A stretch of 64,000 nucleotides of DNA from Isoptericola peretonis (GTDB taxonomy: Bacteria > Actinomycetota > Actinomycetes > Actinomycetales > Cellulomonadaceae), in contig JALQCY010000003.1 in NCBI GenBank assembly GCA_023241745.1, forward strand, positions 803,560 to 867,559. Reading direction: 5' to 3'. Under the pieces are notes generated by a model, which saw only the letters and a program-made list of their open reading frames with translations, ran no database searches and had not been told where the DNA came from. The position numbers and the translations under genes are program-made. Numbering within the stretch: position 1 is the stretch's first letter; each line of letters opens with the position of its first letter. Below are positions 1-64,000 of the stretch, piece by piece.

Positions 1-1
1 G

Positions 2-2179
2 CAGCACCTCGCATGGGTGCAGGAGAGCGAGCCCGAGCTGTTCGCGCGGATCCGGTCGGCCGTCGACGCGGGCCGGTTCGTCCCGGTCGGCGGGATGTGG
101 GTCGAGTCCGACACCATGCTGCTGTCGGGGGAGTCCATGGCGCGCCAGCTCCTGGAGGGGACCACGTGGTTCTCCGACGAGCTCGGGGTGCGCTGCCGCG
201 AGGTGTGGCTGCCCGACTCGTTCGGCTATTCCGCGGCGCTGCCGCAGATCTTCCGCGCCGCCGGGATGCGCCGGTTCCTCTCGCAGAAGATGTCGTGGAA
301 CGACACCAACCGGATGCCGCACCACACGTTCACCTGGGAGGGCATCGACGGCTCGCGCGTGCTCGCGCACTTCCCGCCGGTCGACAACTACAACAGCGAC
401 CTCACCCCGCGCCAGCTCGCGCACGCGGAGGCGAACGTCGCGGACTCCGACACGGTGTCCGCCGAGCTCTCGCTCGCCCCGAGCGGGTGGGGCGACGGCG
501 GGGGCGGGCCGACGCGCGAGCACGCCGAGACCGCGCGGCGCGTGCACGACCTCGCCGGCTCGGCCCGCGTGGCCTGGGGCACACCCGACGACTTCTTCTC
601 CCGGTCGGAGGCGCTCGCCGCCGCCGCGCGGGAGCGGGGCGAGACCGTGCCCGTCTGGGTGGGCGAGATGCCGCTCGAGCTGCACCGCGGCGTGTCGACG
701 TCGCAGCAGCGGCTCAAGGCGGACAACCGGCGGAGCGAGTCGGCGTTGCGCGAGGCCGAGCTGTGGTGCGCGACGGCGACGCGGCGCACCGGGGCCGCCT
801 ACCCGCTCGACGAGCTGCGCGGCCTGTGGCGCACCGTCCTGGTGCACCAGTTCCACGACGTCCTGCCCGGCTCGTCCATCGCCTGGGTGTACCAGGACGC
901 GGCGCGCGACCATGAGCGGGTCCAGCGGCGGTGCGCCGAGCTGGTCGCGGGCGCGCTGGACGTGCTCGCCGGCGTCGGGCCTCAGGACGCACCGACGACC
1001 GGCCGGGGCGAGCTGTGGGCCAACCCGAGCCCCGTCGTCCTCGACGGCGTCGAGCCGCTGTCCGTGGGCCCGCGTCGCCGGGCCGAGCCCCCGTCCGCGC
1101 AGGCGGACGGCGCGACGTGGACCCTCCAGGACGGCGTGCTGCGCGTCGTCGTCGACGGCTCCGGCCACGTGGTCTCGCTCGTCGACCTCGCGACCGGGCG
1201 CGACGCCGTCGCGGCGGCCGGACCGGCCAACGTCGCGCGCCTGTTCCGGGACCTGCCGAACCGCTGGGACGCGTGGGACATCGACGCGCACGCGCACCGC
1301 GTGTCCCGGGACGTCCCCGAGGCCCGCGTCGGGGACGAGGACGGCGCGATCATCGTCGAGCGCGTCCTCGGGCCGGGCGGCAGCACCCTTGTGCAGCGGC
1401 TCGGGCTCGTGGACGGCGCGCTCGAGGTCACCACGGCCGTGGACTGGAACGAGCGTGAGGAGCTCCTGGTGCTGTCGTGGCCGCTCGACGTGCGCGCGCA
1501 CGAGGTCGCGGCCGAGACGCAGTTCGGCCACGTCCGCCGCCCCACACACCGCAACACGAGCTGGCAGTCGGCGCGGTTCGTCGACGTCGCCCACCGCTGG
1601 GTCCACGTCGGGGACGCCGGGTTCGGCGTCGGCATCGCCAACCGCACGACCCAGGGGTACGACGCGGCGAGCGAGGTCCGCCCCGACGGCGGGACCACGA
1701 CGACCGTGAACCTGCACCTGCTGCGGGGGCCGCGGTACCCGGACCCCGGGGCCGACCTCGGCCGGCACACGTTCGTCCACCGCGTGCGCCCGGGGGCCGA
1801 CGTCTCCGACGCCGTCCGGGACGGCTACGCCCTATCGCTCCCGCCGCGCCCGGCGCCGACCGGCGGCGCGGCCGTCGAGCCCCTGGTGCGGGTCGACGGG
1901 CCGGGCCTGCTCGTGGAGTCGGTCAAGCTCGCGCACGACGGGAGCGGGGACCTGGTCGTCCGGCTGTACGAGCCGCACGGCGCGCAGGCAGGCGTCCGGG
2001 TCGCGTTCGACGGGCCCGGGACGGTCGCGCGCGTCGACCTGCTCGAGGAGCCGCTCGGAGACGAGGCCGACGGCTGCCGCCGCTTCGAGGAGTGGTCGCG
2101 GGACGACGCGTGCGGTGCCGCTCTGGTCGTGCGGCCCTTCGGGATCGTCACTCTCCGGGTGAAAGGGGTGGGGGCCTGA
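2..2179 (+). CDS. alpha-mannosidase, GH38, 5' end missing
   Basis: The reading frame is open from base 2, so the gene starts outside the window; about 726 residues are visible of a family usually near 1000. GH38 enzymes hydrolyse alpha-mannosides with retention. The motif WLPDSFGY (bases about 203-226) carries the Asp that serves as nucleophile in this family, and GGMWVESD upstream is also typical. The helical middle domain includes VLVHQFHDVLPGSS, followed by the C-terminal beta domains. No signal peptide can be judged because the N terminus is absent. It is followed by a ROK kinase and a GH125 mannosidase on the same strand, which suggests intracellular breakdown of alpha-mannan or N-glycan fragments. 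The family call is firm; the substrate linkage is not. Confidence 0.93.
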   Translation, partial: QHLAWVQESEPELFARIRSAVDAGRFVPVGGMWVESDTMLLSGESMARQLLEGTTWFSDELGVRCREVWLPDSFGYSAALPQIFRAAGMRRFLSQKMSWNDTNRMPHHTFTWEGIDGSRVLAHFPPVDNYNSDLTPRQLAHAEANVADSDTVSAELSLAPSGWGDGGGGPTREHAETARRVHDLAGSARVAWGTPDDFFSRSEALAAAARERGETVPVWVGEMPLELHRGVSTSQQRLKADNRRSESALREAELWCATATRRTGAAYPLDELRGLWRTVLVHQFHDVLPGSSIAWVYQDAARDHERVQRRCAELVAGALDVLAGVGPQDAPTTGRGELWANPSPVVLDGVEPLSVGPRRRAEPPSAQADGATWTLQDGVLRVVVDGSGHVVSLVDLATGRDAVAAAGPANVARLFRDLPNRWDAWDIDAHAHRVSRDVPEARVGDEDGAIIVERVLGPGGSTLVQRLGLVDGALEVTTAVDWNEREELLVLSWPLDVRAHEVAAETQFGHVRRPTHRNTSWQSARFVDVAHRWVHVGDAGFGVGIANRTTQGYDAASEVRPDGGTTTTVNLHLLRGPRYPDPGADLGRHTFVHRVRPGADVSDAVRDGYALSLPPRPAPTGGAAVEPLVRVDGPGLLVESVKLAHDGSGDLVVRLYEPHGAQAGVRVAFDGPGTVARVDLLEEPLGDEADGCRRFEEWSRDDACGAALVVRPFGIVTLRVKGVGA

Positions 2180-2314
2180 GATGGACCGGCACTTCCCCTG
2201 CAGATGGAGCCGTCTCGCCGACCTCGGGCAACCGCGTGCGCACGTCCCGGGCACTCGCGTCGAGCCGGCAGGGCACCTCGAGGACCCGCGCACAACCCCA
2301 CGAAGGGAATCACC

Positions 2315-3238
2315 ATGACGACGAGGTCGCGACAGAGCGTGCCAGGGACCACGGTCGGTATCGACATGGGCGGCACGATGATCCGCGGAGGATTGGTCGG
2401 CCCCGACGGTTCCCTGCGAGACGTCGTGCGCCGACCGTTGCCCGACGGCCCTGGGGCTCGGCACGCCGCGATGCTCGACCTGGCACGAGACCTCGGGCAG
2501 GGCGCCACCGCCGTCGGCGTCGCCGTCGCCGGTGTGGTCGACGACGGTCGCCTCCTGCTCAGCGCGAACGTGGGTCTCGGAGACATCGACTTGCGTTCCG
2601 CTCTCGTCGAGTCCACGGGACTGCCCTCCGAGGTGATCAACGACGCACAGGCCGCCGCCCTTGCCGAGGTCCACGGGAGCTCGGCGCGAGGCCTCGTCCT
2701 CGTCGTCGCGGTCGGCACCGGGATCGGTGGCGCGGTCGTCCTGGACGGCAAACTCGTCCGAGGGCGCGGCTTCGCCGGCGAGATCGGCCACGTGGTGGTC
2801 CACCGCGGCGGCCTGCCCTGTGGTTGTGGCGCCGCCGGCTGCTGGGAGGGCCTCGCGTCCGGGGAGTCGCTGCGCCGCGCAGCCGAGCGGGTACTGCCGG
2901 GACCGGATCGCACGGTCGACCGCCTCGTCGCCGCCGCCGACTCGGGCGAGCCGGGAGCTGTCGGTGCCTTGATGGAGGCCGCCGAGGCCTTCGCCGATGG
3001 GCTCAATGGCATGTGTGCGGTCCTCGCCCCGCACCGCATCGTGCTCGGGGGCGGCGTGTTCGCCCGAGGTGGCCTCGTTGCCGACGTCTACCGGTCTCAG
3101 GCCGCCACGAGGCGGTGGGTCCGAGGGGCCGAGATCACCATGGCCTCCCGGGGCGACCACGCCGGTCTGCTCGGAGCCGGACTGGCGGCCCGTGATCTCG
3201 TGGCCGGTCCCCCGACGGGCGTCCTCGCCACACTCTGA
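2315..3238 (+). CDS. ROK-family sugar kinase
   Basis: This 307-residue protein probably phosphorylates a hexose (glucose, mannose or fructose) in the cytoplasm. The N terminus has the phosphate-binding GIDMGGTMIRGG motif, the middle has INDAQAAALAE with the catalytic Asp, and the ROK zinc signature is intact as GEIGHVVVH followed by CGCGAAGCWEG. The frame is open further upstream, but ATG 2315 is preferred because GAAGGGAA sits at Shine-Dalgarno distance and the ROK fold begins about 13 residues later. Its position between two alpha-mannosidases suggests mannokinase activity, which is inference. Third-position GC looks lower here than in most of the window. Confidence 0.9.
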   Translation: MTTRSRQSVPGTTVGIDMGGTMIRGGLVGPDGSLRDVVRRPLPDGPGARHAAMLDLARDLGQGATAVGVAVAGVVDDGRLLLSANVGLGDIDLRSALVESTGLPSEVINDAQAAALAEVHGSSARGLVLVVAVGTGIGGAVVLDGKLVRGRGFAGEIGHVVVHRGGLPCGCGAAGCWEGLASGESLRRAAERVLPGPDRTVDRLVAAADSGEPGAVGALMEAAEAFADGLNGMCAVLAPHRIVLGGGVFARGGLVADVYRSQAATRRWVRGAEITMASRGDHAGLLGAGLAARDLVAGPPTGVLATL

Positions 3239-3253
3239 CCAGAAAGACGCACC

Positions 3254-4558
3254 ATGGCTCAGCACCTGACTCAACGTCTCGCTCCGGCGATCGATACGAC
3301 GCTGCGCACAGCGGCCGAACGCGTACAAAGGGTCGCCGGCGAGCGCATCGGCACGATGGTCGACGATGCGCTGCGGCGCACCCTCACCGACACCATGACC
3401 GTCGGAGCGGACGGCAGCACGTTCGTCATCACGGGCGACATTCCCGCGATGTGGCTGCGGGACTCGACGGTCCAGCTCACGCCATACCTGAGATTCCTCG
3501 CAGACTGTCCACCGCTGGCTTCCCTCGTGGCCGGTGTCGTGCGGCGCCAGTTCGCGTGCCTGGACCACGACTCGTACGCCAACGCGTTCAACGATGGCCC
3601 CACCGGGGCACGTTACGACCCGGACGACATCTGCGACGACCCTCACGTGTGGGAACGGAAGTACGAGGTCGACAGCCTGGCGTACCCGGTGACACTCGCG
3701 CATCGTCTCTGGCGCGCCGACCCGGGCCAGGGGGCGCGAATCTTCGACGAGCGCGCCCACCGGGTCCTCCGGGTGGTCGTCGACCAACTGCGTACCGAGC
3801 AACGACACGACAGCTCGACCTACCGCTTCGCCCGCGACACCACGAATCCCACGGAGACGCTCGCACGTGGCGGTCGAGGTACACCCGTCGGATTCACCGG
3901 GATGACATGGAGCGCGTTCCGCCCGTCGGACGACGCATGCACGTATGGCTATAACGTGCCGGCCAACCTGTTCGCCGCGCAGGCGCTCCTCGACCTGGCG
4001 GCGATCGCGGACGAGGTCTATTTCGACGCCGTGCTCGCGCACGACGCGCGCATCCTCTCCCGCGAGCTGGTCGACGGCGTTGCGACGCACGGGGTCGTGA
4101 CATCTCCCGGTGACGAAGAGCAGATCTATGCCTACGAGGTCGACGGTCTCGGCGGCGTCCTTTGCATGGACGACGCCAACACCCCGTCGCTCCTGTCACT
4201 TCCTCTCATCGCACCGGACGTGATCGACGAGGAGATTTGGCAGGCGACGCGCAAGTTCGTTCTCAGCCCTGCCAATCCGTACTTCTTCACCGGGAGTCTC
4301 GTGAGCGGCATCGGTAGCCCGCACACGGAGCGAGGCTATGTCTGGCCGATCGCCCTCGCCGTCGAAGGGCTGACCGGCACGCCCGATGACCGCAGACGCC
4401 TGCTCGAGTCGATAGCAGGGGCGGACGGCGGCACGGGGCAGGTCCACGAGAGCTTCGATGCCTCCGACCCGACGCAGTACTCACGACCCTGGTTCTCTTG
4501 GGCCGACTCGATGTTCTGTGAACTCGCGTTCGCCGTGGTCGACGACGCCTCGTCCTGA
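3254..4558 (+). CDS. exo-alpha-mannosidase, GH125
   Basis: This 434-residue protein matches the GH125 metal-independent exo-alpha-1,6-mannosidases over its whole length. Diagnostic blocks are GDIPAMWLRDSTVQ near residue 60, ACLDHDSYANAFND, WERKYEVDSLAYP, and MTWSAFRPSDDACTYGYNVP. There is no signal peptide, so it should act in the cytoplasm on imported manno-oligosaccharides, complementing the GH38 enzyme upstream. The start lies 15 bases after the ROK stop, with AGAAAGA as ribosome site, implying one operon. Codon choice is visibly less GC-extreme than in the later polysaccharide genes, hinting at separate ancestry of the ROK-GH125 pair. Confidence 0.93.
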   Translation: MAQHLTQRLAPAIDTTLRTAAERVQRVAGERIGTMVDDALRRTLTDTMTVGADGSTFVITGDIPAMWLRDSTVQLTPYLRFLADCPPLASLVAGVVRRQFACLDHDSYANAFNDGPTGARYDPDDICDDPHVWERKYEVDSLAYPVTLAHRLWRADPGQGARIFDERAHRVLRVVVDQLRTEQRHDSSTYRFARDTTNPTETLARGGRGTPVGFTGMTWSAFRPSDDACTYGYNVPANLFAAQALLDLAAIADEVYFDAVLAHDARILSRELVDGVATHGVVTSPGDEEQIYAYEVDGLGGVLCMDDANTPSLLSLPLIAPDVIDEEIWQATRKFVLSPANPYFFTGSLVSGIGSPHTERGYVWPIALAVEGLTGTPDDRRRLLESIAGADGGTGQVHESFDASDPTQYSRPWFSWADSMFCELAFAVVDDASS

Positions 4559-4612
4559 GCCGGGATGCACCGGCGGCCAGTCGCGCGTCATCGGCGTGAT
4601 CGAAGTCCCGTG

Positions 4613-4812
4613 ATTACGGTGCGGACCTCGCCTCGCCAGCACACGGGCTACCGGGACCTGCTCGGACCCGGCGTGGGCTGGGACGAGCTGGACCGCTTCG
4701 CGTTCTACGACGCCGCCCGGTCGGACGACGTCGCGGTGCTCGTCGCGACGGGGACCAGCGCGTGTACGCCAACCTGCTGCTCACGCTCGGGGTCCGCGTG
4801 CCGGAGGAGTAG
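4613..4812 (+). pseudogene. RbsD/FucU (L-fucose mutarotase-like) C-terminal remnant
   Basis: Read with one frame change, this stretch gives DRFAFYDAARSDDVAVLVATG and then DQRVYANLLLTLGVRVPEE before TAG at 4810-4812. This is the closing pattern of RbsD/FucU mutarotases (RFAFY, ATGE, YGN, LLxKGV). The break is at the G run 4750-4753, where one extra G would restore the frame. Only about 60 of the usual 140 residues remain, so the gene is both truncated and frameshifted. FucU interconverts fucose anomers, which is notable because a possible fucose oxidation route lies further along. Family assignment is by motif reading only. Confidence 0.55.
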
Positions 4813-4859
4813 TGCGTCGATCCCGGAGGCCGCCCCGGCGATCCTGCGCGGTGCGTCGA

Positions 4860-4970
4860 TCAGGTCGGGGGGCGGAGTGCGACCTTGATCGCGCGGCGTC
4901 GGTCCATGTCGTCGTAGGCGCTGCGGGATGTACTTCCGCGGGCTGCCCCGTGCGAGCTTGGCGACGGCTG
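4860..4970 (-). pseudogene. gene tail, possibly zinc-dependent alcohol dehydrogenase
   Basis: On the minus strand a short stretch reads SAYDDMDRRRAIKVALRP and ends at a TGA at 4862-4860. The pattern A-Y/F, D-R, IKV-L-P resembles the extreme C terminus of medium-chain zinc-dependent sugar-alcohol dehydrogenases. Nothing upstream continues the similarity. I regard it as a decayed tail, with the family identity only a guess. Confidence 0.25.
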
Positions 4971-5028
4971 GCGTCCCACGCTGCTCGCACCGCTGACCGC
5001 CACGGTGCTCGCCGTCGTCCTGCTGGGC

Positions 5029-5168
5029 TCACCTGGGCCGGGGCGGCGCCTTCGGGATCCAGCGCAGGGCAATCATGCCGAGCCCCGCGCACAGCAGTGG
5101 GGCGATGCCCACAGCGACGTGGATGCCGGTGAGGAACGTCGCCTGGGCCTCGTCGACCACATTGGTCG
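5029..5168 (-). pseudogene. MFS drug-exporter C-terminal remnant
   Basis: The minus strand encodes about 43 residues, starting near VVDEAQATFLTGIHVAVG and running through one hydrophobic segment (APLLCAGLGMIAL) to RWIPKAPPRPR and a stop at 5031-5029. This is the usual ending of EmrB/QacA-type major facilitator exporters: FLxGxHxA, a last transmembrane helix, then a basic proline-rich tail. The remaining 400 or so residues are absent; the LacI gene abuts directly. It is the third gene tail in about 600 bases. Confidence 0.5.
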
Positions 5169-5173
5169 CCGGT

Positions 5174-6229
5174 TCACGACGTGCGGTGCGTGGGGCGCGC
5201 GTCGCCGGGTCCGAGGATGCGCCAGGGGACGGGTTCGACGGAAGCCCCGGGGTGGAGCGCGGCTCGAGCACAGAGCCGGCCCTGCTCGCGGAGCGGGTTG
5301 GTGACGGTGATGATCTGGGCCGAGAGCGCTTCGGCCGAGGCGTCCCAACCGGCGAGCAGCGCGGTCCGGCCGAGGTGGTCCAGCGCGGACCGTGCCCCGA
5401 GGGCGAGCTCGTCGCTCATGGCGAGGACGACGGGGGACGCGCCGAGGGGGACGCGCTGGAGCAGGTCGCGCATCGCGGTGTCCGCCTCGGCGCGTCGGTT
5501 GCGACCGACCACGGCGACGGGTGTCGTGCCCCAGTCGCGCCCTGTACTGGTGACGGCGTCGGCGTACCCGGCCAGCCGCGCTCGGGTGACGGGGAACGCG
5601 ACCGGGCGATCCGACAGCGCACCGCCGTCCGTGATGGCGGGGATCCGCCGCTTGTCGAGGGGGAAGCTGATGACGACCGGGAAGCTCCCGTGGTCGAGAG
5701 CTGTCCCGGCGAGCGCACGTGCGGCGGCGCGCTCGTCCTGACCGATTCGGGTGATGCCGGCCGACTCCGGTCCGCCCTGGATGCTCGCGGGCCGCCCGCT
5801 GCGGGCGACCGAGTCGAGCACGGGGTCGTCGTCGGTGGTGGTCCACAGGACGTAGGCGTCGACTGCGGCGGCCAGGACGCGGTCGGTGTCCGAAGCGTCG
5901 CCGTGCGTGGGGATCAGCACCATCCCCATGCCTTCCTCGACGCAGACGTCGGCCACACCGGCGAGGAACGTCGTGGCTTGGGGGTCGTCGAAGGCGTACG
6001 ACAGGTGCTCGCCGAGCACGACGCCGATCTGTCCGGTGCGCCCCGAACGCAGTGCCCGTGCCGTGGAGTCGGGCCGGTAGCCCAGTCGTTCCGCCGCAGC
6101 CAGCACCTTTGCCCTCGTCGTCTCCGCGACCCGCTCGGGCCGATTGAAGGTGTAGGACACGGTCATGGCCCCGACCCCGGCCTCGGCCGCGACGTCCTTG
6201 ACGGTCGGTCGCCTTCGAGAGGTTGGCAT
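5174..6229 (-). CDS. LacI-family transcriptional regulator
   Basis: This is a 351-residue DNA-binding repressor. The helix-turn-helix is at the N terminus (VKDVAAEAGVGAMTVSYTFN), with the hinge helix ALRSGRTGQIGVV at about residue 58, and the periplasmic-binding-like effector domain follows. It is divergent from an MFS transporter, and a near-perfect palindrome centred on GTAACGTTAC lies between them, so it very likely controls that exporter and itself. The C terminus runs into the region of gene remnants and is slightly unusual in sequence (GPGDARPTHRTS), so the last 15 residues may be of recent origin. The effector is unknown. Confidence 0.9.
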   Translation of the reverse strand: MPTSRRRPTVKDVAAEAGVGAMTVSYTFNRPERVAETTRAKVLAAAERLGYRPDSTARALRSGRTGQIGVVLGEHLSYAFDDPQATTFLAGVADVCVEEGMGMVLIPTHGDASDTDRVLAAAVDAYVLWTTTDDDPVLDSVARSGRPASIQGGPESAGITRIGQDERAAARALAGTALDHGSFPVVISFPLDKRRIPAITDGGALSDRPVAFPVTRARLAGYADAVTSTGRDWGTTPVAVVGRNRRAEADTAMRDLLQRVPLGASPVVLAMSDELALGARSALDHLGRTALLAGWDASAEALSAQIITVTNPLREQGRLCARAALHPGASVEPVPWRILGPGDARPTHRTS

Positions 6230-6241
6230 GCCTCCAGTCTA

Positions 6242-6257
6242 TGCGTAACGTTACACA
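6242..6257. promoter_or_regulatory. LacI-type operator between regulator and MFS gene
   Basis: TGCGTAACGTTACACA contains the perfect 10-bp palindrome GTAACGTTAC (6245-6254) and is 14/16 symmetric. A central CG in an A/T-containing palindrome is typical of LacI-family operators. It sits between the divergent start codons and immediately before the MFS start. Confidence 0.7.
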
Positions 6258-6264
6258 TGTGTCC

Positions 6265-7476
6265 ATGCCCAGCCCGCACGCTCTCCCTCGTCGACGGGCG
6301 CGGTCCGCGCTCGCACCAGCTGCGTACGCCGCGTTCGGAGCCTTCGGCGTCTTCTGGGGCGCCTGGGGTGCCGCTCTCCCGGCGATCCGGGCACAGGCCG
6401 GCCTGAGCGAGGGCCAGCTCGGTACGGCGCTGCTGTTCGTCGGCGTCGGCGCTCTGCCCGCGATGTCCGTCACCGGAAGGCTGCTCGACCGCCTCGGGCT
6501 GAGGACCACCGGCGTCCTGCTGGCGCTGCTGGGCGGCGCCGGCGTCGCCGTCGGGCTCTGGGCGCGTGACGGCGTCTCGGCGATCGCGTGCATCCTCGTC
6601 GTCGGCGCTGCCTCCGGGGCGGCCGACGTCGCGATCAACACGCTCGCCGGACACGCAGAGCATCACGACGGACAGCCTGTGCTCACCCGCGCCCACGGCG
6701 CCTTCTCCCTCGCGGTGGTCGCCTCCAGCCTCGGCACCGGAGCACTCCTCTCCCGAGCGCTGACGCTGCCGGTGGTCCTCGCCGTGGTCGCTCTCGCCGT
6801 CGTGGTGCTCGCCGGCGCAGCCGGGATCCTCACCGGTCCCCCGCGCAGCGTGCCTGCCGCGGGGGCCGCTGACTCGACCGGTGCCGTGCGGCCGCGCGCG
6901 CTCGGGGCGCGGGCCGTCGTCGCTCTCGTCGTGCTCGGCTCGGTCGGTGCGCTGGCCCTCGCGACCGAGAATGCCCACCAGAGCTGGGGAGCGGTCCTGC
7001 TCACCGACGTGTTCGCGGCCTCGCCGGGCATGGCCGCGCTCGCCCCGGCGGCCTTCGCCGGCGCTGCCGCGCTCGCCCGCCTGACCTTGGCCCCGCTCTC
7101 ACGGAGCCACCCGGTCGCGCTGCTGCTGCTCGGCGGCACGGTCGCCGGCGGCGGGAGCGTCCTGCTCGCCCTCGCACCCGGCATCCCTGCCGCCCTGGCG
7201 GGGCTGGCCATCGCCGCCGCCGGGACCGCGACGCTGTTCCCCACCCTGCTCAGCCACAGCCTGCGCGAGGTCGCCCCCCATCAACGCGGTCGCGCCACCT
7301 CGACCATCACGGCCACCGCCTACCTCGGCTTCCTCCTCGGGCCGGCGTACGTCGGCCTTGTCGCCGGGGCCGTCGATCTCCGTGCCGCCATCCTCGGCGT
7401 GGCAGCCGTCGCGCTCGTCTTCGTCGCCACGGCTGCTCCGGCCAGCCGGTGGGGACGCCGCACGCTCGACCGGTGA
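6265..7476 (+). CDS. MFS transporter
   Basis: This 403-residue integral membrane protein has about 12 hydrophobic helices and a FucP/YbjJ-like layout, beginning GAFGVFWGAWGAALPAIRAQ and with SEGQLGTALLFVGVGALPAM typical of that branch. Members move sugars or drugs by proton coupling. An in-frame TTG (6223) would lie inside the LacI gene and ATG 6241 would overlap the operator; ATG 6265, or GTG 6259, just after the palindrome is preferred. No Shine-Dalgarno sequence is visible, suggesting a leaderless transcript. The substrate cannot be read from sequence. Confidence 0.85.
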   Translation: MPSPHALPRRRARSALAPAAYAAFGAFGVFWGAWGAALPAIRAQAGLSEGQLGTALLFVGVGALPAMSVTGRLLDRLGLRTTGVLLALLGGAGVAVGLWARDGVSAIACILVVGAASGAADVAINTLAGHAEHHDGQPVLTRAHGAFSLAVVASSLGTGALLSRALTLPVVLAVVALAVVVLAGAAGILTGPPRSVPAAGAADSTGAVRPRALGARAVVALVVLGSVGALALATENAHQSWGAVLLTDVFAASPGMAALAPAAFAGAAALARLTLAPLSRSHPVALLLLGGTVAGGGSVLLALAPGIPAALAGLAIAAAGTATLFPTLLSHSLREVAPHQRGRATSTITATAYLGFLLGPAYVGLVAGAVDLRAAILGVAAVALVFVATAAPASRWGRRTLDR

Positions 7477-7493
7477 CTCCGGCCGATCCGGAG
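7477..7493. terminator. short hairpin between convergent genes
   Basis: CTCCGG-ccgat-CCGGAG forms a 6-bp perfect stem right after the MFS stop codon. It could end transcription from both sides. There is no T tract, as is usual in this GC range. Confidence 0.45.
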
Positions 7494-7511
7494 AGTCCAG
7501 CGAGCATGCAT

Positions 7512-8078
7512 TCAGTGCCTGGTCTCGTACCTGGTCAGGAGTGCGCCGCCGGGGAACGTCCGGGTCTCCGTCAGGTTCAGGTTCACCCAGCTGTCCAGAG
7601 CCGGGAAGCACGGCGTGCCACCGCCTACCAGGACCGGGTGGGTGACGATCGCGTACTCGTCGATCAGCCCGGCCCTCATGGCCGCCGCGGCGAGGGTGGC
7701 GCCGCCGACGTCCAGGGGGCCGCCGTCCTCGGCCTTGAGCCGGGCGATCTCGGTGGCGGCGTCGCCGGTGGTGACCAGGCGGGCGTTCCAGTCGACCGCG
7801 ATGGCCGTCGAGGAGAACACCACCTTCGGCACGTCCCGCCAGCGGCCGGCGAACTCGATCTGCGCCGGTGTGGCACCAGGCCGCTGGTCGGCGGTCGGCC
7901 AGGCGGAACTCATCGTCTCCCACAGCCTGCGCCCGTACAGCGTCAGGCCCGTCGTCTCGACCCGGTCGGACCACCACTGGAACAGCTCGTCGCTCGGAAC
8001 GCCCCAGCCGATGTCGTCGCCGGGCGCCGCGATGTAGCCGTCCAGGCTCAGGTTCATGCCGAAGGTCAGTTTTCGCAT
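7512..8078 (-). CDS. dihydrofolate reductase family (RibD C-terminal) protein
   Basis: This 188-residue protein starts MRKLTFGMNLSLDGYIAAPG, the hallmark opening of the RibD_C/DHFR-like superfamily of NADPH-dependent reductases. The central VGGATLAAAAMRAGLIDEY and later HPVLVGGGTPCFP match the cofactor-binding core. Such stand-alone proteins are common in actinobacteria and rarely have a known substrate; true folate or riboflavin function is unlikely. ATG 8078 is the only sensible start. A second, divergent family member lies at 47407-47970. Confidence 0.85.
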   Translation of the reverse strand: MRKLTFGMNLSLDGYIAAPGDDIGWGVPSDELFQWWSDRVETTGLTLYGRRLWETMSSAWPTADQRPGATPAQIEFAGRWRDVPKVVFSSTAIAVDWNARLVTTGDAATEIARLKAEDGGPLDVGGATLAAAAMRAGLIDEYAIVTHPVLVGGGTPCFPALDSWVNLNLTETRTFPGGALLTRYETRH

Positions 8079-8121
8079 GGTGTCAGGCCTCTCATCAGTG
8101 GGTGTTCGGGCGGTTCACAGA

Positions 8122-8715
8122 TCAGCGAAGGACTGCGAGGGCGATGCAGCCCAGGCCGAGCAGGACGTCGAAGTAGAGGCACGCCTCCGCCATCGACCGC
8201 GGCACGACCTCGTTGCGCCGGTGATGGATGACGTCCCACACGGCGTGGCCGGCGAGTGCCAGCCCGGCGACCCACAGCCCGACGCGGGGGTCGATAGCGA
8301 GTGCCGTCACGGCGACGGCTCCGAAGCCGAGAAGCGCGGTCGCCTGGGTGAGCGTCGGACGTGCCGCCCCGCGGGCCACGCCGATCCACAAGAGCGCCAG
8401 CGCCGTGATCCCCACGCCCGCCCACCAGGCGAGCCCCACGAGCTCGCTCGCGAGCACGACGAGCGAGGCGGCGAGGATGCTTACCCACGCGATCCAGGGC
8501 CGCCCGAAGGCCGCCGCGGCCAGGTAGCACAGCGCGGCGGCGCTCACACCGATGGCCAGGGTGGTGCGGTCGGCCGCACCGGTCGAGAGCAGCAGGACGG
8601 CGACGGCCACCCCCAGGGCGGCCGGCCAGCGGCTCAGGAGGTTGCGCGCGGCCGTGGCCGGCTCTGTCGTCGCGCCGGCTCCGGCGCTCGGACGGGCGGT
8701 GTGGTGCGTGCTCAT
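8122..8715 (-). CDS. multi-spanning membrane protein of unknown function
   Basis: This 197-residue protein has about six hydrophobic helices, the first at AALGVAVAVLLLSTGA. Charged residues cluster near the C terminus in GHAVWDVIHHRRNEVVPRS, followed by a last helix. The HxxxDxxHH arrangement may be functional, perhaps metal-binding, but I do not recognise the family. ATG 8715 is chosen over an upstream extension because GAGAGGGG stands at the right distance and the added N terminus would be low-complexity. It is divergent from the GlxA-type regulator. Confidence 0.7.
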   Translation of the reverse strand: MSTHHTARPSAGAGATTEPATAARNLLSRWPAALGVAVAVLLLSTGAADRTTLAIGVSAAALCYLAAAAFGRPWIAWVSILAASLVVLASELVGLAWWAGVGITALALLWIGVARGAARPTLTQATALLGFGAVAVTALAIDPRVGLWVAGLALAGHAVWDVIHHRRNEVVPRSMAEACLYFDVLLGLGCIALAVLR

Positions 8716-8821
8716 CGCGTCCCCTCTCGGCGAGCGAGGTGCGCCCGGACTCCAGCGACCTCGTCTGACGACAAGCGTCCCTCCGGGACCCGGTACGCCC
8801 CCGGGGTATGGTGAGAGGCGT

Positions 8822-8853
8822 CCGGATTCTTGGACCGGACGTCGCGAATCCGG
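8822..8853. promoter_or_regulatory. inverted repeat before GlxA-type regulator
   Basis: CCGGATTC (8822-8829) and GAATCCGG (8846-8853) are perfect inverted copies separated by 16 bases, ending 13 bases before the start codon. It may be an operator or a 5' leader hairpin close to the ribosome site. Confidence 0.4.
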
Positions 8854-8866
8854 GGGTGGACGACTC

Positions 8867-9859
8867 ATGGCGGAGAGACTGGTCGCCGTCGTCGGCTACG
8901 CCGGCGCAGAGCTTCTCGACATCGCGTGCGTGACCTCGACGCTGGCCCTGGCGACGCGCGCCGGAGCCCGGCCGGGGTACCGGGTCGTCCTGCTCACCCC
9001 GGCGGGGGATCCCGTGGCGTGCGACTCCGGCCTGGCGCTGGCGAGCCAAGGCTCCTTGCAGCGCTGGGTCGAGCCCGTCGACACGGTCGTCGTGACGGGA
9101 GGGCTCGGCCACGAGGAGGCCGGCGCCGATCCGCTCGTCGTCACGCACGTCCGCCGTATCGCCGCGCTGAGCCGAAGGGTCGCGTCCGTCTGCACCGGGG
9201 CGACGGTCCTCGCCGCCGCCGGTCTCCTCGACGGTCGCCGCGCGACCACGCACTGGCGCTACGCGGACCGGCTCGCCGAGGACTACCCGTCCGTGCGCGT
9301 CGACCCGGCACCCATCTATGTCCGGGACGACAACGTGTACACGTCCGCCGGGGTGACCAGCGCGCTCGACCTCACGCTCGCGCTCGTCGAGGAGGACAAC
9401 GGGCCGGAGCTCGCCCGTCGGGTGGCCCGCGCGCTCGTGACCTACCTCCAGCGCCCAGGCAACCAGGCGCAGATGAGCGTGTTCACCGCTGCCCCCCAGG
9501 TCCGCGAGGCCTGCGTCCGGGCCGTGGTCGACCTCGTCGCCACGCGGCTGGACGCCGACCTCTCGCTGCCCGCCCTCGCTGCTCACGCCGGCGTGAGCCC
9601 TCGGCAGCTCACGCGGCTCTTCGTGCGGCACACCGGTCGTACGCCGGCGCGCTACGTGCGGCGGGCCCGGACCGAGGCGGCTGCTCAGCTGCTCGCGTCG
9701 ACCGACCGGACCATGAGCGCGGTCGCGCACGACTGCGGCCTCGGCTCCGCGGAGGCGCTACGGCAGGCGTTCACCGCGGAGTACGGTCTCGCGCCGTCGC
9801 AGTACCGCGCCGCTCATCGCCGCGCTGCAGCCGTCTCGCCCGGGGTCTCGCCCGCGTAG
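8867..9859 (+). CDS. GlxA-family (DJ-1/PfpI plus AraC) transcriptional regulator
   Basis: This is a 330-residue regulator. Residues 1-170 form a DJ-1/PfpI-like sensor with VVGYAGAELLDIACV at the start and the conserved nucleophile elbow ASVCTGATVLAAAGLLDGRRATTHW. Residues about 225-320 are an AraC-type double helix-turn-helix (LPALAAHAGVSPRQLTRLF and MSAVAHDCGLGSAEALRQAF). The frame extends upstream, but ATG 8867 with GGGGGTGGA before it matches family starts. The Cys in CTG is present, as in potentially ligand-responsive members. The target is unknown; it faces the membrane-protein gene divergently. Confidence 0.9.
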   Translation: MAERLVAVVGYAGAELLDIACVTSTLALATRAGARPGYRVVLLTPAGDPVACDSGLALASQGSLQRWVEPVDTVVVTGGLGHEEAGADPLVVTHVRRIAALSRRVASVCTGATVLAAAGLLDGRRATTHWRYADRLAEDYPSVRVDPAPIYVRDDNVYTSAGVTSALDLTLALVEEDNGPELARRVARALVTYLQRPGNQAQMSVFTAAPQVREACVRAVVDLVATRLDADLSLPALAAHAGVSPRQLTRLFVRHTGRTPARYVRRARTEAAAQLLASTDRTMSAVAHDCGLGSAEALRQAFTAEYGLAPSQYRAAHRRAAAVSPGVSPA

Positions 9860-9864
9860 CCGGC

Positions 9865-9883
9865 GGCTGGCGCGAAGCCAGCC
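9865..9883. terminator. hairpin between convergent regulator genes
   Basis: GGCTGGC-gcgaa-GCCAGCC is a perfect 7-bp stem just after the stop of the GlxA-type gene and before the end of the opposing GntR gene. It probably terminates one or both. Confidence 0.5.
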
Positions 9884-9957
9884 TCTCGCGCCGGGTTCGG
9901 TGCGCCGGGCGGGAAGGCCCCGGTGAGCGGCGTGCCGCGCGACGCCTCCGGGCGACG

Positions 9958-10656
9958 TCAGTCCTCGGTGACCTCGGGACCGGGCAGGGTCTCCTCGACG
10001 TCGAGGAGGTGCGCGGCCATGCGGACGCGCGCCGCCTCGGCGTCGCCGGCGGCGAGGGCACGCCAGACCGCCTCGTGGTCGCGCTGGGTACGCGCCTCGG
10101 CGCCCTCCTCGTGCAGGCCCCGCCAGAGGCGCTCGCGCGCTGTGCGCCCGGCGATCGCCTCGACGAGCGCGGTGATCACCGGGTTGCCGCCCTGGTCGGC
10201 GACGATGCGGTGGAACGCGGTGTCCGCCTCGATGAAGGCGGCATGGTCCACCGGTTCCTGCGCGAGAGTGCGTGCCGCCTGCTCGAGGACGGCGAGGGCC
10301 TGCTCCAGCGCCTCGGGGGTGATGCGGTGGGCGGCGAGCCCGGCGGCCTCGGTCTCGAGCACGCGGCGGACGGCGTGGAAGGGGCGGGCGCTCGTGTCGC
10401 CGTGCAGGTCCACGACGAACTGCAGCGACGACATGAGCCGCGCGGGGTCGAGGCTGGTCACGTACGTCCCGTCGCCCTGGCGGGTGTCGAGCACGCCGAG
10501 CACGGTGAGCGCGCGCACCCCCTCGCGCAGCGACCCGCGGGAGACGCCGAGCCGCTCCGCGAGGTCCTTCTCCACGGGGAGCCGGTCGCCGGGGCCGAGC
10601 TCGCCGCCGGTGATCATGCGGCGGACGCCGTCGACGACCTCATCGGTGCGGGACAT
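9958..10656 (-). CDS. GntR-family regulator, FadR/FCD type
   Basis: This 232-residue protein has a winged helix (residues about 5-70; RLPVEKDLAERLGVSRGSLREGVRAL) and an all-helical FCD effector domain. The domain contains the metal-ligand pattern D-x3-H in EADTAFHRIVA and later His residues (RDHEAVWRAL, MAAHLLDVEE). FCD regulators usually sense carboxylates such as sugar acids or lactate. It is divergent from a small NTF2-like protein, and no metabolic partner is adjacent, so its target is unclear. Confidence 0.88.
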   Translation of the reverse strand: MSRTDEVVDGVRRMITGGELGPGDRLPVEKDLAERLGVSRGSLREGVRALTVLGVLDTRQGDGTYVTSLDPARLMSSLQFVVDLHGDTSARPFHAVRRVLETEAAGLAAHRITPEALEQALAVLEQAARTLAQEPVDHAAFIEADTAFHRIVADQGGNPVITALVEAIAGRTARERLWRGLHEEGAEARTQRDHEAVWRALAAGDAEAARVRMAAHLLDVEETLPGPEVTED

Positions 10657-10766
10657 GCCCAGGATTATTGCCCAGATCGCGCTGAAGCCGCACCGATTCC
10701 TCCGATGAATCCGCGGACCGGGCGGTCGGCCTGCGCGTCGCCGGCCGGGTTCCTAGCCTGGGGGCC

Positions 10767-11132
10767 ATGACGAACCTGTCGCTCGATCGCCTGGTGACCC
10801 TGGAGCACGAGGGGTGGGAAGCGTTGTGCGAGGGCCGCGGCGGCGCGTTCTACGGCGCCCTCATGACGCCCGGCGCGCTCATGGTGCTCGTCGACGGCTC
10901 GGTGCTCGACCGCGACGCCGTCGTCGCCTCGCTCGACGAGGCCCCGCCGTGGGACTCGTACGAGCTGCACGACGAGCGCCGCGTCGGCCTGGGCGAGGAC
11001 GCCGCGGCGCTCGTGTACCGCGCCCGTGCGGTGCGCGACGGTGCCGCGCCGTTCGTGGCGCTCATGACGAGCACCTACGTCGTCGTCGACGGCGAACCGC
11101 GCCTGGCCCTGTACCAGCAGACGACGCTGTGA
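10767..11132 (+). CDS. NTF2/SnoaL-like (DUF4440-type) small protein
   Basis: This 121-residue protein shows the cone-shaped NTF2-like pattern: an N-terminal helix (LEHEGWEALCEG), GAFYGALMTPGALMVLVDGSVLDRDAVV, and a final antiparallel sheet (FVALMTSTYVVVDGEPRLALYQQT). Members range from enzymes to binding proteins and function cannot be assigned. The stop codon lies inside a long perfect hairpin shared with the opposing superoxide dismutase gene. Confidence 0.75.
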   Translation: MTNLSLDRLVTLEHEGWEALCEGRGGAFYGALMTPGALMVLVDGSVLDRDAVVASLDEAPPWDSYELHDERRVGLGEDAAALVYRARAVRDGAAPFVALMTSTYVVVDGEPRLALYQQTTL

Positions 11133-11188
11133 GCGCGATTTCGGGGACTATTCGTGGGCGAATAGTCCCCGAAATCGCGCTCACAGCG
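11125..11188. terminator. 30-bp perfect hairpin, bidirectional terminator
   Basis: Two perfectly complementary 30-base arms (11125-11154 and 11159-11188) are separated by TGGG. The core reads GCGATTTCGGGGACTATTCG. The left arm contains the last codons and stop of the NTF2-like gene and the right arm ends 10 bases before the sodA stop. The arm length far exceeds a minimal terminator. Confidence 0.8.
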
Positions 11189-11198
11189 CTGGGGCGGA

Positions 11199-11825
11199 TC
11201 AGGCGGGGAGGATCAGCCCGGCGGTCTGGGTGCGGGCGCGCTCGAGGCGGGCGGCGACGTCCTGCCAGTTCGCGATGTTCCACACGGCCTTGACGTAGTC
11301 GGCCTTGACGTTGAGGTAGTCGAGGTAGAAGGCGTGCTCCCACATGTCGAGCATGAACAGCGGGACGATGCCGACGGGCACGTTGGCCTGCTGGTCGAAG
11401 AGCTGGAAGATCGCGAGGCGCTGGCCGATGGAGTCCCAGCCGAGCACGGCCCAGCCGGAGCCCTGGATGCCGGTGGCGACGGCGGTGAACTGGGCCTGGA
11501 ACTTCTCGAACGAGCCGAAGGTGTCCTTGACGGCCTCGGCGAGGTCGCCCTCGGGCTGGCCGCCGCCCTCGGGGGACAGGTTGTGCCAGAACACGGTGTG
11601 GTTGGTGTGGCCGCCGAGGTTGAACGCGAGGTTCTTCTCGTGCAGGTTCACCGCGGCGAGGTCGCCGGACTCGCGGGCCTCGGCGAGCTTGTCCAGGGCC
11701 GTGTTCGCGCCCGTGACGTACGCGGCGTGGTGCTTGTCGTGGTGCAGCTCCATGATCTTGCCGCTGATGTGCGGCTCGAGGGCGCTGTAGTCGTAGGGCA
11801 GGTCGGGCAGGGTGTAGACGGACAT
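11199..11825 (-). CDS. sodA: superoxide dismutase, Fe/Mn family
   Basis: This 208-residue cytoplasmic enzyme dismutates superoxide. All four metal ligands are visible: His28 in MELHHDKHH, His in NHTVFWHNL, and Asp and His in [11 protein letters not shown]. The second-sphere Gln is in the IQGSGW position, as in Mn-type enzymes, though mycobacterial Fe enzymes share it, so the metal is not decided. ATG 11825 ([13 protein letters not shown]) is the family start; GAAGGGAA precedes it. It is a single-gene unit ending at the long hairpin. Confidence 0.97.
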
Positions 11826-11892
11826 GTGATTCCCTTCGTCGTTGCTGGTCACGCTACGACCTGAACCCTCGTTGAGGTCAACGTGTTCCAGG

Positions 11893-13215
11893 TCACGACG
11901 CCCAGGCCGCCCCGTCCGGGAAGCGGAACTCCGCCACCGACTCCGGGCGCATCTGCGTGGAGTAGCCCGGCTCGCTCGGCACGACGTACGACACGCCCTC
12001 GCCGGCGTCCTTCACGACGCACGGGTCCGTGAAGTGCTCGTGCAGGTGGTCCACGAACTCGGTGATGCGCCCGTCCAGCGACCCGGACACGGCGACGTAG
12101 TCGAGCACGGACACGTGCTGCACCATCTCGCACAGCCCGACGCCGCCGGCGTGCGGGCACACGGGCACCCCGAACTTGGCGGCGAGCAGCAGCACCGCGA
12201 GGATCTCGTTGATGCTGGCGAGGCGCCCCGTGTCGAGCTGGCAGTAGTCGAGCGCGCCCGCCTGGAACAGCTGCTTGAACATCACGCGGTTGTGGCAGTG
12301 CTCGCCCGTCGCGACGCGCACGGGCGCGACGGCCTCGCGCACGGCGGCGTGCCCGAGCACGTCGTCGGGCGAGGTGGGCTCCTCGATCCACAGCGGGTCG
12401 AACCGCTGCAGCGCGCGCACCCACTCGATGGCCTCGGGCACGTCCCATACCTGGTTCGCGTCGATCATCAGCGTGAGGTCGGGTCCGAGCACCTCGCGGG
12501 CGATGCCGAGGCGGCGCACGTCGTCCTCCAGCCGCGCCCCGACCTTGAGCTTCACGTGGCGGTAGCCGGCGTCCACGGCCTCCTGGGTGAGGCGGCGCAG
12601 CTTGGCGTCGTCGTAGCCGAGCCAGCCGGCCGACGTCGTGTACGCGGGGTAGCCGCGACGCTCGAGGTGCGCGACGCGCTCGGCCTTGCCCGGCGCGGCG
12701 GCGCGCAGGATCTCCAGCGCCTCGTCGCGGGTGAGGGCGTCGGACAGGTAGCGCAGGTCGGCGACGTCGACCAGCTGCTCGGGCGTCAGGTCCGCGAGCA
12801 GCCGCCACAGCGGCTTGCCGGCGCGGCGTCCGGCGAGGTCCCACGCCGCGTTGAGCACCGCGGCGAGCGACAGGTGCACGACGCCCTTCTCCGGTCCGAG
12901 CCACCGCAGCTGGCTGTCGGCGGTCAGCTCGCGGTACGTGGCGCCCATGTCGCCGACGACGTCGTCCACGTCGCGCCCGACCAGGCGCTCGGCCTGGTGT
13001 CGCGCCGCCAGGGCGACGACGTCCGTGCCGCGGCCGATGGTGAACGTCAGGCCGTGGCCCGCCAGCGGCTCGCCCCGGCTGTCTGTGCCGTCGGTGCGCA
13101 GCACCACGTACACGGCCGAGTAGTCCGCGTCGGCGTTCATCGCGTCCGACCCGTCGGCCGTGCGGGAGGTCGGGAAGCGGACGTCGGTGATCTCGACATC
13201 GGTGATGGTCGGCAT
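11893..13215 (-). CDS. L-fuconate dehydratase (enolase superfamily)
   Basis: This 440-residue protein is close to characterised L-fuconate dehydratases, which convert L-fuconate to 2-keto-3-deoxy-L-fuconate. The catalytic base is in the KLKVG motif ([14 protein letters not shown]), metal ligands are in [25 protein letters not shown] and [12 protein letters not shown], and [14 protein letters not shown] supplies the second catalytic His. Start ATG 13215 has AAGAGG at good spacing; GTG 13221 is an alternative. A strong palindromic operator lies upstream, and a LacI gene ends behind it. Related substrates such as L-galactonate or D-arabinonate are possible. Confidence 0.9.
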
Positions 13216-13259
13216 GCGCACCTCTTCGTGGCGTCGAGAACTCGACAGGAAACATCAGA

Positions 13260-13281
13260 TGACTATCGGGAACGATAGTCA
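13260..13281. promoter_or_regulatory. palindromic operator upstream of fuconate dehydratase
   Basis: TGACTATCG-GGAA-CGATAGTCA: 9-bp perfect arms (13260-13268 and 13273-13281) in an otherwise GC-rich region, about 45 bases before the dehydratase start. It is likely bound by the LacI regulator encoded next door; the half-site CGATA recurs at other sugar promoters in the window. Confidence 0.75.
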
Positions 13282-13372
13282 GGCGGGCGCCGGGAACGCA
13301 AGGAAACGCGAGATCTCCGGCGGCCAGAGATCCGAGGATTTGCGGAGAGGGCGGGTGCCGCGCCCGCTCGGC

Positions 13373-14377
13373 TCACCGCAGGCGTCGGGTCGAGCCCCGC
13401 TCCACCAGCTGGACCGGGATCGTCACGTGCTCGCGCGGTGCGTCACTGCCGGTCATGCGTTGCTCGAGCAGGCGCACCGCGGTAGCGGCGACGGCGTCGT
13501 AGCCGGGATCGACCGAGGTGATCCCCGGAGGGACGAAGCGGGACACGCCGAGGTTGTCGAACCCGACCAGCTGGACCTCGTCGGGCAGGTGGACGCCGCG
13601 TTCGGTGAGCGCGGCGACGGCGCCGAACGCCACGGTGTCGTTGACGGCGAACACCCCGTCGAACGGCACGCCGTCGTCGAGCAGCCGGACGACGGCGTGG
13701 AAGGCGGCCTCGGAGGTGAAGTCGGGCACCGGGACGACGAGCCGCTCGCCGGGGGCGAGGCCGGCCGCTCGGTGCGCCTGCGCCCAGCCCGTCTGCCGGT
13801 CGGACTCCATCCCGGCCGACGACCCGACGGCGCCGCCGAGCGCGAGCACCCGGCGCGCGCCCCGCTCGAGCATGTGGGCCGTCGCCAGGCGGGCGCCCTC
13901 GACGTTGGCCAGGCGGACGTGGTCGAACCGCCCGGGCACCTCCCGCTCGCCCAGCAGCACGATGGGCGCCGAGGACGGGACCCGGTCGAGCTCGTCGGCG
14001 TGCAGGCCGGCCACCGAGAGGAAGACGCCGTCGTACATCTGCAGCCTCGGCAGGCTGAGCGACTCCATCTCGCTGCGGGCGTCGGCGCTCGTGCGCTCGA
14101 CGACGAGGTGCCGTCCGCCGGCCTCGATCAGGGGGGCGATCCGGTCCGCGACCTCGCCGAAGTAGTCGTGGAAGCTGGGCACGATGAGGGCGACCGTGTC
14201 GGTGCGTCCGGCGCGCAGGTGGCGGGCGGTCAGGTTGACCTCGTACCCCAGCGACTCGACGGCGGCGAGCACGCGGTCCCGGGTGGGCTCGCCCACCCGC
14301 TTGCGCCCGGTGAGCACGTTCGACACGGTCATCATCGACACGCCCGCCTCGCGCGCGACGTCGCTCATCGTGACCAT
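13373..14377 (-). CDS. LacI-family transcriptional regulator
   Basis: This 334-residue repressor has the helix-turn-helix MSDVAREAGVSMMTVSNVL at residue 4, a hinge at LRAGRTDTVALIV and a complete effector-binding domain (GVFAVNDTVAFGAV, VQLVGFDN). It lies between the fuconate dehydratase gene (same strand, downstream) and the divergent GH43-ThuA-Gfo/Idh-GH10 operon. Boxes resembling LacI operators occur before the dehydratase (13260), the GH43 gene (14470) and the LplABC importer (18617), making it the natural candidate to control all three. The inducer is unknown. Confidence 0.9.
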   Translation of the reverse strand: MVTMSDVAREAGVSMMTVSNVLTGRKRVGEPTRDRVLAAVESLGYEVNLTARHLRAGRTDTVALIVPSFHDYFGEVADRIAPLIEAGGRHLVVERTSADARSEMESLSLPRLQMYDGVFLSVAGLHADELDRVPSSAPIVLLGEREVPGRFDHVRLANVEGARLATAHMLERGARRVLALGGAVGSSAGMESDRQTGWAQAHRAAGLAPGERLVVPVPDFTSEAAFHAVVRLLDDGVPFDGVFAVNDTVAFGAVAALTERGVHLPDEVQLVGFDNLGVSRFVPPGITSVDPGYDAVAATAVRLLEQRMTGSDAPREHVTIPVQLVERGSTRRLR

Positions 14378-14469
14378 TCGGCACCTCCTGGTGTGATCCT
14401 GCCAGGCGGTCGCCGGCGACGTCGTGCCGTCCTTGACGGCGCGTGGCCGCCGTGTCAGGGTCGGGCCGG

Positions 14470-14482
14470 ATTAACGATAAAC
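14470..14482. promoter_or_regulatory. CGATAA box before the GH43-like operon
   Basis: ATTAACGATAAAC is a conspicuous A/T-rich patch in a highly GC-rich intergenic region between the divergent LacI and GH43-like genes. TTAACGATAA is partly symmetric around CG. It is probably an operator for the neighbouring LacI protein. Confidence 0.5.
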
Positions 14483-14498
14483 CGAGGAGGGCCCGACG

Positions 14499-15455
14499 AT
14501 GCGCGCCGACGACCCGTACGGCTATCTCCTCGTGCACTTCGTGGAGGACCGCGCCGGGCACGGGGAGCGGGTCCACCTCAGCCTGAGCGAGGGGGACGAC
14601 CCGCTCCGCTGGCGTCGGCTGAACGACGGCGCGCCGGTGCTCGAGACCACCGCCGGCACCGGCGGCGTGCGCGACCCGCACCTGGTGCGCCGCCCTGACG
14701 GCGAGGGGTTCCACCTCGTGGCCACCGACCTGAGGGTCTGGCGCCCCGAGGGGCCGGACTGGGAGGAGTTCCGCCGGCACGGCAGCCGGGACGTCGTCGT
14801 CTGGGACTCGCCCGACCTGCGGACCTGGTCGGCGCCGCGCCACGTGACCGTGGCACCCCCGGACGCCGGTATGGCGTGGGCGCCCGAGGCCTTCCACGAC
14901 GAGGACGCGGGCGTGTTCGTGCTGCACTTCGCCGCCGCGCTGTACGCGCCGGACGACCCGCGGCACGAGGGTGCATGCGTACCGCGGATCCTGACGACCA
15001 CCACCCGCGACTTCCGCACCTTCACCCCGGCGGAGCCGTACCTCGAGCTGCCCGGCGGGGTCATCGACATGACGGTGGTGCGGGCGGGCGACCAGGTGCA
15101 CCGGTTCGCCAAGCAGGACGACGACGCGCCCGGGTCGTGGCGGGTGTTCCACCAGGTCGGCCCCTCGCTCTTCGACCCGGGGTTCCGCACCCTCGCGACC
15201 GGGCTGGGGCAGGGCTTCGGCCCGGCGGTCGAGGGGCCGCTCGTCTTCCCGACGCACGACGGGAGCCGGTGGTACCTGTGGGTGGACCAGTACGGCCGCC
15301 CGCCCCAGGGCTACCGGGCGCTGACCACGACCGACCTCGCGTCGGGGGAGTGGGAGCCCGTACCGGACGAGGAGCTGCACCTGCCGCCGCACACCAAGCA
15401 CGGCGCCGTGCTCCCGCTCCAGCGCGGCGAGTGGAAAGGGCTTGCTCGGCTCTGA
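14499..15455 (+). CDS. GH43-like beta-propeller glycosidase
   Basis: This 318-residue protein without a signal peptide has the five-bladed propeller pattern of family 43. GVRDPHLVRR supplies the N-terminal Asp, GGVIDMTVV a mid-chain Asp and VEGPLVFPTHDG the Glu, positions that match base, pKa modulator and acid in GH43. It ends HGAVLPL, common in cytoplasmic arabinosidase- or xylosidase-like members. GAGGAGGG precedes the ATG. It heads a four-gene run with ThuA, Gfo/Idh and GH10 proteins. Specificity (arabinofuranoside, xyloside or other) cannot be decided. Confidence 0.8.
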   Translation: MRADDPYGYLLVHFVEDRAGHGERVHLSLSEGDDPLRWRRLNDGAPVLETTAGTGGVRDPHLVRRPDGEGFHLVATDLRVWRPEGPDWEEFRRHGSRDVVVWDSPDLRTWSAPRHVTVAPPDAGMAWAPEAFHDEDAGVFVLHFAAALYAPDDPRHEGACVPRILTTTTRDFRTFTPAEPYLELPGGVIDMTVVRAGDQVHRFAKQDDDAPGSWRVFHQVGPSLFDPGFRTLATGLGQGFGPAVEGPLVFPTHDGSRWYLWVDQYGRPPQGYRALTTTDLASGEWEPVPDEELHLPPHTKHGAVLPLQRGEWKGLARL

Positions 15456-15490
15456 AAGGGTCGATCGACGACACACGACGAAGGAGACGT

Positions 15491-16183
15491 ATGACGCGAC
15501 GAGCGCTCGTGGTGCGCGGCGGATGGGACGGCCATCAGCCCGAGGCGACCACGGACCTGTTCCTGCCGTTCCTGCGCGAGCAGGGGTTCGAGGTGCGGGT
15601 CGAGACGGACAACGAGGTGTACGCCGACGCGGAGGTGATGGCGGGCACCGACCTGGTGCTGCAGTGCGTCACGATGTCGCAGATCAGCGGCCCCGCGCTG
15701 ACGGGCCTCCGGGCGGCGGTGGAGGCGGGCACCGGGCTCGCCGGCTGGCACGGCGGCATCGCGGACTCCTACCGGGCGAGCTCGGACTACCTGCAGCTGG
15801 TGGGCGGGCAGTTCGCGACGCACCCGGGCAAGGAGCCGCACCTGCGGCACGGCGACCAGACCGACAACTACCTGCGGCACACCGTGGAGCTGACCGACCT
15901 GGGGCGGGAGCACCCGATCACCGCCGGGCTGGACGCCGTCGAGCTGGAGACGGAGCAGTACTGGGTGCTGCACGACGACCTCATCGACGTCCTCGCGACG
16001 ACCACGCATCCCGCGCCGGAGTGGCACCCGTGGCACCGCCCGGTGACGTCCCCCGCCGTGTGGACGCGGCAGTGGGGCGCGGGTCGCGTGTTCGTCGCGA
16101 CACCGGGCCACTCGGTGGACGTGCTGGAGCACCCGACGGTGCGGACGATCGTGGAGAGGGGACTGCTGTGGGCGAGCAGGTAG
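15491..16183 (+). CDS. ThuA-like (glutamine amidotransferase-fold) protein
   Basis: This 230-residue protein matches the ThuA family: ALVVRGGWDGHQPE at the N terminus, GWHGGIADSYR after the central strand, and late HPWHRPVTSPAVWTRQWGAGRVFVATPGHS. ThuA proteins accompany Gfo/Idh/MocA dehydrogenases and are linked to handling 3-keto sugars or 3-keto-glycosides. GAAGGAGA precedes ATG 15491. The gene overlaps the following oxidoreductase by 16 bases, implying coupled translation and a shared pathway step. Confidence 0.88.
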   Translation: MTRRALVVRGGWDGHQPEATTDLFLPFLREQGFEVRVETDNEVYADAEVMAGTDLVLQCVTMSQISGPALTGLRAAVEAGTGLAGWHGGIADSYRASSDYLQLVGGQFATHPGKEPHLRHGDQTDNYLRHTVELTDLGREHPITAGLDAVELETEQYWVLHDDLIDVLATTTHPAPEWHPWHRPVTSPAVWTRQWGAGRVFVATPGHSVDVLEHPTVRTIVERGLLWASR

Positions 16184-17361
16184 CGGGTCAGGCGGGCATC
16201 GGGACGACGAGCGCGCCGGGCGGCGGAGGGGTCGTCGGTCTCGGCATCGTGGGGCTGGGCGTCATCTCGCGCCAGTACCTGGACACGCTGGCCGGCCATC
16301 CCGGGGTGCGCGTCGCCGCCGTGACGGACCTCGACCGCTCCCGGGCGGAGGCCGTCGCCGCCGAGCTGCCGGGCGCGCGGGTGGCCGCGGACCTGGACGC
16401 GCTGGTCGCGGACGACGACGTCTCCGTGGTGCTGGACCTCACCACGCCGGGCGTGCACGCGCACGTGGCGGCGACGTGCGCCGCGGCGGGCGTCGACCGG
16501 TACGGGGAGAAGCCGCTCGCGGCGGACCTGGCCGCGTCGTTCGAGGCGATGGCGGCGGCGACGGCCGCGGGCACCCGGGTGGGGTGCGCCCCCGACACGG
16601 TGCTCGGCACGGGCGTGCAGACGGCGCGGGACGCCGTCGCGCAAGGACGGATCGGCACGCCCACGTCCGCGGTCGCGACGTGGGTCTCGCCCGGGCACGA
16701 GGCGTGGCACCCCCACCCGGACTTCTACTACGCGCCCGGGGGCGGCCCGCTGCTGGACATGGGGCCGTACTACCTCACGAGCCTGGTGCAGATCCTCGGC
16801 CCGGTGGTGTGGGTGCAGGGCGCGGCGTCGACGTCGCGCGACGAGCGCACGATCGGCTCCGGCCCGCGGGCCGGGGAGCGGGTGCCCGTGCAGGTCGCGA
16901 CGCACGTGACCGGCGTGCTGGGCCACGCGAGCGGCGCGCTGTCCACCGTGACCGTGAGCTTCGACGCGGTGGGCTCGCACGCCCGCCCCATCGAGGTGCA
17001 CGGCACCGAGGGCTCGCTCGTGGTGCCGGACCCCAACCGGTTCGACGGCGACGTCGAGCTGACGTCGCTCGGCTCGGCCGGGTGGGAGGTGCTGCCGGCG
17101 AGCGCGGGCTTCGAGGGCGCGGGTCGCGGCATCGGCCTGCTGGAGATGGTCGGGGCCGTGGGCCTGGGCGACGCGCCCGCCTCCCCGCGCGCCGGCGGCG
17201 ACGTGGGGCTGCACGTCATGGAGGTCATGACCGGCCTGCTCGCCTCCGCCGACGACGGCGGGCGCGTCGCCATGACGACGTCCCCCGCCGTCCCGCCGCT
17301 CGTGCCGCTCACGGCCGCCGCGACCTGGCGGGGCGTCCCCGACGTGGCGGGCGCGGCATGA
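16168..17361 (+). CDS. Gfo/Idh/MocA-family NAD(P)-dependent oxidoreductase
   Basis: This 397-residue protein has a Rossmann fold (GIVGLGVISRQYLDTL at about residue 22), the EKPL motif (YGEKPLAAD), and the C-terminal substrate half with GGGPLLDMGPYYLTSLVQ. Such enzymes oxidise ring hydroxyls or isomerise sugars. The GTG start 16168 lies inside the ThuA gene and has GAGAGGGGA in front; its stop overlaps the GH10 start by four bases. A plausible job is making or consuming a 3-keto intermediate together with ThuA, which is inference from family context. Confidence 0.88.
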   Translation: MGEQVAGQAGIGTTSAPGGGGVVGLGIVGLGVISRQYLDTLAGHPGVRVAAVTDLDRSRAEAVAAELPGARVAADLDALVADDDVSVVLDLTTPGVHAHVAATCAAAGVDRYGEKPLAADLAASFEAMAAATAAGTRVGCAPDTVLGTGVQTARDAVAQGRIGTPTSAVATWVSPGHEAWHPHPDFYYAPGGGPLLDMGPYYLTSLVQILGPVVWVQGAASTSRDERTIGSGPRAGERVPVQVATHVTGVLGHASGALSTVTVSFDAVGSHARPIEVHGTEGSLVVPDPNRFDGDVELTSLGSAGWEVLPASAGFEGAGRGIGLLEMVGAVGLGDAPASPRAGGDVGLHVMEVMTGLLASADDGGRVAMTTSPAVPPLVPLTAAATWRGVPDVAGAA

Positions 17362-18566
17362 CGGACCTCGACCACCGCCGCACCCGCACGACCGTCACGC
17401 TGGCGGGGGCCGACGGCCTCCCGCTGGCGCACGAGGACGTGACGGTGCGGCAGGTGCGGCACGCGGTGGAGTTCGGCTGCGCGGCGTTCGAGGTCGCGGA
17501 CGCCGACGCCGCCTACCAGGACCTGTGGCTCGGGCTGTTCGACACGGCCACGCTGCCCGTCTACTGGGGCCGCTACGAGCCCCGGCGGGGGGAGACGGCG
17601 CTCGCGGACCTCACGGCCGCGGCGCGCTGGTTCACGAGCCGGGGGGTGCGCCTCAAGGGCCACCCCCTGGTGTGGCACACGGTCAAGGCCCCGTGGGTCG
17701 ACCGCCTGCCGCTGGACGACGCCGAGCAGCTGCTGCGCGGTCGCGTGCGACGGGAGGTGCGGGACCTGGCCGGCCTGATCGACACCTGGGACGCGATCAA
17801 CGAGGTCGTGATCATGCCCCGGTTCACCAACGAGCCGGACGGCGTCCCCAACGCGGTCAGCCGCCTGTGCGCCCGCCTCGGGCGCGTCGAGATGGTGCGG
17901 CTGGCCGTGGACGAGGCGCGCGGTCAGGGGACGTCGCCGCGGCTGCTGATCAACGACTTCGACCTGGGCCCGGAGCACGAGCGGCTGATCGAGGAGCTGC
18001 TCGAGGCGGGCGTGCGGATCGATGCCATCGGCCTGCAGTCGCACATGCACCAGGGCGCCCGGGGCGCCGACCAGCTGCTGGAGATCTGCGACCGCTTCGC
18101 GCGGTTCGGCCTGCCGCTGCACTGGACGGAGACCACCCTGGTGTCGGGCGATCTCATGCCGCCCGAGGTCGAGGACCTCAACGACTTCCAGCCGGACGGG
18201 TGGCCCTCCACCCCGGACGGGGAGGCGCGCCAGGCCGACGATGTGGTGCGCCACTACACGACGCTCGTGTCGCATCCCGCCGTCGAGTCGATCACCTACT
18301 GGGGCATGGGCGACGCCGGGGCGTGGCTGGGCGCGCCCGCCGGTCTGGTGCGCGCGGACGGCTCGCCGAAGCCGGCGTACGACGCGCTGCGGTCGCTGGT
18401 CCGGGGCGAGTGGTGGCTGGACCCGACGCCGGCGCGCGCCGACGCGCAGGGCAGGGTCCTGGTGGAGGGCTTCGCCGGCCGCTACGAGGTGGAGTGTCGC
18501 GCGGGCGTCGCCGTGGTCGACCTGGCCGCGGGCGGCGACGCCGTCGAGGTGCAGCCGGCCCGCTGA
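17358..18566 (+). CDS. GH10 endo-xylanase-like enzyme, cytoplasmic
   Basis: This 402-residue protein has a TIM-barrel of family 10. Acid/base Glu is in TWDAINEV and the nucleophile Glu in LHWTETTL; RLKGHPLVWH is the classical GH10 substrate-binding block. A short beta domain (about the last 45 residues) follows the barrel. There is no signal peptide, so it should act on imported oligosaccharides rather than polymer. ATG 17358 overlaps the preceding stop as ATGA. It closes the operon begun by the GH43-like gene and is directly followed by an oligosaccharide importer. Confidence 0.9.
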   Translation: MTDLDHRRTRTTVTLAGADGLPLAHEDVTVRQVRHAVEFGCAAFEVADADAAYQDLWLGLFDTATLPVYWGRYEPRRGETALADLTAAARWFTSRGVRLKGHPLVWHTVKAPWVDRLPLDDAEQLLRGRVRREVRDLAGLIDTWDAINEVVIMPRFTNEPDGVPNAVSRLCARLGRVEMVRLAVDEARGQGTSPRLLINDFDLGPEHERLIEELLEAGVRIDAIGLQSHMHQGARGADQLLEICDRFARFGLPLHWTETTLVSGDLMPPEVEDLNDFQPDGWPSTPDGEARQADDVVRHYTTLVSHPAVESITYWGMGDAGAWLGAPAGLVRADGSPKPAYDALRSLVRGEWWLDPTPARADAQGRVLVEGFAGRYEVECRAGVAVVDLAAGGDAVEVQPAR

Positions 18567-18591
18567 CGTCGTACCGACCTCCTGCCGGGGG

Positions 18592-18630
18592 TTGACGGGC
18601 CCCGGCCAGGGCTCTAGTTTAACGCTAAAA
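18592..18630 (+). promoter_or_regulatory. sigma-70-type promoter with overlapping LacI-like operator
   Basis: TTGACG (18592-18597), 17-base spacer and TAGTTT (18615-18620) make a good promoter for the importer operon. The box GTTTAACGCTAAAA (18617-18630) overlaps the -10 element; its core TTTAACGCTAAA is symmetric at 10 of 12 positions with a central CG, as expected for LacI-type repression. Confidence 0.6.
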
Positions 18631-18672
18631 TCCGCTCGGGCAGTGCGGCTCGGGTTCTCGAAGGGGAGACAC

Positions 18673-20346
18673 ATGAAGCGTGATCTGACGCCGCGGGCGC
18701 ACCGCCGGCCATGGCAGCTCGGTACGGCGGCGCTCGCCGCGACCTCGATGCTCCTCCTCGCCGCCTGCGGCGGCGACGGCGGCGAGGAGGACGGCGCCGG
18801 GACGGAGAACACCGAGGGGTCGATGAGCGGCTTCGCGGCGGACCAGCAGTTCAAGGCCACCGAGCCGGTCGACTTCTCCATCCTCTGGACGGACTGGCCG
18901 GACCTGCCCATCAAGGACTCGTGGCGGATCTTCGACGAGATCGCCGAGCGCACCAACGTCACGCTCGAGCCCACCAACATCCCGTTCAGCGACGCGACCG
19001 AGAAGCGCAGCCTGCTCATCAGCGCGGGCGACGCCCCCGACATCATCCCGCTCGTGTACACCGGCGAGGACGCGCCGTTCGTCTCCTCGGGCGCGGTGCT
19101 CCCCATGAGCGACTACGTCGACCTCATGCCCAACTTCGAGAAGTACGTCCAGGAGTGGGACCTGGGCGGCATGATCGACAACCTCCGCCAGGACGACGGC
19201 AAGTACTACATGGTGCCGGGCCTGCAGGAGGTGTCCGTCCCCGTGTTCTCGATGATCCTCCGCAAGGACGTCTTCGACGAGGTCGGGGCGCCGGTGCCCG
19301 AGACGTGGGACGAGCTGCGCGACGCGCTGGTGAAGATCAAGGAGAAGCACCCCGACTCCTACCCGCTCGCCGACGGCTTCGAGGGCCAGTCGATGCTCAA
19401 CTACGCCGCGCACGCCTTCGGCACGGTGGGTGGCTGGGGCTTCGGCAACGGCACGTTCTGGGACGAGGAGGCGGGCGAGTTCACCTACGCCGCGACGTCC
19501 GACGGGTACAAGGAGATGGTCGAGTACTTCCACGGCCTCGTCGAGGACGGGCTGCTCGACCCGGAGTCCCTCACCGCGACCAGCGACGGCAGCACGGACG
19601 AGCTCTCCGAGAAGGTCGCGAACAGCGCCGTCTTCGCGGCGTCCGGGGCGTCCGGGACGGTCGTGGAGTTCCAGACCGCCCTCCAGGCCGCCGACCCCGA
19701 CGCCGAGTTCGAGCTCGTCCAGATCGCCCCGCCCGGCGGGCCCGCGGGCCAGGTCGTGGAGCCCCGCAACTTCTGGCACGGCTTCATGATCAGCGCGGAG
19801 GCCAAGGACGACCCGAACTTCGTGGCGATGGTGCAGTTCCTCGACTGGCTGTACTACAGCCCGGACGCGCGGGAGCTGCTGCGCTGGGGCATCGAGGGGG
19901 AGACCTACACCAAGGACGCCGACGGCACCATCACCATCGACCCCGAGTACTCCCTCGACGCGTTCAACATCAACCCGGACGGCAAGACCGACCTGCAGAA
20001 GGACCTCGGGTTCTCCACGTTCCTGGCGGAGGCCACCGAGTCGCGGGCCCTCAAGGAGTCGTACAACTCCGACCAGTTCGTCGAGTACATGGACCGGGTG
20101 CTCGAGTCGCGCACGCCCCGCGAGCCGTTCCCGCCCGCGCCGCTCGACGACGCGGAGCTGGAGCAGGCGTCCCTGCTGTCCACGCCGCTCAAGGACTCCG
20201 TGGACACGAACACGCTCAAGTTCGTCCTCGGCGACCGGCCGCTGTCCGAGTGGGACGCCTACGTGACCGAGCTCGAGGGGCAGAACCTCCAGGGGTACCT
20301 CGACCTGATCAACGGCGCGCAGCAGCGCTTCGCCGAGAAGAACTGA
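18673..20346 (+). CDS. LplA/YtcQ-type sugar-binding lipoprotein of an ABC importer
   Basis: This 557-residue extracytoplasmic lipoprotein has a basic N terminus, hydrophobic segment and lipobox LLLAACGGDGG, so Cys near residue 36 would be lipidated. Its large size and features such as FSILWTDWPDLPIKDSW and SAGDAPDIIPLV match the family-1 solute-binding proteins for complex oligosaccharides (LplA/YtcQ branch). AAGGGGAGA precedes ATG 18673. It is followed by two permeases but no ATPase, so a shared MsiK-like ATPase elsewhere is likely. Confidence 0.9.
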   Translation: MKRDLTPRAHRRPWQLGTAALAATSMLLLAACGGDGGEEDGAGTENTEGSMSGFAADQQFKATEPVDFSILWTDWPDLPIKDSWRIFDEIAERTNVTLEPTNIPFSDATEKRSLLISAGDAPDIIPLVYTGEDAPFVSSGAVLPMSDYVDLMPNFEKYVQEWDLGGMIDNLRQDDGKYYMVPGLQEVSVPVFSMILRKDVFDEVGAPVPETWDELRDALVKIKEKHPDSYPLADGFEGQSMLNYAAHAFGTVGGWGFGNGTFWDEEAGEFTYAATSDGYKEMVEYFHGLVEDGLLDPESLTATSDGSTDELSEKVANSAVFAASGASGTVVEFQTALQAADPDAEFELVQIAPPGGPAGQVVEPRNFWHGFMISAEAKDDPNFVAMVQFLDWLYYSPDARELLRWGIEGETYTKDADGTITIDPEYSLDAFNINPDGKTDLQKDLGFSTFLAEATESRALKESYNSDQFVEYMDRVLESRTPREPFPPAPLDDAELEQASLLSTPLKDSVDTNTLKFVLGDRPLSEWDAYVTELEGQNLQGYLDLINGAQQRFAEKN

Positions 20347-20349
20347 CCC

Positions 20350-21354
20350 GTGAGCACGACCTCGGACCGGCAGGCGTCCGCCCCCGCGGCGGTCCTCGAC
20401 CGACCCACGGAGCGACCTCCGGGGGCGGACGCCGGCCGGTCGAGACCTGCGCGACGGTCGTGGCGGCTGAGCCTGCGCCGCGACTGGCAGCTGTACGCCC
20501 TCGCCGTCGTGCCCGTCCTCTTCCTCGTCGTGTTCCGCTACGTGCCGATGCTGGGGAACGTCATCGCGTTCCGGCAGTTCCGGCCCGGCGGGAGCATCTT
20601 CGGTGAGCGGTGGGTAGGGCTGCGGTACGTGGAGATGTTCATCCAGGACCCGACGTTCTGGAAGGTCTTCACGAACACGGTGGTCCTGGGGGCGCTGACG
20701 CTCGTCGTCTGCTTCCCGCTGCCGATCGTGCTCGCGCTGCTGCTGAACGAGATCCGCAAGAAGGCCTTCAAGCGCACGATCCAGTCGATCTCCTACCTGC
20801 CGCACTTCCTGTCGCTGGTGATCGTGGCGGGCATGGTGATGCAGCTGCTGTCGCTGCAGGGCACCGTCAACCAGATCATCGAGGGGCTGGGCGGCGAGGG
20901 GATCCCCTTCCTGCAGCGGGCCGAGTGGTTCCGCACGATCTACGTGGGGTCCGAGGTCTGGCAGACCGTCGGGTGGGGCACGATCCTCTACCTCGCCGCG
21001 CTGACCACCGTCGACGCGTCCCTCTACGAGGCGGCGCGCATCGACGGCGCGAACCGGTGGAAGCAGACGTGGCACGTCACGATCCCGGGCATCCGGCCCA
21101 CGATGATCACGTTGCTGATCCTCAACATCGGCACGTTCCTCAACGTCGGCTTCGAGAAGGTCCTGCTGCTGTACAACCCGCTGACGTACTCCACGGCCGA
21201 CGTCATCTCGACGTACCTGTACCGGGTGGGCCTGGTGTCCAACAACCTCAGCTACGCGGCGGCGATCGGCCTGTTCCAGGCGTGCATCGGCCTGGTGATG
21301 GTGCTGAGCGCCAACTTCATCTCGCGACGAGTGGTGGGAGCAAGCCTGTGGTGA
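20350..21354 (+). CDS. ABC importer permease, LplB/YteP type
   Basis: This 334-residue inner-membrane permease has about six helices after a long charged N terminus. The ATPase-contacting EAA loop reads ALTTVDASLYEAARIDGANRWKQ split across residues about 213-240. GTG 20350 is four bases after the binding-protein stop. The N-terminal region (about 45 residues) is Pro/Arg-rich, as is common in actinobacterial homologues. With its neighbours it should import an oligosaccharide, probably a xylan or glycan fragment given the adjacent GH10 gene. Confidence 0.9.
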   Translation: MSTTSDRQASAPAAVLDRPTERPPGADAGRSRPARRSWRLSLRRDWQLYALAVVPVLFLVVFRYVPMLGNVIAFRQFRPGGSIFGERWVGLRYVEMFIQDPTFWKVFTNTVVLGALTLVVCFPLPIVLALLLNEIRKKAFKRTIQSISYLPHFLSLVIVAGMVMQLLSLQGTVNQIIEGLGGEGIPFLQRAEWFRTIYVGSEVWQTVGWGTILYLAALTTVDASLYEAARIDGANRWKQTWHVTIPGIRPTMITLLILNIGTFLNVGFEKVLLLYNPLTYSTADVISTYLYRVGLVSNNLSYAAAIGLFQACIGLVMVLSANFISRRVVGASLW

Positions 21355-22286
21355 CGCAGAGCGGCATGTCGCTGTCGAGCGGCAGGGTCCGGCCGGGCAA
21401 GCCGGTGGGGGCGCGCGACACCCGGGGGTACCGGGCGTTCACGGTCTTCAACACGGCGGCGCTGGTCGTGGTCTCGCTGCTGATGCTCTACCCGTTCGTC
21501 ACGGTGCTGGCGCAGTCGTTCAGCAGTCCCGGCGCGATCAAGGCCGGGATGGTGAGCTTCTGGCCGGTCGGCTTCAACCTGGAGACCTACCGCGCCGTGG
21601 CGCAGGACCAGATGTTCTGGACCAGCTACCGCAACACGGTCGTCTACACGCTCGTCGGCACGACCGTCGCGATGGTGCTGACCACCACGTTCGCCTTCGT
21701 GATCTCCAAGCGCCACCTGCGCGGCCGCGGCGTGCTCATCGGCATCGCCGTCTTCACGATGTTCTTCAACGGCGGCCTGGTGCCGAACTACGTGCTGATC
21801 TCGTCGCTCGGGCTCAAGAACACCATGTGGGCGGTGGTGCTCCCGGGGGCGGTCTCGGTGTTCAACCTGCTCGTGATGAAGTCGTTCTTCGAGAACCTCC
21901 CGCAGGAGCTGGAGGAGGCCGCCCAGATCGACGGCCTGGGCTGGTTCGGCATCTTCGGCCGCATCGTGCTGCCCCTGTCGAAGGCGGTGCTCGCCACGAT
22001 GGTGCTGTTCTACTCGGTGGCCTACTGGAACGACTGGTTCGCGGCGTTCCTCTACCTCGACAAGAACGACCTGTTCCCCGTCACCCTGTTCCTGCGGAAC
22101 CTCATCGCAGGCGCCTCCACCACGGCGTCCGAGGGTGCCGCCGCCGTCGGGTCGACCACGCAGGCGGTCTCCGCCAACATCCAGGCGGTCACGATGATCC
22201 TCACCATCGTGCCCATCGTGTGCGTGTACCCGTTCGTCCAGCGGTTCTTCGTGTCGGGCGTGATGCTCGGCTCGGTCAAGGGCTGA
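21348..22286 (+). CDS. ABC importer permease, LplC/YtcP type
   Basis: This 312-residue permease has six hydrophobic helices and the EAA motif in LPQELEEAAQIDGLGWFGIF. GTG 21348 overlaps the previous stop; GTG 21351 is equally possible, with GTGGGAG upstream. It ends ...VSGVMLGSVKG, the standard ending of this branch. It completes the LplABC-type importer and is followed at once by a strong hairpin. Confidence 0.9.
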   Translation: MVTQSGMSLSSGRVRPGKPVGARDTRGYRAFTVFNTAALVVVSLLMLYPFVTVLAQSFSSPGAIKAGMVSFWPVGFNLETYRAVAQDQMFWTSYRNTVVYTLVGTTVAMVLTTTFAFVISKRHLRGRGVLIGIAVFTMFFNGGLVPNYVLISSLGLKNTMWAVVLPGAVSVFNLLVMKSFFENLPQELEEAAQIDGLGWFGIFGRIVLPLSKAVLATMVLFYSVAYWNDWFAAFLYLDKNDLFPVTLFLRNLIAGASTTASEGAAAVGSTTQAVSANIQAVTMILTIVPIVCVYPFVQRFFVSGVMLGSVKG

Positions 22287-22301
22287 CGGCGCCGCCTACC
22301 A

Positions 22302-22351
22302 GAACGGGGCCCGTCCCGCCGTCCGGTCGGACGGCGGGACGGGTCCCGTTC
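22302..22351. terminator. 23-bp hairpin between convergent operons
   Basis: Arms 22302-22324 and 22329-22351 pair over 23 bases with one G-U wobble, around a GGTC loop; the core is GTCCCGCCGTCC. It sits 15 bases after the permease stop and 15 before the end of the opposing beta-helix gene, fitting a bidirectional terminator. Confidence 0.8.
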
Positions 22352-22365
22352 TCGGAGGTGACGGA

Positions 22366-25300
22366 TCAGCTCGCGGGGGAGATGCTCATCTCGCCCGCCG
22401 GACCCTGCCGGTACACGGTGAAGTACCCGTCGGTGGCCAACGGGTTGTCGGCCGTGTCGTCGAGGTAGCTCCACACGGGCTCGCCGTCCACCCGCAGCAC
22501 CACGCGGGTGCCGCCGGCGACGTCGACCGCGCCGAAGGTGACCTCGTGGGTCGAGTTCGGCCCGATCACCGTGTTGGGGAAGATGTCGATCATGAAGACG
22601 GCGGGGCTCCACCGTTGCATCTCGATGACGTCCTCCTTGACGACCACCAGGTAGCCCGAGCTGCTGTTCGTCCACACCGGGTCGCCGGCGGCCTTCGACC
22701 GCACGGAGAACCCGAACCAGCCGCCGTCGAAGTCGCCGACCGACGTGTCGAACCGCAGCAGCTCGTCGCCGAAGGTCTTCGGCGCGAAGCCCCAGGCGCC
22801 GCGCGGCGCCAGGTGCGCCGCGCCGTCGGCGACCGTCACGCCCTCGCCCGGCGCCCACGACGCGGGGTCGAGGATCTCGGCGCCGAGGTCGGTCACGGGG
22901 TGGTCCGCCGCCCGGACGGTGACGGTGGACGACGCGGTCAGGCCGGGCACGACCGTCGACGTCGCCGTCACGGTCGCCGTGCCGGCGGCGACGCCGCGGA
23001 CGACGCCCTTCGCGTCGACGGTGGCGACGGACGCGTCGCTCGTCCTCCACTCCAGCCCGGTGCGGGTGGCGTCGGCGGGCGTGAACGACGGCGCGAGCGG
23101 GTGGGTCTCGCCCGGCTCGATCGTCGCCTCGGACGGCGCGAGCGTCAGCCCGTCGGGGTCGACGCCGACCAGGGAGAAGGCCACGTCGTCCACGTCCAGC
23201 GACGCGAAGCCCTGCACGTAGAAGCCGACCTTGCCGGCCGCCTCGGGCGCCGGGTTGGCGCCCGCGACGACCTCCTCGCCGTCGAGCAGCACGCGCACGC
23301 CGCCGGCCGTGACCACGACCCGCACGGCGTACTCCGTGCCGGGCTCCAGCCCCTCGCCGGCGGGCAGGGTCACCTCTTTCACCGTGCCCCAGGCCGAGTC
23401 GAAGATCGTCCACGTCGAGCCGGCCGCGGCGTGCCGGTACCGGACGTACCCGCCCGGCGTGCTGCCGGTGCGGTCGTAGACGAGCAGCTGGCCCCCCTCG
23501 GGCACGTCGGCCGGGGTGGTGACGGTGAAGTCGAGGGCGTACTCGGAGAACTGGCGGTCCAGCTGGGAGTTGGCGCCGTTCTTGATCCGGTAGACGTGGT
23601 CGCCCGTGCCGTCGTCGACGATCGCGCGGTTCGGGTCGGTGGGCCAGCCGTTCGCCCCCGTCTCGAAGTCCGTGGAGTGGAGCACGCCGTCGCCGGCGGC
23701 CACCGTCACGGTCATCTCGTCACGGATGCCCGCGTCGGACTTCGCCTCCGCGCTGATCGTGACCTCGCCGGGCGCCACCGCGGTGAGCACGCCTGCCGCG
23801 CTGATCGTCACGACCTCCGGGTCGCTCGAGGTGTACGAGACGGCCTGCTGGGTCGCGTTCCACGGCACCGCCTGGGCGGCCACGGACACCTCGTCGCCGA
23901 GCGTCACCCCGAGCTGGTCGGCCGGCAGCACCAGCGACTCGAGGGCCACGGTGTCCGGCGTCTGCGACTGGCCGACGGGCCCGTCCGTGCCGATCTCGCC
24001 GAACGGGATGGCCTCGAAGCCGGGGACCTGGTCGAAGACGGCCGCGTCCTCCCGGAACGTGTAGTCGCCGTTCGCGGCGTCCACGAAGCCCGGGTCGGCG
24101 TCCGTCACCCAGTTGTCCCCGTAGTTGAGGAGGTTCTTGGTGTCGAGCGCGCCCTGCTCGTTGACGTCGGGGTTGCGGGTGCGGTTCGGGTTCCAGACCA
24201 CGTTCTTCGCGAACGTGCTCTTGTTCGGGAAGTAGTGGTTGTCCTCGAAGAAGTGCCCGAGCTCCGGGTACTTCTCCAGGTACGGCGTGCCGACGAAGTC
24301 GTTGTTGTCGGCGAAGACCTTCTTCCACGTCGGCATGTAGACGCGGTCGACCGTGTTGCCCTCGCCGTCGCCCATCCACTGCGTGTAGTTGTCGTAGGGC
24401 ACGGTGGTGTCGACGAACACGTTGTTCACGGCGTCGATGTAGTCGGCCGAGCCGGACTTGATCGCGTCGTTGCCCATGTTCACGAAGACGTTCTGGCTGA
24501 TCTCCAGGTCCCACGTGAAGTTGTCGGCGTAGATGCCCTCGACGCCGTGCTTCGTGAGGCCCACGTCGTGGAAGTAGTTCTGCCGGAACACGTGCCCCCG
24601 CTGCTGGGGCGTCTCGCCGGCGTTCATGTAGATCGCGCCGAGGTCCTGGAACGTCTTGCAGACGTCGTAGACCTCGTTCTGCTCGAACAGGTGGTCGTTC
24701 CCGTGCACGATGATGCCCGGGTGCGGGGCGTCGTTGATCTCGTTGCCGCGCGCCACGTTGCCGACGCCGTCGAACATCACGCCCGGGTTGTACGCCTTGT
24801 GGTAGTAGGCGAAGTCGTGGATGTGCGAGTCCTCGACGCGGTTGCGGCCGGGCTCCAGGGTCGTCTTGTCCCCGCCCTGGAGCACCACGCCGACGCCGCC
24901 CACGTGGCGGATGTCGCTGGACACCACGGCGTGGTCACGACCGCCGCGGTTCACCGGGATGCCGTCGTAGGTGTACCGGCCGGGGGAGTTGATGTACACG
25001 CCGCCGTCGGTGAAGTTCTGGATGTCGCTGTTCGAGATCGTCACGTGGCTGCCGCCGAGGATCACGGCGGCCGTGGCCCGGCCGTACTCGAGCACCAGGT
25101 CGTCGAACGTCACGTACGAGGCGCCGTCCGTGCGGATCATCGGCTCGTCCAGGGTCGTGACGACGGGGGCGCCCCGCTCGGCCTCGAACGAGGCGTTCGG
25201 CACCAGGTAGAGCGTCCCGGTGTCGCGGTCGATGTAGTACTCGCCCGGCGCGTCGAGCTCCTCGAGCAGGTTCTGCGCGAAGTGGAAGTCCGGGTACCAG

Positions 25301-26172
25301 GTCTTCATGAGCCCGGACATCTCGCCGTAGCGCAGCGTGATCGTGCGGGCGTCCGTGTCGATCGACTCGATCTTGTTGTACGACCACTCCCAGCTCTGGC
25401 CGAAGATGCCGTCCAGCCAGACGTCCTCGGCCTGGCCCCAGTGCTGCGGGCGGTCGTAGGAGTAGCTGAAGGTGCCGCCCCGCTCCTGCAGGTCGGCGTC
25501 GTCCTTCGTGGGCCCGGCGTCGATGATCTTGTTCATCTGGACGGTGTCTCTCGCCGCCCCGGCGTTGGGCCAGCGGGCGAGGGTCATGTCCTCGCCGTCC
25601 ACGTACAGCTCCATCGGCGGCGTCGTGCTGACGTCGTTGGCCTTCCAGTAGCCGTGCCGGCTGAGCTGCCCGTAGTCGTCGATGCCGAGCGCGCCCAGGT
25701 CGATCTCCAGGACGTCGTCGCGCGCGGAGGTCTCGATGATCCGGTCGAGCACCGCCTGGTCGGTGACGGGGGAGAAGCCGTCGTAGGGCAGCTCCTTGCC
25801 GCCCGAGATCGTCGCCGTCTCGCCCGGAAAGCTGCGGTAGGTCACGGGGGCCTCCGCGGTGCCGGAGTCCTGCTCCCCGAGGAGGAAGGACGCCGAGCGC
25901 TCGTACGTGCCCTCGCGCAGGTAGACCGTGACGGGCTTCTTCCCGCGCTGCTTGAGGTCGCGGACGGCGTCGCGCGCCCCCTCCAGCGTGCGGAGCGGGC
26001 GCTTCTTCGATCCCGTCGCGTCGTCGTCACCGCCCGGGGCGACGTAGAGGGCGACGCCCGGGGGCTGGCCCGGTCCGTGGCGCAGCGCGGTCGCCGCGCT
26101 GCTGGTGGCGCCCGCGCCGACGACGCACGTGGCGACGGCGGCGGCGAGCAGGGCTGACAGATGTCGCTTCAT
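22366..26172 (-). CDS. large secreted right-handed beta-helix enzyme (GH141-like) with Ig-like domains
   Basis: This is a 1268-residue secreted protein. Residues 1-30 are a Sec signal (MKRHLSALLAAAVATCVVGA). Residues about 40-750 form a parallel beta-helix; LYVAPGGDDDATG, LEGARDAVRDLK, VYLREGTYERSASFLLGEQD and APVTYRSFPGETATISGGKE resemble the GH141 family (alpha-L-fucosidase, xylanase). Two Ig-like BIG2-type domains follow (about 755-830 and 1035-1110), each before a concanavalin-like module. There is no LPXTG anchor or S-layer domain. A promoter with a CGATAA box controls it. An alternative is another pectin-type beta-helix lyase or esterase; the exact activity is open. Confidence 0.78.
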   Translation of the reverse strand: MKRHLSALLAAAVATCVVGAGATSSAATALRHGPGQPPGVALYVAPGGDDDATGSKKRPLRTLEGARDAVRDLKQRGKKPVTVYLREGTYERSASFLLGEQDSGTAEAPVTYRSFPGETATISGGKELPYDGFSPVTDQAVLDRIIETSARDDVLEIDLGALGIDDYGQLSRHGYWKANDVSTTPPMELYVDGEDMTLARWPNAGAARDTVQMNKIIDAGPTKDDADLQERGGTFSYSYDRPQHWGQAEDVWLDGIFGQSWEWSYNKIESIDTDARTITLRYGEMSGLMKTWYPDFHFAQNLLEELDAPGEYYIDRDTGTLYLVPNASFEAERGAPVVTTLDEPMIRTDGASYVTFDDLVLEYGRATAAVILGGSHVTISNSDIQNFTDGGVYINSPGRYTYDGIPVNRGGRDHAVVSSDIRHVGGVGVVLQGGDKTTLEPGRNRVEDSHIHDFAYYHKAYNPGVMFDGVGNVARGNEINDAPHPGIIVHGNDHLFEQNEVYDVCKTFQDLGAIYMNAGETPQQRGHVFRQNYFHDVGLTKHGVEGIYADNFTWDLEISQNVFVNMGNDAIKSGSADYIDAVNNVFVDTTVPYDNYTQWMGDGEGNTVDRVYMPTWKKVFADNNDFVGTPYLEKYPELGHFFEDNHYFPNKSTFAKNVVWNPNRTRNPDVNEQGALDTKNLLNYGDNWVTDADPGFVDAANGDYTFREDAAVFDQVPGFEAIPFGEIGTDGPVGQSQTPDTVALESLVLPADQLGVTLGDEVSVAAQAVPWNATQQAVSYTSSDPEVVTISAAGVLTAVAPGEVTISAEAKSDAGIRDEMTVTVAAGDGVLHSTDFETGANGWPTDPNRAIVDDGTGDHVYRIKNGANSQLDRQFSEYALDFTVTTPADVPEGGQLLVYDRTGSTPGGYVRYRHAAAGSTWTIFDSAWGTVKEVTLPAGEGLEPGTEYAVRVVVTAGGVRVLLDGEEVVAGANPAPEAAGKVGFYVQGFASLDVDDVAFSLVGVDPDGLTLAPSEATIEPGETHPLAPSFTPADATRTGLEWRTSDASVATVDAKGVVRGVAAGTATVTATSTVVPGLTASSTVTVRAADHPVTDLGAEILDPASWAPGEGVTVADGAAHLAPRGAWGFAPKTFGDELLRFDTSVGDFDGGWFGFSVRSKAAGDPVWTNSSSGYLVVVKEDVIEMQRWSPAVFMIDIFPNTVIGPNSTHEVTFGAVDVAGGTRVVLRVDGEPVWSYLDDTADNPLATDGYFTVYRQGPAGEMSISPAS

Positions 26173-26245
26173 TGCGAGTGCTCCGACCTCTTCGGATGGT
26201 CATGGACTGCGGGTCGACCTCGACCCGGGACTGGCAGCGTGAGCG

Positions 26246-26274
26246 ACGTTACATTAATCGATAATCGCTGACAA
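26246..26274 (-). promoter_or_regulatory. promoter with regulatory box in the spacer
   Basis: On the minus strand TTGTCA (26274-26269), a 17-base spacer and TAACGT (26251-26246) form the promoter of the beta-helix gene. The spacer contains CGATTATCGATTA, which recurs in the same place of the promoter at 39411-39439. Position within the spacer fits repressor control. Confidence 0.6.
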
Positions 26275-26334
26275 CGGTGTGCCGGGGGTCCGAACCCGCT
26301 ACGGTCGGACCGTCCGTCACTCGAAGGAGAGCTC

Positions 26335-26997
26335 ATGACCAGCAGCGCGACCCCGCACGAACGCCTCGTCTTCGTCGGGGACTCCATCACCGACGCCGGC
26401 CGCGACCGCGCCGACGCGACCTCGCTCGGCGACGGCTACGTCCGGCTCGTGGCGCGCGACCTGCCCGACGCCGTCGTCGTCAACCTCGGCATCGGCGGCG
26501 ACCGGGCCGTCGACCTCGAGCGGCGGTGGGAGCGCGACGTGGTGCCCGCCGCGCCCGACGTCCTCACCCTCTACGTGGGGGTCAACGACACCTGGCGGCG
26601 GTTCGACGCCGGCGACCCCACCGGTGCCGAGGAGTTCGAGGCCACGTACCGTCGCCTCCTCGACCGGGTCCCCGGCAGCCCTCGGCTCGTGCTCGTCGAG
26701 CCGTACCTCCTGCCGGTGCGCCCGGAGCAGGAGGCGTGGCTGACGGACCTGGACGGCAAGCGGGACGTCGTGACCAGGCTCGCCGCGGAGACCGGCGCCG
26801 CGCTAGTGCCGCTGCACGGGCTGCTGAGCCGGGCGGCCGAGGGAGTCGGGGCGGCCGCGCTCGCCCCCGACGGCGTGCACCCGGCCCCGGCGGCGTCGAG
26901 GCTCGTCGCGGACGCGTGGCTGACCGCGTACCGGCAGACGGCGTACGCTGGCGATGCACAAACGATTCTCGATAACGATGTGAGGCTGCACGGATGA
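26335..26997 (+). CDS. SGNH/GDSL-family esterase
   Basis: This 220-residue cytoplasmic hydrolase has all four SGNH blocks: VFVGDSITDAGR (Ser), LGIGGDRAVDL (Gly), LYVGVNDTWRR (Asn) and DGVHPAP (Asp/His). Relatives remove acetyl groups from carbohydrates, which fits a GH10/beta-helix neighbourhood. GAAGGAGA precedes ATG 26335. Its stop overlaps the start of the GntR regulator by four bases (ATGA), so the two are coupled. The last 15 codons contain an operator-like box and give an atypical tail. Confidence 0.9.
   Translation: MTSSATPHERLVFVGDSITDAGRDRADATSLGDGYVRLVARDLPDAVVVNLGIGGDRAVDLERRWERDVVPAAPDVLTLYVGVNDTWRRFDAGDPTGAEEFEATYRRLLDRVPGSPRLVLVEPYLLPVRPEQEAWLTDLDGKRDVVTRLAAETGAALVPLHGLLSRAAEGVGAAALAPDGVHPAPAASRLVADAWLTAYRQTAYAGDAQTILDNDVRLHG
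26965..26980. promoter_or_regulatory. CGATAA box just before the GntR gene
   Basis: ATTCTCGATAACGATG lies inside the 3' end of the esterase gene, 13 bases before the GntR start. It shares TCGATAA with the boxes at 26254 and 39415, suggesting autoregulation by the GntR protein or control by the same factor. Confidence 0.4.
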
Positions 26998-27680
26998 CGG
27001 ACGCGCTCAGCTCGATCAGCGGCCTCCAGCGCGGGCTCCTGTCCGACCAGATCTACGACCTCGTCAAGACGATGATCAAGACGTCGCAGCTGGCCCCGGG
27101 GGAGCAGCTGGTGGAGTCCCAGCTCGCCCGCCGCCTGCAGGTCAGCCAGGCGCCCGTGCGCGACGCGTTGAAGCGCCTCGCGCACGAGGGGCTGGTGACG
27201 CACGTGCGCCACCAGGGCAACTTCGTGGCGCAGTACTCCGACGAGGAGGCGCAGCAGGCCAAGCAGGCACGTGTCGCCGTCGAGGCGCTCGCCGGCCGGC
27301 TCGCGTGCGGGCGGCTCGCGTCCGAGGCGCGATCCAGCCTGGAGAAGGTCATCGACGAGATGCACGGCGCCGTCGACGCGGCGGACCTCCCCGCGTTCCG
27401 CGAGCTCGACTTCGCCTTCCACCGCGCCGTCATCGAGGCCAGCGGCAACACCTACCTGCCGCGCATGTGGGACATCATCGAGCCCAGCCTGCGGTCCATG
27501 CACCTGCTCGGCGACCCGGAGTTCACCGGCGACTGGCACCAGGTGGCCGACTGGCACCGCAGCCTCCTCGACGTCCTCGACGCCGGCGACGCCGCCGCGG
27601 CGTCCGCGCTCTTCGAGGCGCACGCGGCGGGGACGCTGCTGGACGGCGAGCCCGACGCGAAGACGGACGCCGCCGGCTGA
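26994..27680 (+). CDS. GntR-family regulator, FCD type
   Basis: This 228-residue regulator has a winged helix (LVESQLARRLQVSQAPVRDALKRL, residues about 38-62) and an FCD domain with metal-type ligands (ELDFAFHRAVIEAS; later ADWHRSLL and FEAHAAG). FCD members generally respond to sugar acids, so control of the sugar-oxidation operon at 31504-39323 and the beta-helix gene is plausible. TGAGG stands 8 bases before ATG. It converges almost head-on with the next gene (4-base gap), with no terminator visible. Confidence 0.88.
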   Translation: MTDALSSISGLQRGLLSDQIYDLVKTMIKTSQLAPGEQLVESQLARRLQVSQAPVRDALKRLAHEGLVTHVRHQGNFVAQYSDEEAQQAKQARVAVEALAGRLACGRLASEARSSLEKVIDEMHGAVDAADLPAFRELDFAFHRAVIEASGNTYLPRMWDIIEPSLRSMHLLGDPEFTGDWHQVADWHRSLLDVLDAGDAAAASALFEAHAAGTLLDGEPDAKTDAAG

Positions 27681-27684
27681 CCGG

Positions 27685-28797
27685 CTACGCCCGCCAGCCC
27701 GTGGCGGCGGCCCACGCCTCCGCCCGGGCCGTGATCTCCGCGATCAGGTCGCCCTTGGCGTCGGCGTACGCGTTCATGTCCGGCCAGTCCCGGGCGGCGA
27801 GCTCACGCTTGAGCGCGGCGTAGGCGGCGCGGTCGTCGGCGTCGTGCCGGATCCGGTCGCGGAACAGCAGGTGCCGGCGCTCCCAGTCGCTGCCCGCCGC
27901 GCAGACGTGGACGTGGACGTCGCGCTCGGGCGTGCGGACCAACCGGTGCCCGGGCTCCCTCGCCCTCAGCACGTACCCGGCGGCGAGCAGCGCGGGGAGG
28001 TAGGCCTCCTCGTCCTCGACGTCCGGCACGCTGACGTCGATGTCGACGATCGGCTTCGCCGCGAGCCCGGGCACCGCCGTCGAGCCCACGTGGTCCACCC
28101 GTAGCGCGACCGGGCCGAGTGCGGCGACGATGCGCTCGCGCTCCCGCTCGAACCGCGCCGGCCACCCGGGGTCCGGCTCGGCGATCGCGATCTCGCGCTT
28201 CTCGACGCCGCCGACCAGCTCGACCCCGGTGACCTGCCCGGCGGGCACGGGCTGCGCCTGCCACTCCGGCGCGAGCACCGACCAGATCTCGATGTCCTGG
28301 CGCACCCCGAGGTGCTCGTGGTGCTCCCGCAGCACGCCGTCGCGTCGCATCCCCAGCCGCCGCGCGACGGCGATGCTCGGCGCGTTGCCCGACGCCACCC
28401 ACCACTCGACGCGGTGGATCCCACGGTCGCGGACCGCCCAGTCGACGATGAGCCGCGCGGCCCGCGTCACCAGGCCCCGGCCCGCCGCCGCCGGCTCCAG
28501 CCAGCAGCCCGCCTCCGCCGTGCCCTGGGCCACGTCCATCGTGCGGAACAGCACGCCGCCCACCAGGGTGCGGTCGAGCCAGATCCCGTAGAGCCGCCCG
28601 GTGTCGGTCGCGGCCTTCTGGGCGTACGCGGCGAGGAACGACCGGCTCGACTCCACGTCCGTGATCCGGTCGGGGAGGGGGACGAACCGCCCGATGAAAT
28701 CCCGGCCCCGGTCGATGGTCGCGAGCAGCTCCTCCGCGTGCCGTGGCTCCAGCGGGCGCAGCTCGGCGCCGTCGTCGCCGAGGGACCTCGCGAACAT
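27685..28797 (-). CDS. GNAT acetyltransferase fused to GrpB domain
   Basis: This 370-residue protein has two complete domains. Residues 1-185 are a RimJ/RimL-type GNAT N-acetyltransferase (LRPLEPRHAEELLATID, GRGLVTRAARLIVDWAV as acetyl-CoA loop, ARRLGMRRDGVLREH). Residues about 200-370 are a GrpB/UPF0157 nucleotidyltransferase-fold domain with VDHVGSTAVPGLAAKPIVDI and HVCAAGSDWERRHLLFRD. The halves usually occur as separate proteins. The linker around residue 190 is short and has no frameshift signature. Substrate unknown; a role in modifying small amines or antibiotics is only possible. Confidence 0.85.
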   Translation of the reverse strand: MFARSLGDDGAELRPLEPRHAEELLATIDRGRDFIGRFVPLPDRITDVESSRSFLAAYAQKAATDTGRLYGIWLDRTLVGGVLFRTMDVAQGTAEAGCWLEPAAAGRGLVTRAARLIVDWAVRDRGIHRVEWWVASGNAPSIAVARRLGMRRDGVLREHHEHLGVRQDIEIWSVLAPEWQAQPVPAGQVTGVELVGGVEKREIAIAEPDPGWPARFERERERIVAALGPVALRVDHVGSTAVPGLAAKPIVDIDVSVPDVEDEEAYLPALLAAGYVLRAREPGHRLVRTPERDVHVHVCAAGSDWERRHLLFRDRIRHDADDRAAYAALKRELAARDWPDMNAYADAKGDLIAEITARAEAWAAATGWRA

Positions 28798-28830
28798 CGT
28801 TCCTCCAGGGTCGGTCTTCGGTGCAGGTGG

Positions 28831-29030
28831 TCAGTAGCCGCGCTCGCCGTCGGCGAGCTCACGCAGGAGATCCAGATGGCCGAGGTGGCGGGCGGTCTCG
28901 TGCAGGAGGTGGCCCAGGATCCACCGCAGCGAGACGCGCGGCAGGCCCGGTGGCGAGAATCGCTCGAGCGTATCCAGGTCGTGGCTTGCCGCGATGCCCC
29001 GCGTCGTCGCAATCGTCAGGCTGCGGTGCG
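28831..29030 (-). pseudogene. DinB-like (DUF664) C-terminal remnant
   Basis: The minus strand gives [20 protein letters not shown] followed by [14 protein letters not shown] and a stop at 28833-28831, the standard ending of DUF664/DinB-like thiol-related proteins. Homology starts only around [12 protein letters not shown]; the N-terminal 100 or so residues with the first metal-binding His are missing, and a kinase gene follows instead. It probably is a truncated gene. Confidence 0.55.
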
Positions 29031-29064
29031 GGGAACCGGCGTCCGGGAGCGTCCACGGGTGCAC

Positions 29065-29679
29065 TCAAGCAGGCGCGGGGCCCGGTGTCGACGGCTCCGG
29101 AGCCGCCGGCGCGGAGGCGAGGTCGAAAGCGGCAAGGATGGTCTCCGCAATCTCAGCCGGGCTGCGGGCAGACGTGTCGACCGTGAGGTCGAACGGCTCG
29201 CCGTCGGCGATGTCGAGGTGCCCGCGCGCGTTGCCGAGATGCCGGCCGTGCGTCCGATAGGCCTCGCGCTCCTCGACCACGGCGAGGGGTGCCACGAGTC
29301 GCACCCACCAGGTTCGGTAGCCGGAGAGTCCTTGCCTCCAGGCGGGCAGGATCGTCCGATCGACAGGCATCTCGTCCAGGACGATGTCGTTCCCCGTGTC
29401 GAGCAGGGCACGGACCGCGGCGCGTTGCCCGTCCAGGAGACGTCGTCCAGCGTCGCCATAGCGGATCTGCGCTCGTGGTCGACCGTCGGTGTCCACGGTG
29501 TCCTCGTACCAGAATCCCGAGCCGCCAGGGTTTCCCGTCCAGCGGCTCGGGAACATCGAGAAGAAGTGGTCGAGCCCGACCGCGAGGTGGGGGCCGGCGA
29601 GCCGTCCCTGCAGCTCACCGGCCACCGACGACTTTCCGACGCTGGACGTACCGACGAGGGCGATGAGATGGCCGGGCAT
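29065..29679 (-). CDS. chloramphenicol phosphotransferase-like P-loop kinase
   Basis: This 204-residue protein resembles the CPT family. The Walker A is LVGTSSVGKSSVAGEL near residue 8; GLDHFFSMFP contains the Asp that acts in Streptomyces CPT; WYEDTVD and VLDEMPVDRTI follow. The C terminus is a Pro/Ala tail. Many CPT-like proteins are unrelated to drug resistance, so chloramphenicol modification is not claimed. Base composition is a little less GC-rich than around it. It starts close to a divergent PP2C gene. Confidence 0.8.
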   Translation of the reverse strand: MPGHLIALVGTSSVGKSSVAGELQGRLAGPHLAVGLDHFFSMFPSRWTGNPGGSGFWYEDTVDTDGRPRAQIRYGDAGRRLLDGQRAAVRALLDTGNDIVLDEMPVDRTILPAWRQGLSGYRTWWVRLVAPLAVVEEREAYRTHGRHLGNARGHLDIADGEPFDLTVDTSARSPAEIAETILAAFDLASAPAAPEPSTPGPAPA

Positions 29680-29796
29680 GATCTCGAGTGTCGTGACGGG
29701 TGATCAGCGAGACAAGGGGAGGAAAACGGCACCCGGACGCGAGTCTCACCCCGCGCCGGCCGCGGCGTGCCGGCGTGTTCTCGTTAGCATTTGCGT

Positions 29797-31557
29797 GTGG
29801 ATCCGGAGTGGTTCGAGGCGGCGACGGCCGGCAGCGCGGTGGGCCGCGAAGCCCGCGCGGTCGACTGGGAGCGCACGCCTCTCGGTCCGCCGAGCGGATG
29901 GCCGGTCGCGCTGCGGCACGCCGTGCGGCTGTGCTACTCCACCCACTTTCCCGTGATGATGGTCTGGGGCCCGGACCTCACGCTGATCTACAACGACGGC
30001 TACCGCGGCATGCTCGGCACCGACAAGCACCCGGCCGCGCTCGGGGCGCCGGCCACGGTGGTGTGGGACGAGATCTGGGACGAGATCGGCCCCCTCTTCG
30101 AGCGGGTCCTCACCACCGGCGAGCCGACGTGGAGCCGCGACCTCCCGCTGCTGATGAACCGCTCCGGGTACACCGAGGAGACGTACTTCACCTTCTCCTA
30201 CAGCCCGCTCCTGGACGACGACGGCCGGGTCGCGGGCGTCCTGGACATCGCGACCGAGACCACCCAGGAGGTCGTGAACCAGCGCAGGCTGAGCACCGTG
30301 GGCCAGGTGCACGCCGTGCTGCCCACGACGTACGAGGACGTGCCGACGTTCGTCGGGCCGGCGCTCGAGGTGATGTCCCGCAGCGCCGACATCTCGCGGG
30401 TGGCCGTCTACGACGCCGAGGGCGGGGAGGTCCTCCTGGAGACGGGGCAGCCCCCCGAAGAGGCCGAGCAGGCCCTCGTCGAGCGGGCGCTCGCCACGGG
30501 CCTGCGCGTGACGTCCCGCGGCGTCGTGGTGAAGCCGGTGCGATCGGGCCTGGGCCGCGGCATCCTCGCCGTCCTGGTGCTGCGCGCCACCTCGCTGCGA
30601 CCGTGGGACGCGGACTACGCCCGCTTCCTGGCCGTCCTGGCGACCAACGTCGCGGCGGCGCTGCGCGACGGCGTGCGCCGCCGGGCGAACGACGACGCGC
30701 TGCGGCTCCGGGCCCGCCGGTCCGAGGAGGAGCGGGCCCGGGCCACCGAGGTGTCGCTCGCCCTGCAGCGCGCCGTGCTCAGCAACCCGCCGCAGCTCGA
30801 CGGGCTCGAGGTCGTCGTCCACTACCAGCCGGCCGCCGCCGGACGCGACATCGGCGGCGACTGGTACGACGCGTTCGTGACGCGGGACGGGGCGACGACG
30901 CTCGTGATCGGCGACGTCGTGGGTCACGACCTGGACGCTGCCGTCGCCATGGGCCAGCTCCGGGCGCTGGTGCGCGCGATCGGCTACGACAGCCAGGAGA
31001 CGCCGGCGCGCGTGCTGGAGCGGGTCGACGCGGCCATCGACGGGCTGGCGTTCGGCGGGGCGGCGACGGCGACCGTGCTCGTGGCCCGCATCGAGCAGAC
31101 CGAGGAGCAGCGCCGTCGCGGCGTCCGCACCGTGCGGTGGTCCAGCGCCGGCCACCTGCCCCCGGTGCTGGCGCGTGCCGACGGCACCAGCGAGGTGCTC
31201 TGGATCCACAACGACCTGGTTCTCGGGCTCGCCCCGACGACCTCGAGGACGGACCACACCGTCGACCTGCGCGACGGCGACACCCTCGTGCTGTACACGG
31301 ACGGCCTGGTCGAGAACCGCACCGACTCCCTGCGCCGGCGCGTGGAGGCGCTGGCCGCGATGCTCGACGGGACCCACGGCGCCGCGATGGGCGACGTGGT
31401 CTCGGACGTCCTGGCCGGCATGCTTCCCGGGGCGGTCGAGGACGACGTCGCGATCGTCGCGGTGCGGGTCAGGCCCGAGGCCGCCGCCCGGGCCGGGGCT
31501 TCGTCAGTGGGCGTCGCCGTAGAGGCGGGCGGCGGTGCCCGACCAGACGGCGGCTGA
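29797..31557 (+). CDS. PAS-GAF-SpoIIE (PP2C-type) serine phosphatase
   Basis: This 586-residue signalling phosphatase has a PAS-like sensor (residues about 30-150; WGPDLTLIYNDGYRGMLG), a GAF-like region (about 155-295), a helical linker, and a SpoIIE/PP2C catalytic domain (about 335-570). Metal-binding Asp residues are in GRDIGGDWYDAF, VIGDVVGHDLDAA, VLYTDGLVENR and EDDVAIVAV. Members dephosphorylate anti-sigma-factor antagonists in stress pathways. GTG 29797 is preferred over TTG 29791. Its last 54 bases overlap the 3' end of the opposing lactonase gene. Confidence 0.9.
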   Translation: MDPEWFEAATAGSAVGREARAVDWERTPLGPPSGWPVALRHAVRLCYSTHFPVMMVWGPDLTLIYNDGYRGMLGTDKHPAALGAPATVVWDEIWDEIGPLFERVLTTGEPTWSRDLPLLMNRSGYTEETYFTFSYSPLLDDDGRVAGVLDIATETTQEVVNQRRLSTVGQVHAVLPTTYEDVPTFVGPALEVMSRSADISRVAVYDAEGGEVLLETGQPPEEAEQALVERALATGLRVTSRGVVVKPVRSGLGRGILAVLVLRATSLRPWDADYARFLAVLATNVAAALRDGVRRRANDDALRLRARRSEEERARATEVSLALQRAVLSNPPQLDGLEVVVHYQPAAAGRDIGGDWYDAFVTRDGATTLVIGDVVGHDLDAAVAMGQLRALVRAIGYDSQETPARVLERVDAAIDGLAFGGAATATVLVARIEQTEEQRRRGVRTVRWSSAGHLPPVLARADGTSEVLWIHNDLVLGLAPTTSRTDHTVDLRDGDTLVLYTDGLVENRTDSLRRRVEALAAMLDGTHGAAMGDVVSDVLAGMLPGAVEDDVAIVAVRVRPEAAARAGASSVGVAVEAGGGARPDGG

Positions 31558-32424
31558 GCCCTCGTCGCTCAGCGGGGGGAGCGCGCGGGCGGTCCGCTCG
31601 AGGATCCCGGCGTACGGCGCGACGCGTGCCGACATGGGCCAGTCGCTGCCGAACAGCAGGCGTCCCGGCCCCAGCAGCTCGACGGCAGAGCGTGCGGCCG
31701 CGGCGACACGCGCGGCGTCGTCGCTCGTCGTGGCGGCGCTGGCGGCCCGGTGCAGGCCGGACAGCTTGGCGTGCACGCGGGGGCGGGCGGCGGTCGCGGC
31801 GAGGCCGTCACGCCACGGCGCGTCCGGCTCGCCTGTGCCGAGACCCAGGTGACAGACGACGACGTCGAGGCGCGGGTGCCGGCCGGCGAGCGCGGCGACG
31901 GCCGGCAGCTGGGCCGGGCGCACCAGCGTCTCGAGCACCCGGCCCGACGCGGCCAGGCCCTCGCAGAGCGCGTCGAGGCCGGCGACGTCCGACAGGTCCG
32001 CCGCGCCGCCCGGGACGGCGAGCCGGACGCCCCTCACCCGGGCGCCCGCCGCGTCGTCCTCGAGCACTCGTCGCGCCATGCCGGACCATGCGCCGGGCTC
32101 GCCGGGGCGGGCGTCGTACTGGAGCACGACCGGGCCGGGCAGCGGCCCGTGCGTCGTGGCCTGTCGGACGAGCCAGCGCGCCTCGGCCTCGGTGTCCGCG
32201 GCCTGCACGGCGACCGCCGCACGCACCAGGACCGGCGAGGTCGCGACGGCGCTCGCCAGGTCCTCGGGGCCGACGCGCGACGGCAGGCCGAGGTCGTCGC
32301 GGAACCACGAGATCCGCATCGCGCCCGTGTCCCACAGGTGCACGTGGGCGTCCACGACCCCGCCCATCACCCCGCCCACCACCCTGCCCACCACCCCGCC
32401 CACCACCCCGCCCACCAGGTTCAC
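31504..32424 (-). CDS. amidohydrolase-2 lactonase, probable L-fucono-lactonase
   Basis: This COG3618-type TIM-barrel hydrolase has VVDAHVHLWDTG, VVCHLGLGTG, HAKLSGLHR and LFGSDWPMS, the metal and catalytic blocks of sugar lactonases such as L-fuconolactonase. GTG 32424 overlaps the upstream stop as GTGA, giving 306 residues, but the first 20 are encoded by a 12-bp tandem repeat (VGGV units); ATG 32367, directly before VVDAHVHL, is the more conserved start. It is last in the seven-gene operon and should hydrolyse the lactone made by the aldo/keto reductase. Confidence 0.85.
   Translation of the reverse strand: MNLVGGVVGGVVGRVVGGVMGGVVDAHVHLWDTGAMRISWFRDDLGLPSRVGPEDLASAVATSPVLVRAAVAVQAADTEAEARWLVRQATTHGPLPGPVVLQYDARPGEPGAWSGMARRVLEDDAAGARVRGVRLAVPGGAADLSDVAGLDALCEGLAASGRVLETLVRPAQLPAVAALAGRHPRLDVVVCHLGLGTGEPDAPWRDGLAATAARPRVHAKLSGLHRAASAATTSDDAARVAAAARSAVELLGPGRLLFGSDWPMSARVAPYAGILERTARALPPLSDEGSAAVWSGTAARLYGDAH
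32357..32416. repeat. five tandem copies of a 12-bp unit at a gene start
   Basis: ACCCCGCCCACC is repeated five times (two copies differ at one base). On the minus strand it encodes V-G-G-V units between the coupled GTG start and the conserved ATG of the lactonase gene. Unit length is a multiple of three, so copy number changes would keep the frame. Confidence 0.85.
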
Positions 32425-33410
32425 GCACCGGGCCGGGCGATCGCGTCGAGCGTCGCCCACAGGTGGTCGGGGACGGCGGCGTCCGAGGCGTCGGCGAAGA
32501 CGTCCACCTCGGCGGGGGTGCGCGCGCCCACGACGACGGCCTCGACGCCCGGCACCCGCAGCGGCCAGCGGGCCGCGGCCGCCGCCAGCGTGACCCCGGC
32601 CGCGTCGCAGGCGGCCGCCATGCGCAGCGCACGGTCCACCTGCTCCGGCGACGCCGGGTGGTAGTCGAAGAACGGGGCGGCCACCGGGTCGGCGAGCACC
32701 CCGGAGTTGTAGACGCCGGCGGCGATCACGCCCACGCCGCGCTCGCGGGCGGCCGGCAGCAGGTCGTCCAGCGCCGAGCGGTCCAGCAGGGTCACCCGGC
32801 CCGCGGGCATGACGACGTCCAGCGCGCCGGCGCTCTCGCGCACGAGCCGGGCGACGGGCGCGTTCCGCCCCATCCCGACGCCGACGGCCCGCACGACCCC
32901 CTGGTCACGCAGCTCCAGCAGGGCGGGGACGGCCCCGCGCAGCGCCTCGTCGACGTCCGCGGGGTCGTGCAGGTAGAGCAGGTCCACGCGGTCGGTGCCC
33001 AGCCGGGCGAGGCTGCCCTCGAGCGACCGCAGCACGCCGTCGCGGCTGAGGTCGCCGACGGTCGTGCCGCCGGGACCCCCGGTGCCGCCCGTGGGCACGG
33101 GCGCGCCGTCGGCGTCCACGATCACCCGCCCCACCTTGGTGGCGATCGCCACCGAGTCCCGGTCCACGCCGGCGAGCGCGCGACCGAGCCGCAGCTCGCT
33201 GACGCCCTCGCCGTAGTGGGGCGCGGTGTCGAAGAACCGGAGGCCGCGCTCGAGCGCGTGCCCGACCGTCGCCTCGGCGTCGCCGTCCGCGACCGGCGTG
33301 AACAGGTTGCCGATGGGCGCGCAGCCGAGGCCGGACGACGAGGTCGCCGCGGTGGCGGCCGAGCCGCCGGAACCCGGCCTCAGCGGGCGGAGCGCTGCCC
33401 GGAACGCCAT
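32421..33410 (-). CDS. aldo/keto reductase, probable L-fucose (aldose) 1-dehydrogenase
   Basis: This 329-residue AKR has the tetrad visible as FFDTAPHYGEG (Asp, Tyr), AIATKVGR (Lys) and LLYLHDP (His). It resembles the D-threo-aldose/L-fucose 1-dehydrogenase branch, which oxidises fucose or D-arabinose to the lactone; neighbouring lactonase and RraA genes support this. ATG 33410 overlaps the upstream aldolase-like gene by 31 bases; the N terminus (about 25 Ala/Ser/Gly-rich residues) is longer than usual. Cofactor preference is not readable. Confidence 0.82.
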   Translation of the reverse strand: MAFRAALRPLRPGSGGSAATAATSSSGLGCAPIGNLFTPVADGDAEATVGHALERGLRFFDTAPHYGEGVSELRLGRALAGVDRDSVAIATKVGRVIVDADGAPVPTGGTGGPGGTTVGDLSRDGVLRSLEGSLARLGTDRVDLLYLHDPADVDEALRGAVPALLELRDQGVVRAVGVGMGRNAPVARLVRESAGALDVVMPAGRVTLLDRSALDDLLPAARERGVGVIAAGVYNSGVLADPVAAPFFDYHPASPEQVDRALRMAAACDAAGVTLAAAAARWPLRVPGVEAVVVGARTPAEVDVFADASDAAVPDHLWATLDAIARPGA

Positions 33411-34231
33411 GCCTCGAACTCCCCTCGCGTGTCGGGGGTCAGTGGGTAGTAGTCGCTCAGGCGGGCGCCCTCGTCGAGCCGGAGGCGGCTGAACACCTCC
33501 CACTCCTCGTGGTCCTGCGCGGACGCGACCACCTGGTCGGCCATCGCGCGCGGCACGACGACGGGGCCGTCGTCGTCCGCGACGACGAGGTCCCCCGGCA
33601 TGCAGAGCACGCCGCCGACGGCGACGGGCACGTCGTAGGCCCACGGGAACAGCTCCGACTGCGAGGCGTAGTGCGGCGTGACGCCCGTGGACCACACGGG
33701 AAGGCCGAGGTCGCGGATCTTGCCCGAGTCGCGGATGCGGCCGTCGACGACCATGCCGGCTCCGCCCTTGCGCTGGAAGTAGCGGGCGAGGATGTCGCCG
33801 ACGCACCCGGAGAACCGGCTGCCGTACGCCTGGATCACGAGCACGTCGCCGGGCCGCGCCGCCTCGAGCACGTGCCACAGGGCGGTGTGCCGCTCCACGT
33901 ACTCCTGCTCGTCGCCCGCGGCCAGGTCCTCGCGCTGCGGCATGAACTGCAGCGTGAGCGCGGAGCCCACCACGCGGTAGCCCGGCTTCAGCGGCCGGGG
34001 CCCCTCGACGAACGAGTGCCGGATGCCGAGGCCGTGCAGCTTGGCGCACGCGGTCGCCGACGACACCTGACCGAGCCGCTCCAGCGTCTCGGCGTCGGCC
34101 CGCTCGTACTCCCCGCCCCGCACCGGCAGCGTGATCTCGGGGCGCACCAGCCCGGCCGTCGGGTCGAGCCGGACGTCGGGGTCGGCGGCGGGCAGGCCGT
34201 CCAGACCGGGGGTGGTCAGGAAGTCGGTCAT
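33380..34231 (-). CDS. RraA/HMG-aldolase-family protein
   Basis: This 283-residue protein of the RraA fold carries GMVVDGRIRDSGKIRDLG with the family Arg-Asp pair and AYGSRFSGCVGDILARYF for the active-site loop. Family members are class II pyruvate aldolases (4-hydroxy-4-methyl-2-oxoglutarate type) or RNase E regulators; in a sugar-acid operon the aldolase role is more likely. It would then split a 2-keto-3-deoxy sugar acid such as that produced by the fuconate dehydratase. ATGA overlap with the upstream gene. N-terminal extension of about 50 residues relative to short RraA proteins. Confidence 0.8.
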   Translation of the reverse strand: MTDFLTTPGLDGLPAADPDVRLDPTAGLVRPEITLPVRGGEYERADAETLERLGQVSSATACAKLHGLGIRHSFVEGPRPLKPGYRVVGSALTLQFMPQREDLAAGDEQEYVERHTALWHVLEAARPGDVLVIQAYGSRFSGCVGDILARYFQRKGGAGMVVDGRIRDSGKIRDLGLPVWSTGVTPHYASQSELFPWAYDVPVAVGGVLCMPGDLVVADDDGPVVVPRAMADQVVASAQDHEEWEVFSRLRLDEGARLSDYYPLTPDTRGEFEAWRSGQRSAR

Positions 34232-36201
34232 GGTCGGGCTCCTTCGTGGTGCGGGTGGCGCTGGTGGCCCGGCTGATGGCGAGGCAGGGCGTCGGACGGC
34301 GCGGTGAGCAGGACGACGTCGGCGCGGTGGCTCGGCGGCAGCTCGACGAGCAGGTCGGGCGCGTCCAGGGGGACGGTGGCCGTGGCGAGGGAGCCGGCGA
34401 CTCCGGCCGAGGCGGTCGACGGGCCGGGCCAGACGCCGCCGTCCTCCCCGCGCGTCACGACGCCCACCAGGCGCTCCTCGCCGAACCGCGACGGCCGCAC
34501 GCGCAGGCGCCGGGTGCGGGTGGGGGACAGGTTGACGAGGCTGAGCTCGACGCGGCCGGTGCCGTCGGCGCCTCGGTCCAGGCCGGAGACCAGGGCCGCG
34601 ACGTCCGGCGGCAGGCCCGGGCGGTGCCGGTCGGCGTCGGTGTAGGCGACGGCGGCGAACGGCAGGCCGCCGTTGTAGAGCGTCTGCGGCGTGCCCGTGA
34701 CCAGCTGCCCCAGCACCTCCGTGACGACCGGGTTGGCCCGCTGCCAGAAGTGCAGGTGCACGGTGCCCGGCTCCACGGGCTCGGCGTCCATCACCGCGAC
34801 GCGGCGGGCGAGCTGCCCGAGCGCCATGGACAGGGCGCGCTCCGGGTACTCCGGCAGCGCGCCGTCGAGGAACGCGAGCCACGGACCCTCGTGCCCCGCC
34901 TCGACCTTGTCGCGGAACGGCCGCACCTCCCGCGAGCCGGGGAGGCCGTCGAGCACCCGGTCCAGGCGCTTGCGGTCGGCGTCGTCGCGCGTCCACCACC
35001 ACAGCCAGGTGGGCAGGTCGAGCTGCAGCGGGCCGAAGTCGAACCAGCCCTCCGCGCCGAACCGGTAGGGCACCAGCGTGGCCGGCTCGGCGGCGTGCGG
35101 CCCGAGGCGCTCCAGCCAGCTGCCGCGCAGGCTGAACGGCGTCTCGGTGACGGGCGCGGTGATCGCGTGGTCCAGCGCCGTGTCGAGCATCGTGCGCACG
35201 AGGTCGAGCGGCCCGTCGTCGCGCCTCCCCGGACCGGATACTGCTCCCGAGACGAACGACGCGTTGATCGCGCCGATCAGGGTGCTCATCCCCACCGAGT
35301 GCAGGCCGTGCGGCCAGGTCCAGCCGTAGTGCCCGCCGTACCAGGCGCCGTCGTGCAGGCCGCCGACCGTGCCGTCGGGCGCGACGTTGTCGGGCATGAG
35401 CCCGCCGGCCGCTGCGGCGCGCTCGCGCCAGCCGTCGACGTACCGCGCCACCCAGGCGGCCGACGCCGCGTCGTTGTCGTACAGCCAGCGGTTGGTGACG
35501 AGCGACGTCGCGGCGAGGTTGACCGCCGTGTCGCCGGCCGCCCGGCGCTGCAGCTCGTCGCCCATGAGCCGCGCGTGGGCCGGGTCCTCGAGGTCCGACC
35601 AGCGCGTGATGCCGGGCAGCCCGTGCAGCGGCAGCCCGTAGGCCTCCATGTAGTCCAGCGACGCGGGATAGGTGAGCCACTCCGTGCCCAGCCCGGGCAG
35701 CGGGCCGCGGGCCCCGTTGTGCGGCGCGGTGATCAGGTTGCGCGCGGGGTCGTAGTTGCCGTGCTCCGGGTCGGTGTACAGGGCGGCGAACCGGCGGGCG
35801 CGGTCGGCGAACCGCTCGTCGTCCGGGTCGGCCGCGCACAGGCCGTAGAAGAGCAGCAGCGACTCGCCCTGGTGGAACCAGTCGTACCCGTTCTCGTACT
35901 CGCCGGTGAGCATGCCGGCCTCGGTGAGCTGCGCCGTCACGCCCTCGAAGTGGTGCTTCGCGGCGTAGAGCACGTCGTCGCTGCCGCCCAGGGCGTAGAA
36001 CGCGGGCCAGTTGAAGAACGGCTCGTACAGGTCGTCCACGCCGTCGCGGTGCTCGAAGCCGCCCGCGTGCAGGATGCGGCCGTCGGGCCCGGTGTAGCGC
36101 GCCGAGAACAGGCGCCAGGCCTCCTCGGTGGCGTCGAACAGGCGTCGCTCGAGCACGGCCCAGGCGGGGACCTCGTGCAGGGGAGTCGTGGGGATACGCA
36201 T
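34228..36201 (-). CDS. unknown protein, likely (alpha/alpha)6-barrel glycoside-active enzyme
   Basis: This 657-residue protein has no signal peptide and belongs to no family I can name. Helix-rich blocks rich in Trp, Tyr and acidic residues recur: EPFFNWPAFYALGGSDD, GYDWFHQGESLLLFYGL, TEWLTYPASLDYMEAYG, GAWYGGHYGWTWPHGLHS. This looks like an alpha-toroid carbohydrate enzyme, and the last 150 residues look like beta-structure. It sits between the importer permeases and the sugar-oxidation enzymes, so it may cleave the imported glycoside. Starts at ATG 36201, five bases after the permease stop on that strand. Confidence 0.7.
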   Translation of the reverse strand: MRIPTTPLHEVPAWAVLERRLFDATEEAWRLFSARYTGPDGRILHAGGFEHRDGVDDLYEPFFNWPAFYALGGSDDVLYAAKHHFEGVTAQLTEAGMLTGEYENGYDWFHQGESLLLFYGLCAADPDDERFADRARRFAALYTDPEHGNYDPARNLITAPHNGARGPLPGLGTEWLTYPASLDYMEAYGLPLHGLPGITRWSDLEDPAHARLMGDELQRRAAGDTAVNLAATSLVTNRWLYDNDAASAAWVARYVDGWRERAAAAGGLMPDNVAPDGTVGGLHDGAWYGGHYGWTWPHGLHSVGMSTLIGAINASFVSGAVSGPGRRDDGPLDLVRTMLDTALDHAITAPVTETPFSLRGSWLERLGPHAAEPATLVPYRFGAEGWFDFGPLQLDLPTWLWWWTRDDADRKRLDRVLDGLPGSREVRPFRDKVEAGHEGPWLAFLDGALPEYPERALSMALGQLARRVAVMDAEPVEPGTVHLHFWQRANPVVTEVLGQLVTGTPQTLYNGGLPFAAVAYTDADRHRPGLPPDVAALVSGLDRGADGTGRVELSLVNLSPTRTRRLRVRPSRFGEERLVGVVTRGEDGGVWPGPSTASAGVAGSLATATVPLDAPDLLVELPPSHRADVVLLTAPSDALPRHQPGHQRHPHHEGARP

Positions 36202-36205
36202 GCCC

Positions 36206-37135
36206 TCAGCCCTTCGTCGCCCCGGCGACCAGGCCGCCGATGATGTGCCGCTGCATGAGGACGAAGAACAGGATCGCCGGGCTCACGGCGAGCAGCAGCG
36301 TCGGGAACACGGTGGTGTAGTCGGTGGAGAACTCGCCGACCGCCGCGTACACGCCTGTCGTCACGGTGTAGATGCCCGAGCTCGGGCCCAGGATGATCTG
36401 CGGGCTGACGAAGTCGTTCCACACGCTGATCGAGTTGAGCACCACGATCGTCGCGACCACCGGCCTCATGATCGGGAAGATGCACGACCAGAACGCCCGG
36501 ATCTTGCCCGCGCCGTCCAGGGCGGCGGCCTCGTCGATGTCGCGCGGCACGGTGCGCAGGTAGGCGGCGAACAGGAAGATCGTCACGGGCAGCGTGGCCG
36601 CCGTCTCGAACAGGATGAAGCCGGGGACGGTGTTGATGAGGCCCAGCACCCGCAGCACGAAGACGACCGGGATGAGCGTCACCTGCCCGGGGATGAACAG
36701 GCCGGAGACGAACAGCAGCAGCAGGCCCAGGTGCCACTTCGAGCGACCGCGCGCGATGACGTACGCGACGGGCGCGGCCAGCGCGATGCCGCACACGTTG
36801 ACCAGCGCCACGAAGAGCAGCGTGACGCCGTAGGCGCGCACCACGTTGAACTTCTCGCTGGTGAGCGCCGCCTGCAGGTGCTCCAGGCTGAACGTGTCCG
36901 GGCCGATCGCCAGCGGCGAGGAGATGATCGCGTCCTGCGGCTTGAAGGCGTTGATCACCATGATGTAGAGCGGCACCAGCATGACCAGCGCGCCGAGGCC
37001 CAGCACCACCCACTTGAGGATCGTGCCCACGCCCGGGACGGGGCGTCGTCGTCGGGTGCGGGAGGTCGGGGACGCGGTCGCCGCCGGAGCCGTCGGCCCC
37101 GTCAGGGGCGGGGTGGGGTGCGTCGTCGTCGCCAT
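36206..37135 (-). CDS. ABC sugar importer permease, MalG/LacG type
   Basis: This 309-residue permease has six helices after a Pro/Thr/Arg-rich N terminus. The EAA loop reads VPRDIDEAAALDGAGKIRAF, and NSISVWNDFVSPQIIL is the standard late motif. Its ATG overlaps the stop of the preceding permease by one base (TGATG). Part of the operon that starts with the binding protein at 39323. No ATPase gene is in the operon. Confidence 0.92.
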   Translation of the reverse strand: MATTTHPTPPLTGPTAPAATASPTSRTRRRRPVPGVGTILKWVVLGLGALVMLVPLYIMVINAFKPQDAIISSPLAIGPDTFSLEHLQAALTSEKFNVVRAYGVTLLFVALVNVCGIALAAPVAYVIARGRSKWHLGLLLLFVSGLFIPGQVTLIPVVFVLRVLGLINTVPGFILFETAATLPVTIFLFAAYLRTVPRDIDEAAALDGAGKIRAFWSCIFPIMRPVVATIVVLNSISVWNDFVSPQIILGPSSGIYTVTTGVYAAVGEFSTDYTTVFPTLLLAVSPAILFFVLMQRHIIGGLVAGATKG

Positions 37136-38058
37136 CAGTCGGCCACCTTCTTCTCCGCGCCGCGACGGGCGAGCGTGACCGCGAGGCCCAGCACGGCCGT
37201 GACGAGCAGCAGGATCACGGACTGCGCCGCGCCGAACCCGAGCTCGGAGTTCGCGAACGAGTCCCGCAGCACCTGGTACACGATCGTCTGCGTGGACCCG
37301 GCGGGGCCGCCGTCGGTGAGGGCCAGCACGATGTCGTACACCTTGAGCAGCCCCACCAGCGTGAGCACGAGGTTCACCGTGAACACGGGGGCGATGAGCG
37401 GCAGCGTCACGTTGCGGAACTGCTGCCACTTCGAGGCGCCGTCCACGGTGGCGGCCTCGTAGTACTCGGGGGGCACCGACTTGATGCCCGCGAGGAACAG
37501 GATCATGTTGAAGCCGAAGTGCGACCACACGATCGTGAGGATCACGCTCGCCTTCGCGAACGTGACCTCGGTGAGGAACGGCACGGGGGCGACGCCGAGC
37601 GTGCCCAGCAGGCCGTTGACGGCGCCCTCGGGCGCCAGCATCGCCGACCACAGGAACCCGATGATCAGGGCGCTGATGATGTACGGGTAGAAGAAGATCG
37701 TGCGCAGCAGCGTGTTCGCGCGGCCGTTGCCGGCGATGAGCGCGGCGATGAACAGCCCCACGCCGTTGCACAGGATCGTGCCCGTGAACGCCACGACGGC
37801 GGTGAAGACCGCCGCGTCCACGGTGCGCGGGTTGCGGAACGCCTCCGCGTAGTTCTCGAGCCCGATGAACGTGAAGTTCAGGCTGTAGCCGTTCCAGTCG
37901 GTCAGGCTCAGCACGAACGCCAGGAACATCGGCACGATGAACATCGCCAGGAACACGAGGACGGCGGGGCCGCCCATGACGATGCCGGGCAGTCGGTCGC
38001 GCCACACGCGCGCCGCCGGACGGCGGCGCGCGCGGACGGGGGAGAGGGTGGCAGCCAT
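37135..38058 (-). CDS. ABC sugar importer permease, MalF/LacF type
   Basis: This 307-residue permease has six helices, starting with GIVMGGPAVLVFLAMFIVPM. The EAA loop is VPPEYYEAATVDGASKWQQF; GGPAGSTQTIVYQVLRDSF precedes the last helix, as in typical sugar permeases. The start at ATG 38058 is two bases after the binding-protein stop, so the genes are co-translated. Confidence 0.92.
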   Translation of the reverse strand: MAATLSPVRARRRPAARVWRDRLPGIVMGGPAVLVFLAMFIVPMFLAFVLSLTDWNGYSLNFTFIGLENYAEAFRNPRTVDAAVFTAVVAFTGTILCNGVGLFIAALIAGNGRANTLLRTIFFYPYIISALIIGFLWSAMLAPEGAVNGLLGTLGVAPVPFLTEVTFAKASVILTIVWSHFGFNMILFLAGIKSVPPEYYEAATVDGASKWQQFRNVTLPLIAPVFTVNLVLTLVGLLKVYDIVLALTDGGPAGSTQTIVYQVLRDSFANSELGFGAAQSVILLLVTAVLGLAVTLARRGAEKKVAD

Positions 38059-38060
38059 CG

Positions 38061-39323
38061 TCAGCCCGCGGTGGAGGCGAACCAGTCGTCCATCGCGGCG
38101 ACGACCTCGTCGGCGGCCGTGCCGCCGATGAGCGCCTGGGTCTGCGCGTTGATCTCGTCGGAGTAGCCCGTCGGCAGGGTGCGCTCGCCGTAGCCCTGAC
38201 CGGTCGGGGTGTACGACTCGGCGGGCGTGTCCGCCACGATCTGCTGCAGCTCCTGGCCGAGGGCGTCCATCTCGTACTCGTAGCCGTCGCGGAAGTTGCC
38301 GTCGACCTCGAGCTGGTCGGCCACCGCCGCCTGGTCGGTCACGAGGAACTCGACGAGCTGGGCCGCCGCCTCCTGGCTCTCGCTCGACCGGAGGATCGAG
38401 TACGGGCTCGCGATGTTCGCGCCCATCGCCGGGTCGTCGACGCCCGCGACGGCCGGGGCGCGGAAGACGCCGATCTCTGCCTTCTCCTCGGCCTTCGCCT
38501 CGGTGCCCGCGAACCAGCTGCCCATCGGGTAGATCGCGCTCTTGCCGGACAGGAAGGCCTGCTCGGCGTCGGGGTACTTGACGCCCAGCGCGTCCTTGGG
38601 GATGTAGCCGTCGGCCACCCAGCCGGCGTAGGTGGCGACGGCGTCGCCGTAGGTGTCGGAGAACGTGGCCTCGCCGGCGCTCATGTGCGCGAACCACTCC
38701 GGGTCCTCGGCGACGATCGACGGCAGCCCGAGCGCCTGCAGGGAGTGGCTGGTGGCCCAGTCGCCGCTGGTCTGGATCGGGGTCCACCCGGCGTCCTTGA
38801 GCTTGCCGAGCGCGGCGGTCAGCTCGTCCACCGTGGTCGGCACGGCGGTGATGCCGGCCTCCTCGAACGCCGTCTTGTTGTAGAACCACAGGCTCTGCAG
38901 CTGGAAGCCGATGCCGGCCATGTAGTACTTGCCGTCGATGGAGTACTGGTCGGCCAGCGGCCCGGACCTCGCCCAGTCGTACTGGGAGAGGTCGACCAGC
39001 TCGGGCGCGAGGTCGGTGGTCGGGGGCAGCGACTGCACGACGTCCGGCGCGTCGCCGGCCGTGAGGAGCCGGGGGAGGGCGGCGGCCACGCCCTCGGCGC
39101 CCGGGTTCTGGACGACGACGTCGATCTCCGGGTGGGCGTCCTCGAACGGCTTGACCAGCCCGTTCCAGAACTCCTCGGTGAGGTTGGGCGTGACGTTCAC
39201 GAGCATGCTCACCTCGGTGGTGCCGCCGTCCGTGCCGCCGTCGTCGGAGCCGGCGCAGCCAGTGAGCGCGAGCGCGGCCACCGTGAGGGTGCCCACGCTC
39301 GCCAGGGTGCGGTGCTTGATCAT
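38061..39323 (-). CDS. sugar-binding lipoprotein of ABC importer
   Basis: This 420-residue family-1 solute-binding protein has a signal peptide ending in the lipobox LALTGCAGSDDGG. SLWFYNKTAFEEAGI and SAIYPMGSWFAGTEA are classical for this family. GAGAGGATC precedes ATG 39323. First gene of a seven-gene operon ending with the lactonase; the ligand is probably a mono- or oligosaccharide that yields fucose or a related aldose. The promoter upstream carries a CGATAA box. Confidence 0.93.
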   Translation of the reverse strand: MIKHRTLASVGTLTVAALALTGCAGSDDGGTDGGTTEVSMLVNVTPNLTEEFWNGLVKPFEDAHPEIDVVVQNPGAEGVAAALPRLLTAGDAPDVVQSLPPTTDLAPELVDLSQYDWARSGPLADQYSIDGKYYMAGIGFQLQSLWFYNKTAFEEAGITAVPTTVDELTAALGKLKDAGWTPIQTSGDWATSHSLQALGLPSIVAEDPEWFAHMSAGEATFSDTYGDAVATYAGWVADGYIPKDALGVKYPDAEQAFLSGKSAIYPMGSWFAGTEAKAEEKAEIGVFRAPAVAGVDDPAMGANIASPYSILRSSESQEAAAQLVEFLVTDQAAVADQLEVDGNFRDGYEYEMDALGQELQQIVADTPAESYTPTGQGYGERTLPTGYSDEINAQTQALIGGTAADEVVAAMDDWFASTAG

Positions 39324-39410
39324 CGTTGATCCTCTCGGGATGCCGCCCTGCCGGGCACGCTGCTGTGCGTCCCGCGACGTTCGGCCTACGACTGTGGAGT
39401 GACGTCTCGG

Positions 39411-39439
39411 AGAGTAATCGATAATCGTTGGATTTGAAA
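39411..39439 (-). promoter_or_regulatory. promoter of the sugar-oxidation operon with box in the spacer
   Basis: On the minus strand TTTCAA (39439-39434), 17 bases and TACTCT (39416-39411) form a likely promoter. The spacer includes CAACGATTATCGATTA, matching the box of the beta-helix promoter at 26254-26270 in 13 consecutive bases (TAATCGATAATCG on the plus strand). Shared regulation is likely. Confidence 0.6.
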
Positions 39440-39580
39440 GGACGCTAGCCGGCTGACCTTCGAGCACGTGATCCGTCGCGCCATCGAGAGGGTTGCCGCG
39501 ACCGATCGCGTGCTCGAAGGCAGGTGAGTCTCACACCGGGTGGGTCCCGGGCCGGGGCCGGCCGCCCATAGGCTGGACGG

Positions 39581-41656
39581 GTGACCTCCGCAGCCCCCGC
39601 CGTGCAGCGGCCGGGCGGTACCCCGAGCGTGCCGCCGCGGCCCTGGTGGCTCGTCGCCGCCGGGCCCGCAGCCGTCCTCGTCGCCGTCCTCGCCGTCCTG
39701 GGCGGCGGCGCCTACTCGGGCGCCTTCCAGGCGCTCAGCGGGTTCACCGACCCGGGCGCGCTCGTCCGCTACGGCCTGCCCGTGGCCACGGTGCTCACCG
39801 AGCTGGGCGTCTCCGTGACGCTCGGCGCGCTCCTCACGGCCGCGTGCCTCGTGCCGCCCGGCCGGGCGCAGGCGAAGGTGCTCGCCACCGCCGGCGCCGC
39901 GAGCGCCGTCTGGGCCGTGGCCGCCGTCCTGCAGCTGGTGCTGCGGTACGCCAACATCTCCGGCACCTCGCCCACGTCGCCGGCCTTCGGGCAGGGGCTC
40001 GCGCAGTTCGTCACCGAGCTCGACCTGGGCAGGCTCTACCTCGCGATCATCGTGGTCGCCGCCGTCACGTCGGCCCTCGCGATGGCGGTGCGCGGCCCCG
40101 TGTGCGCGTTGTGGACGGCGGCGCTGCCGGTCGCGGCCCTCGCCATGCAGTCCACGACCGGGCACGCGGCGGGCGCGGCCGACCACGAGCTCGCCGTCGG
40201 CGCGATGCTGCTGCACCTCGTCGGCGCCGCCGTGTGGGTCGGTGGGCTGGGCGCGCTCCTCGTCGTCGTGCTGACCCGTGGTGACGGGCGCAGCACCGAG
40301 CGCGACGAGCGTGGCGGCGCGCGGACCGCCGCGGCCGCCGTCGCGCGCTTCTCCCCGGTGGCGGGCTGGTGCTTCGTCGCCGTGGGGGTGTCCGGCGTGC
40401 TGAACGCGTGGCTGCGCATGGAGTCCCTGGGCGACCTCCTCACCGCGTACGGCGTGCTGCTGCTCGTCAAGGCCGTGCTCATGGTGGCGCTGGGGGCGTT
40501 CGGGTTCGCGCACCGGATGTGGGTCGTCGACCGGCTCGCCCGCACGGACTCCGCGGGCGCCGTCCGGCGCCTGTTCTGGCGGCTGCTCGCCGTCGAGCTG
40601 CTCGTCATCGGCGCCGTCTCGGGCGTGGCCGTGGCGCTGGGCTCGACCGCGCCGCCCGTGCCCGACGAGGTGCCCGTCGACGTCTCGCCCGCGTTCCAGC
40701 TCACCGGCGAGTCGCTGCCGCCCGAGCCGACGACGGCGCGCTGGTTCACCGAGTGGAGCCTCGACCCGCTGCTCGCGTTCGCCTGCGTGACCGGCCTGGT
40801 GGTCTACGTGCGCTGGGCGGTGAGGCTCGCCCGCCGCGGGGACCGGTGGCCGGTGGGGCGGACGGTGTCGTGGTGCCTGGGCATGGTCGTGATGTTCTGG
40901 GTGACCAGCGGCGGCCCGGCCGTGTACGGGCACGTCATCTTCAGCGGCCACATGGTGCAGCACATGATCCTGGCGATGCTGGTGCCGCTCTTCCTGGTGC
41001 TGGCCGCCCCCGTCACCCTGCTGCTGCGCGCGATCCCCGCCCGCAAGGACGGTAGCCGCGGCCCGCGCGAGTGGGTGCTCGCCCTGGTGCACTCCCGGTT
41101 CGGGAAGTTCATGGCGCGGCCCGTGGTGGCCGCCGTGCTCTTCGCCGGCGGCATGATCGCGTTCTACTACACGCCCGCGTTCGAGTTCGCGCTGCGCAAC
41201 CATGCCGGGCACGTGTGGATGATCGTGCACTTCACGCTCGTGGGGTACCTGTTCGCCAACGCGCTCGTCGGCATCGACCCGGGCCCGCAGCGTCCGCCGT
41301 ACCCGCAGCGGCTGCTGCTGCTCTTCGCGACGATGGCGTTCCACGCGTTCTTCGGCGTCGTGCTCACCTCGGGGACGTCGCTGCTCGTCGCCGACTGGTT
41401 CGGCAACATGGGCCGGCCGTGGGGCCTGCCCGCGATCGAGGACCAGCAGCGTGGCGGCGGCGTCGCGTGGGGCATCGGGGAGCTGCCGACGCTCGCGCTC
41501 GCCATCGCCGTGGCCGTGCAGTGGACGACGTCGGACGAGCGCGAGGCGCGCCGCCGCGACCGCAAGGCCGACCGCGACGGCGACGCCGAGCTCACCGCGT
41601 ACAACGAGATGCTCGCCTCGATGGCGGAGCGGGACGACCAGCAGCCGCCGAGGTAG
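39581..41656 (+). CDS. CopD-CtaG fusion, copper/cytochrome oxidase assembly membrane protein
   Basis: This 691-residue membrane protein has about 13-15 helices. The N-terminal half carries a CopD-like copper-resistance domain (HLVGAAVWVGGLGALL; MQSTTGHAAGAADHE) and residues about 375-660 form the caa3-type CtaG domain (VYGHVIFSGHMVQHMILAM, FYYTPAFEFALRNH, HAFFGVVLTSGT) with conserved His residues for copper. This fusion is widespread in actinobacteria and serves copper delivery to cytochrome oxidase. GTG 39581 is probably leaderless, as no ribosome site is visible. Confidence 0.9.
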   Translation: MTSAAPAVQRPGGTPSVPPRPWWLVAAGPAAVLVAVLAVLGGGAYSGAFQALSGFTDPGALVRYGLPVATVLTELGVSVTLGALLTAACLVPPGRAQAKVLATAGAASAVWAVAAVLQLVLRYANISGTSPTSPAFGQGLAQFVTELDLGRLYLAIIVVAAVTSALAMAVRGPVCALWTAALPVAALAMQSTTGHAAGAADHELAVGAMLLHLVGAAVWVGGLGALLVVVLTRGDGRSTERDERGGARTAAAAVARFSPVAGWCFVAVGVSGVLNAWLRMESLGDLLTAYGVLLLVKAVLMVALGAFGFAHRMWVVDRLARTDSAGAVRRLFWRLLAVELLVIGAVSGVAVALGSTAPPVPDEVPVDVSPAFQLTGESLPPEPTTARWFTEWSLDPLLAFACVTGLVVYVRWAVRLARRGDRWPVGRTVSWCLGMVVMFWVTSGGPAVYGHVIFSGHMVQHMILAMLVPLFLVLAAPVTLLLRAIPARKDGSRGPREWVLALVHSRFGKFMARPVVAAVLFAGGMIAFYYTPAFEFALRNHAGHVWMIVHFTLVGYLFANALVGIDPGPQRPPYPQRLLLLFATMAFHAFFGVVLTSGTSLLVADWFGNMGRPWGLPAIEDQQRGGGVAWGIGELPTLALAIAVAVQWTTSDEREARRRDRKADRDGDAELTAYNEMLASMAERDDQQPPR

Positions 41657-41668
41657 TCGGATCTCGCA

Positions 41669-42388
41669 CTACCGCGAGCGCACCCCGGACAGCGCGGCGA
41701 CCCGGGCCGCGACGTGCGCCGGGACCGGCCCGGGGGAGTCGGCGTCCGGGACGGCGGCGTCCGCGGTGCGGCGCAGCGGCACGTGCCCGGCCCAGCCCCC
41801 GGCGGCGACGTCGGCGGGCTCGTCGACCGGTCCCTCGGCGCGCGCCTTCATCGACGCCTCGCGCAGCGGGACGGCGAGCACCGCGGTGGCGGCGAGCTCC
41901 TTGCGGGTGGCGGGGCGCAGCGTGGCGGACCGGCCGGGCGCCATGTGGTCGACGATCGCGTCCAGCGCGCGGGCCCGCTCGGCGTCGTCGGTGACGAGGC
42001 GGGCGATGCCGATCACCACCGCCGAGCGGTAGTTCATCGAGTGGTGGAAGCCGGACCGGGCCAGCACCAGGCCGTCGAGCTCGGTGACCGTGACGCACAC
42101 CGTCGCGTCCGTCGCGCCGACCAGCCAGCGCGCCGCCACCGACCCGTGCACGTACAGCGTGCCGCCGTCGTCGGGCCCGTCCAGGTCGACGGCGTACGCG
42201 CACGGCAGCACCACCGGATGGCGGCCCGCGCCGTCGCCGACGTCGACGCCGAGGTGGGCCACCAGCCCGTCGGCGAGCAGGGCGTGCAGAGCGGCGCGGT
42301 CCACGACGGCACGGTTGCGCCCGCGGCGGACGGCGGTGCGGTCGGTCGGGGAGAGCGGCGGCAGCGGGGGCGGGGCGACGGTCGACAT
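41669..42388 (-). CDS. pyridoxamine 5'-phosphate oxidase-like FMN-binding protein
   Basis: This 239-residue protein has the split-barrel flavin-binding fold: LLADGLVAHLGVDVGDG, VVLPCAYAVDLDG, LYVHGSVAARWL and HHSMNYRSAVVIG, as in Pyridox_ox_2 proteins. These bind FMN, F420 or heme; actual substrate is not evident. It is divergent from a MocR-type regulator, a frequent pairing that suggests a link to vitamin B6-dependent control. A damaged copy of its N-terminal coding region occurs at 54030-54237. Confidence 0.85.
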   Translation of the reverse strand: MSTVAPPPLPPLSPTDRTAVRRGRNRAVVDRAALHALLADGLVAHLGVDVGDGAGRHPVVLPCAYAVDLDGPDDGGTLYVHGSVAARWLVGATDATVCVTVTELDGLVLARSGFHHSMNYRSAVVIGIARLVTDDAERARALDAIVDHMAPGRSATLRPATRKELAATAVLAVPLREASMKARAEGPVDEPADVAAGGWAGHVPLRRTADAAVPDADSPGPVPAHVAARVAALSGVRSR

Positions 42389-42426
42389 GAGGACTACCCT
42401 GGGCGCGATGTGGCTGGTCGTCACGA

Positions 42427-42460
42427 GCCACTTTCCGCGCAGTTCGGCAGGCCACTTCCG
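42427..42460. promoter_or_regulatory. direct repeats in the MocR divergent promoter
   Basis: GCCACTTTCCG (42427) and GCCACTTCCG (42451) are direct repeats with starts 24 bases apart, and GTGGCT at 42410-42415 is an inverted half-site. MocR/PdxR regulators are known to bind such repeats in divergent promoters. Confidence 0.5.
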
Positions 42461-42493
42461 TCCGGACGGCGCGACGCCGACCCCGGAGGTGCC

Positions 42494-43840
42494 GTGCCCA
42501 CGTCCCCCTCGCTGCCGGTCCGCCTCGACCGCGGCTCGCCCGACCCCCTCGGGGCCCAGCTCTCCGCCCAGGTGCGGGCCCTGGTGACCGGCGGGACGCT
42601 GCGCCGGGGCGACCGGCTCCCGTCGACGCGGGCGCTCGCCGTCGACCTCGGGGTGGCACGGTCGGTGACCGAGCAGGCGTACGACCAGCTGACGGCCGAG
42701 GGCTGGCTCGTCGCGCGCCGGGGAGCGGGCACGTTCGTGGGCGCCGAGGCGGCACCCGCCGGGCCGCCGGCCCGGCGCCGACCGGGCGGGGCCGCGCCCG
42801 GGCTGGTGCGGCTCAGCACCGGCGAGCCGTGGATCGACCCGCGTCACCGGGCCGGGTGGCGCCGCGCGTGGCGGGAGGTGTCCGCCGTCGCGCCGCCCCC
42901 GGGGTACGGCGACCCGCGCGGCCTGCCGGAGCTGCGGGTCGCGCTCGCCGAGCGGCTCGCGCGCACCCGCGGGCTCGTCGCGGACCCCGACGAGGTGGTG
43001 GTCACGGCCGGGACGACGGCGGGGCTGCGCGACCTGCTCGCCGTCCTGCCTCCGGGGCCGGTAGGCGTCGAGGACCCGGGCTACCGCGCCGCCGTCGCGG
43101 CCGTGCACGCCGCCGGCCGCACGGTGGCCGACCTGCCGGCCGAGGCGCGGCACGACGAGGCGGCGCTCCGTGGCCTGGCCGCCGCGTACGTGACGCCGGC
43201 GCACCAGCACCCCCTGGGGCGGGTGATGCCGGCCGACGACCGGCTCGCGCTGCTCGCCGCGTCGCGGGCCACGGGGGCGGTGGTGGTCGAGGACGACTAC
43301 GACTCCGAGCTGCGGTACGACGTCGCCCCCGTCCCCGCGCTGGCGGCGCTCGGGCGCGACCGGGTCGCGTACCTGGGCACCGCGTCGAAGTCCGCGCCGC
43401 CGGGGCTGCGCATCGGGTGGATGGTGCCGCCCCCGTCGCTGCTCGACGACGTGGCGCGCCACCGCGACGTCGTCCACGACGTCGCGGCCTGGCCCGCACA
43501 GCGCGCCCTGCTGACCCTGCTGCGGGACGGCTGGCTGGACGCCGTGGTCCGCACTGCGCGCCGGGTGTACGCCGAGCGGTCGGCGCGCGTCGCCGCGGTC
43601 CTGGCGCCGCACGGCGTGCCCGCCGCGACGTCCGCGGGCATGTACTCGACCTGGCTGATGCCGCAGGACGCGGCGCTACGGGCTCACGACTCCGCCCGGC
43701 GGGCGGGGTTCGACCTGCCGCTCCTGGCCGACCTGTGCCGCAGCGCCGGGCACTCCGGCGTCGTGGTCGGGTTCGGCGGGCTGGACGACGCGCAGCTCGA
43801 CCGCGCGCTGGCCGCGATCCGGGCGGGCCTCGGAGGGTGA
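42494..43840 (+). CDS. MocR-family (GntR plus aminotransferase) regulator
   Basis: This 448-residue protein has a GntR winged helix (residues about 10-75; RLPSTRALAVDLGVARSVTEQAYDQL) joined to a class-I aminotransferase-like domain. The PLP lysine motif is YLGTASKSAPPGLRIGW and VVVEDDYDSELRY supplies the Asp that contacts PLP. PdxR/MocR proteins sense PLP and control B6 synthesis or amino-sugar genes. GTG 42494 has GGAGGT very close upstream (3-base gap). It is divergent from the FMN-binding protein, the likely target along with itself. Confidence 0.88.
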   Translation: MPTSPSLPVRLDRGSPDPLGAQLSAQVRALVTGGTLRRGDRLPSTRALAVDLGVARSVTEQAYDQLTAEGWLVARRGAGTFVGAEAAPAGPPARRRPGGAAPGLVRLSTGEPWIDPRHRAGWRRAWREVSAVAPPPGYGDPRGLPELRVALAERLARTRGLVADPDEVVVTAGTTAGLRDLLAVLPPGPVGVEDPGYRAAVAAVHAAGRTVADLPAEARHDEAALRGLAAAYVTPAHQHPLGRVMPADDRLALLAASRATGAVVVEDDYDSELRYDVAPVPALAALGRDRVAYLGTASKSAPPGLRIGWMVPPPSLLDDVARHRDVVHDVAAWPAQRALLTLLRDGWLDAVVRTARRVYAERSARVAAVLAPHGVPAATSAGMYSTWLMPQDAALRAHDSARRAGFDLPLLADLCRSAGHSGVVVGFGGLDDAQLDRALAAIRAGLGG

Positions 43841-43885
43841 CGTCCCGTCCTGCGCCCGGACGAGAAGGAATCGCTACGTCACCTG

Positions 43886-45109
43886 CTAGAGGAGGCCGTC
43901 GACCACCTTCGCCGCGAGGCCGAGCGCCGTGGTCGTGCCGAGACCGTCCGCGACGGTCACGGTCGTGACGCCCGGAGCCGGATCCTCCACGACGAACGGC
44001 GTCCCCGCGAACGGGCCGCGGCGCGGGCGCGGCACCGCCACGTCGGGCACCGACCAGCGGCGCAGCACCTCGAGCGGCCGGCCGAGCAGCGCCCCGGCCT
44101 CCCGCAGCAGCAGCGCGTCGGCGGCCTCGGAGCGTTCGGGGTCGCGGTCGAGCCCGCCGTCGGTCCGGCGGTCGGCGTCGGGGCGGCGGGCCTCGCCGAG
44201 CAGCAGCGACCCGCCGCCGGAGTGCGGCGTGAACGCGAGATGGACGTCGGCGTCGAGCAGCTCCGGCGCGCCCGTGCGGAGTCGCTCGCGCACGTCGGCC
44301 AGGGCCGGGGAGTGGGCGTAGGCGGCGTCGCGCAGCAGGGTGGTGCCGCCGAGCACCGCCGGTGCGGAGGCGTCGTGCGTGCGCCCCGGCGCCGCGACCC
44401 GCAGCACCTGGCGCACGTCGTGCCGCAGCCCGGCGCGGGCCGCCTCGTCCGGGAAGAAGCGGTCCAGGTCGGCTCCGACGGCCACCAGCACGCGCCGGGC
44501 GACCACCTCGCCGCGCGAGGTGCGCACCAGCGTGCGTCCCGTGCCGGCCTCGAACGTCAGCGCGGTCGTCGACCACGCCACGTCGGCCCGCGGGCGGGCG
44601 GCCAGCGCGGCCGCCAGCGACCGCAGCGCGTCGCGGGGGTCGATCCGCAGGTCGAGCGGGAGGAACGCGCCGCCGACGAGGTCCCCGCCGCCCGGGGTCA
44701 GGCGAGCGCGCTCCGTGGCCTGGGCCGCGTCGAGGAGCTCGGCGTCGCCGTCGCGGGCGGCCACGAGGTCGTCGAGCACCGCCAGCTCGTCGGCCGAGCG
44801 AGCGACCACCACGGCACCGGTGTCCTTGACCCAGAACCCGGCCTCCCGACCGAGCTTGAGCCAGCGCTCCCGCGACGCGAGAGCGCAGGACAGGGTCGCG
44901 GCGTCCTGCGTGGTGACGGCGACGTGGCCGCTGCGCCGGGCCGACGAGCCGTCCGGGCGCGGGTCCCGCTCGACCACGAGCACCGAGTGCCCGCGCGCGT
45001 GCGCCTCCAGCGCGTGCGCGAGCCCGACGATCCCCGCGCCCACGACGACGAGGTCGGCGGCGGCGGGCAGGGGAGGCAGGTTGGAGCTGCGGGGCGACGG
45101 CGGTCTCAC
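43886..45109 (-). CDS. FAD-dependent oxidoreductase (DAO family, TIGR03364-like)
   Basis: This 407-residue flavoprotein begins with the dinucleotide fold DLVVVGAGIVGLAHALEA and ERDPRPDGSSARRSGHV. Its central and C-terminal features (PLDLRIDPRDALRSLAAAL, FTPHSGGGSLLLGEARRP, VTVADGLGTTTALGLAAKVV) fit the TIGR03364 branch often found in phosphonate or amine degradation clusters. Here no phosphonate gene is adjacent, so the substrate is open. GTG 45109 is chosen; a TTG at 45145 would extend the protein by 12 residues. Confidence 0.82.
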   Translation of the reverse strand: MRPPSPRSSNLPPLPAAADLVVVGAGIVGLAHALEAHARGHSVLVVERDPRPDGSSARRSGHVAVTTQDAATLSCALASRERWLKLGREAGFWVKDTGAVVVARSADELAVLDDLVAARDGDAELLDAAQATERARLTPGGGDLVGGAFLPLDLRIDPRDALRSLAAALAARPRADVAWSTTALTFEAGTGRTLVRTSRGEVVARRVLVAVGADLDRFFPDEAARAGLRHDVRQVLRVAAPGRTHDASAPAVLGGTTLLRDAAYAHSPALADVRERLRTGAPELLDADVHLAFTPHSGGGSLLLGEARRPDADRRTDGGLDRDPERSEAADALLLREAGALLGRPLEVLRRWSVPDVAVPRPRRGPFAGTPFVVEDPAPGVTTVTVADGLGTTTALGLAAKVVDGLL

Positions 45110-45164
45110 GACGAGACCGTGCCCGATGGCGGAGCCCCTGCTCAACCGCAGCGGGCGCCCTGGC

Positions 45165-45185
45165 GAACAAGTTCAGCGAACGTTC
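45165..45185. promoter_or_regulatory. paired GAAC/GTTC palindromes in a divergent promoter
   Basis: GAACAAGTTC (45165-45174) and GAACGTTC (45178-45185) are two perfect palindromes three bases apart between the FAD oxidoreductase and the S9 peptidase. They look like regulator half-sites; spacing does not fit the actinobacterial SOS box. Confidence 0.35.
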
Positions 45186-45238
45186 ATCCCACGTTCCCCA
45201 GGCCGCCTGTTCGGCACGGGCTGTGGTAGACCGGGCGC

Positions 45239-47383
45239 GTGACTTCGGACGACGACGCCCCCACGCCTTTCGACGACCTCGACCGTTACCTGGAGCTGCC
45301 GCGGGTGGGCGGGCTCGCGCTCAGTCCCGACGGCACCCGCCTCGTCACGACCGTCCAGACGCTCGACGCGAAGCGGACGGGCTGGACGACGGCGCTGTGG
45401 GAGGTGGACCCGGCGGGCGTCGCCCCCGCGCGGCGGCTCACGCGGAGCCGGAAGGGCGAGTCGTCGGCCGTGTTCGCGGCGTCGGGCGACGTGCTCTTCA
45501 CGTCCGCCCGGCCGGACCCGGACGTGGCGAAGGACGAGGAGGAGCCGAAGGCGGCGCTGTGGCTGCTGCCTGCCGGCGGCGGCGAGGCCCGGGTCGTGGC
45601 GACGGCGCCGGGCGGGGTGGGTGGCGTGCTCGCGGCCCGCGCGGCCGACGTCGTGTCGGTGTCCGCGCCCGTGCTGCCCGGCGCGGCGGGGCTCTCCGAG
45701 GACGAGGCGCTGCGCAAGGACCGCACGGATCGCCAGCTCTCGGCCGTCCTGCACTCCGGCTACCCCGTGCGGTACTGGGACCACGACCTCGGCCCGGACG
45801 AGCCCCGGCGGTTCGCGGCCGTCTCGTCGGGCTGGACCGGCGGCGGCGGGGACGCGCGCCTCGAGCTGCGGCAGCTCACCGGCCCCGGCCGCCAGCTCGA
45901 CGAGCACGACGCCGTCCTCACCCCGGACGGCGGTGCGCTGGTCACCACGTGGAGCGTGGCCGACCCGGGCGCGGCGCGGCGCGGCACCCTGGTCGCGATC
46001 GACACCGCAACGGGGGCGCGCCGCGTCCTCGTGGACGACCCCGACGCGGACGCGTTCGGCCCCGCGGTCTCCGCGGACGGGCGCTGGGTGGCCTACGTCT
46101 CCGAGACCATCACGACGCCCGAGCACGCGCCGGTCATCCGGCTCGGGCTCGTCCCGCTCGGCGGCGGCGCGGCGGGCGGCGACCCGGGTGGCGGGCCGAC
46201 CCCCGAGATCCTCGCCGACGACTGGGACCGCTGGCCGACGTCCGTCGAGTGGCTGCCCGACGGTTCGGGGCTCGTCGTGACGGCGGACGAGGACGGCCGC
46301 GGGCCGGTGTTCCTGCTGACCTTCGGGCCTGCCGGACCCGGGTCCGGCGAGCCGGTCACGGTGGAGCGCGTGACCTCGGACGACGCGTCGTTCACCGACG
46401 TCCAGGTCGCCCCCGACGGTGCGGCGCTCTACGCGCTGCGCACCAGCTACGCGGCGCCGGCCGAGCCGGTGCGGGTCGACCTCGCCGCGTTCGTCGCGAC
46501 CGGCCCCGCGGGCGAGCGCACGCCCGTCGCCGCGGACACGCTGCGTGGCCCCGTCCCGGCTCCGGCGCTGCCCGGCGTCCTCACCGAGGTGGAGACCACG
46601 ACGGCCGACGGCGCGCGCGTGCGCGCCTGGCTCGCGCTGCCCGAGGCCGCGGACGCCGGCGCCCCCGCGCCGCTGCTGCTGTGGATCCACGGCGGACCGC
46701 TGAGCACCTGGAGCGCCTGGAGCTGGCGGTGGAACCCCTGGCTGATGGTCGCGCGGGGGTACGCCGTCCTGCTGCCCGACCCGGCACTGTCCACCGGCTA
46801 CGGCCAGGACTTCGTGCAGCGCGGCTGGGGCGCCTGGGGCGCTGCGCCGTTCACCGACCTCATGGCGATCACCGACGCGGTCGAGGCGCTGCCCGAGATC
46901 GACGCGTCGCGCACCGCCGCGATGGGCGGGTCGTTCGGCGGATACATGGCCAACTGGGTGGCCGGCCACACCGACCGGTTCCGCGCGATCGTCACGCACG
47001 CGAGCCTGTGGGCGCTCGACCAGTTCGGCCCCACCACCGACGCGGCCTACTACTGGTCCCGCGAGATGACGCCCGAGATGGCGGAGGCGAACAGCCCGCA
47101 CCGGTTCGTGGGCGACATCCGCACCCCGATGCTCGTGGTCCACGGCGACAAGGACTACCGCGTGCCGATCGGCGAGGGCCTGCGCCTGTGGCAGGAGCTG
47201 CTCACCCGGTCCGGGCTGCCCGCGGACGACGACGGCGGCACCGTGCACCGCTTCCTGTACTTCCCCGACGAGAACCACTGGGTGCTCGCGCCGCAGCACG
47301 CGAAGGTCTGGTACCAGGTGGTGCTGGCCTTCCTGGCGCAGCACGTGCTGGACGAGGAGCCGGAGCTGCCCGCGTTCCTCTGA
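45239..47383 (+). CDS. prolyl oligopeptidase-family (S9) peptidase
   Basis: This 714-residue cytoplasmic serine peptidase of the acylaminoacyl-peptidase branch has an N-terminal beta-propeller (residues about 10-430; recurring SPDGTRLV, TPDGGALV, APDGAALY) and a C-terminal alpha/beta hydrolase. The nucleophile is in AAMGGSFGGYMANW, Asp in VVHGDKDYRVP, and His in PDENHWVL. No signal peptide. GTG 45239 is the start. It likely cleaves short peptides. A hairpin follows the stop. Confidence 0.93.
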   Translation: MTSDDDAPTPFDDLDRYLELPRVGGLALSPDGTRLVTTVQTLDAKRTGWTTALWEVDPAGVAPARRLTRSRKGESSAVFAASGDVLFTSARPDPDVAKDEEEPKAALWLLPAGGGEARVVATAPGGVGGVLAARAADVVSVSAPVLPGAAGLSEDEALRKDRTDRQLSAVLHSGYPVRYWDHDLGPDEPRRFAAVSSGWTGGGGDARLELRQLTGPGRQLDEHDAVLTPDGGALVTTWSVADPGAARRGTLVAIDTATGARRVLVDDPDADAFGPAVSADGRWVAYVSETITTPEHAPVIRLGLVPLGGGAAGGDPGGGPTPEILADDWDRWPTSVEWLPDGSGLVVTADEDGRGPVFLLTFGPAGPGSGEPVTVERVTSDDASFTDVQVAPDGAALYALRTSYAAPAEPVRVDLAAFVATGPAGERTPVAADTLRGPVPAPALPGVLTEVETTTADGARVRAWLALPEAADAGAPAPLLLWIHGGPLSTWSAWSWRWNPWLMVARGYAVLLPDPALSTGYGQDFVQRGWGAWGAAPFTDLMAITDAVEALPEIDASRTAAMGGSFGGYMANWVAGHTDRFRAIVTHASLWALDQFGPTTDAAYYWSREMTPEMAEANSPHRFVGDIRTPMLVVHGDKDYRVPIGEGLRLWQELLTRSGLPADDDGGTVHRFLYFPDENHWVLAPQHAKVWYQVVLAFLAQHVLDEEPELPAFL

Positions 47384-47390
47384 GGTCCGG

Positions 47391-47421
47391 CGGCGGGCCC
47401 GTCGCTTCAGCGGGCCCGCCG
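47391..47421. terminator. hairpin between convergent genes
   Basis: CGGCGGGCCCG-tcgcttcag-CGGGCCCGCCG is an 11-bp perfect stem beginning 8 bases after the peptidase stop. It includes the stop codon of the opposing reductase gene and could serve both genes. Confidence 0.6.
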
Positions 47422-47970
47422 GTAGTGGGTGACGTGGACGCCGTCGCCGTAGGTCGTGGCCTCGGTCAGCCGCCAGGCGCTCTTGTCCGGCGTGCTGGTC
47501 CACAGCCGCCGGCCGTGGCCGAGCACGACGGGGAACGTCATGAGGTGGATCTCGTCCACCAGGTCGAGGGCGAGCAGCCCCTGGGCCAGGCGGATGCTGC
47601 CCGCCACCAGGACGTCCCCGTCGACGTCGCGCCGCAGCCGGGACACCTCCTCGGGGAGGTCGCCGGACAGGACGGTCGTGGGGGCCCAGGTCGGGTCGCG
47701 GAGCGTCGAGGAGACGACGTACTTCGGCATCGCGTTGAGCGCGTCGGCGAGCTCGCCCTCGACCTGGGGCCACGCCTCGGCGAAGCCCTCGTACGTCACG
47801 CGCCCGAGCAGCTGGGCGCTCGCCCCGATCGACTCGAGCTCCTTGTACCGCTCGCCGTCGGGGCCGCGGTCGAACTCGAAGCTCCAGTCGAGGTACTTGA
47901 AGTCCTCGCCGCCGGGTGCCTCGACGACGCCGTCGAGCGAGATGAACTCGGTGAGCACGATGCGTCCCAT
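47407..47970 (-). CDS. dihydrofolate reductase family (RibD C-terminal) protein
   Basis: This 187-residue protein opens MGRIVLTEFISLDGVVEAPGG, typical of this superfamily, with LVAGSIRLAQGLLALDLVDE as the nucleotide-binding part and FPVVLGHGRRLW near the end. GAGGAGG precedes ATG 47970. A strong hairpin separates it from the upstream TetR gene, so it is its own unit. Substrate unknown; it differs clearly from the family member at 7512-8078. Confidence 0.87.
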   Translation of the reverse strand: MGRIVLTEFISLDGVVEAPGGEDFKYLDWSFEFDRGPDGERYKELESIGASAQLLGRVTYEGFAEAWPQVEGELADALNAMPKYVVSSTLRDPTWAPTTVLSGDLPEEVSRLRRDVDGDVLVAGSIRLAQGLLALDLVDEIHLMTFPVVLGHGRRLWTSTPDKSAWRLTEATTYGDGVHVTHYRRAR

Positions 47971-47996
47971 GGCCGACCTCCTCGCACCAGCATGCG

Positions 47997-48022
47997 CCGT
48001 CCGGCCCGGCTCGGCCGGACGG
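47997..48022. terminator. hairpin between TetR and RibD-like genes
   Basis: CCGTCCGGCC-cggctc-GGCCGGACGG is a 10-bp perfect stem just beyond the TetR stop on the minus strand. It likely ends the regulator transcript. Confidence 0.6.
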
Positions 48023-48026
48023 GGGG

Positions 48027-48671
48027 TCAGGCGGGGGCCACGATGAGGTCGACGAGGACCTCGAGCATGGAGGCGGCGTCGCGCCGCGCGCCGGCGGCCG
48101 GGAGCATCGCGGCCCGCTGCCCGGCCTCGTGGGCGCCGAGCAGCAGATCGATGGCGACGTGCTCGTCGATCGCGAAGCGGAGGCCGAGGACGTCCATGAC
48201 GCGGTTCAGCGCCGCGATCATCTCCTCGCGCAGCTGGTGCTGCTGGTCCACGTAGCGCTGCGCGACCTGGGGGTCGCGCAGGGCGAGCAGCTCGAACTCG
48301 AGCTCCATGACGCACCACGACGACTTAGCGGCCTGGTCCGGCAGCACGGACGCGATGACCTCGCGCACGCTGGCCCGGAACCCCTCGGGGGTCTGCAGGG
48401 CGGCGGGGTCCACCGTGGTGACCGCGCGCTCGAGAGCCCCGAGGTGGCTGCGTGCCTCGCGCTCCGTGAGCGCGAGGAACAGCTCCTCCTTGCTCGCGAA
48501 GTTCGAGTAGAACGCGCCGCGGGTGAATCCGGCGGCCTCGCAGACCGCCTCGATCGACGCCGCCTGGACGCCGACCTGCGCGAAGACCTCGAAGGCGGCG
48601 TCGAGCAGCCGGGCGCGGGTGCGTTCGCGGCGCGGCGAGCGGCCGGGGACGGCCGTAGCCTCGTCGGGCAC
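48027..48671 (-). CDS. TetR-family regulator of the MMPL/YhgE operon
   Basis: This 214-residue repressor has the helix-turn-helix IEAVCEAAGFTRGAFYSNFASKEELFLAL at residues about 40-68 and an all-helical ligand domain. It is divergent from the MMPL-YhgE export genes with a perfect palindrome (AACGTATC-C-GATACGTT) in between, a standard arrangement for a local efflux repressor. GTG 48671 is taken as the start; a few residues are uncertain. The ligand is unknown. Confidence 0.9.
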   Translation of the reverse strand: MPDEATAVPGRSPRRERTRARLLDAAFEVFAQVGVQAASIEAVCEAAGFTRGAFYSNFASKEELFLALTEREARSHLGALERAVTTVDPAALQTPEGFRASVREVIASVLPDQAAKSSWCVMELEFELLALRDPQVAQRYVDQQHQLREEMIAALNRVMDVLGLRFAIDEHVAIDLLLGAHEAGQRAAMLPAAGARRDAASMLEVLVDLIVAPA

Positions 48672-48769
48672 CGCGTTCTCGGTGGTCAGGGGGTCCTCCT
48701 CGGGGGTGCTGCGGGGTACCGGGCCCGTGCGCTCGGCGCCGGGACCGGGGCCACTCTAGCCAGTACAGC

Positions 48770-48811
48770 AACGTATCCGATACGTTCATGCATCGGATAC
48801 AGTGCCGTATC
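48770..48811. promoter_or_regulatory. TetR operator, one perfect palindrome plus a second inverted pair
   Basis: AACGTATC-C-GATACGTT (48770-48786) is a 17-bp perfect palindrome. A second GATAC (48796-48800) and GTATC (48807-48811) pair follows. Both lie between the divergent TetR and MMPL genes. Confidence 0.75.
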
Positions 48812-48842
48812 GATCCCCTGCTCCGTCGTCCCGGGAGAGCCT

Positions 48843-51716
48843 GTGTCCTCCGTCCTGTACTCCCTCGGCCGCTGGGCCGCCCGGGCCCGCCGGCTCGTCG
48901 TGATCGGCTGGGTCCTGGTGCTCGCGGTGGTCGGCGGCGCGGCCGGCCTCCTCTACCAGGGCTTCGACAACTCGGTGACCATCCCGGGCACGGAGTCGCA
49001 GGACGCCCTCGACAGCCTCTCCGCGACGTTCCCGCAGGTCAGCGGCTCCTCGGCCCAGATCATCGTCGTCGCGCCCGACGGCTCCACCATCGAGGACGAC
49101 GCCGTGCGGGGCCCGGTCACCGACGCCGTCGACGAGATCGGCGAGCTCGACCAGGTCGCCGCCGTCACCTCCCCCTACGACGACCAGATGGCCGCGTCCG
49201 TCAACGACGACGAGTCGGCCACGCTGCTGACCATCCAGCTCGACGGCGACCAGTCCGTCATCACGGAGGACACCAAGGACGCGCTGCACACCGCGAGCGA
49301 CGACCTCGCAGCCGCGCTGCCGGCGGGCTCGCAGGCGAGCCTGGGCGGCGAGCTGTTCAGCGTCGAGTTCCCCGCGCTGAGCATCATCGAGGCGATCGGC
49401 GTCGTCGTCGCCCTCGTGGTCCTCATCATCACCCTCGGGTCGTTCGTCGCGGCGGGCCTGCCGCTGATCAACGCGCTCATGGGCGTGGGCGTCTCCATGC
49501 TGCTGCTGCTCGGCGCCACGGTGTTCGGCCCGATCAACTCGACGACGCCGATGCTCGGGCTGATGCTCGGGCTCGCCGTGGGCATCGACTACGCGCTGTT
49601 CATCGTGTCCCGTCACCGCGAGCAGCTCGACGCGGGGCTGGCCGTCGACGAGTCGATCGCGCGTGCCGTGGCGACCGCGGGCTCCGCCGTCATCTTCGCC
49701 GGCCTCACGGTGATGATCGCGCTGGTGGGCCTCGGCGTCGCCGGTATCCCGTTCCTCACGGTCATGGGCGTCGCGGCGGCCGCGTCGGTGGGCATCGCCG
49801 TCGTCATCTCGCTCACCCTGCTGCCCGCGCTGCTGTCGTTCGCGGGGGAGCGGCTGCGGCCGCGCTCGCCGGGCCGGGGGCGCAAGAGCCGCGGCAAGCG
49901 GCAGGCCGCGCCGCAGGGGTCCGAGAACCGGTTCTTCGCGGGCTGGGTGCGGGGGGCGACCCGGGTCCCCGTGCTGACGATCGTGCTCATCGTGGGGGCG
50001 ATCGCCGCCCTGACCTTCCCCGCGACGAACCTCAGGCTCGCCCTGCCGGACGCGGGGACGTTGCCGGAGGAGAGCTCCGCCCGGGTCACGTACGACCTCG
50101 TGGGCGAGGAGTTCGGCGACGGCTTCAACGGACCGTTGATCGTCACCGGCTCGATCGTCACCAGCAACGACCCCGTGAAGCTCATGGACGACCTCGGTGC
50201 CGAGATCGCCACGCTGCCCGGCGTCGCCGACGTGCCGCTCTCCACGCCCAACCCGTCGGCCGACACCGGGATCGTCCAGGTGGTGCCCGAGGGCGGGCCG
50301 ACGTCGGAGGAGACCAAGGCGCTCGTGGGCGAGATCCGCGCCCAGCACGACCACTACCTCGAGAAGTACGGCGTCGACCTGTCCGTCACGGGCTTCACGG
50401 CCGTGGGCATCGACGTCTCCGACAAGCTCGGCGCCGCGCTGCTGCCGTTCGGGCTCGTCGTCGTCGGGCTGTCGCTGGTGCTGCTCACCATGGTGTTCCG
50501 CTCGATCTGGGTGCCGATCAAGGCGTCGCTCGGCTACCTGCTGTCCGTCGGGGCGGCGTTCGGCGCGGTCGCCCTCGTCTTCGAGAACGGGGTGCTCGCC
50601 GAGGCGCTCAACGTCACCAAGCTCGGCCCCGTCATCAGCTTCATGCCCATCATCCTCATGGGCGTGCTGTTCGGCCTCGCCATGGACTACGAGGTCTTCC
50701 TCGTCTCGCGCATCCGGGAGGACTACGTGCACGGCGGGGACGCGCGCCGCGCCGTGCGCACGGGCTTCCTCGGCTCCGCCAAGGTGGTCACCGCCGCCGC
50801 CGTCATCATGTTCGCCGTCTTCGTCGCGTTCGTGCCCGAGGGCGACATGACCCTCAAGCCGATCGCCCTGGGCCTCGCCGTCGGCGTGCTCGTGGACGCG
50901 TTCGTCGTGCGGATGACGCTGGTGCCGGCGGTGCTCGCCCTGCTGGGCGAGCGGGCCTGGCACATGCCTCGCTGGCTCGACCGTGTGCTGCCGACGTTCG
51001 ACGTCGAGGGGGAGGGCCTCACCAAGGAGCTGCGGCTCGTGTCGTGGCCCGAGCCGGGCGCCACCGACGCCGTCGCGGCCCGCGGGCTCGAGGTCGCCGG
51101 CCCGGAGGGCACCGACGTCCCGGTCGTCGGGCCGGTCAGCGTGCGCGTGCCGGACGGCGGCGCGCTGTGCGTGCACGGCGACGCGGCCGCCCCCGTGTCC
51201 GCGCTGCTGCTCGCGCTCTCCGGGCGGATGACGCCCGCCGCGGGCGCGGTCAAGGTGACCGGGCTCGTCGTCCCCGAGCGCGCGATGTCGGTGCGCGGCC
51301 GCGTCGCCGTGGTGGACGCGCTCGCGGAGCGCGGCCGCCCCGCCGCCGCCGTCGACGCCGCCGTGCGCGACGGCGCACGGGTCGTGGTGGTGGACCGCAC
51401 CGACGCCGTCGCCGACCGCCCGGCGCGCGAGGCGCTCGCCGCCGCGCTCGCCCGCGCCCAGGGCGGCGGGACGGCCGTGCTGCTCGGAGCCAGCGGCGTC
51501 TCGGCGACCGACCTGCTCGACGACGGCACCGGCCGCGAGGTCGCCGTGCTCGACGTCGGCGGCGGCTGGGGAGCGCCGAGCGTGCTCACCGGCGCCGACG
51601 TGCCCCCACCCGTGCCGCCCGCTGACGCGGGCCCGGGCGCGGAGCCTGCCGCCGACGAGCCGGACGGCACCGACGACATCGACGAGGACACCCACGTGCA
51701 GGAGGTGCGGGCATGA
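48843..51716 (+). CDS. MMPL-type RND transporter with a degenerate ABC-ATPase-like tail
   Basis: This 957-residue membrane protein has about 12 helices in two MMPL halves, with GIDYALFIVSRHREQL in the first and AMDYEVFLVSRIREDYVHG in the second, carrying the acidic residues of proton-coupled members. Residues about 745-915 look like an ABC ATPase that has lost its catalytic motifs: SVRVPDGGALCVHGDAAAPV in place of a P-loop, LLLALSGRMTPAAGAVKV after it, and VVVVDRTDAV like a Walker B. GTG 48843 has GGGAGA upstream. Its stop overlaps the YhgE gene. Cargo may be lipid or drug. Confidence 0.88.
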   Translation: MSSVLYSLGRWAARARRLVVIGWVLVLAVVGGAAGLLYQGFDNSVTIPGTESQDALDSLSATFPQVSGSSAQIIVVAPDGSTIEDDAVRGPVTDAVDEIGELDQVAAVTSPYDDQMAASVNDDESATLLTIQLDGDQSVITEDTKDALHTASDDLAAALPAGSQASLGGELFSVEFPALSIIEAIGVVVALVVLIITLGSFVAAGLPLINALMGVGVSMLLLLGATVFGPINSTTPMLGLMLGLAVGIDYALFIVSRHREQLDAGLAVDESIARAVATAGSAVIFAGLTVMIALVGLGVAGIPFLTVMGVAAAASVGIAVVISLTLLPALLSFAGERLRPRSPGRGRKSRGKRQAAPQGSENRFFAGWVRGATRVPVLTIVLIVGAIAALTFPATNLRLALPDAGTLPEESSARVTYDLVGEEFGDGFNGPLIVTGSIVTSNDPVKLMDDLGAEIATLPGVADVPLSTPNPSADTGIVQVVPEGGPTSEETKALVGEIRAQHDHYLEKYGVDLSVTGFTAVGIDVSDKLGAALLPFGLVVVGLSLVLLTMVFRSIWVPIKASLGYLLSVGAAFGAVALVFENGVLAEALNVTKLGPVISFMPIILMGVLFGLAMDYEVFLVSRIREDYVHGGDARRAVRTGFLGSAKVVTAAAVIMFAVFVAFVPEGDMTLKPIALGLAVGVLVDAFVVRMTLVPAVLALLGERAWHMPRWLDRVLPTFDVEGEGLTKELRLVSWPEPGATDAVAARGLEVAGPEGTDVPVVGPVSVRVPDGGALCVHGDAAAPVSALLLALSGRMTPAAGAVKVTGLVVPERAMSVRGRVAVVDALAERGRPAAAVDAAVRDGARVVVVDRTDAVADRPAREALAAALARAQGGGTAVLLGASGVSATDLLDDGTGREVAVLDVGGGWGAPSVLTGADVPPPVPPADAGPGAEPAADEPDGTDDIDEDTHVQEVRA

Positions 51717-54013
51717 CCGCCCCGACCACCACCCCGACGACCGTCGCCGCCGTGCGCCGGGACCCGTGGCGCATCGCCGCCGTCGCGCTGCTGCCGATCA
51801 TGGTGCTCGGGCTGCTGCTCGCCGCGCTGTGGAACCCGCAGGACCGGCTGGACCAGGTGCCGGCCGCCATCGTCAACCTCGACGAGCCCGTCGAGGTGGA
51901 CGGCCAGACCGTGCCGCTCGGCCGGCAGCTCGCGGCCGGCCTGGTGAGCGGCGGCGAGACCGCCGACGGCGCCAAGGCCGCACAGCCGGCCCCCGACGCC
52001 ACCAACTTCGACTGGACGATCACCGACGCCGACAGCGCGGCCGACGGCCTCGCGGACGGCACGTACTCGGCCGTCGTCACCATCCCGGAGGGCTTCTCCG
52101 CGGCGGCGACGTCGATGGGCGGCGACCCCGCGGACGCGGAGCAGGCGACCATCGACGTCAGCACCCCGCCCGGCGGCCGCGTGGCCGACGACGCCCTCGC
52201 CCGCGTGGTCGCCGCGACCGCGACGTCCGTCATGTCGAGCACGCTCACCGAGACGTACGTGGACAACGTCCTCGTCGGCTTCAACGACCTGTCCGACGGC
52301 ATCGGCGAGGCGCAGGACGGCGCCACCCAGCTCGCCGACGGCGCGGGCGACGCCGCCGGGGGTGCCGGCGACCTCGCCGACGGGGCCGGCCAGCTCGCCG
52401 ACGGCGCGACCGAGGCGTCCGACGGGGCGGGGCAGCTCGCCGACGGGGCGGGGCAGCTCGCGTCCGGCGCGAGCAGCGCGGCGTCCGGTGCCTCCGGCGT
52501 CTCCTCCGGGGCCGCCGGGCTCGCCGACGGTGCGGGTCAGCTGGCGTCCGGCGCCTCCCAGGTGGCCGACGGCGCGCGCGGCATCGCCGGCGGCATCGGA
52601 GAGAGCGCCGCAGGCGCCGACGACCTGGCGAAGGGCGGCGACGACCTCGCCGCCGGCGCGACCCAGGTGGCGCAGGGCAACCGTGCGCTCGCCGACGGCG
52701 TGGCGGAGATCAACGAGGACGTGCCCGACGTCGGCACCATCGAGCAGTCCCTGGCGGACGCCCAGGCCCGCACGGACGAGTTCGCGAATGCCGCGGGAGC
52801 GGCCCTGGGCTGTGACACGAACCCGTCGACGGAGGCGTGCAAGGGCCTCACCGACCTGCTCACCGAGATGCAGACGAACTCGTCGGCGGTGCAGGACACC
52901 GTCGACGGCGTCGTGTCGGCGCGCCGGCAGCTCGACGAGCTCGCGACGCAGACCGCCCAGCTCGCGACCGGTGCCGAGGACGTGGCGACCGGCGTCGCGG
53001 GCATCGCCGACGGGAACCGCGACCTGGCCGACGGGCTGCGCACCCTCCAGGGCGGTGCGTCGCAGGTCGCCGACGGCGCCGACGGCGTGTCGTCGGGTGC
53101 GGGGGAGCTGTCGGGCGGGGCCGCCCAGCTCGCGACGGGTGCGGACCAGCTCTCGAGCGGCGTCGGCCAGCTCGCCACCGGGGTCTCGGGCCTGGCCTCG
53201 GGCGCGACCGACCTGTCCTCCGGGGTGGGCCAGCTCGCCTCGGGGAACGCGGACCTGGCCTCGGGCGCCGGCGACCTGTCCGACGGCGTCGGTCAGCTCG
53301 CGTCCGGGGCGGGGGACCTGGCGTCCGGGCTGGGCGAGGCGAAGGACGGCATCCCGACGTACACGGACGACGAGCGCCAGACGCTGTCGTCGGTGGTCGC
53401 GGAGCCCGTCGCGGCGCCGTCGGCGAGCGGGATCAGCACGGGGGCCTCCGGCCCGCTGTTCGCGGTGGTGGCGCTGTGGCTGGGGGCGCTGGCCCTCATG
53501 ACGGTCTTCCCGCCGGTCGTGGCGCGGGCCCTGGGCTCGACGCGCGACTCGCTGCGGCTGGCTCTCTCGGCGTTCGCGCTGCCGGCCGCGGTGGGCGCGG
53601 GCACCGGTGCCCTGGTGGGCGTGGTCCTCGCGGCGGTGGAGGACCTCGACGTCGGCGGCTGGGTCGGCTCGATCATCGTGGGGGCCGTGGCGTCGGTGGC
53701 GTTCGTCGCCGTGCACCAGGGCTTCCTGGGATGGCTCGGCAATCTCGGGCGCGGGATCAGCCTGCTGATCGCCGTCCTGGTCATCGCCACGGGCGTGGTC
53801 GCGACCGTGCCGGCCGCCCTGCAGGGGCTGGTCGACGCGCTGCCGGTCGGCGCGGCCCGTGACGCCCTGACGGCGGTGGTGGTGCCGGCGGCCGGGGGCC
53901 TCGGGATGGGCGTCACCCTGGTCGTGCTGTGGGGCCTCGGCGGGCTCGCGCTGGCGGCGCTCGTCACCGCGCGCGGCCGCAGGCTCGGCGTGCAGCGTCT
54001 GCTGCGCGCCTGA
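51713..54013 (+). CDS. YhgE/Pip-family membrane protein with internal LADGAGQL repeats
   Basis: This 766-residue protein has one N-terminal helix (IAAVALLPIMVLGLLLAALW), an extracellular part with IVNLDEPV, a long low-complexity stretch (residues about 200-545) of 7-residue repeats such as LADGAGQ and LASGASQ broken by a Cys-containing non-repeat block (TNPSTEACK), and about five to six C-terminal helices. YhgE/Pip proteins act in export or as phage receptors and here pair with the MMPL protein through an ATGA overlap. The repeats probably form a long coiled or beta-rod stalk. Confidence 0.88.
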   Translation: MTAPTTTPTTVAAVRRDPWRIAAVALLPIMVLGLLLAALWNPQDRLDQVPAAIVNLDEPVEVDGQTVPLGRQLAAGLVSGGETADGAKAAQPAPDATNFDWTITDADSAADGLADGTYSAVVTIPEGFSAAATSMGGDPADAEQATIDVSTPPGGRVADDALARVVAATATSVMSSTLTETYVDNVLVGFNDLSDGIGEAQDGATQLADGAGDAAGGAGDLADGAGQLADGATEASDGAGQLADGAGQLASGASSAASGASGVSSGAAGLADGAGQLASGASQVADGARGIAGGIGESAAGADDLAKGGDDLAAGATQVAQGNRALADGVAEINEDVPDVGTIEQSLADAQARTDEFANAAGAALGCDTNPSTEACKGLTDLLTEMQTNSSAVQDTVDGVVSARRQLDELATQTAQLATGAEDVATGVAGIADGNRDLADGLRTLQGGASQVADGADGVSSGAGELSGGAAQLATGADQLSSGVGQLATGVSGLASGATDLSSGVGQLASGNADLASGAGDLSDGVGQLASGAGDLASGLGEAKDGIPTYTDDERQTLSSVVAEPVAAPSASGISTGASGPLFAVVALWLGALALMTVFPPVVARALGSTRDSLRLALSAFALPAAVGAGTGALVGVVLAAVEDLDVGGWVGSIIVGAVASVAFVAVHQGFLGWLGNLGRGISLLIAVLVIATGVVATVPAALQGLVDALPVGAARDALTAVVVPAAGGLGMGVTLVVLWGLGGLALAALVTARGRRLGVQRLLRA

Positions 54014-54029
54014 TCAGCGGATCTGTTCC

Positions 54030-54237
54030 GGGCAGCGGGCTGCGGCCCGCTGCCACCGGAGCACCAGCACGGCGTCGGCACGTCGACGTGCCGGCCCGCG
54101 CCGTCGCCGACGGCGACGCCGAGGTGGGCCACCTGGCGATGCTCGATGAGGGCGTGCAGGTCGTGATCGAGCGCCCAGGTGAGGGCGCGGCCGACGTCGT
54201 CGTGCTCGGGGGCGAACGGGGAGGGTGCGGGTCTCAC
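54030..54237 (-). pseudogene. decayed copy of an FMN-binding (Pyridox_ox-like) gene start
   Basis: The minus strand reads LDHDLHALIEHRQVAHLGVA then VGDGAGRHVDV before losing similarity. This mirrors the N terminus of the protein at 41669-42388 (HALLADGLVAHLGVDVGDGAGRH). At the DNA level 54092-54133 and 42222-42263 match at 41 of 42 bases. Only about 65 residues of homology remain, so this is a partial duplicate. Confidence 0.75.
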
Positions 54238-54308
54238 GGGAAGCAGAGATGTCCGACTCGCCGGTTTGTGACACCCGGTGTGTCACCGGCCTGCACCAGA
54301 CTCGCCGC

Positions 54309-55343
54309 ATGGACCTCACCCAGGCGCGCGAGACCAAGTCCCAGCTCACCGACTTCGCCCGTGACCTGGCCGAACGTCACGGCGTGCCCGCCAGCCCGTA
54401 CGCCGTGGGGGACGACGCGACGCCGTCGGACGTGGTCCGCGCCCCCACCCTGTCGCTGGGCCTCGCGCCGCGCGGCGAGGGCGACTACGCGATCGCCGTG
54501 CGGTACCGGCTCGGCGTGCCCACGGCCCGGTCGTTCGCCCGCCGGCTGGCCGCCGCGGCGGGCGACTCGGTGGACGTGCGCCGCACCGGTCGCATCCGCA
54601 CGCTCGCCGCGCAGGTCCGGCCTCCCGTGGCGACGGCGCGCGCGCTCGGGGAGACCGACCGGACCAGGCCCCTGCGGCCGGGGGTGTCGATCGCGCACGA
54701 GGACGTCACCGCGGGCACGCTCGGCGCGTTCGTGGTGAAGACGGAGGGGGACGACCCCGCGGCGCGCTACGTGCTGTCCAACTTCCACGTGCTGGCGGGG
54801 TCGCCGTCAGCGCGCGCCGGGGACGTCGTGGTGCAGCCGGGCCCGGCCGACGGCGGTCGCGCGCCCGCCGACCGGGTCGGCACCCTCGCCCAGGTGGTGC
54901 CGCTCACGCCGGGTGAGCCCGCCACCGTGGACGCCGCGCTCGCGCTCCTGGACGACGGGGTCGAGCTCGACGCCTCCTTCCCCGTCGGGCCGGTGACCAC
55001 GACGGCCGCGGCCGCAGGCGGGGAGGCCGTCGCGAAGATCGGTCGCACCACCGCGCTCACGCGGGGGCGCGTCACCGCCATCGAGATGGACGACGTCGTC
55101 GTCGGCTACGGCGAGGAGCTCGGCGCCCTGTCCTTCGACAACCAGATCGAGGTGGAGGGTGACGGCGGCGCGTTCTCACGCGGCGGCGACTCCGGGTCGC
55201 TGGTGTACCGGGAGGACGGCGTGGCCCTCGGCCTGCTGTTCGCCGGCTCGGAGACGGGTGGCGCGGACGGCACGGGGCTCACCTACTGCAACCCGATCGA
55301 CGCCGTCCTCGAGGCGCTGGGCGTCACCCTCGCGCCGAGATAG
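54309..55343 (+). CDS. trypsin-like serine protease without signal peptide
   Basis: This 344-residue protein has a chymotrypsin-fold triad: His in VLSNFHVLAG, Asp in ATVDAALALL, Ser in SRGGDSGSLVYRED. The first 120 residues form an extra N-terminal region that contains no secretion signal, so it would act in the cytoplasm or by another exit route. ATG 54309 is used; the longer frame would add 28 unconvincing residues. The stop TAG lies inside the first unit of a 22-bp repeat array. Natural substrates are unknown. Confidence 0.82.
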   Translation: MDLTQARETKSQLTDFARDLAERHGVPASPYAVGDDATPSDVVRAPTLSLGLAPRGEGDYAIAVRYRLGVPTARSFARRLAAAAGDSVDVRRTGRIRTLAAQVRPPVATARALGETDRTRPLRPGVSIAHEDVTAGTLGAFVVKTEGDDPAARYVLSNFHVLAGSPSARAGDVVVQPGPADGGRAPADRVGTLAQVVPLTPGEPATVDAALALLDDGVELDASFPVGPVTTTAAAAGGEAVAKIGRTTALTRGRVTAIEMDDVVVGYGEELGALSFDNQIEVEGDGGAFSRGGDSGSLVYREDGVALGLLFAGSETGGADGTGLTYCNPIDAVLEALGVTLAPR

Positions 55344-55415
55344 AGAACCCGGACCCGCGAGATAGAGAACCCGGACCCGCGAGATAGAGAGGCGCGGTCC
55401 GGATTCTCTATCTCG
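55336..55415. repeat. GAGATAGAGA repeat array forming a terminator hairpin
   Basis: Three GAGATAGAGA units start at 55337, 55359 and 55381, a 22-bp period. The right arm 55395-55415 pairs with unit two (55358-55378) at 19 of 21 positions, and GAGATAGAGA/TCTCTATCTC can also pair locally. It sits between convergent genes. The same motif and period recur at 63929. Confidence 0.8.
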
Positions 55416-55429
55416 GCGGAACAGGGACC

Positions 55430-55891
55430 TCAGCCCCAGGTGAGCAGGTCCTCGCCGTGGGTGATCGTCGTGCCGACCAGGGCGAGGGAGTCCACGTCGT
55501 CCGGCTTCGCCTCGAGCGCGACGACCGGGCACACGGCGGAGCGTCCGCCCTCGCGCACGGCAGCCGGGTCCCACGAGACCAGCACGGTGCCGCGCTGCAC
55601 GACGTCGCCCTCGGAGGCGTGCGTCGTGAAGCCCTCGCCGCCGAGCTTGACGGTGTCGATACCCAGGTGGACCAGCACTGCGCGGCCGTCGTCGTGCTGC
55701 ACGACGAACGCGTGCGGGTGCAGCTTGACGATCGTGCCCGTGATGGGCGCGACCGCCTCCGTGCCCTGCACGCCGTCGGGCTCGATCGCGAGGCCGGGGC
55801 CGACGAGCCCCGCGGAGAACACCGGGTCGTCCACGTCGGACACGTCGACGACGGTGCCGGAGACGGGCGCGAGCACGGTCAGGGCCGTCAT
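55430..55891 (-). CDS. crr: PTS EIIA component, glucose/GlcNAc type
   Basis: This 153-residue cytoplasmic phosphocarrier has the Crr-type fold: VLAPVSGTVVDVSDVDDPVFSAGLVG at the N terminus, LHPHAFVVQHDDG with one active-site His, and VLVHLGIDTVKLGG with the phosphorylated His. It passes phosphate from HPr to EIIB. Its ATG overlaps the EIIB stop by one base (TGATG). Last gene of a minus-strand operon behind the DasR-like regulator; followed by the 22-bp repeat array. Confidence 0.93.
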   Translation of the reverse strand: MTALTVLAPVSGTVVDVSDVDDPVFSAGLVGPGLAIEPDGVQGTEAVAPITGTIVKLHPHAFVVQHDDGRAVLVHLGIDTVKLGGEGFTTHASEGDVVQRGTVLVSWDPAAVREGGRSAVCPVVALEAKPDDVDSLALVGTTITHGEDLLTWG

Positions 55892-56121
55892 CAGCGCAGG
55901 TCCTCGATGTCGGAGGCGAGGGTGTCGGCCTCGGGGCCCACGATCACCTGGACCGCGATGCCGGAGTGCACGACCGCGATGGCGCCGGCCGCGGTGAGGG
56001 CGGCGTCGTCGACCTTGGCGGGGTCCTCGACCTCGACGCGCAGCCGGGTGATGCACGGCTCGAGGTCGACGATGTTGCCGTCGCCGCCGAGCGCGTCGAG
56101 GATCTGCTGTGCCTTGCTCAT
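55891..56121 (-). CDS. PTS EIIB component, GlcNAc/glucose type
   Basis: This 76-residue EIIB has the phosphorylated Cys in LEPCITRLRVEVEDPAKVD, followed by HSGIAVQVIVGPEADTLASD. It accepts phosphate from EIIA and gives it to the sugar in EIIC. The size matches stand-alone IIB proteins such as NagF of Streptomyces. It is the second of two EIIB genes in this operon; a gap of 44 bases separates them. Confidence 0.93.
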   Translation of the reverse strand: MSKAQQILDALGGDGNIVDLEPCITRLRVEVEDPAKVDDAALTAAGAIAVVHSGIAVQVIVGPEADTLASDIEDLR

Positions 56122-56165
56122 GGTGCTCCTTGGTCGTTCCGGGAGGTGTCAGGGTCGCCCGAGGC

Positions 56166-56417
56166 TCACATGAGCTCGGCGAGGTCCGAGGCGATCGTGT
56201 CGACGCGGGGGCCGACGACCACCTGCACGACCCGTCCGTTGATCATGACGCCGAACGCCCCGGCGCGCTTCAGCAGCGCGGCGTCGACCAGGGCGGGGTC
56301 CTTGACGAGGGACCGCAGCCGCGTGGTGCAGGGGTCGATCTCCTCGACGTTCTCCACCCCGCCGAGGCCGGCGAGGATCGAGGCGGCGAGCTGCGCGTCG
56401 GGATCGGGCGTGCTCAT
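56166..56417 (-). CDS. PTS EIIB component, second copy
   Basis: This 83-residue EIIB has its Cys in EIDPCTTRLRSLVKDPALVD and the ending VVVGPRVDTIASDLAELM. It shares the pattern but only moderate identity with the neighbouring EIIB, with a longer N-terminal arm. ATG 56417 overlaps the regulator stop (ATGA), so it is translated with the DasR-like protein. Having two IIB subunits for one visible IIC suggests different partners or sugars. Confidence 0.92.
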   Translation of the reverse strand: MSTPDPDAQLAASILAGLGGVENVEEIDPCTTRLRSLVKDPALVDAALLKRAGAFGVMINGRVVQVVVGPRVDTIASDLAELM

Positions 56418-57283
56418 CGGGGGCTCCCTTCGGGGATGCGTCCGGGCTGGGCAGGGCGGCCGGTCTCGGCGCCGGGCTCGGCGGGTCGGGTGCGGGGGAC
56501 CAGGGTGGGGCGCGCCTCGCGCAGGGGCACGAAGACGCTGTACCGGTCGCCTCGGTAGCTCGCGCGGGAGTACATGACGGCGGCGTCCCCGCCGAAGGTG
56601 CGGCGCGCGGTGCGCATGACGGCGCGCGAGGTCTGCATCTGCAGGGACTCGAGCTCCTCGGGGGTGCCGTCGGCCGCCGTGATGAGCTCCTCGCCCCAGC
56701 TGGGGTCGAGCCCGCGCTCGCGCAGCGCGGCGTACAGGCTGTCGGGCACGCCGTCCTCGAGCAGGTCGGGGGCGAGGTCGACGGGGATCCAGGACTCCTC
56801 GACGCTCATCGGGTTGCCGTCGGCGGTGCGCAAGCGCACCACGTGGTGCACGGGGGTGCCGACCTCGCGGTCGAGGGCCTCGGCGACGGGCGCCGGGGCG
56901 GGCAGCTCCTCGCACCGCAGCACCGTGGCGCCGGGGGTGAGCCCTCGACGGCGCGCCTCCTCGCCGAACGTCGTCAGCCGCATCTCGAAGTCGGCGCGGG
57001 GCGGGGCCACGAACGTGCCGCGGCCCTGAGCGCGCTCGAGCACGCCCTCGGTGACGAGCGCGTCGATCGCCTGGCGCACCGTCATGCGCGAGACGCCGAA
57101 CTTCTCGGTGAGGCTGCGCTCGGAGGGGATCGCGTCCCCGACGGCGAGCTCGGTCGTGACGAGGTCGGCGAGGTACGCGCGCACCGCGAGGTACTTGTGC
57201 GCACCTGCGCGAGCGCCGCCCGTGACCATCGTCGTGTCCTGTCCTGCCCTGTGATCGGCATCGATCTGCGTGGTGTCCGACAT
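56414..57283 (-). CDS. GntR-family regulator, HutC/DasR type
   Basis: This 289-residue regulator has a winged helix (IPSERSLTEKFGVSRMTVRQAIDAL, residues about 52-78) and a UTRA effector domain (TVLRCEELPA, VHHVVRLRTADGNPMSVEESWIP, SRASYRGDRYSVFVPL). DasR proteins sense GlcN-6-P and repress GlcNAc transport. Three sites close to the dre consensus (GGTCTAGACC core) lie near the EIIC and HPr genes. ATG 57283 is used; ATG 57229 with AGGACAGGA is a serious alternative. It heads the minus-strand EIIB-EIIB-EIIA run. Confidence 0.88.
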   Translation of the reverse strand: MSDTTQIDADHRAGQDTTMVTGGARAGAHKYLAVRAYLADLVTTELAVGDAIPSERSLTEKFGVSRMTVRQAIDALVTEGVLERAQGRGTFVAPPRADFEMRLTTFGEEARRRGLTPGATVLRCEELPAPAPVAEALDREVGTPVHHVVRLRTADGNPMSVEESWIPVDLAPDLLEDGVPDSLYAALRERGLDPSWGEELITAADGTPEELESLQMQTSRAVMRTARRTFGGDAAVMYSRASYRGDRYSVFVPLREARPTLVPRTRPAEPGAETGRPAQPGRIPEGSPR

Positions 57284-57364
57284 CGGGACAAGTATCGGGT
57301 GTGGTGCCCGGGTCGCCGTCCAGATCTCGTCTGAGCCCGCCGCGGGAGCGGGGTTGACACATCA

Positions 57365-57405
57365 TGAGGTCTAGACCAGTCTTCGTGCAAGTGGTCCAGA
57401 CAACC
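57365..57405. promoter_or_regulatory. two dre-like operators before the EIIC gene
   Basis: TGAGGTCTAGACCAGT (57365-57380) holds a perfect GGTCTAGACC palindrome and AGTGGTCCAGACAACC (57390-57405) is a weaker copy. Both match the DasR consensus A(G/C)TGGTCTAGACCA. They control the divergent regulator and EIIC promoters. Confidence 0.8.
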
Positions 57406-57531
57406 TGCCGGTGGCAGCGTAGGACCACCGGCAATGGCGCCCGCACCGCCGTCGCGACACTGCCGCCGCACGACGCAGGCCTGGCCCTGCAGGACACGCC
57501 CGCCCCCCGGGCCATCCATCGGAGGAGAACC

Positions 57532-58881
57532 ATGACCACGGTCGCAGAGACCAAGCAGAAGCGGGGATTCCCCGGCCTGGCGCAGCTGCAGCGCGTCGGC
57601 CGGTCGCTGATGCTGCCCATCGCCTCGCTGCCCGCCGCCGCGCTGCTGCTGCGCCTGGGCCAGGACGACATGCTCGGCCGCATCCAGATCGGGTGGGTGC
57701 AGGCGCTCGCGGACGTGTTCGCCGCCGGCGGCAACGCGCTGTTCCTCAACCTGCCGGTGATCTTCGCTCTCGGCGTCGCGATCGGCTATGCCCGGAAGGC
57801 GGACGGCACCACCGGCCTGGCCGCTCTGATCGGCTACCTCGTCTTCGACGGCGTGACGGACGCGCTGTCCCCCCACATCGGGCTCGGGCTCGACGCCGAC
57901 GGCAACCAGGTCCTGGTCAACTACGGCGTGCTCGGCGGCATCGTCATCGGCCTGACCGCCGCGCTGCTGTACCAGAAGTACTACCGGATCAAACTGCCTC
58001 CCTACCTGGCGTTCTTCGGCGGACGGCGCTTCGTCCCCATCGTCACGGCCGGAGCGTCCCTGGTGATCGGGGTCGTCTTCGCTCTCATCTACCCCGCCTT
58101 CGACTGGCTGATCAACGACCAGATCGGCGGCTGGGTGACGGGCTCGACCGTGATCGGCGCGTTCGTCTTCGGCACGCTCAACCGCCTCCTGCTGCCGTTC
58201 GGGCTGCACCACCTGCTGAACTCGCTGCCCTGGTACCAGTTCGGGTCCTACACCGGCGCCGACGGCACTGTCGCGCACGGCGACATCTTCCGCTTCCTCG
58301 CCGGTGACCCGACCGCCGGAACGTTCATGACCGGGTTCTTCCCGATCATGATGTTCGCCCTGCCGGCCGCGGCCCTCGCGATGATCCACACGGCCAAGCC
58401 GCAGAACCGCAAGGTCATCGCGGGCGTGCTCGGTTCGGCGGCCCTGGTCGCGTTCGTCACCGGCGTCACCGAGCCGCTCGAGTACGCCTTCGTCTACGTC
58501 GCCTACCCGCTGTACGCGATCCACGCCGTGCTCACCGGCGTCTCCATGGCACTGGTCAACGCGCTCGGCATCCACAGCGGCTTCGGGTTCTCCGCGGGCG
58601 CCATCGACTTCTTCCTCAACTGGGGTATCGCGACCAAGCCGTGGCTCCTCATTCCCATCGGCCTCGTCTACGCGGCCGTCTACTACTTCCTGTTCCGGTT
58701 CGTCATCACCAAGTGGAACCTCAGGACCCCCGGCCGCGAGGACGACCCGGAGGCCACCGCCGCCGTCGTCGGCGACCAGGCCGTCGAGGAGCAGAAGGAG
58801 GCCGCCGCGGCCGCGGCCCCGCCCACCGGGGCGGCGCCTGACGGCGGCACCGGGGCCGCGAAGGAGAAGGGCTCGGACTGA
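57532..58881 (+). CDS. PTS EIIC component, N-acetylglucosamine type
   Basis: This 449-residue membrane permease has about ten helices. GRSLMLPIASLPAAALLLRLG, NLPVIFALGVAIGYARK, GLHHLLNSLPWYQFG and VTGVTEPLEYAFVYVAYPLY are characteristic of the NagE/glucose IIC family, with the Glu of TEPLEY at the sugar site. The C-terminal 50 residues are a charged, Ala/Gly-rich tail, not a IIB domain. GGAGGAGAA precedes ATG 57532. Dre-like operators lie upstream; the stop overlaps the EI start. Confidence 0.93.
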   Translation: MTTVAETKQKRGFPGLAQLQRVGRSLMLPIASLPAAALLLRLGQDDMLGRIQIGWVQALADVFAAGGNALFLNLPVIFALGVAIGYARKADGTTGLAALIGYLVFDGVTDALSPHIGLGLDADGNQVLVNYGVLGGIVIGLTAALLYQKYYRIKLPPYLAFFGGRRFVPIVTAGASLVIGVVFALIYPAFDWLINDQIGGWVTGSTVIGAFVFGTLNRLLLPFGLHHLLNSLPWYQFGSYTGADGTVAHGDIFRFLAGDPTAGTFMTGFFPIMMFALPAAALAMIHTAKPQNRKVIAGVLGSAALVAFVTGVTEPLEYAFVYVAYPLYAIHAVLTGVSMALVNALGIHSGFGFSAGAIDFFLNWGIATKPWLLIPIGLVYAAVYYFLFRFVITKWNLRTPGREDDPEATAAVVGDQAVEEQKEAAAAAAPPTGAAPDGGTGAAKEKGSD

Positions 58882-60554
58882 TGAGCACCACCCTCACCGG
58901 TGCCCCGGTGAGCCCCGGGCGGGCGGCCGGCGTCGTCGTGACGATGCCGGCCCCCGTCCCGGAGCCCCCGGAGGCGACGACCGGCCCGTCCGAGGCCGAC
59001 GACGCGGTGTCCCGCCTGGGCGCCGCGTCGCGGGCCGTGCAGGACCGCCTCGACGCGCTGGCGGCGCAGGCCACGGGGACCGCGGCCGACGTCCTCGCCG
59101 TGACCGCCGCGATGGCGGCCGACCCGACCCTCGCGTCCGACGCCGAGCGGCGGGTGCGGGAGTCCGGCGCGACGCCGGAGCGTGCCGTCTGGGACGCGGC
59201 CAACGCGCTGGCCGCGCAGCTCGAGCCGCTCGGCCCGCCGCTGAGCGAGCGGGCCCGCGACGTGCGCGACGTGCGCGACCGCATCGTCGCCGAGCTCACC
59301 GGGGTGCGCCCGCCGGGCGTGCCGTCGCCGGGGCACCCGTTCGTGCTCGTCGCCGAGGACCTGGCCCCCGCGGACACCGCGACCCTGGACCCGGAGGCGG
59401 TCGTCGCCATCGTCACGAGCGGCGGCGGCCCGACGTCGCACACGGCCATCCTGGCGCGCGCGCTCGGCATCCCCGCCGTCGTGGCCGCCAAGGGCGCCGA
59501 CGACCTCGCCGAGGGCGAGACCGTCGTCGTGGACGGCGGCGCGGGCATCGTGCTGCGCGACCCGTCGGACGCCGAGGTCGAGGCCGCGCGCAGCGCCGTG
59601 CGCGTCGAGCGCGAGTTCGACGGGCACGGCCGCACCGCCGACGGGCACCGCGTGGAGCTGCTCGCCAACGTGGCCGACCCGGCCGCGGCGCAGGCCGCCG
59701 TCGCCGCGCACGCCGAGGGCGTCGGGCTGTTCCGCACCGAGTTCTGCTTCCTCGGGCGCGACGTCGAGCCGTCGGTCGAGGAGCAGGTGACCGCCTACCG
59801 CGGCGTGCTCGCCGCGTTCGGCGGTCGCAAGGTCGTGGTGCGCACCCTCGACGCCGGGGCGGACAAGCCGCTGCCCTTCGTCACCGCGGACGACGAGCCG
59901 AACCCGGCCCTCGGCGTCCGTGGGCTGCGTACCGCCGTCGCCCACCCCGAGGTGCTCGACCGGCAGCTGCGGGCGATCGCGGAGGCCGCCGAGGCGGAGC
60001 AGGCCGACGTGTGGGTCATGGCGCCGATGGTGGCGACGACCGACGAGGCGCGGGCGTTCGTGGCCGCGTGCGAGCGGCACGGGCTGACGCGGGCCGGCGC
60101 GATGATCGAGGTGCCGGCCGCGGCCCTGCGCTCCAGGTGGGTGTTCGAGCACGCCACGTTCGGCAGCATCGGCACCAACGACCTCACGCAGTACGCCATG
60201 GCGGCCGACCGGATGCTCGGCGACCTCGCCGCGCTGTCCACGTCGTGGCAGCCCGCCGTCCTCGAGCTGGTGCGCGCCACCTGCGAGGGCGCGCAGGCCC
60301 ACGGCCGGCCGGTGGGCGTGTGCGGGGAGGCGGCCGCCGACGCCGTGCTGGCCCCCGTGCTCGTCGGGCTCGGCGTGAGGTCGCTGTCCATGACGCCGCG
60401 GGCGCTCGCGGACGTCGCGGCCGTGCTCGCCGAGGTCACGTTCGTGCGCTGCCGCGAGCTCGCTCAGGTGGTGCTGGCGCAGCCCGACGCCGACGCCGCC
60501 CGCTCCGCCGTCCGGCGCGAGCTGGCCGACGTCCTGCACCCCCTCGGCCTGTAG
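58881..60554 (+). CDS. ptsI: PTS enzyme I
   Basis: This 557-residue protein autophosphorylates from PEP and passes phosphate to HPr. The active His is in SGGGPTSHTAILARALGIP (residue about 190), with the PEP-binding VGLFRTEFCFLG, DAGADKPLPF, GSIGTNDLTQYAMAADR and the late Cys in VGVCGEAAAD. It starts one base inside the EIIC stop (TGATG). Placement with the GlcNAc PTS rather than with HPr alone matches DasR control in related actinobacteria. Confidence 0.95.
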   Translation: MSTTLTGAPVSPGRAAGVVVTMPAPVPEPPEATTGPSEADDAVSRLGAASRAVQDRLDALAAQATGTAADVLAVTAAMAADPTLASDAERRVRESGATPERAVWDAANALAAQLEPLGPPLSERARDVRDVRDRIVAELTGVRPPGVPSPGHPFVLVAEDLAPADTATLDPEAVVAIVTSGGGPTSHTAILARALGIPAVVAAKGADDLAEGETVVVDGGAGIVLRDPSDAEVEAARSAVRVEREFDGHGRTADGHRVELLANVADPAAAQAAVAAHAEGVGLFRTEFCFLGRDVEPSVEEQVTAYRGVLAAFGGRKVVVRTLDAGADKPLPFVTADDEPNPALGVRGLRTAVAHPEVLDRQLRAIAEAAEAEQADVWVMAPMVATTDEARAFVAACERHGLTRAGAMIEVPAAALRSRWVFEHATFGSIGTNDLTQYAMAADRMLGDLAALSTSWQPAVLELVRATCEGAQAHGRPVGVCGEAAADAVLAPVLVGLGVRSLSMTPRALADVAAVLAEVTFVRCRELAQVVLAQPDADAARSAVRRELADVLHPLGL

Positions 60555-60567
60555 GTCGTGCGGGGCG

Positions 60568-60860
60568 TCAGGCGAGGAGGGCCGTGCCGTACCGGAGCAG
60601 CACGGCGGCGGCCGGCAGCAGGAACCAGGCGGCGGTGAGGATGCCGAATGCGCCGGACGCACCAGCGACATGGCCCAGGACTGCACCCGCGGAGGCCAGT
60701 AGAGGTTGTCCTCGAGGATGTTCCAGTGCAGCATCGACGCTCGCCTTCCACGGCGTGCCGACGGTGCCGCACGAGATGACGGCGTTGATGTCGCACGACA
60801 GGGCGGCGCGCCGACGAGCATCTCGCCGAACAGCCAGCCGGCAGAGTGGAAGAACCCGGA
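60568..60860 (-). pseudogene. vitamin K epoxide reductase (VKOR)-like remnant
   Basis: Across shifting minus-strand frames the region gives FFHSAGWLFGEMLVG, then LSCDINAVISCGTVGTPWKA, then HWNILEDNLYW, and last a hydrophobic helix ending LLRYGTALLA and a stop at 60570-60568. SCDINxxISCGT with its paired Cys is the hallmark of actinobacterial VKOR proteins, which reoxidise Dsb-type partners. At least two frameshifts and internal loss make it nonfunctional. Confidence 0.5.
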
Positions 60861-60880
60861 CGGCCGGAGGGGGCGGTCCG

Positions 60881-61153
60881 TCAGGCCACCACCTCGGAGG
60901 AGAGGAAGTCGACCAGCGCGTCGAGCGCGGCCGCGGCACCGTCGCCGTCGGCCTCCGTGCGCAGCACCACCTCGTCGCCCACCGAGGCGCCGAGGGTCAT
61001 GATCCCGAGGATGCTCGCGGCGTCCACGGCGTCGCCGCCCGCGGTCTTCGCGATCTTCACGGCGACGGGCTGCTGGCCCGCCTTCTGCGCGAAGAGGGCG
61101 GCCGGGCGGGCGTGCAGGCCCTCGGTGATGGCGACGACGACGGTGCGTTCCAT
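60881..61153 (-). CDS. ptsH: PTS phosphocarrier HPr
   Basis: This 90-residue protein has the phosphorylated His in ITEGLHARPAALFAQ (about residue 14) and a Ser at the regulatory position in AASILGIMTLGASVG. It links enzyme I to EIIA. ATG 61153 gives the family length; a longer frame adds 12 residues over the operator. It is transcribed opposite to ptsI and has its own dre-like site 16 bases upstream. Confidence 0.95.
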   Translation of the reverse strand: MERTVVVAITEGLHARPAALFAQKAGQQPVAVKIAKTAGGDAVDAASILGIMTLGASVGDEVVLRTEADGDGAAAALDALVDFLSSEVVA

Positions 61154-61169
61154 GGAGTCCTCCGGGGAC

Positions 61170-61185
61170 GGTGGTCTGGACCAGT
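61170..61185. promoter_or_regulatory. dre-like operator before ptsH
   Basis: GGTGGTCTGGACCAGT closely matches the DasR consensus and is 16 bases upstream of the HPr start. It indicates joint control with the EIIC/regulator promoters. Confidence 0.75.
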
Positions 61186-61221
61186 TCATCGTAGGGAGGA
61201 CGGCGCCGGAAGGGAAGCCCG

Positions 61222-61998
61222 TCAGCCCGCCCCGCGGGCGCGGTCGATCGCCATCCCGACGGAGTCGAGCAGCCGTTCCATCGACGCGTCGAACGGCGTG
61301 GCCTCGGCGTCGAAGCCCCCCGCGTCCCAGATGCGCTGCATGGTGGGGTAGCGCCGGGGGTCGAAGTGGTCCACCCAGAAGCTGCTCATCGAGGTCCAGT
61401 ACTCGTCGTTGCTCTGGCCCGACGCGTCACCCTCGGCCGCCTCGGCGACGGTGGCGCGCGCGAGGCCGCGGACGAACGCGTCGACCAGGCCGATGATCTC
61501 GACCACCTGACGCTCCGGCAGCCCTGTGTCGACGAGGGTGCGCAGGCCGCACTCCTGCGCGTCCAGCACGGCGGGGGTGGGCGGCAGGCGCCACATGTTG
61601 GTCTGCAGGATCCACGGGTGGCGCTGGAAGAGCTCCCAGTGCCCGCGGGCGTAGGCCGCGAGCCCGTCCCGCCACGGCGCGTCGGCCGGCGGCAGGTCGA
61701 GCTCGGCGAACGCGCGGTCGATCATGAGGTCGAGCAGCTCGGTGCGGCCGGGAACGTACGTGTAGAGCGACATCGCGCCGACGTCGAGCCGTGCCGCGAC
61801 CTTGCGCATCGACAGGGCGTCGAGTCCGTCGGAGTCCGCGAGGGCGGTCCCGGCGCCGACCACGTCGTCGAGCGTGAGGCGGGCCTTGCGGCCGCGCCCC
61901 GACGGCTGCGGCGGGTCCCACAGCAGGGCGAGCCGGCGGACCACCTCGGGTGGGCGCGGGACGTCGTCGGCCGGCGGCTGCGGCGAAGTGCTCGACAT
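61222..61998 (-). CDS. TetR-family regulator (TetR_C type)
   Basis: This 258-residue repressor has the helix-turn-helix around residues 60-82 (LSMRKVAARLDVGAMSLYTYV, one tract) and a tetracycline-repressor-like C-terminal domain. The first 40 residues are a Pro-rich extension. It is divergent from an ABC-2 export pair, presumably its target. The intergenic region has two GTAC tetramers three bases apart (62070-62080), a tentative operator. The ligand is unknown, though drug sensing is common in this class. Confidence 0.88.
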   Translation of the reverse strand: MSSTSPQPPADDVPRPPEVVRRLALLWDPPQPSGRGRKARLTLDDVVGAGTALADSDGLDALSMRKVAARLDVGAMSLYTYVPGRTELLDLMIDRAFAELDLPPADAPWRDGLAAYARGHWELFQRHPWILQTNMWRLPPTPAVLDAQECGLRTLVDTGLPERQVVEIIGLVDAFVRGLARATVAEAAEGDASGQSNDEYWTSMSSFWVDHFDPRRYPTMQRIWDAGGFDAEATPFDASMERLLDSVGMAIDRARGAG

Positions 61999-62106
61999 GG
62001 GTCGTCATCCTCCCATTCCGGCGCCCGAGGTCTTGTCGGACCCCCGGGCTAGAGTCGAGACTAGTTCCAGTACAGCGTACGAGAGACGGTGGAGAAAGGT
62101 GCGGAC

Positions 62107-63069
62107 ATGATTCGAGCGCGCGGGCTGACCAAGACGTTCAGCCGCCGGAAAGAGACCGTCGAGGCGGTCAAGGGGATCGACGTCGACGTCGCGGAAGGGG
62201 AGCTGGTCGCGTTCCTCGGTCCCAACGGCGCCGGCAAGTCGACGACGCTGCGGATGCTGACGTCGCTCCTCGAGCCGACGGCCGGGGAGGCGACCGTCGC
62301 CGGGTACGACGTCGTCACGCACCCGGCGCAGGTGCGGGCCCGGCTCGGCTTCATCGGGCAGGGCAACGGCGGAGGCTTCAGCTACAAGGTGGTCGACGAG
62401 CTGCACAACCAGGGCCGCTTCTACGGCCTGACGCCGCAGGTCTACAAGGAGCGCGCCGCCGACCTGATGGCGGCGCTCGAGCTGGGCAGCCTCGAGAAGC
62501 GGTCCGTCCAGTCGCTGTCGGGCGGCCAGCGGCGCCGGCTCGACGTGGCGCTCGGGCTGATGAACCACCCGCCGCTGCTGTTCCTCGACGAGCCCACCAC
62601 CGGCCTCGACCCGCACTCGCGGGCCAACCTCTGGGGCCACATCACCGCGATGCGCGAGCGGTACGGCATGACCGTGGTGCTGACGACCCACTACCTGGAC
62701 GAGGCCGACAGCATGGCGGAGCGCGTCGTCGTCATCGACCACGGCGAGATCATCGCCGACGCCGCGCCGCACGCCCTCAAGCGCCGGTACGCCGACGACA
62801 CCCTCACCCTCGTGGTCGCGACCGACGACGGCGCGGCCGTGCGCGCCGCGCTTCCCGACGGGCTCGGCGACGTCGACCTCACGGCGCACGACGCCGGGCT
62901 GCAGGTGAGGGTGGGCACGGCGCAGGGCGCCGACACGCTGCCGGCCGTCATCGAGGCGCTGCGCGTCGCCGGCATCCCCACGACGTCGGCCAGCGCCCGC
63001 CAGGCCAGCCTGGACGACGTGTTCCTCAACCTCACCGGCCGGAGCCTGCGCGAGGAGGCGGCAGCATGA
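62107..63069 (+). CDS. ABC-2 exporter ATPase (daunorubicin-resistance type)
   Basis: This 320-residue ATPase has Walker A in FLGPNGAGKSTTLRML, the signature LSGGQRRRLDVALGLM, Walker B in LLFLDEPTTGLDPHSR and the switch His in VLTTHYLDEAD. Residues about 230-320 form the regulatory extension of DrrA-like exporters. ATG 62107 is preferred with AAAGGTG; GTG 62089 would add 6 residues. It is followed by its permease with an ATGA overlap. It probably exports a drug, lipid or antibiotic. Confidence 0.92.
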   Translation: MIRARGLTKTFSRRKETVEAVKGIDVDVAEGELVAFLGPNGAGKSTTLRMLTSLLEPTAGEATVAGYDVVTHPAQVRARLGFIGQGNGGGFSYKVVDELHNQGRFYGLTPQVYKERAADLMAALELGSLEKRSVQSLSGGQRRRLDVALGLMNHPPLLFLDEPTTGLDPHSRANLWGHITAMRERYGMTVVLTTHYLDEADSMAERVVVIDHGEIIADAAPHALKRRYADDTLTLVVATDDGAAVRAALPDGLGDVDLTAHDAGLQVRVGTAQGADTLPAVIEALRVAGIPTTSASARQASLDDVFLNLTGRSLREEAAA

Positions 63070-63917
63070 CCGAGCAGACCCGCACCACCAACCCCGTCGA
63101 CGCCGGGCACGAGGCGCCGCGCATCGTCACGCGCACGGGCCCGGGCAAGTTCCTCGCCGACACCGGCGCCGTGTTCACCCGCGAGATCCTGCTGGTGCTG
63201 CGCGACCCGTTCACGCTGATCTTCTCGCTGCTGCAGCCGCTGATCTTCCTGGGCCTCTTCGGCCCGCTGCTCACCGGGGCGTTCGGGGGCGGCGTCGGAG
63301 GGGGCGGCGCCAGCACCGCCGACACGCTGCAGTGGTTCGTGCCCGGCGTGATCGTGATGATCTCGCTGTTCGGCACCTCGATGACCGGCTCGAACCTGCT
63401 GTACGAGATCATGACCGGCTCCTACGAGCGGGTGCTCGCCACCCCGCTGGACCGCTCGGCGATCCTCGTGGGGCGGGCGCTCAAGGAGTTCGCGCCGCTG
63501 CTGGTGCAGGGGCTGATCATCGCCGTGGTGTGCATCCCGTTCGGGTTCACGTTCCACGTGCTGCCCGCGTTGTTCGGCCTCGTGCTGCTGGGCGTCTTCG
63601 GGATCGGGGTGGGCGCGCTGTCGCACGCCCTCGCGCTGGCGTCGAAGAACCGCGAGTGGCTGTTCTGGGGCGTGCAGCAGTCGCTGCTGTTCCCGCTGCT
63701 CATCCTGTCCGGGATGATGCTGCCGCTCGAGGCCGGTCCGTCGTGGATGCAGACGGCGGCGAAGTTCAACCCGCTCACCTACATGGTGGACGCCGAGCGG
63801 GTCCTGTTCGGCGGCACGTTCGCCGACCCCGCGGTGCTCTGGGGCGCCGTCGCCGCGGCCGTCACCTGCGCCGTCGGGCTCGTCGTCGGCATCCGCGCCA
63901 CCCGCAGGTCGGTCTGA
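63066..63917 (+). CDS. ABC-2-type exporter permease
   Basis: This 283-residue permease has six helices with DrrB-like features: FTREILLVLRDPFTLIFSLL at the start, a Gly-rich loop (GGGVGGGGAS) and LSGMMLPLEAGPSWMQTAAK before the last helices. It forms the membrane part of the exporter with the preceding ATPase. The C terminus ends RATRRSV, and the 22-bp-period repeat array begins 11 bases later. Confidence 0.92.
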   Translation: MTEQTRTTNPVDAGHEAPRIVTRTGPGKFLADTGAVFTREILLVLRDPFTLIFSLLQPLIFLGLFGPLLTGAFGGGVGGGGASTADTLQWFVPGVIVMISLFGTSMTGSNLLYEIMTGSYERVLATPLDRSAILVGRALKEFAPLLVQGLIIAVVCIPFGFTFHVLPALFGLVLLGVFGIGVGALSHALALASKNREWLFWGVQQSLLFPLLILSGMMLPLEAGPSWMQTAAKFNPLTYMVDAERVLFGGTFADPAVLWGAVAAAVTCAVGLVVGIRATRRSV

Positions 63918-63926
63918 CCCCTTACA

Positions 63927-64000
63927 GCGAGATAGAGAAGGCCCTTCCGCGAGATAGAGAGGTCCGGACGAGTTCGCAGGTCGTGCGAACTCGTCCGGAC
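63927..64000. repeat. GAGATAGAGA repeat pair and long hairpin at the window end
   Basis: GAGATAGAGA occurs at 63929-63938 and 63951-63960, again 22 bp apart. The second unit runs into a 17-bp perfect hairpin (63962-63978 and 63984-64000, loop GGTCG) that reaches the window edge and may continue. It follows the ABC permease as a likely terminator. Confidence 0.8.

Follow-up and report, generated by a model that had tools for sequence, protein, structure and literature searches.

The window, i.e. the whole stretch of 64,000 nucleotides of the Isoptericola peretonis genome analysed here, carries on its minus strand an operon of seven genes (31504-39323), all of which are present as an earlier note on this DNA had claimed. 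They encode a solute-binding protein (SBP), two permeases, the protein HB, an RraA protein, an aldo/keto reductase (AKR) and a COG3618-type hydrolase, with junctions ranging from a 4-nt gap to a 31-nt overlap. The SBP of the ABC transporter (38061..39323; PF01547, 1.6e-28) is separated by 2 nt from permease P1 (37135..38058; PF00528, 2.8e-22), which overlaps permease P2 (36206..37135; PF00528, 6.2e-14) by 1 nt. After a 4-nt gap follows HB (34228..36201), a protein of 657 aa with a predicted (alpha/alpha) barrel and C-terminal beta-sandwich, overlapping by 4 nt with RraA (33380..34231; PF03737, 2.2e-33). The overlap between RraA and the AKR (32421..33410; PF00248, 2.8e-41) amounts to 31 nt if the ATG at 33410 is the AKR start, the true start lying possibly downstream; another 4-nt overlap leads to the COG3618-type amidohydrolase (31504..32424; PF04909, 1.5e-31), whose N-terminus is uncertain. 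The Pfam domains of the operon are SBP_bac_1, BPD_transp_1 (twice), RraA-like, Aldo_ket_red and Amidohydro_2, and the same search assigned no Pfam domain to HB.

Of 175 confirmed related loci 80 were kept, and all counts out of 80 refer to these. HB and RraA occur together in 77 of them and relatives of SBP, P1 and P2 in 72, 73 and 75, respectively, so that the association goes beyond chance. The genes form a conserved import-and-breakdown operon which adjoins an otherwise complete fucose pathway. On the plus strand of the window lie a GDSL/SGNH esterase (26335..26997; PF13472, 8.9e-25), a conserved operon neighbour (26/80 loci), and a GntR/FCD protein (26994..27680; PF00392 and PF07729; 66/80 loci), which is probably the regulator of the operon. 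A large beta-helix protein with Beta_helix and Ig-like domains (22366..26172, minus strand) matches 9RX2 (2.2e-22) and BT_1002 (3.4e-4); it is distantly GH141-like and probably an extracellular partner. It has a relative in 31/80 loci, and any beta-helix protein is found in 61/80. Pectin-type glycosidases (GH95, GH106, GH141-like) are located close by in some related loci.

The L-fuconate dehydratase FucD, already placed at 11893..13215 (minus strand) by the earlier note, matches the L-fuconate dehydratase 1YEY over its full length (residues 3-441; 601.5 bits, 7.2e-180). The FucU remnant is also real: positions 4639-4797 align over 160 columns, with 96.9 % identity, with the 3' portion of a complete fucU copy that lies beyond the window. 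It is likewise true that KDF dehydrogenase and FAH hydrolase are absent from the window, and both sit just outside it on the same contig (C14). There, a cluster of GH29, COG3618, SDR, AKR, FAH and FucU genes (C14:785980-791615) ends about 12 kb before the window. A finding of this kind can hinge on DNA just beyond a window, as a search further upstream reveals the supposedly missing enzymes at a distance of 12-15 kb, namely a KDF-dehydrogenase-type SDR (C14:788395-789165) and an FAH hydrolase (C14:790273-791160). A tblastn search of the window with this SDR is empty at E ≤ 1, while the FAH hydrolase yields no more than a match of 27 residues (E 0.28) outside the operon. Since the canonical-cluster FAH (230.1 bits, equivalog cut-off 500) and COG3618 protein (210.1 bits, cut-off 400) both score below their equivalog models, their names rest on family and clustering. 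Judged by homology, FucD completes the canonical pathway; the genes for the remaining steps are those of the upstream cluster.

All steps of Route III, the non-phosphorylating L-fucose pathway (dehydrogenase, lactonase, FucD, KDF 4-dehydrogenase, FAH hydrolase), are represented in this genome, with AKR, COG3618, SDR, FAH and mutarotase (FucU) genes in the upstream cluster (L092) in addition to FucD at 11893. To these the operon contributes one more AKR and one more COG3618 protein. Unlike Route III, it encodes no dehydratase, SDR or FAH, and HB and RraA are its own; among the 80 loci, however, Route III genes sometimes share one locus with RraA. The operon AKR is 48 % identical to that of the canonical cluster and has L-galactose dehydrogenases as best PDB relatives (2.4e-37). 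We propose that it is a 1-dehydrogenase of the L-fucose/L-galactose/D-arabinose type; a COG0667 AKR is described as oxidising D-arabinose, L-fucose and L-galactose (PMC6336799). The COG3618 protein, a putative sugar lactonase, has 4DLF as best PDB relative (3.3e-15) and remains below the L-fucono-1,5-lactonase equivalog NF052480 (109.7 bits, cut-off 400).

RraA exceeds the cut-offs of PF03737 (116.1 bits, cut-off 24.5) and of NCBIfam PRK08245 (265.2 bits, cut-off 208). Its closest structure is 5X15 (7.1e-116), which we take to be RraAS2 (sco7163) of Streptomyces coelicolor; the two proteins are about 68 % identical over 251 aa. A D-X20-R-D motif, presumably the metal/pyruvate motif of class II pyruvate aldolases, begins at residue 146, is present in 81/81 RraA sequences and also occurs in the homologous HMG/CHA aldolase 3NOJ (4.6e-25). 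HMG/CHA aldolase is described as a class II pyruvate aldolase (PMC5065237). Its pathway, however, is aromatic and not a sugar pathway, and the window RraA stays below the CHA/HMG aldolase LigK/PcmE model TIGR02798 (104.3 bits, cut-off 304.5). Around RraA homologues on plasmids, 12 of 15 regions, picked for variety and not randomly and with the Rhizobium regions mostly of one operon type, contain a sugar-acid dehydratase (enolase superfamily in seven, mannonate dehydratase in two, L-arabinonate dehydratase in two and uxuA in one). Where the homologue is at least 42 % identical, the dehydratase is present in 9/9 regions. According to a script-made gene call, rraA of locus L066 shares 11 nt with an enolase-superfamily gene. 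An HB cluster without RraA (L131) harbours a KDPG aldolase (Eda) and a KDG-kinase-type gene, and in 4/10 haloarchaeal HB regions without RraA a DHDPS-family gene lies within 9 kb, adjoining HB in one only. Since a Streptomyces protein 97.6 % identical to RraAS2 sits in the same operon type (L058), we propose, from sequence and gene context, that RraAS2-type proteins are 2-keto-3-deoxy-sugar-acid aldolases. The "RNase regulator" of the operon is most likely a sugar-acid-splitting enzyme and not a regulator. Of the idea that RraA cleaves 2-keto-3-deoxy-fuconate (KDF), the aldolase chemistry is plausible in view of the motif, the dehydratase neighbours and the other aldolases in HB clusters, but KDF need not be the substrate.

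In a sample of 296 genomes of the class, including the genome studied here, HB was found in 16 and RraAS2-type RraA (at least 55 % identity) in nine, all nine inside the 16. FucD, SDR and FAH occur jointly in 72 genomes, among them 16/16 HB genomes (FucD matching in each) and 9/9 RraA genomes; these counts ignore kinship among the genomes. Three small HB genomes (G175, G278, G286) match SDR and FAH at just 46-56 % identity, and the FAH match of G209 spans 170 residues, so that orthology is unsure in these four. As all nine RraA genomes also possess HB, FucD, SDR and FAH, RraA is, by gene content, an add-on and not a replacement. The RraA locus itself also holds a KDF-dehydrogenase-type SDR in 7/80 cases, FAH in 4/80 and both in 4/80. 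A dehydratase is rarely part of the operon, since FucD is present in 1/80 loci and another enolase-superfamily gene in 3/80, two of them remote (about 24 % identity).

These data bear on the original proposal of an alternative fucose route in which RraA stands in for KDF dehydrogenase and FAH hydrolase as sole exit of L-fucose oxidation. The operon does combine AKR, COG3618 and RraA without SDR or FAH. A precedent for its chemistry is the KDF aldolase FucH, presumably a member of the DHDPS family and unrelated to the RraA protein family. Route 1 of anaerobic bacteria is described as the same type of 2-keto-3-deoxy acid cleavage as is proposed here, a known alternative (PMC11199699). Unlike RraA in the present case, it replaces SDR and FAH in these hosts. 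Nevertheless, gene content refutes the replacement: the upstream cluster has SDR and FAH next to AKR, COG3618, FucU and GH29, FucD, SDR and FAH are kept in all nine RraA genomes, and RraA coexists with SDR and FAH in four loci, which makes a sole exit scarcely tenable. It is also very improbable that RraA is an RNase E/ES inhibitor encoded by chance in a sugar operon. S. coelicolor RraAS2 is indeed published as an inhibitor of RNase ES, active in vitro and in E. coli (PMC10126417), and its structure is the close relative named above. However, RraA is read here as a catabolic enzyme; the aldolase motif is universal among the RraA sequences, the RNase-regulator models NF006875 and TIGR02998 are not reached (59.5 vs 136 and 27.3 vs 241.25 bits), and in the sample RraAS2-type RraA does not occur outside genomes that have HB, FucD, SDR and FAH.

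Two further readings keep RraA in sugar catabolism. A dehydratase/decarboxylase instead of an aldolase is suggested by FlDet of Flavobacterium, an RraA-family protein described as 26 % identical to an S. coelicolor RNase E inhibitor and as the dehydratase/decarboxylase of KDGR, a 2-keto-3-deoxy acid arising in sugar catabolism, toward alpha-ketoglutaric semialdehyde (PMC8563752); in Route II this branch point is reported to be served by KDP dehydratases (PMC6336799). KDGR, however, is a dicarboxylic acid converted, as described, without aldol cleavage, and other HB clusters contain Eda or DHDPS-family genes, though DHDPS relatives include dehydratases too, and we regard this activity as rather unlikely. 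RraA could also split a preformed 3-deoxy-2-ketosugar such as Kdo, releasing D-arabinose, whose oxidation by AKR, COG3618, FucD, SDR and FAH would end in pyruvate and glycolate. This would account for SDR and FAH sharing some RraA loci and for the retention of the pathway in all RraA genomes; Route III is described as processing pentoses via the same dehydrogenase/hydrolase type (PMC6336799), and the pectin-type glycosidases near some loci would fit. Dehydratases, by contrast, are unneeded for Kdo yet accompany RraA homologues elsewhere, and 7/16 HB genomes lack RraAS2-type RraA and still keep the fucose pathway, so that HB seems able to provide a fucose-type sugar by itself; no Kdo-specific gene was noticed in passing either, and Kdo is an improbable substrate.

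The explanation we prefer, at about even odds, is an accessory carbohydrate uptake and processing module which feeds the complete non-phosphorylating L-fucose pathway, with RraA as an aldolase branch beside SDR and FAH. Reactions, order, cell location and substrates might be as follows. The beta-helix protein and the esterase would probably prepare, outside the cell, an oligosaccharide of a pectin-like heteroglycan that contains fucose or L-galactose, which the ABC transporter would import and HB, as an intracellular (alpha/alpha)-barrel enzyme, would process. AKR and COG3618 protein would oxidise a fucose-type sugar so released (configured like L-fucose, L-galactose or D-arabinose), with the aldonate as product, and a dehydratase, most simply FucD, would yield the 2-keto-3-deoxy acid. 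RraA, a putative metal-dependent pyruvate-type aldolase, would cleave a 2-keto-3-deoxy sugar acid to pyruvate and a short aldehyde. Because a KDF-dehydrogenase-type SDR shares the locus in 7/80 cases, a second KDF exit via RraA would be redundant, which counts against it; our first guess, weakly held, is L-galactose via 2-keto-3-deoxy-L-galactonate. In a wider and more tentative view, to which we give somewhat less than an even chance, RraAS2-type "RNase inhibitors" would be metal-dependent 2-keto-3-deoxy sugar-acid aldolases recruited beside several kinds of dehydratase. In Actinobacteria they would be bound to HB, the first member of a new family of (alpha/alpha)-barrel glycan enzymes that haloarchaea also possess, and through the module the fucose pathway would gain rare plant-wall sugars (L-galactose, or Kdo via D-arabinose). 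In that case, sugar-acid catabolism and not RNA regulation would be the role of many sugar-operon genes that carry the annotation "ribonuclease activity regulator RraA". Among them is a protein of solved structure to which the control of RNA turnover in Streptomyces has been ascribed.

HB would at the same time become a new carbohydrate-active family. Neither Pfam nor NCBIfam models match it at E ≤ 0.001, and its profile retrieves no PDB sequence at E ≤ 10. Membership in GH88, GH76, GH47 or AGE was considered and is not borne out by sequence profiles: identity to these (alpha/alpha)-barrel enzymes, including AGE-type epimerases, is 5-12 % among the matches listed, without a sequence-level relation, and HB differs from them by its own predicted C-terminal beta-sandwich. 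The new family would be one of glycan-processing proteins linked with gene sets of fucose and pectin type, and it has acidic residues that are invariant from bacteria to archaea.

A search of the whole genome of Isoptericola peretonis placed both an SDR of the 2-keto-3-deoxy-fuconate (KDF) dehydrogenase type and an FAH hydrolase upstream of the window on the same contig (C14, JALQCY010000003.1); the earlier note is right that the window itself contains neither. The FAH search matched seven places in the genome, one of them (C14:790507-791115) about 12 kb before the window start at C14:803560. The canonical fucose cluster (L092) is composed of genes for GH29, COG3618, SDR, AKR, FAH, FucU, a ROK regulator, a binding protein, two permeases and a further GH29, in this order, the transporter genes being recognised by eye. 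Since its FAH (230.1 bits against the diketo-deoxy-rhamnonate hydrolase model, cut-off 500) and its COG3618 protein (210.1 bits against the L-fuconolactonase model, cut-off 400) both score below the cut-off, their names rest on family plus clustering. Judged by sequence, this set and the L-fuconate dehydratase (FucD) of the window at 11893-13215, confirmed as a strong match to 1YEY, are predicted to form the complete non-phosphorylating L-fucose pathway (Route III), and with this full set the main premise of an alternative route fails. A FucU-like remnant had also been correctly recognised: a fragment of 160 columns (window 4639-4797) shares 96.9% identity with the 3' portion of an intact copy (L092:6442-6601) about 16.6 kb upstream, and resembles a scar left by a duplication or rearrangement involving the fucose cluster and the first genes of the window.

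The content of the operon on the minus strand (31504-39323) was borne out as well. It encodes a binding protein (SBP) and two permeases (P1, P2) of an ABC transporter, an (alpha/alpha)-barrel protein of 657 aa (HB), RraA, an aldo/keto reductase (AKR) and a COG3618 amidohydrolase, with gene junctions between a 4-nt gap and a 31-nt overlap. The 5' end of the COG3618 gene (window 32350-32424) is a V/G-rich coding GGCGGGGTGGTG-type repeat preceding the conserved VDAHVHLWD, and translation probably starts at a later position than called. A region of genes without obvious link (27685-31557), among them one for a SpoIIE/PAS-type protein (29791-31557), separates the operon from a GntR/esterase/beta-helix block (22366-27680), whereas in many related loci this block adjoins the operon directly.

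The distribution of these genes was followed in 296 genomes of the class, the own genome included. HB was found in 16 genomes and RraA at at least 55% identity in nine, while 19 further genomes hold only relatives of 32-41%. At the thresholds used, FucD occurs in 76, SDR in 96 and FAH in 119 genomes. All three are present jointly in 72, which contain all 16 HB genomes (p = 4e-11) as well as all nine RraA genomes; HB in turn was found in 9/9 RraA genomes (p = 3e-13 for their lying within the 16), both values assuming a draw without structure and being uncorrected for relatedness. SDR and FAH are at least 65 and 56% identical, respectively, in the nine RraA genomes; in three HB genomes (G175, G278, G286) they reach only 46-56%, and the FAH match of a fourth (G209) covers 170 residues. 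RraA is thus nested in HB and HB in the complete pathway, which marks an accessory module. A replacement of SDR and FAH by RraA is refuted by gene content, both by the cluster of the own genome and by the presence of the two enzymes in all RraA genomes. In the sole other genome shown as the same genus (G248), HB, FucD, RraA, SDR and FAH were all absent at the thresholds used.

Conservation was further assessed by tblastn in the best 80 of 175 confirmed loci from an RraA scan of named genomes, all 80 from actinobacterial genera as judged by record title. HB is present in 77 of these loci; the exceptions are L005 (8.9 kb, 300 N), L070, whose contig begins at rraA, and L066, in which a 76-residue HB piece matches at 8.5e-12. 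Relatives of the transporter genes occur in 72 (SBP), 73 (P1) and 75 (P2) loci at E<=1e-15, a threshold at which other ABC genes may be included. Of the 80 loci, 66 have GntR, 58 an AKR, 48 a COG3618 protein and 26 the GDSL esterase; the beta-helix protein of the window has a relative in 31, and a beta-helix protein of any kind occurs in 61. Thirteen loci are shorter than 16 kb, where gene absences may reflect contig ends. Gene calls in related loci, as distinct from these tblastn counts, were made by a script scoring codon-position G+C and missed some genes. Taken together, the operon is real and conserved, and is accessory to the fucose pathway.

The closest solved relative of RraA is 5X15 (7.1e-116; 67.7% identity over 251 residues), which we take to be RraAS2 of S. 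coelicolor. RraA of Streptomyces sp. MH60 shares 97.6% identity with the 5X15 chain across 254 residues, and its locus (L058) has the order GntR / SBP-P1-P2-HB-RraA-AKR-SDR-COG3618. The motif D-X20-R-D occurs in 81/81 RraA sequences and is likewise carried by HMG/CHA aldolase. According to PMC5065237, most RraA homologues possess either of two motifs for metal binding and catalysis and probably act as class II pyruvate aldolases. While the replacement part of the earlier proposal fell with the gene content, cleavage of a 2-keto-3-deoxy sugar acid survives in changed form: we infer, as for all reactions discussed here, that RraA is an aldolase of such acids, mainly from a displacement pattern in the HB clusters and from dehydratase neighbours.

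The displacement pattern consists in HB clusters that can carry alternatively RraA, a KDG-type kinase with Eda, or a DHDPS-family gene. The second type is represented by L131, with an SBP-like gene (by eye), P1, P2, HB, a RhaM-type mutarotase (49.5 bits, cut-off 99.6), COG3618, a zinc alcohol dehydrogenase, a KduD-like SDR (336.7, cut-off 338.85), Eda (229.9, cut-off 156.05), a KDG-kinase-type gene (147.1, cut-off 440), AKR and a beta-helix protein. At first sight L131 resembles L-galactose catabolism via tagaturonate (cf. PMC12632266); as its SDR scores as KduD, slightly below the cut-off, and no dehydratase was recognised in this stretch, L131 is not used to fix the substrate. HB also lies near FucD and AKR (L119), FucD and SDR (L121), SDR (L122) or AKR and COG3618 (L123), and in G154, G174, G192 and G235 RraA and HB lie about 10 kb apart within one cluster region. 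In L123 (G209) two sulfatase-like genes (by eye) accompany them, which suggests a version for sulfated fucose-bearing glycans. In L120 (G286) HB lies between genes for a 2-hydroxyacid dehydrogenase and for glycerate kinase, an arrangement that would suit the processing of glycerate derived from a six-carbon sugar whose 6-OH is free.

Homologues of HB, 33-38% identical and annotated as 'hypothetical protein', were found on haloarchaeal plasmids. Among ten regions examined (L134-L136, L138, L142-L145, L158, L159), seven have an annotated pectate lyase, GH28 or GH4 and the others uronate or sugar-acid genes. Enolase-superfamily or mannonate dehydratases occur in five and DHDPS-family genes in four, adjoining HB in L159 and 6-8 kb off elsewhere. 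These homologues form a so far uncharacterised family that occurs within carbohydrate gene sets of archaea. Neither RraA nor a beta-helix relative was detected by tblastn in five HB loci (L134-L138, one proteobacterial). Searches for the HB family in Pfam and NCBIfam, by phmmer and by profile against PDB sequences yielded nothing usable, and Foldseek gave no match at E<=0.001 with the whole model or the barrel alone. Because the VIA rows tie several (alpha/alpha) families, no choice is made between hydrolase, lyase and epimerase.

Dehydratase neighbours were observed in a plasmid collection in which 199 records contain an RraA relative; 15 regions, picked for variety, were examined. Enolase-superfamily, mannonate and L-arabinonate-type dehydratases belong to unrelated families. 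The first lie near the RraA homologue in seven regions (L139-L141, L146, L148-L150), a mannonate dehydratase in two (L147, L156), an L-arabinonate dehydratase directly upstream in two (L151, L157) and uxuA some 7 kb off in L153, with none in L152, L154 and L155. This amounts to 12/15 regions, and to 9/9 at at least 42% identity, five of the nine being one Rhizobium operon type. In Microbacterium sp. AK009 (L066) an enolase-superfamily gene, as called by the script, shares 11 nt with rraA, and the locus also contains AKR, GH29, FAH, SDR and COG3618.

Against an aldolase it speaks that the operon itself rarely carries a dehydratase (FucD in 1/80 of the best loci, absence being judged from searches with FucD and three further members of the enolase superfamily), and that five enolase-superfamily C-terminal domains score above the cut-off in the own genome, any of which might belong to the feeding dehydratase. 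Moreover, a KDF aldolase would be redundant where SDR or FAH shares the locus with RraA: the KDF dehydrogenase-type SDR (at least 55% identity) occurs in seven and FAH (at least 45%) in four of the best 80, both together in L045, L048, L065 and L066. Likewise, the published activity of RraAS2 (sco7163), inhibition of RNase ES as stated in a review (PMC10126417), stands; the aldolase reading has a testable consequence for this protein. Literature searches found no paper joining RraA with mandelate racemase, nothing relevant, as judged from the listing, joining it with fucose, and not the phrase 3-deoxy-D-manno-octulosonate aldolase.

With regard to the sugar, one COG0667 AKR accepts D-arabinose, L-fucose and L-galactose, as reported in PMC6336799. 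The closest solved relatives of the window AKR are L-galactose dehydrogenases; since the window AKR shares 48% identity with its counterpart in the canonical cluster, these relatives do not tell the sugars apart. GH95, GH106, GH39, GH29 and GH141-like proteins are encoded in some RraA loci, a set known in part from rhamnogalacturonan II breakdown. The substrate may be L-galactose, L-fucose, D-arabinose (from Kdo) or a uronate-linked unit.

RraA domains also occur fused to FAH. Such a fusion is present in an annotated Rhodococcus hpa (homoprotocatechuate) cluster (L155), and the own genome has one of 486 aa (C14:762915-764375; L090:12916-14376) in an hpa-type, homoprotocatechuate-like cluster (by eye). 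In these fusions too, RraA domains seem to serve keto-acid chemistry.
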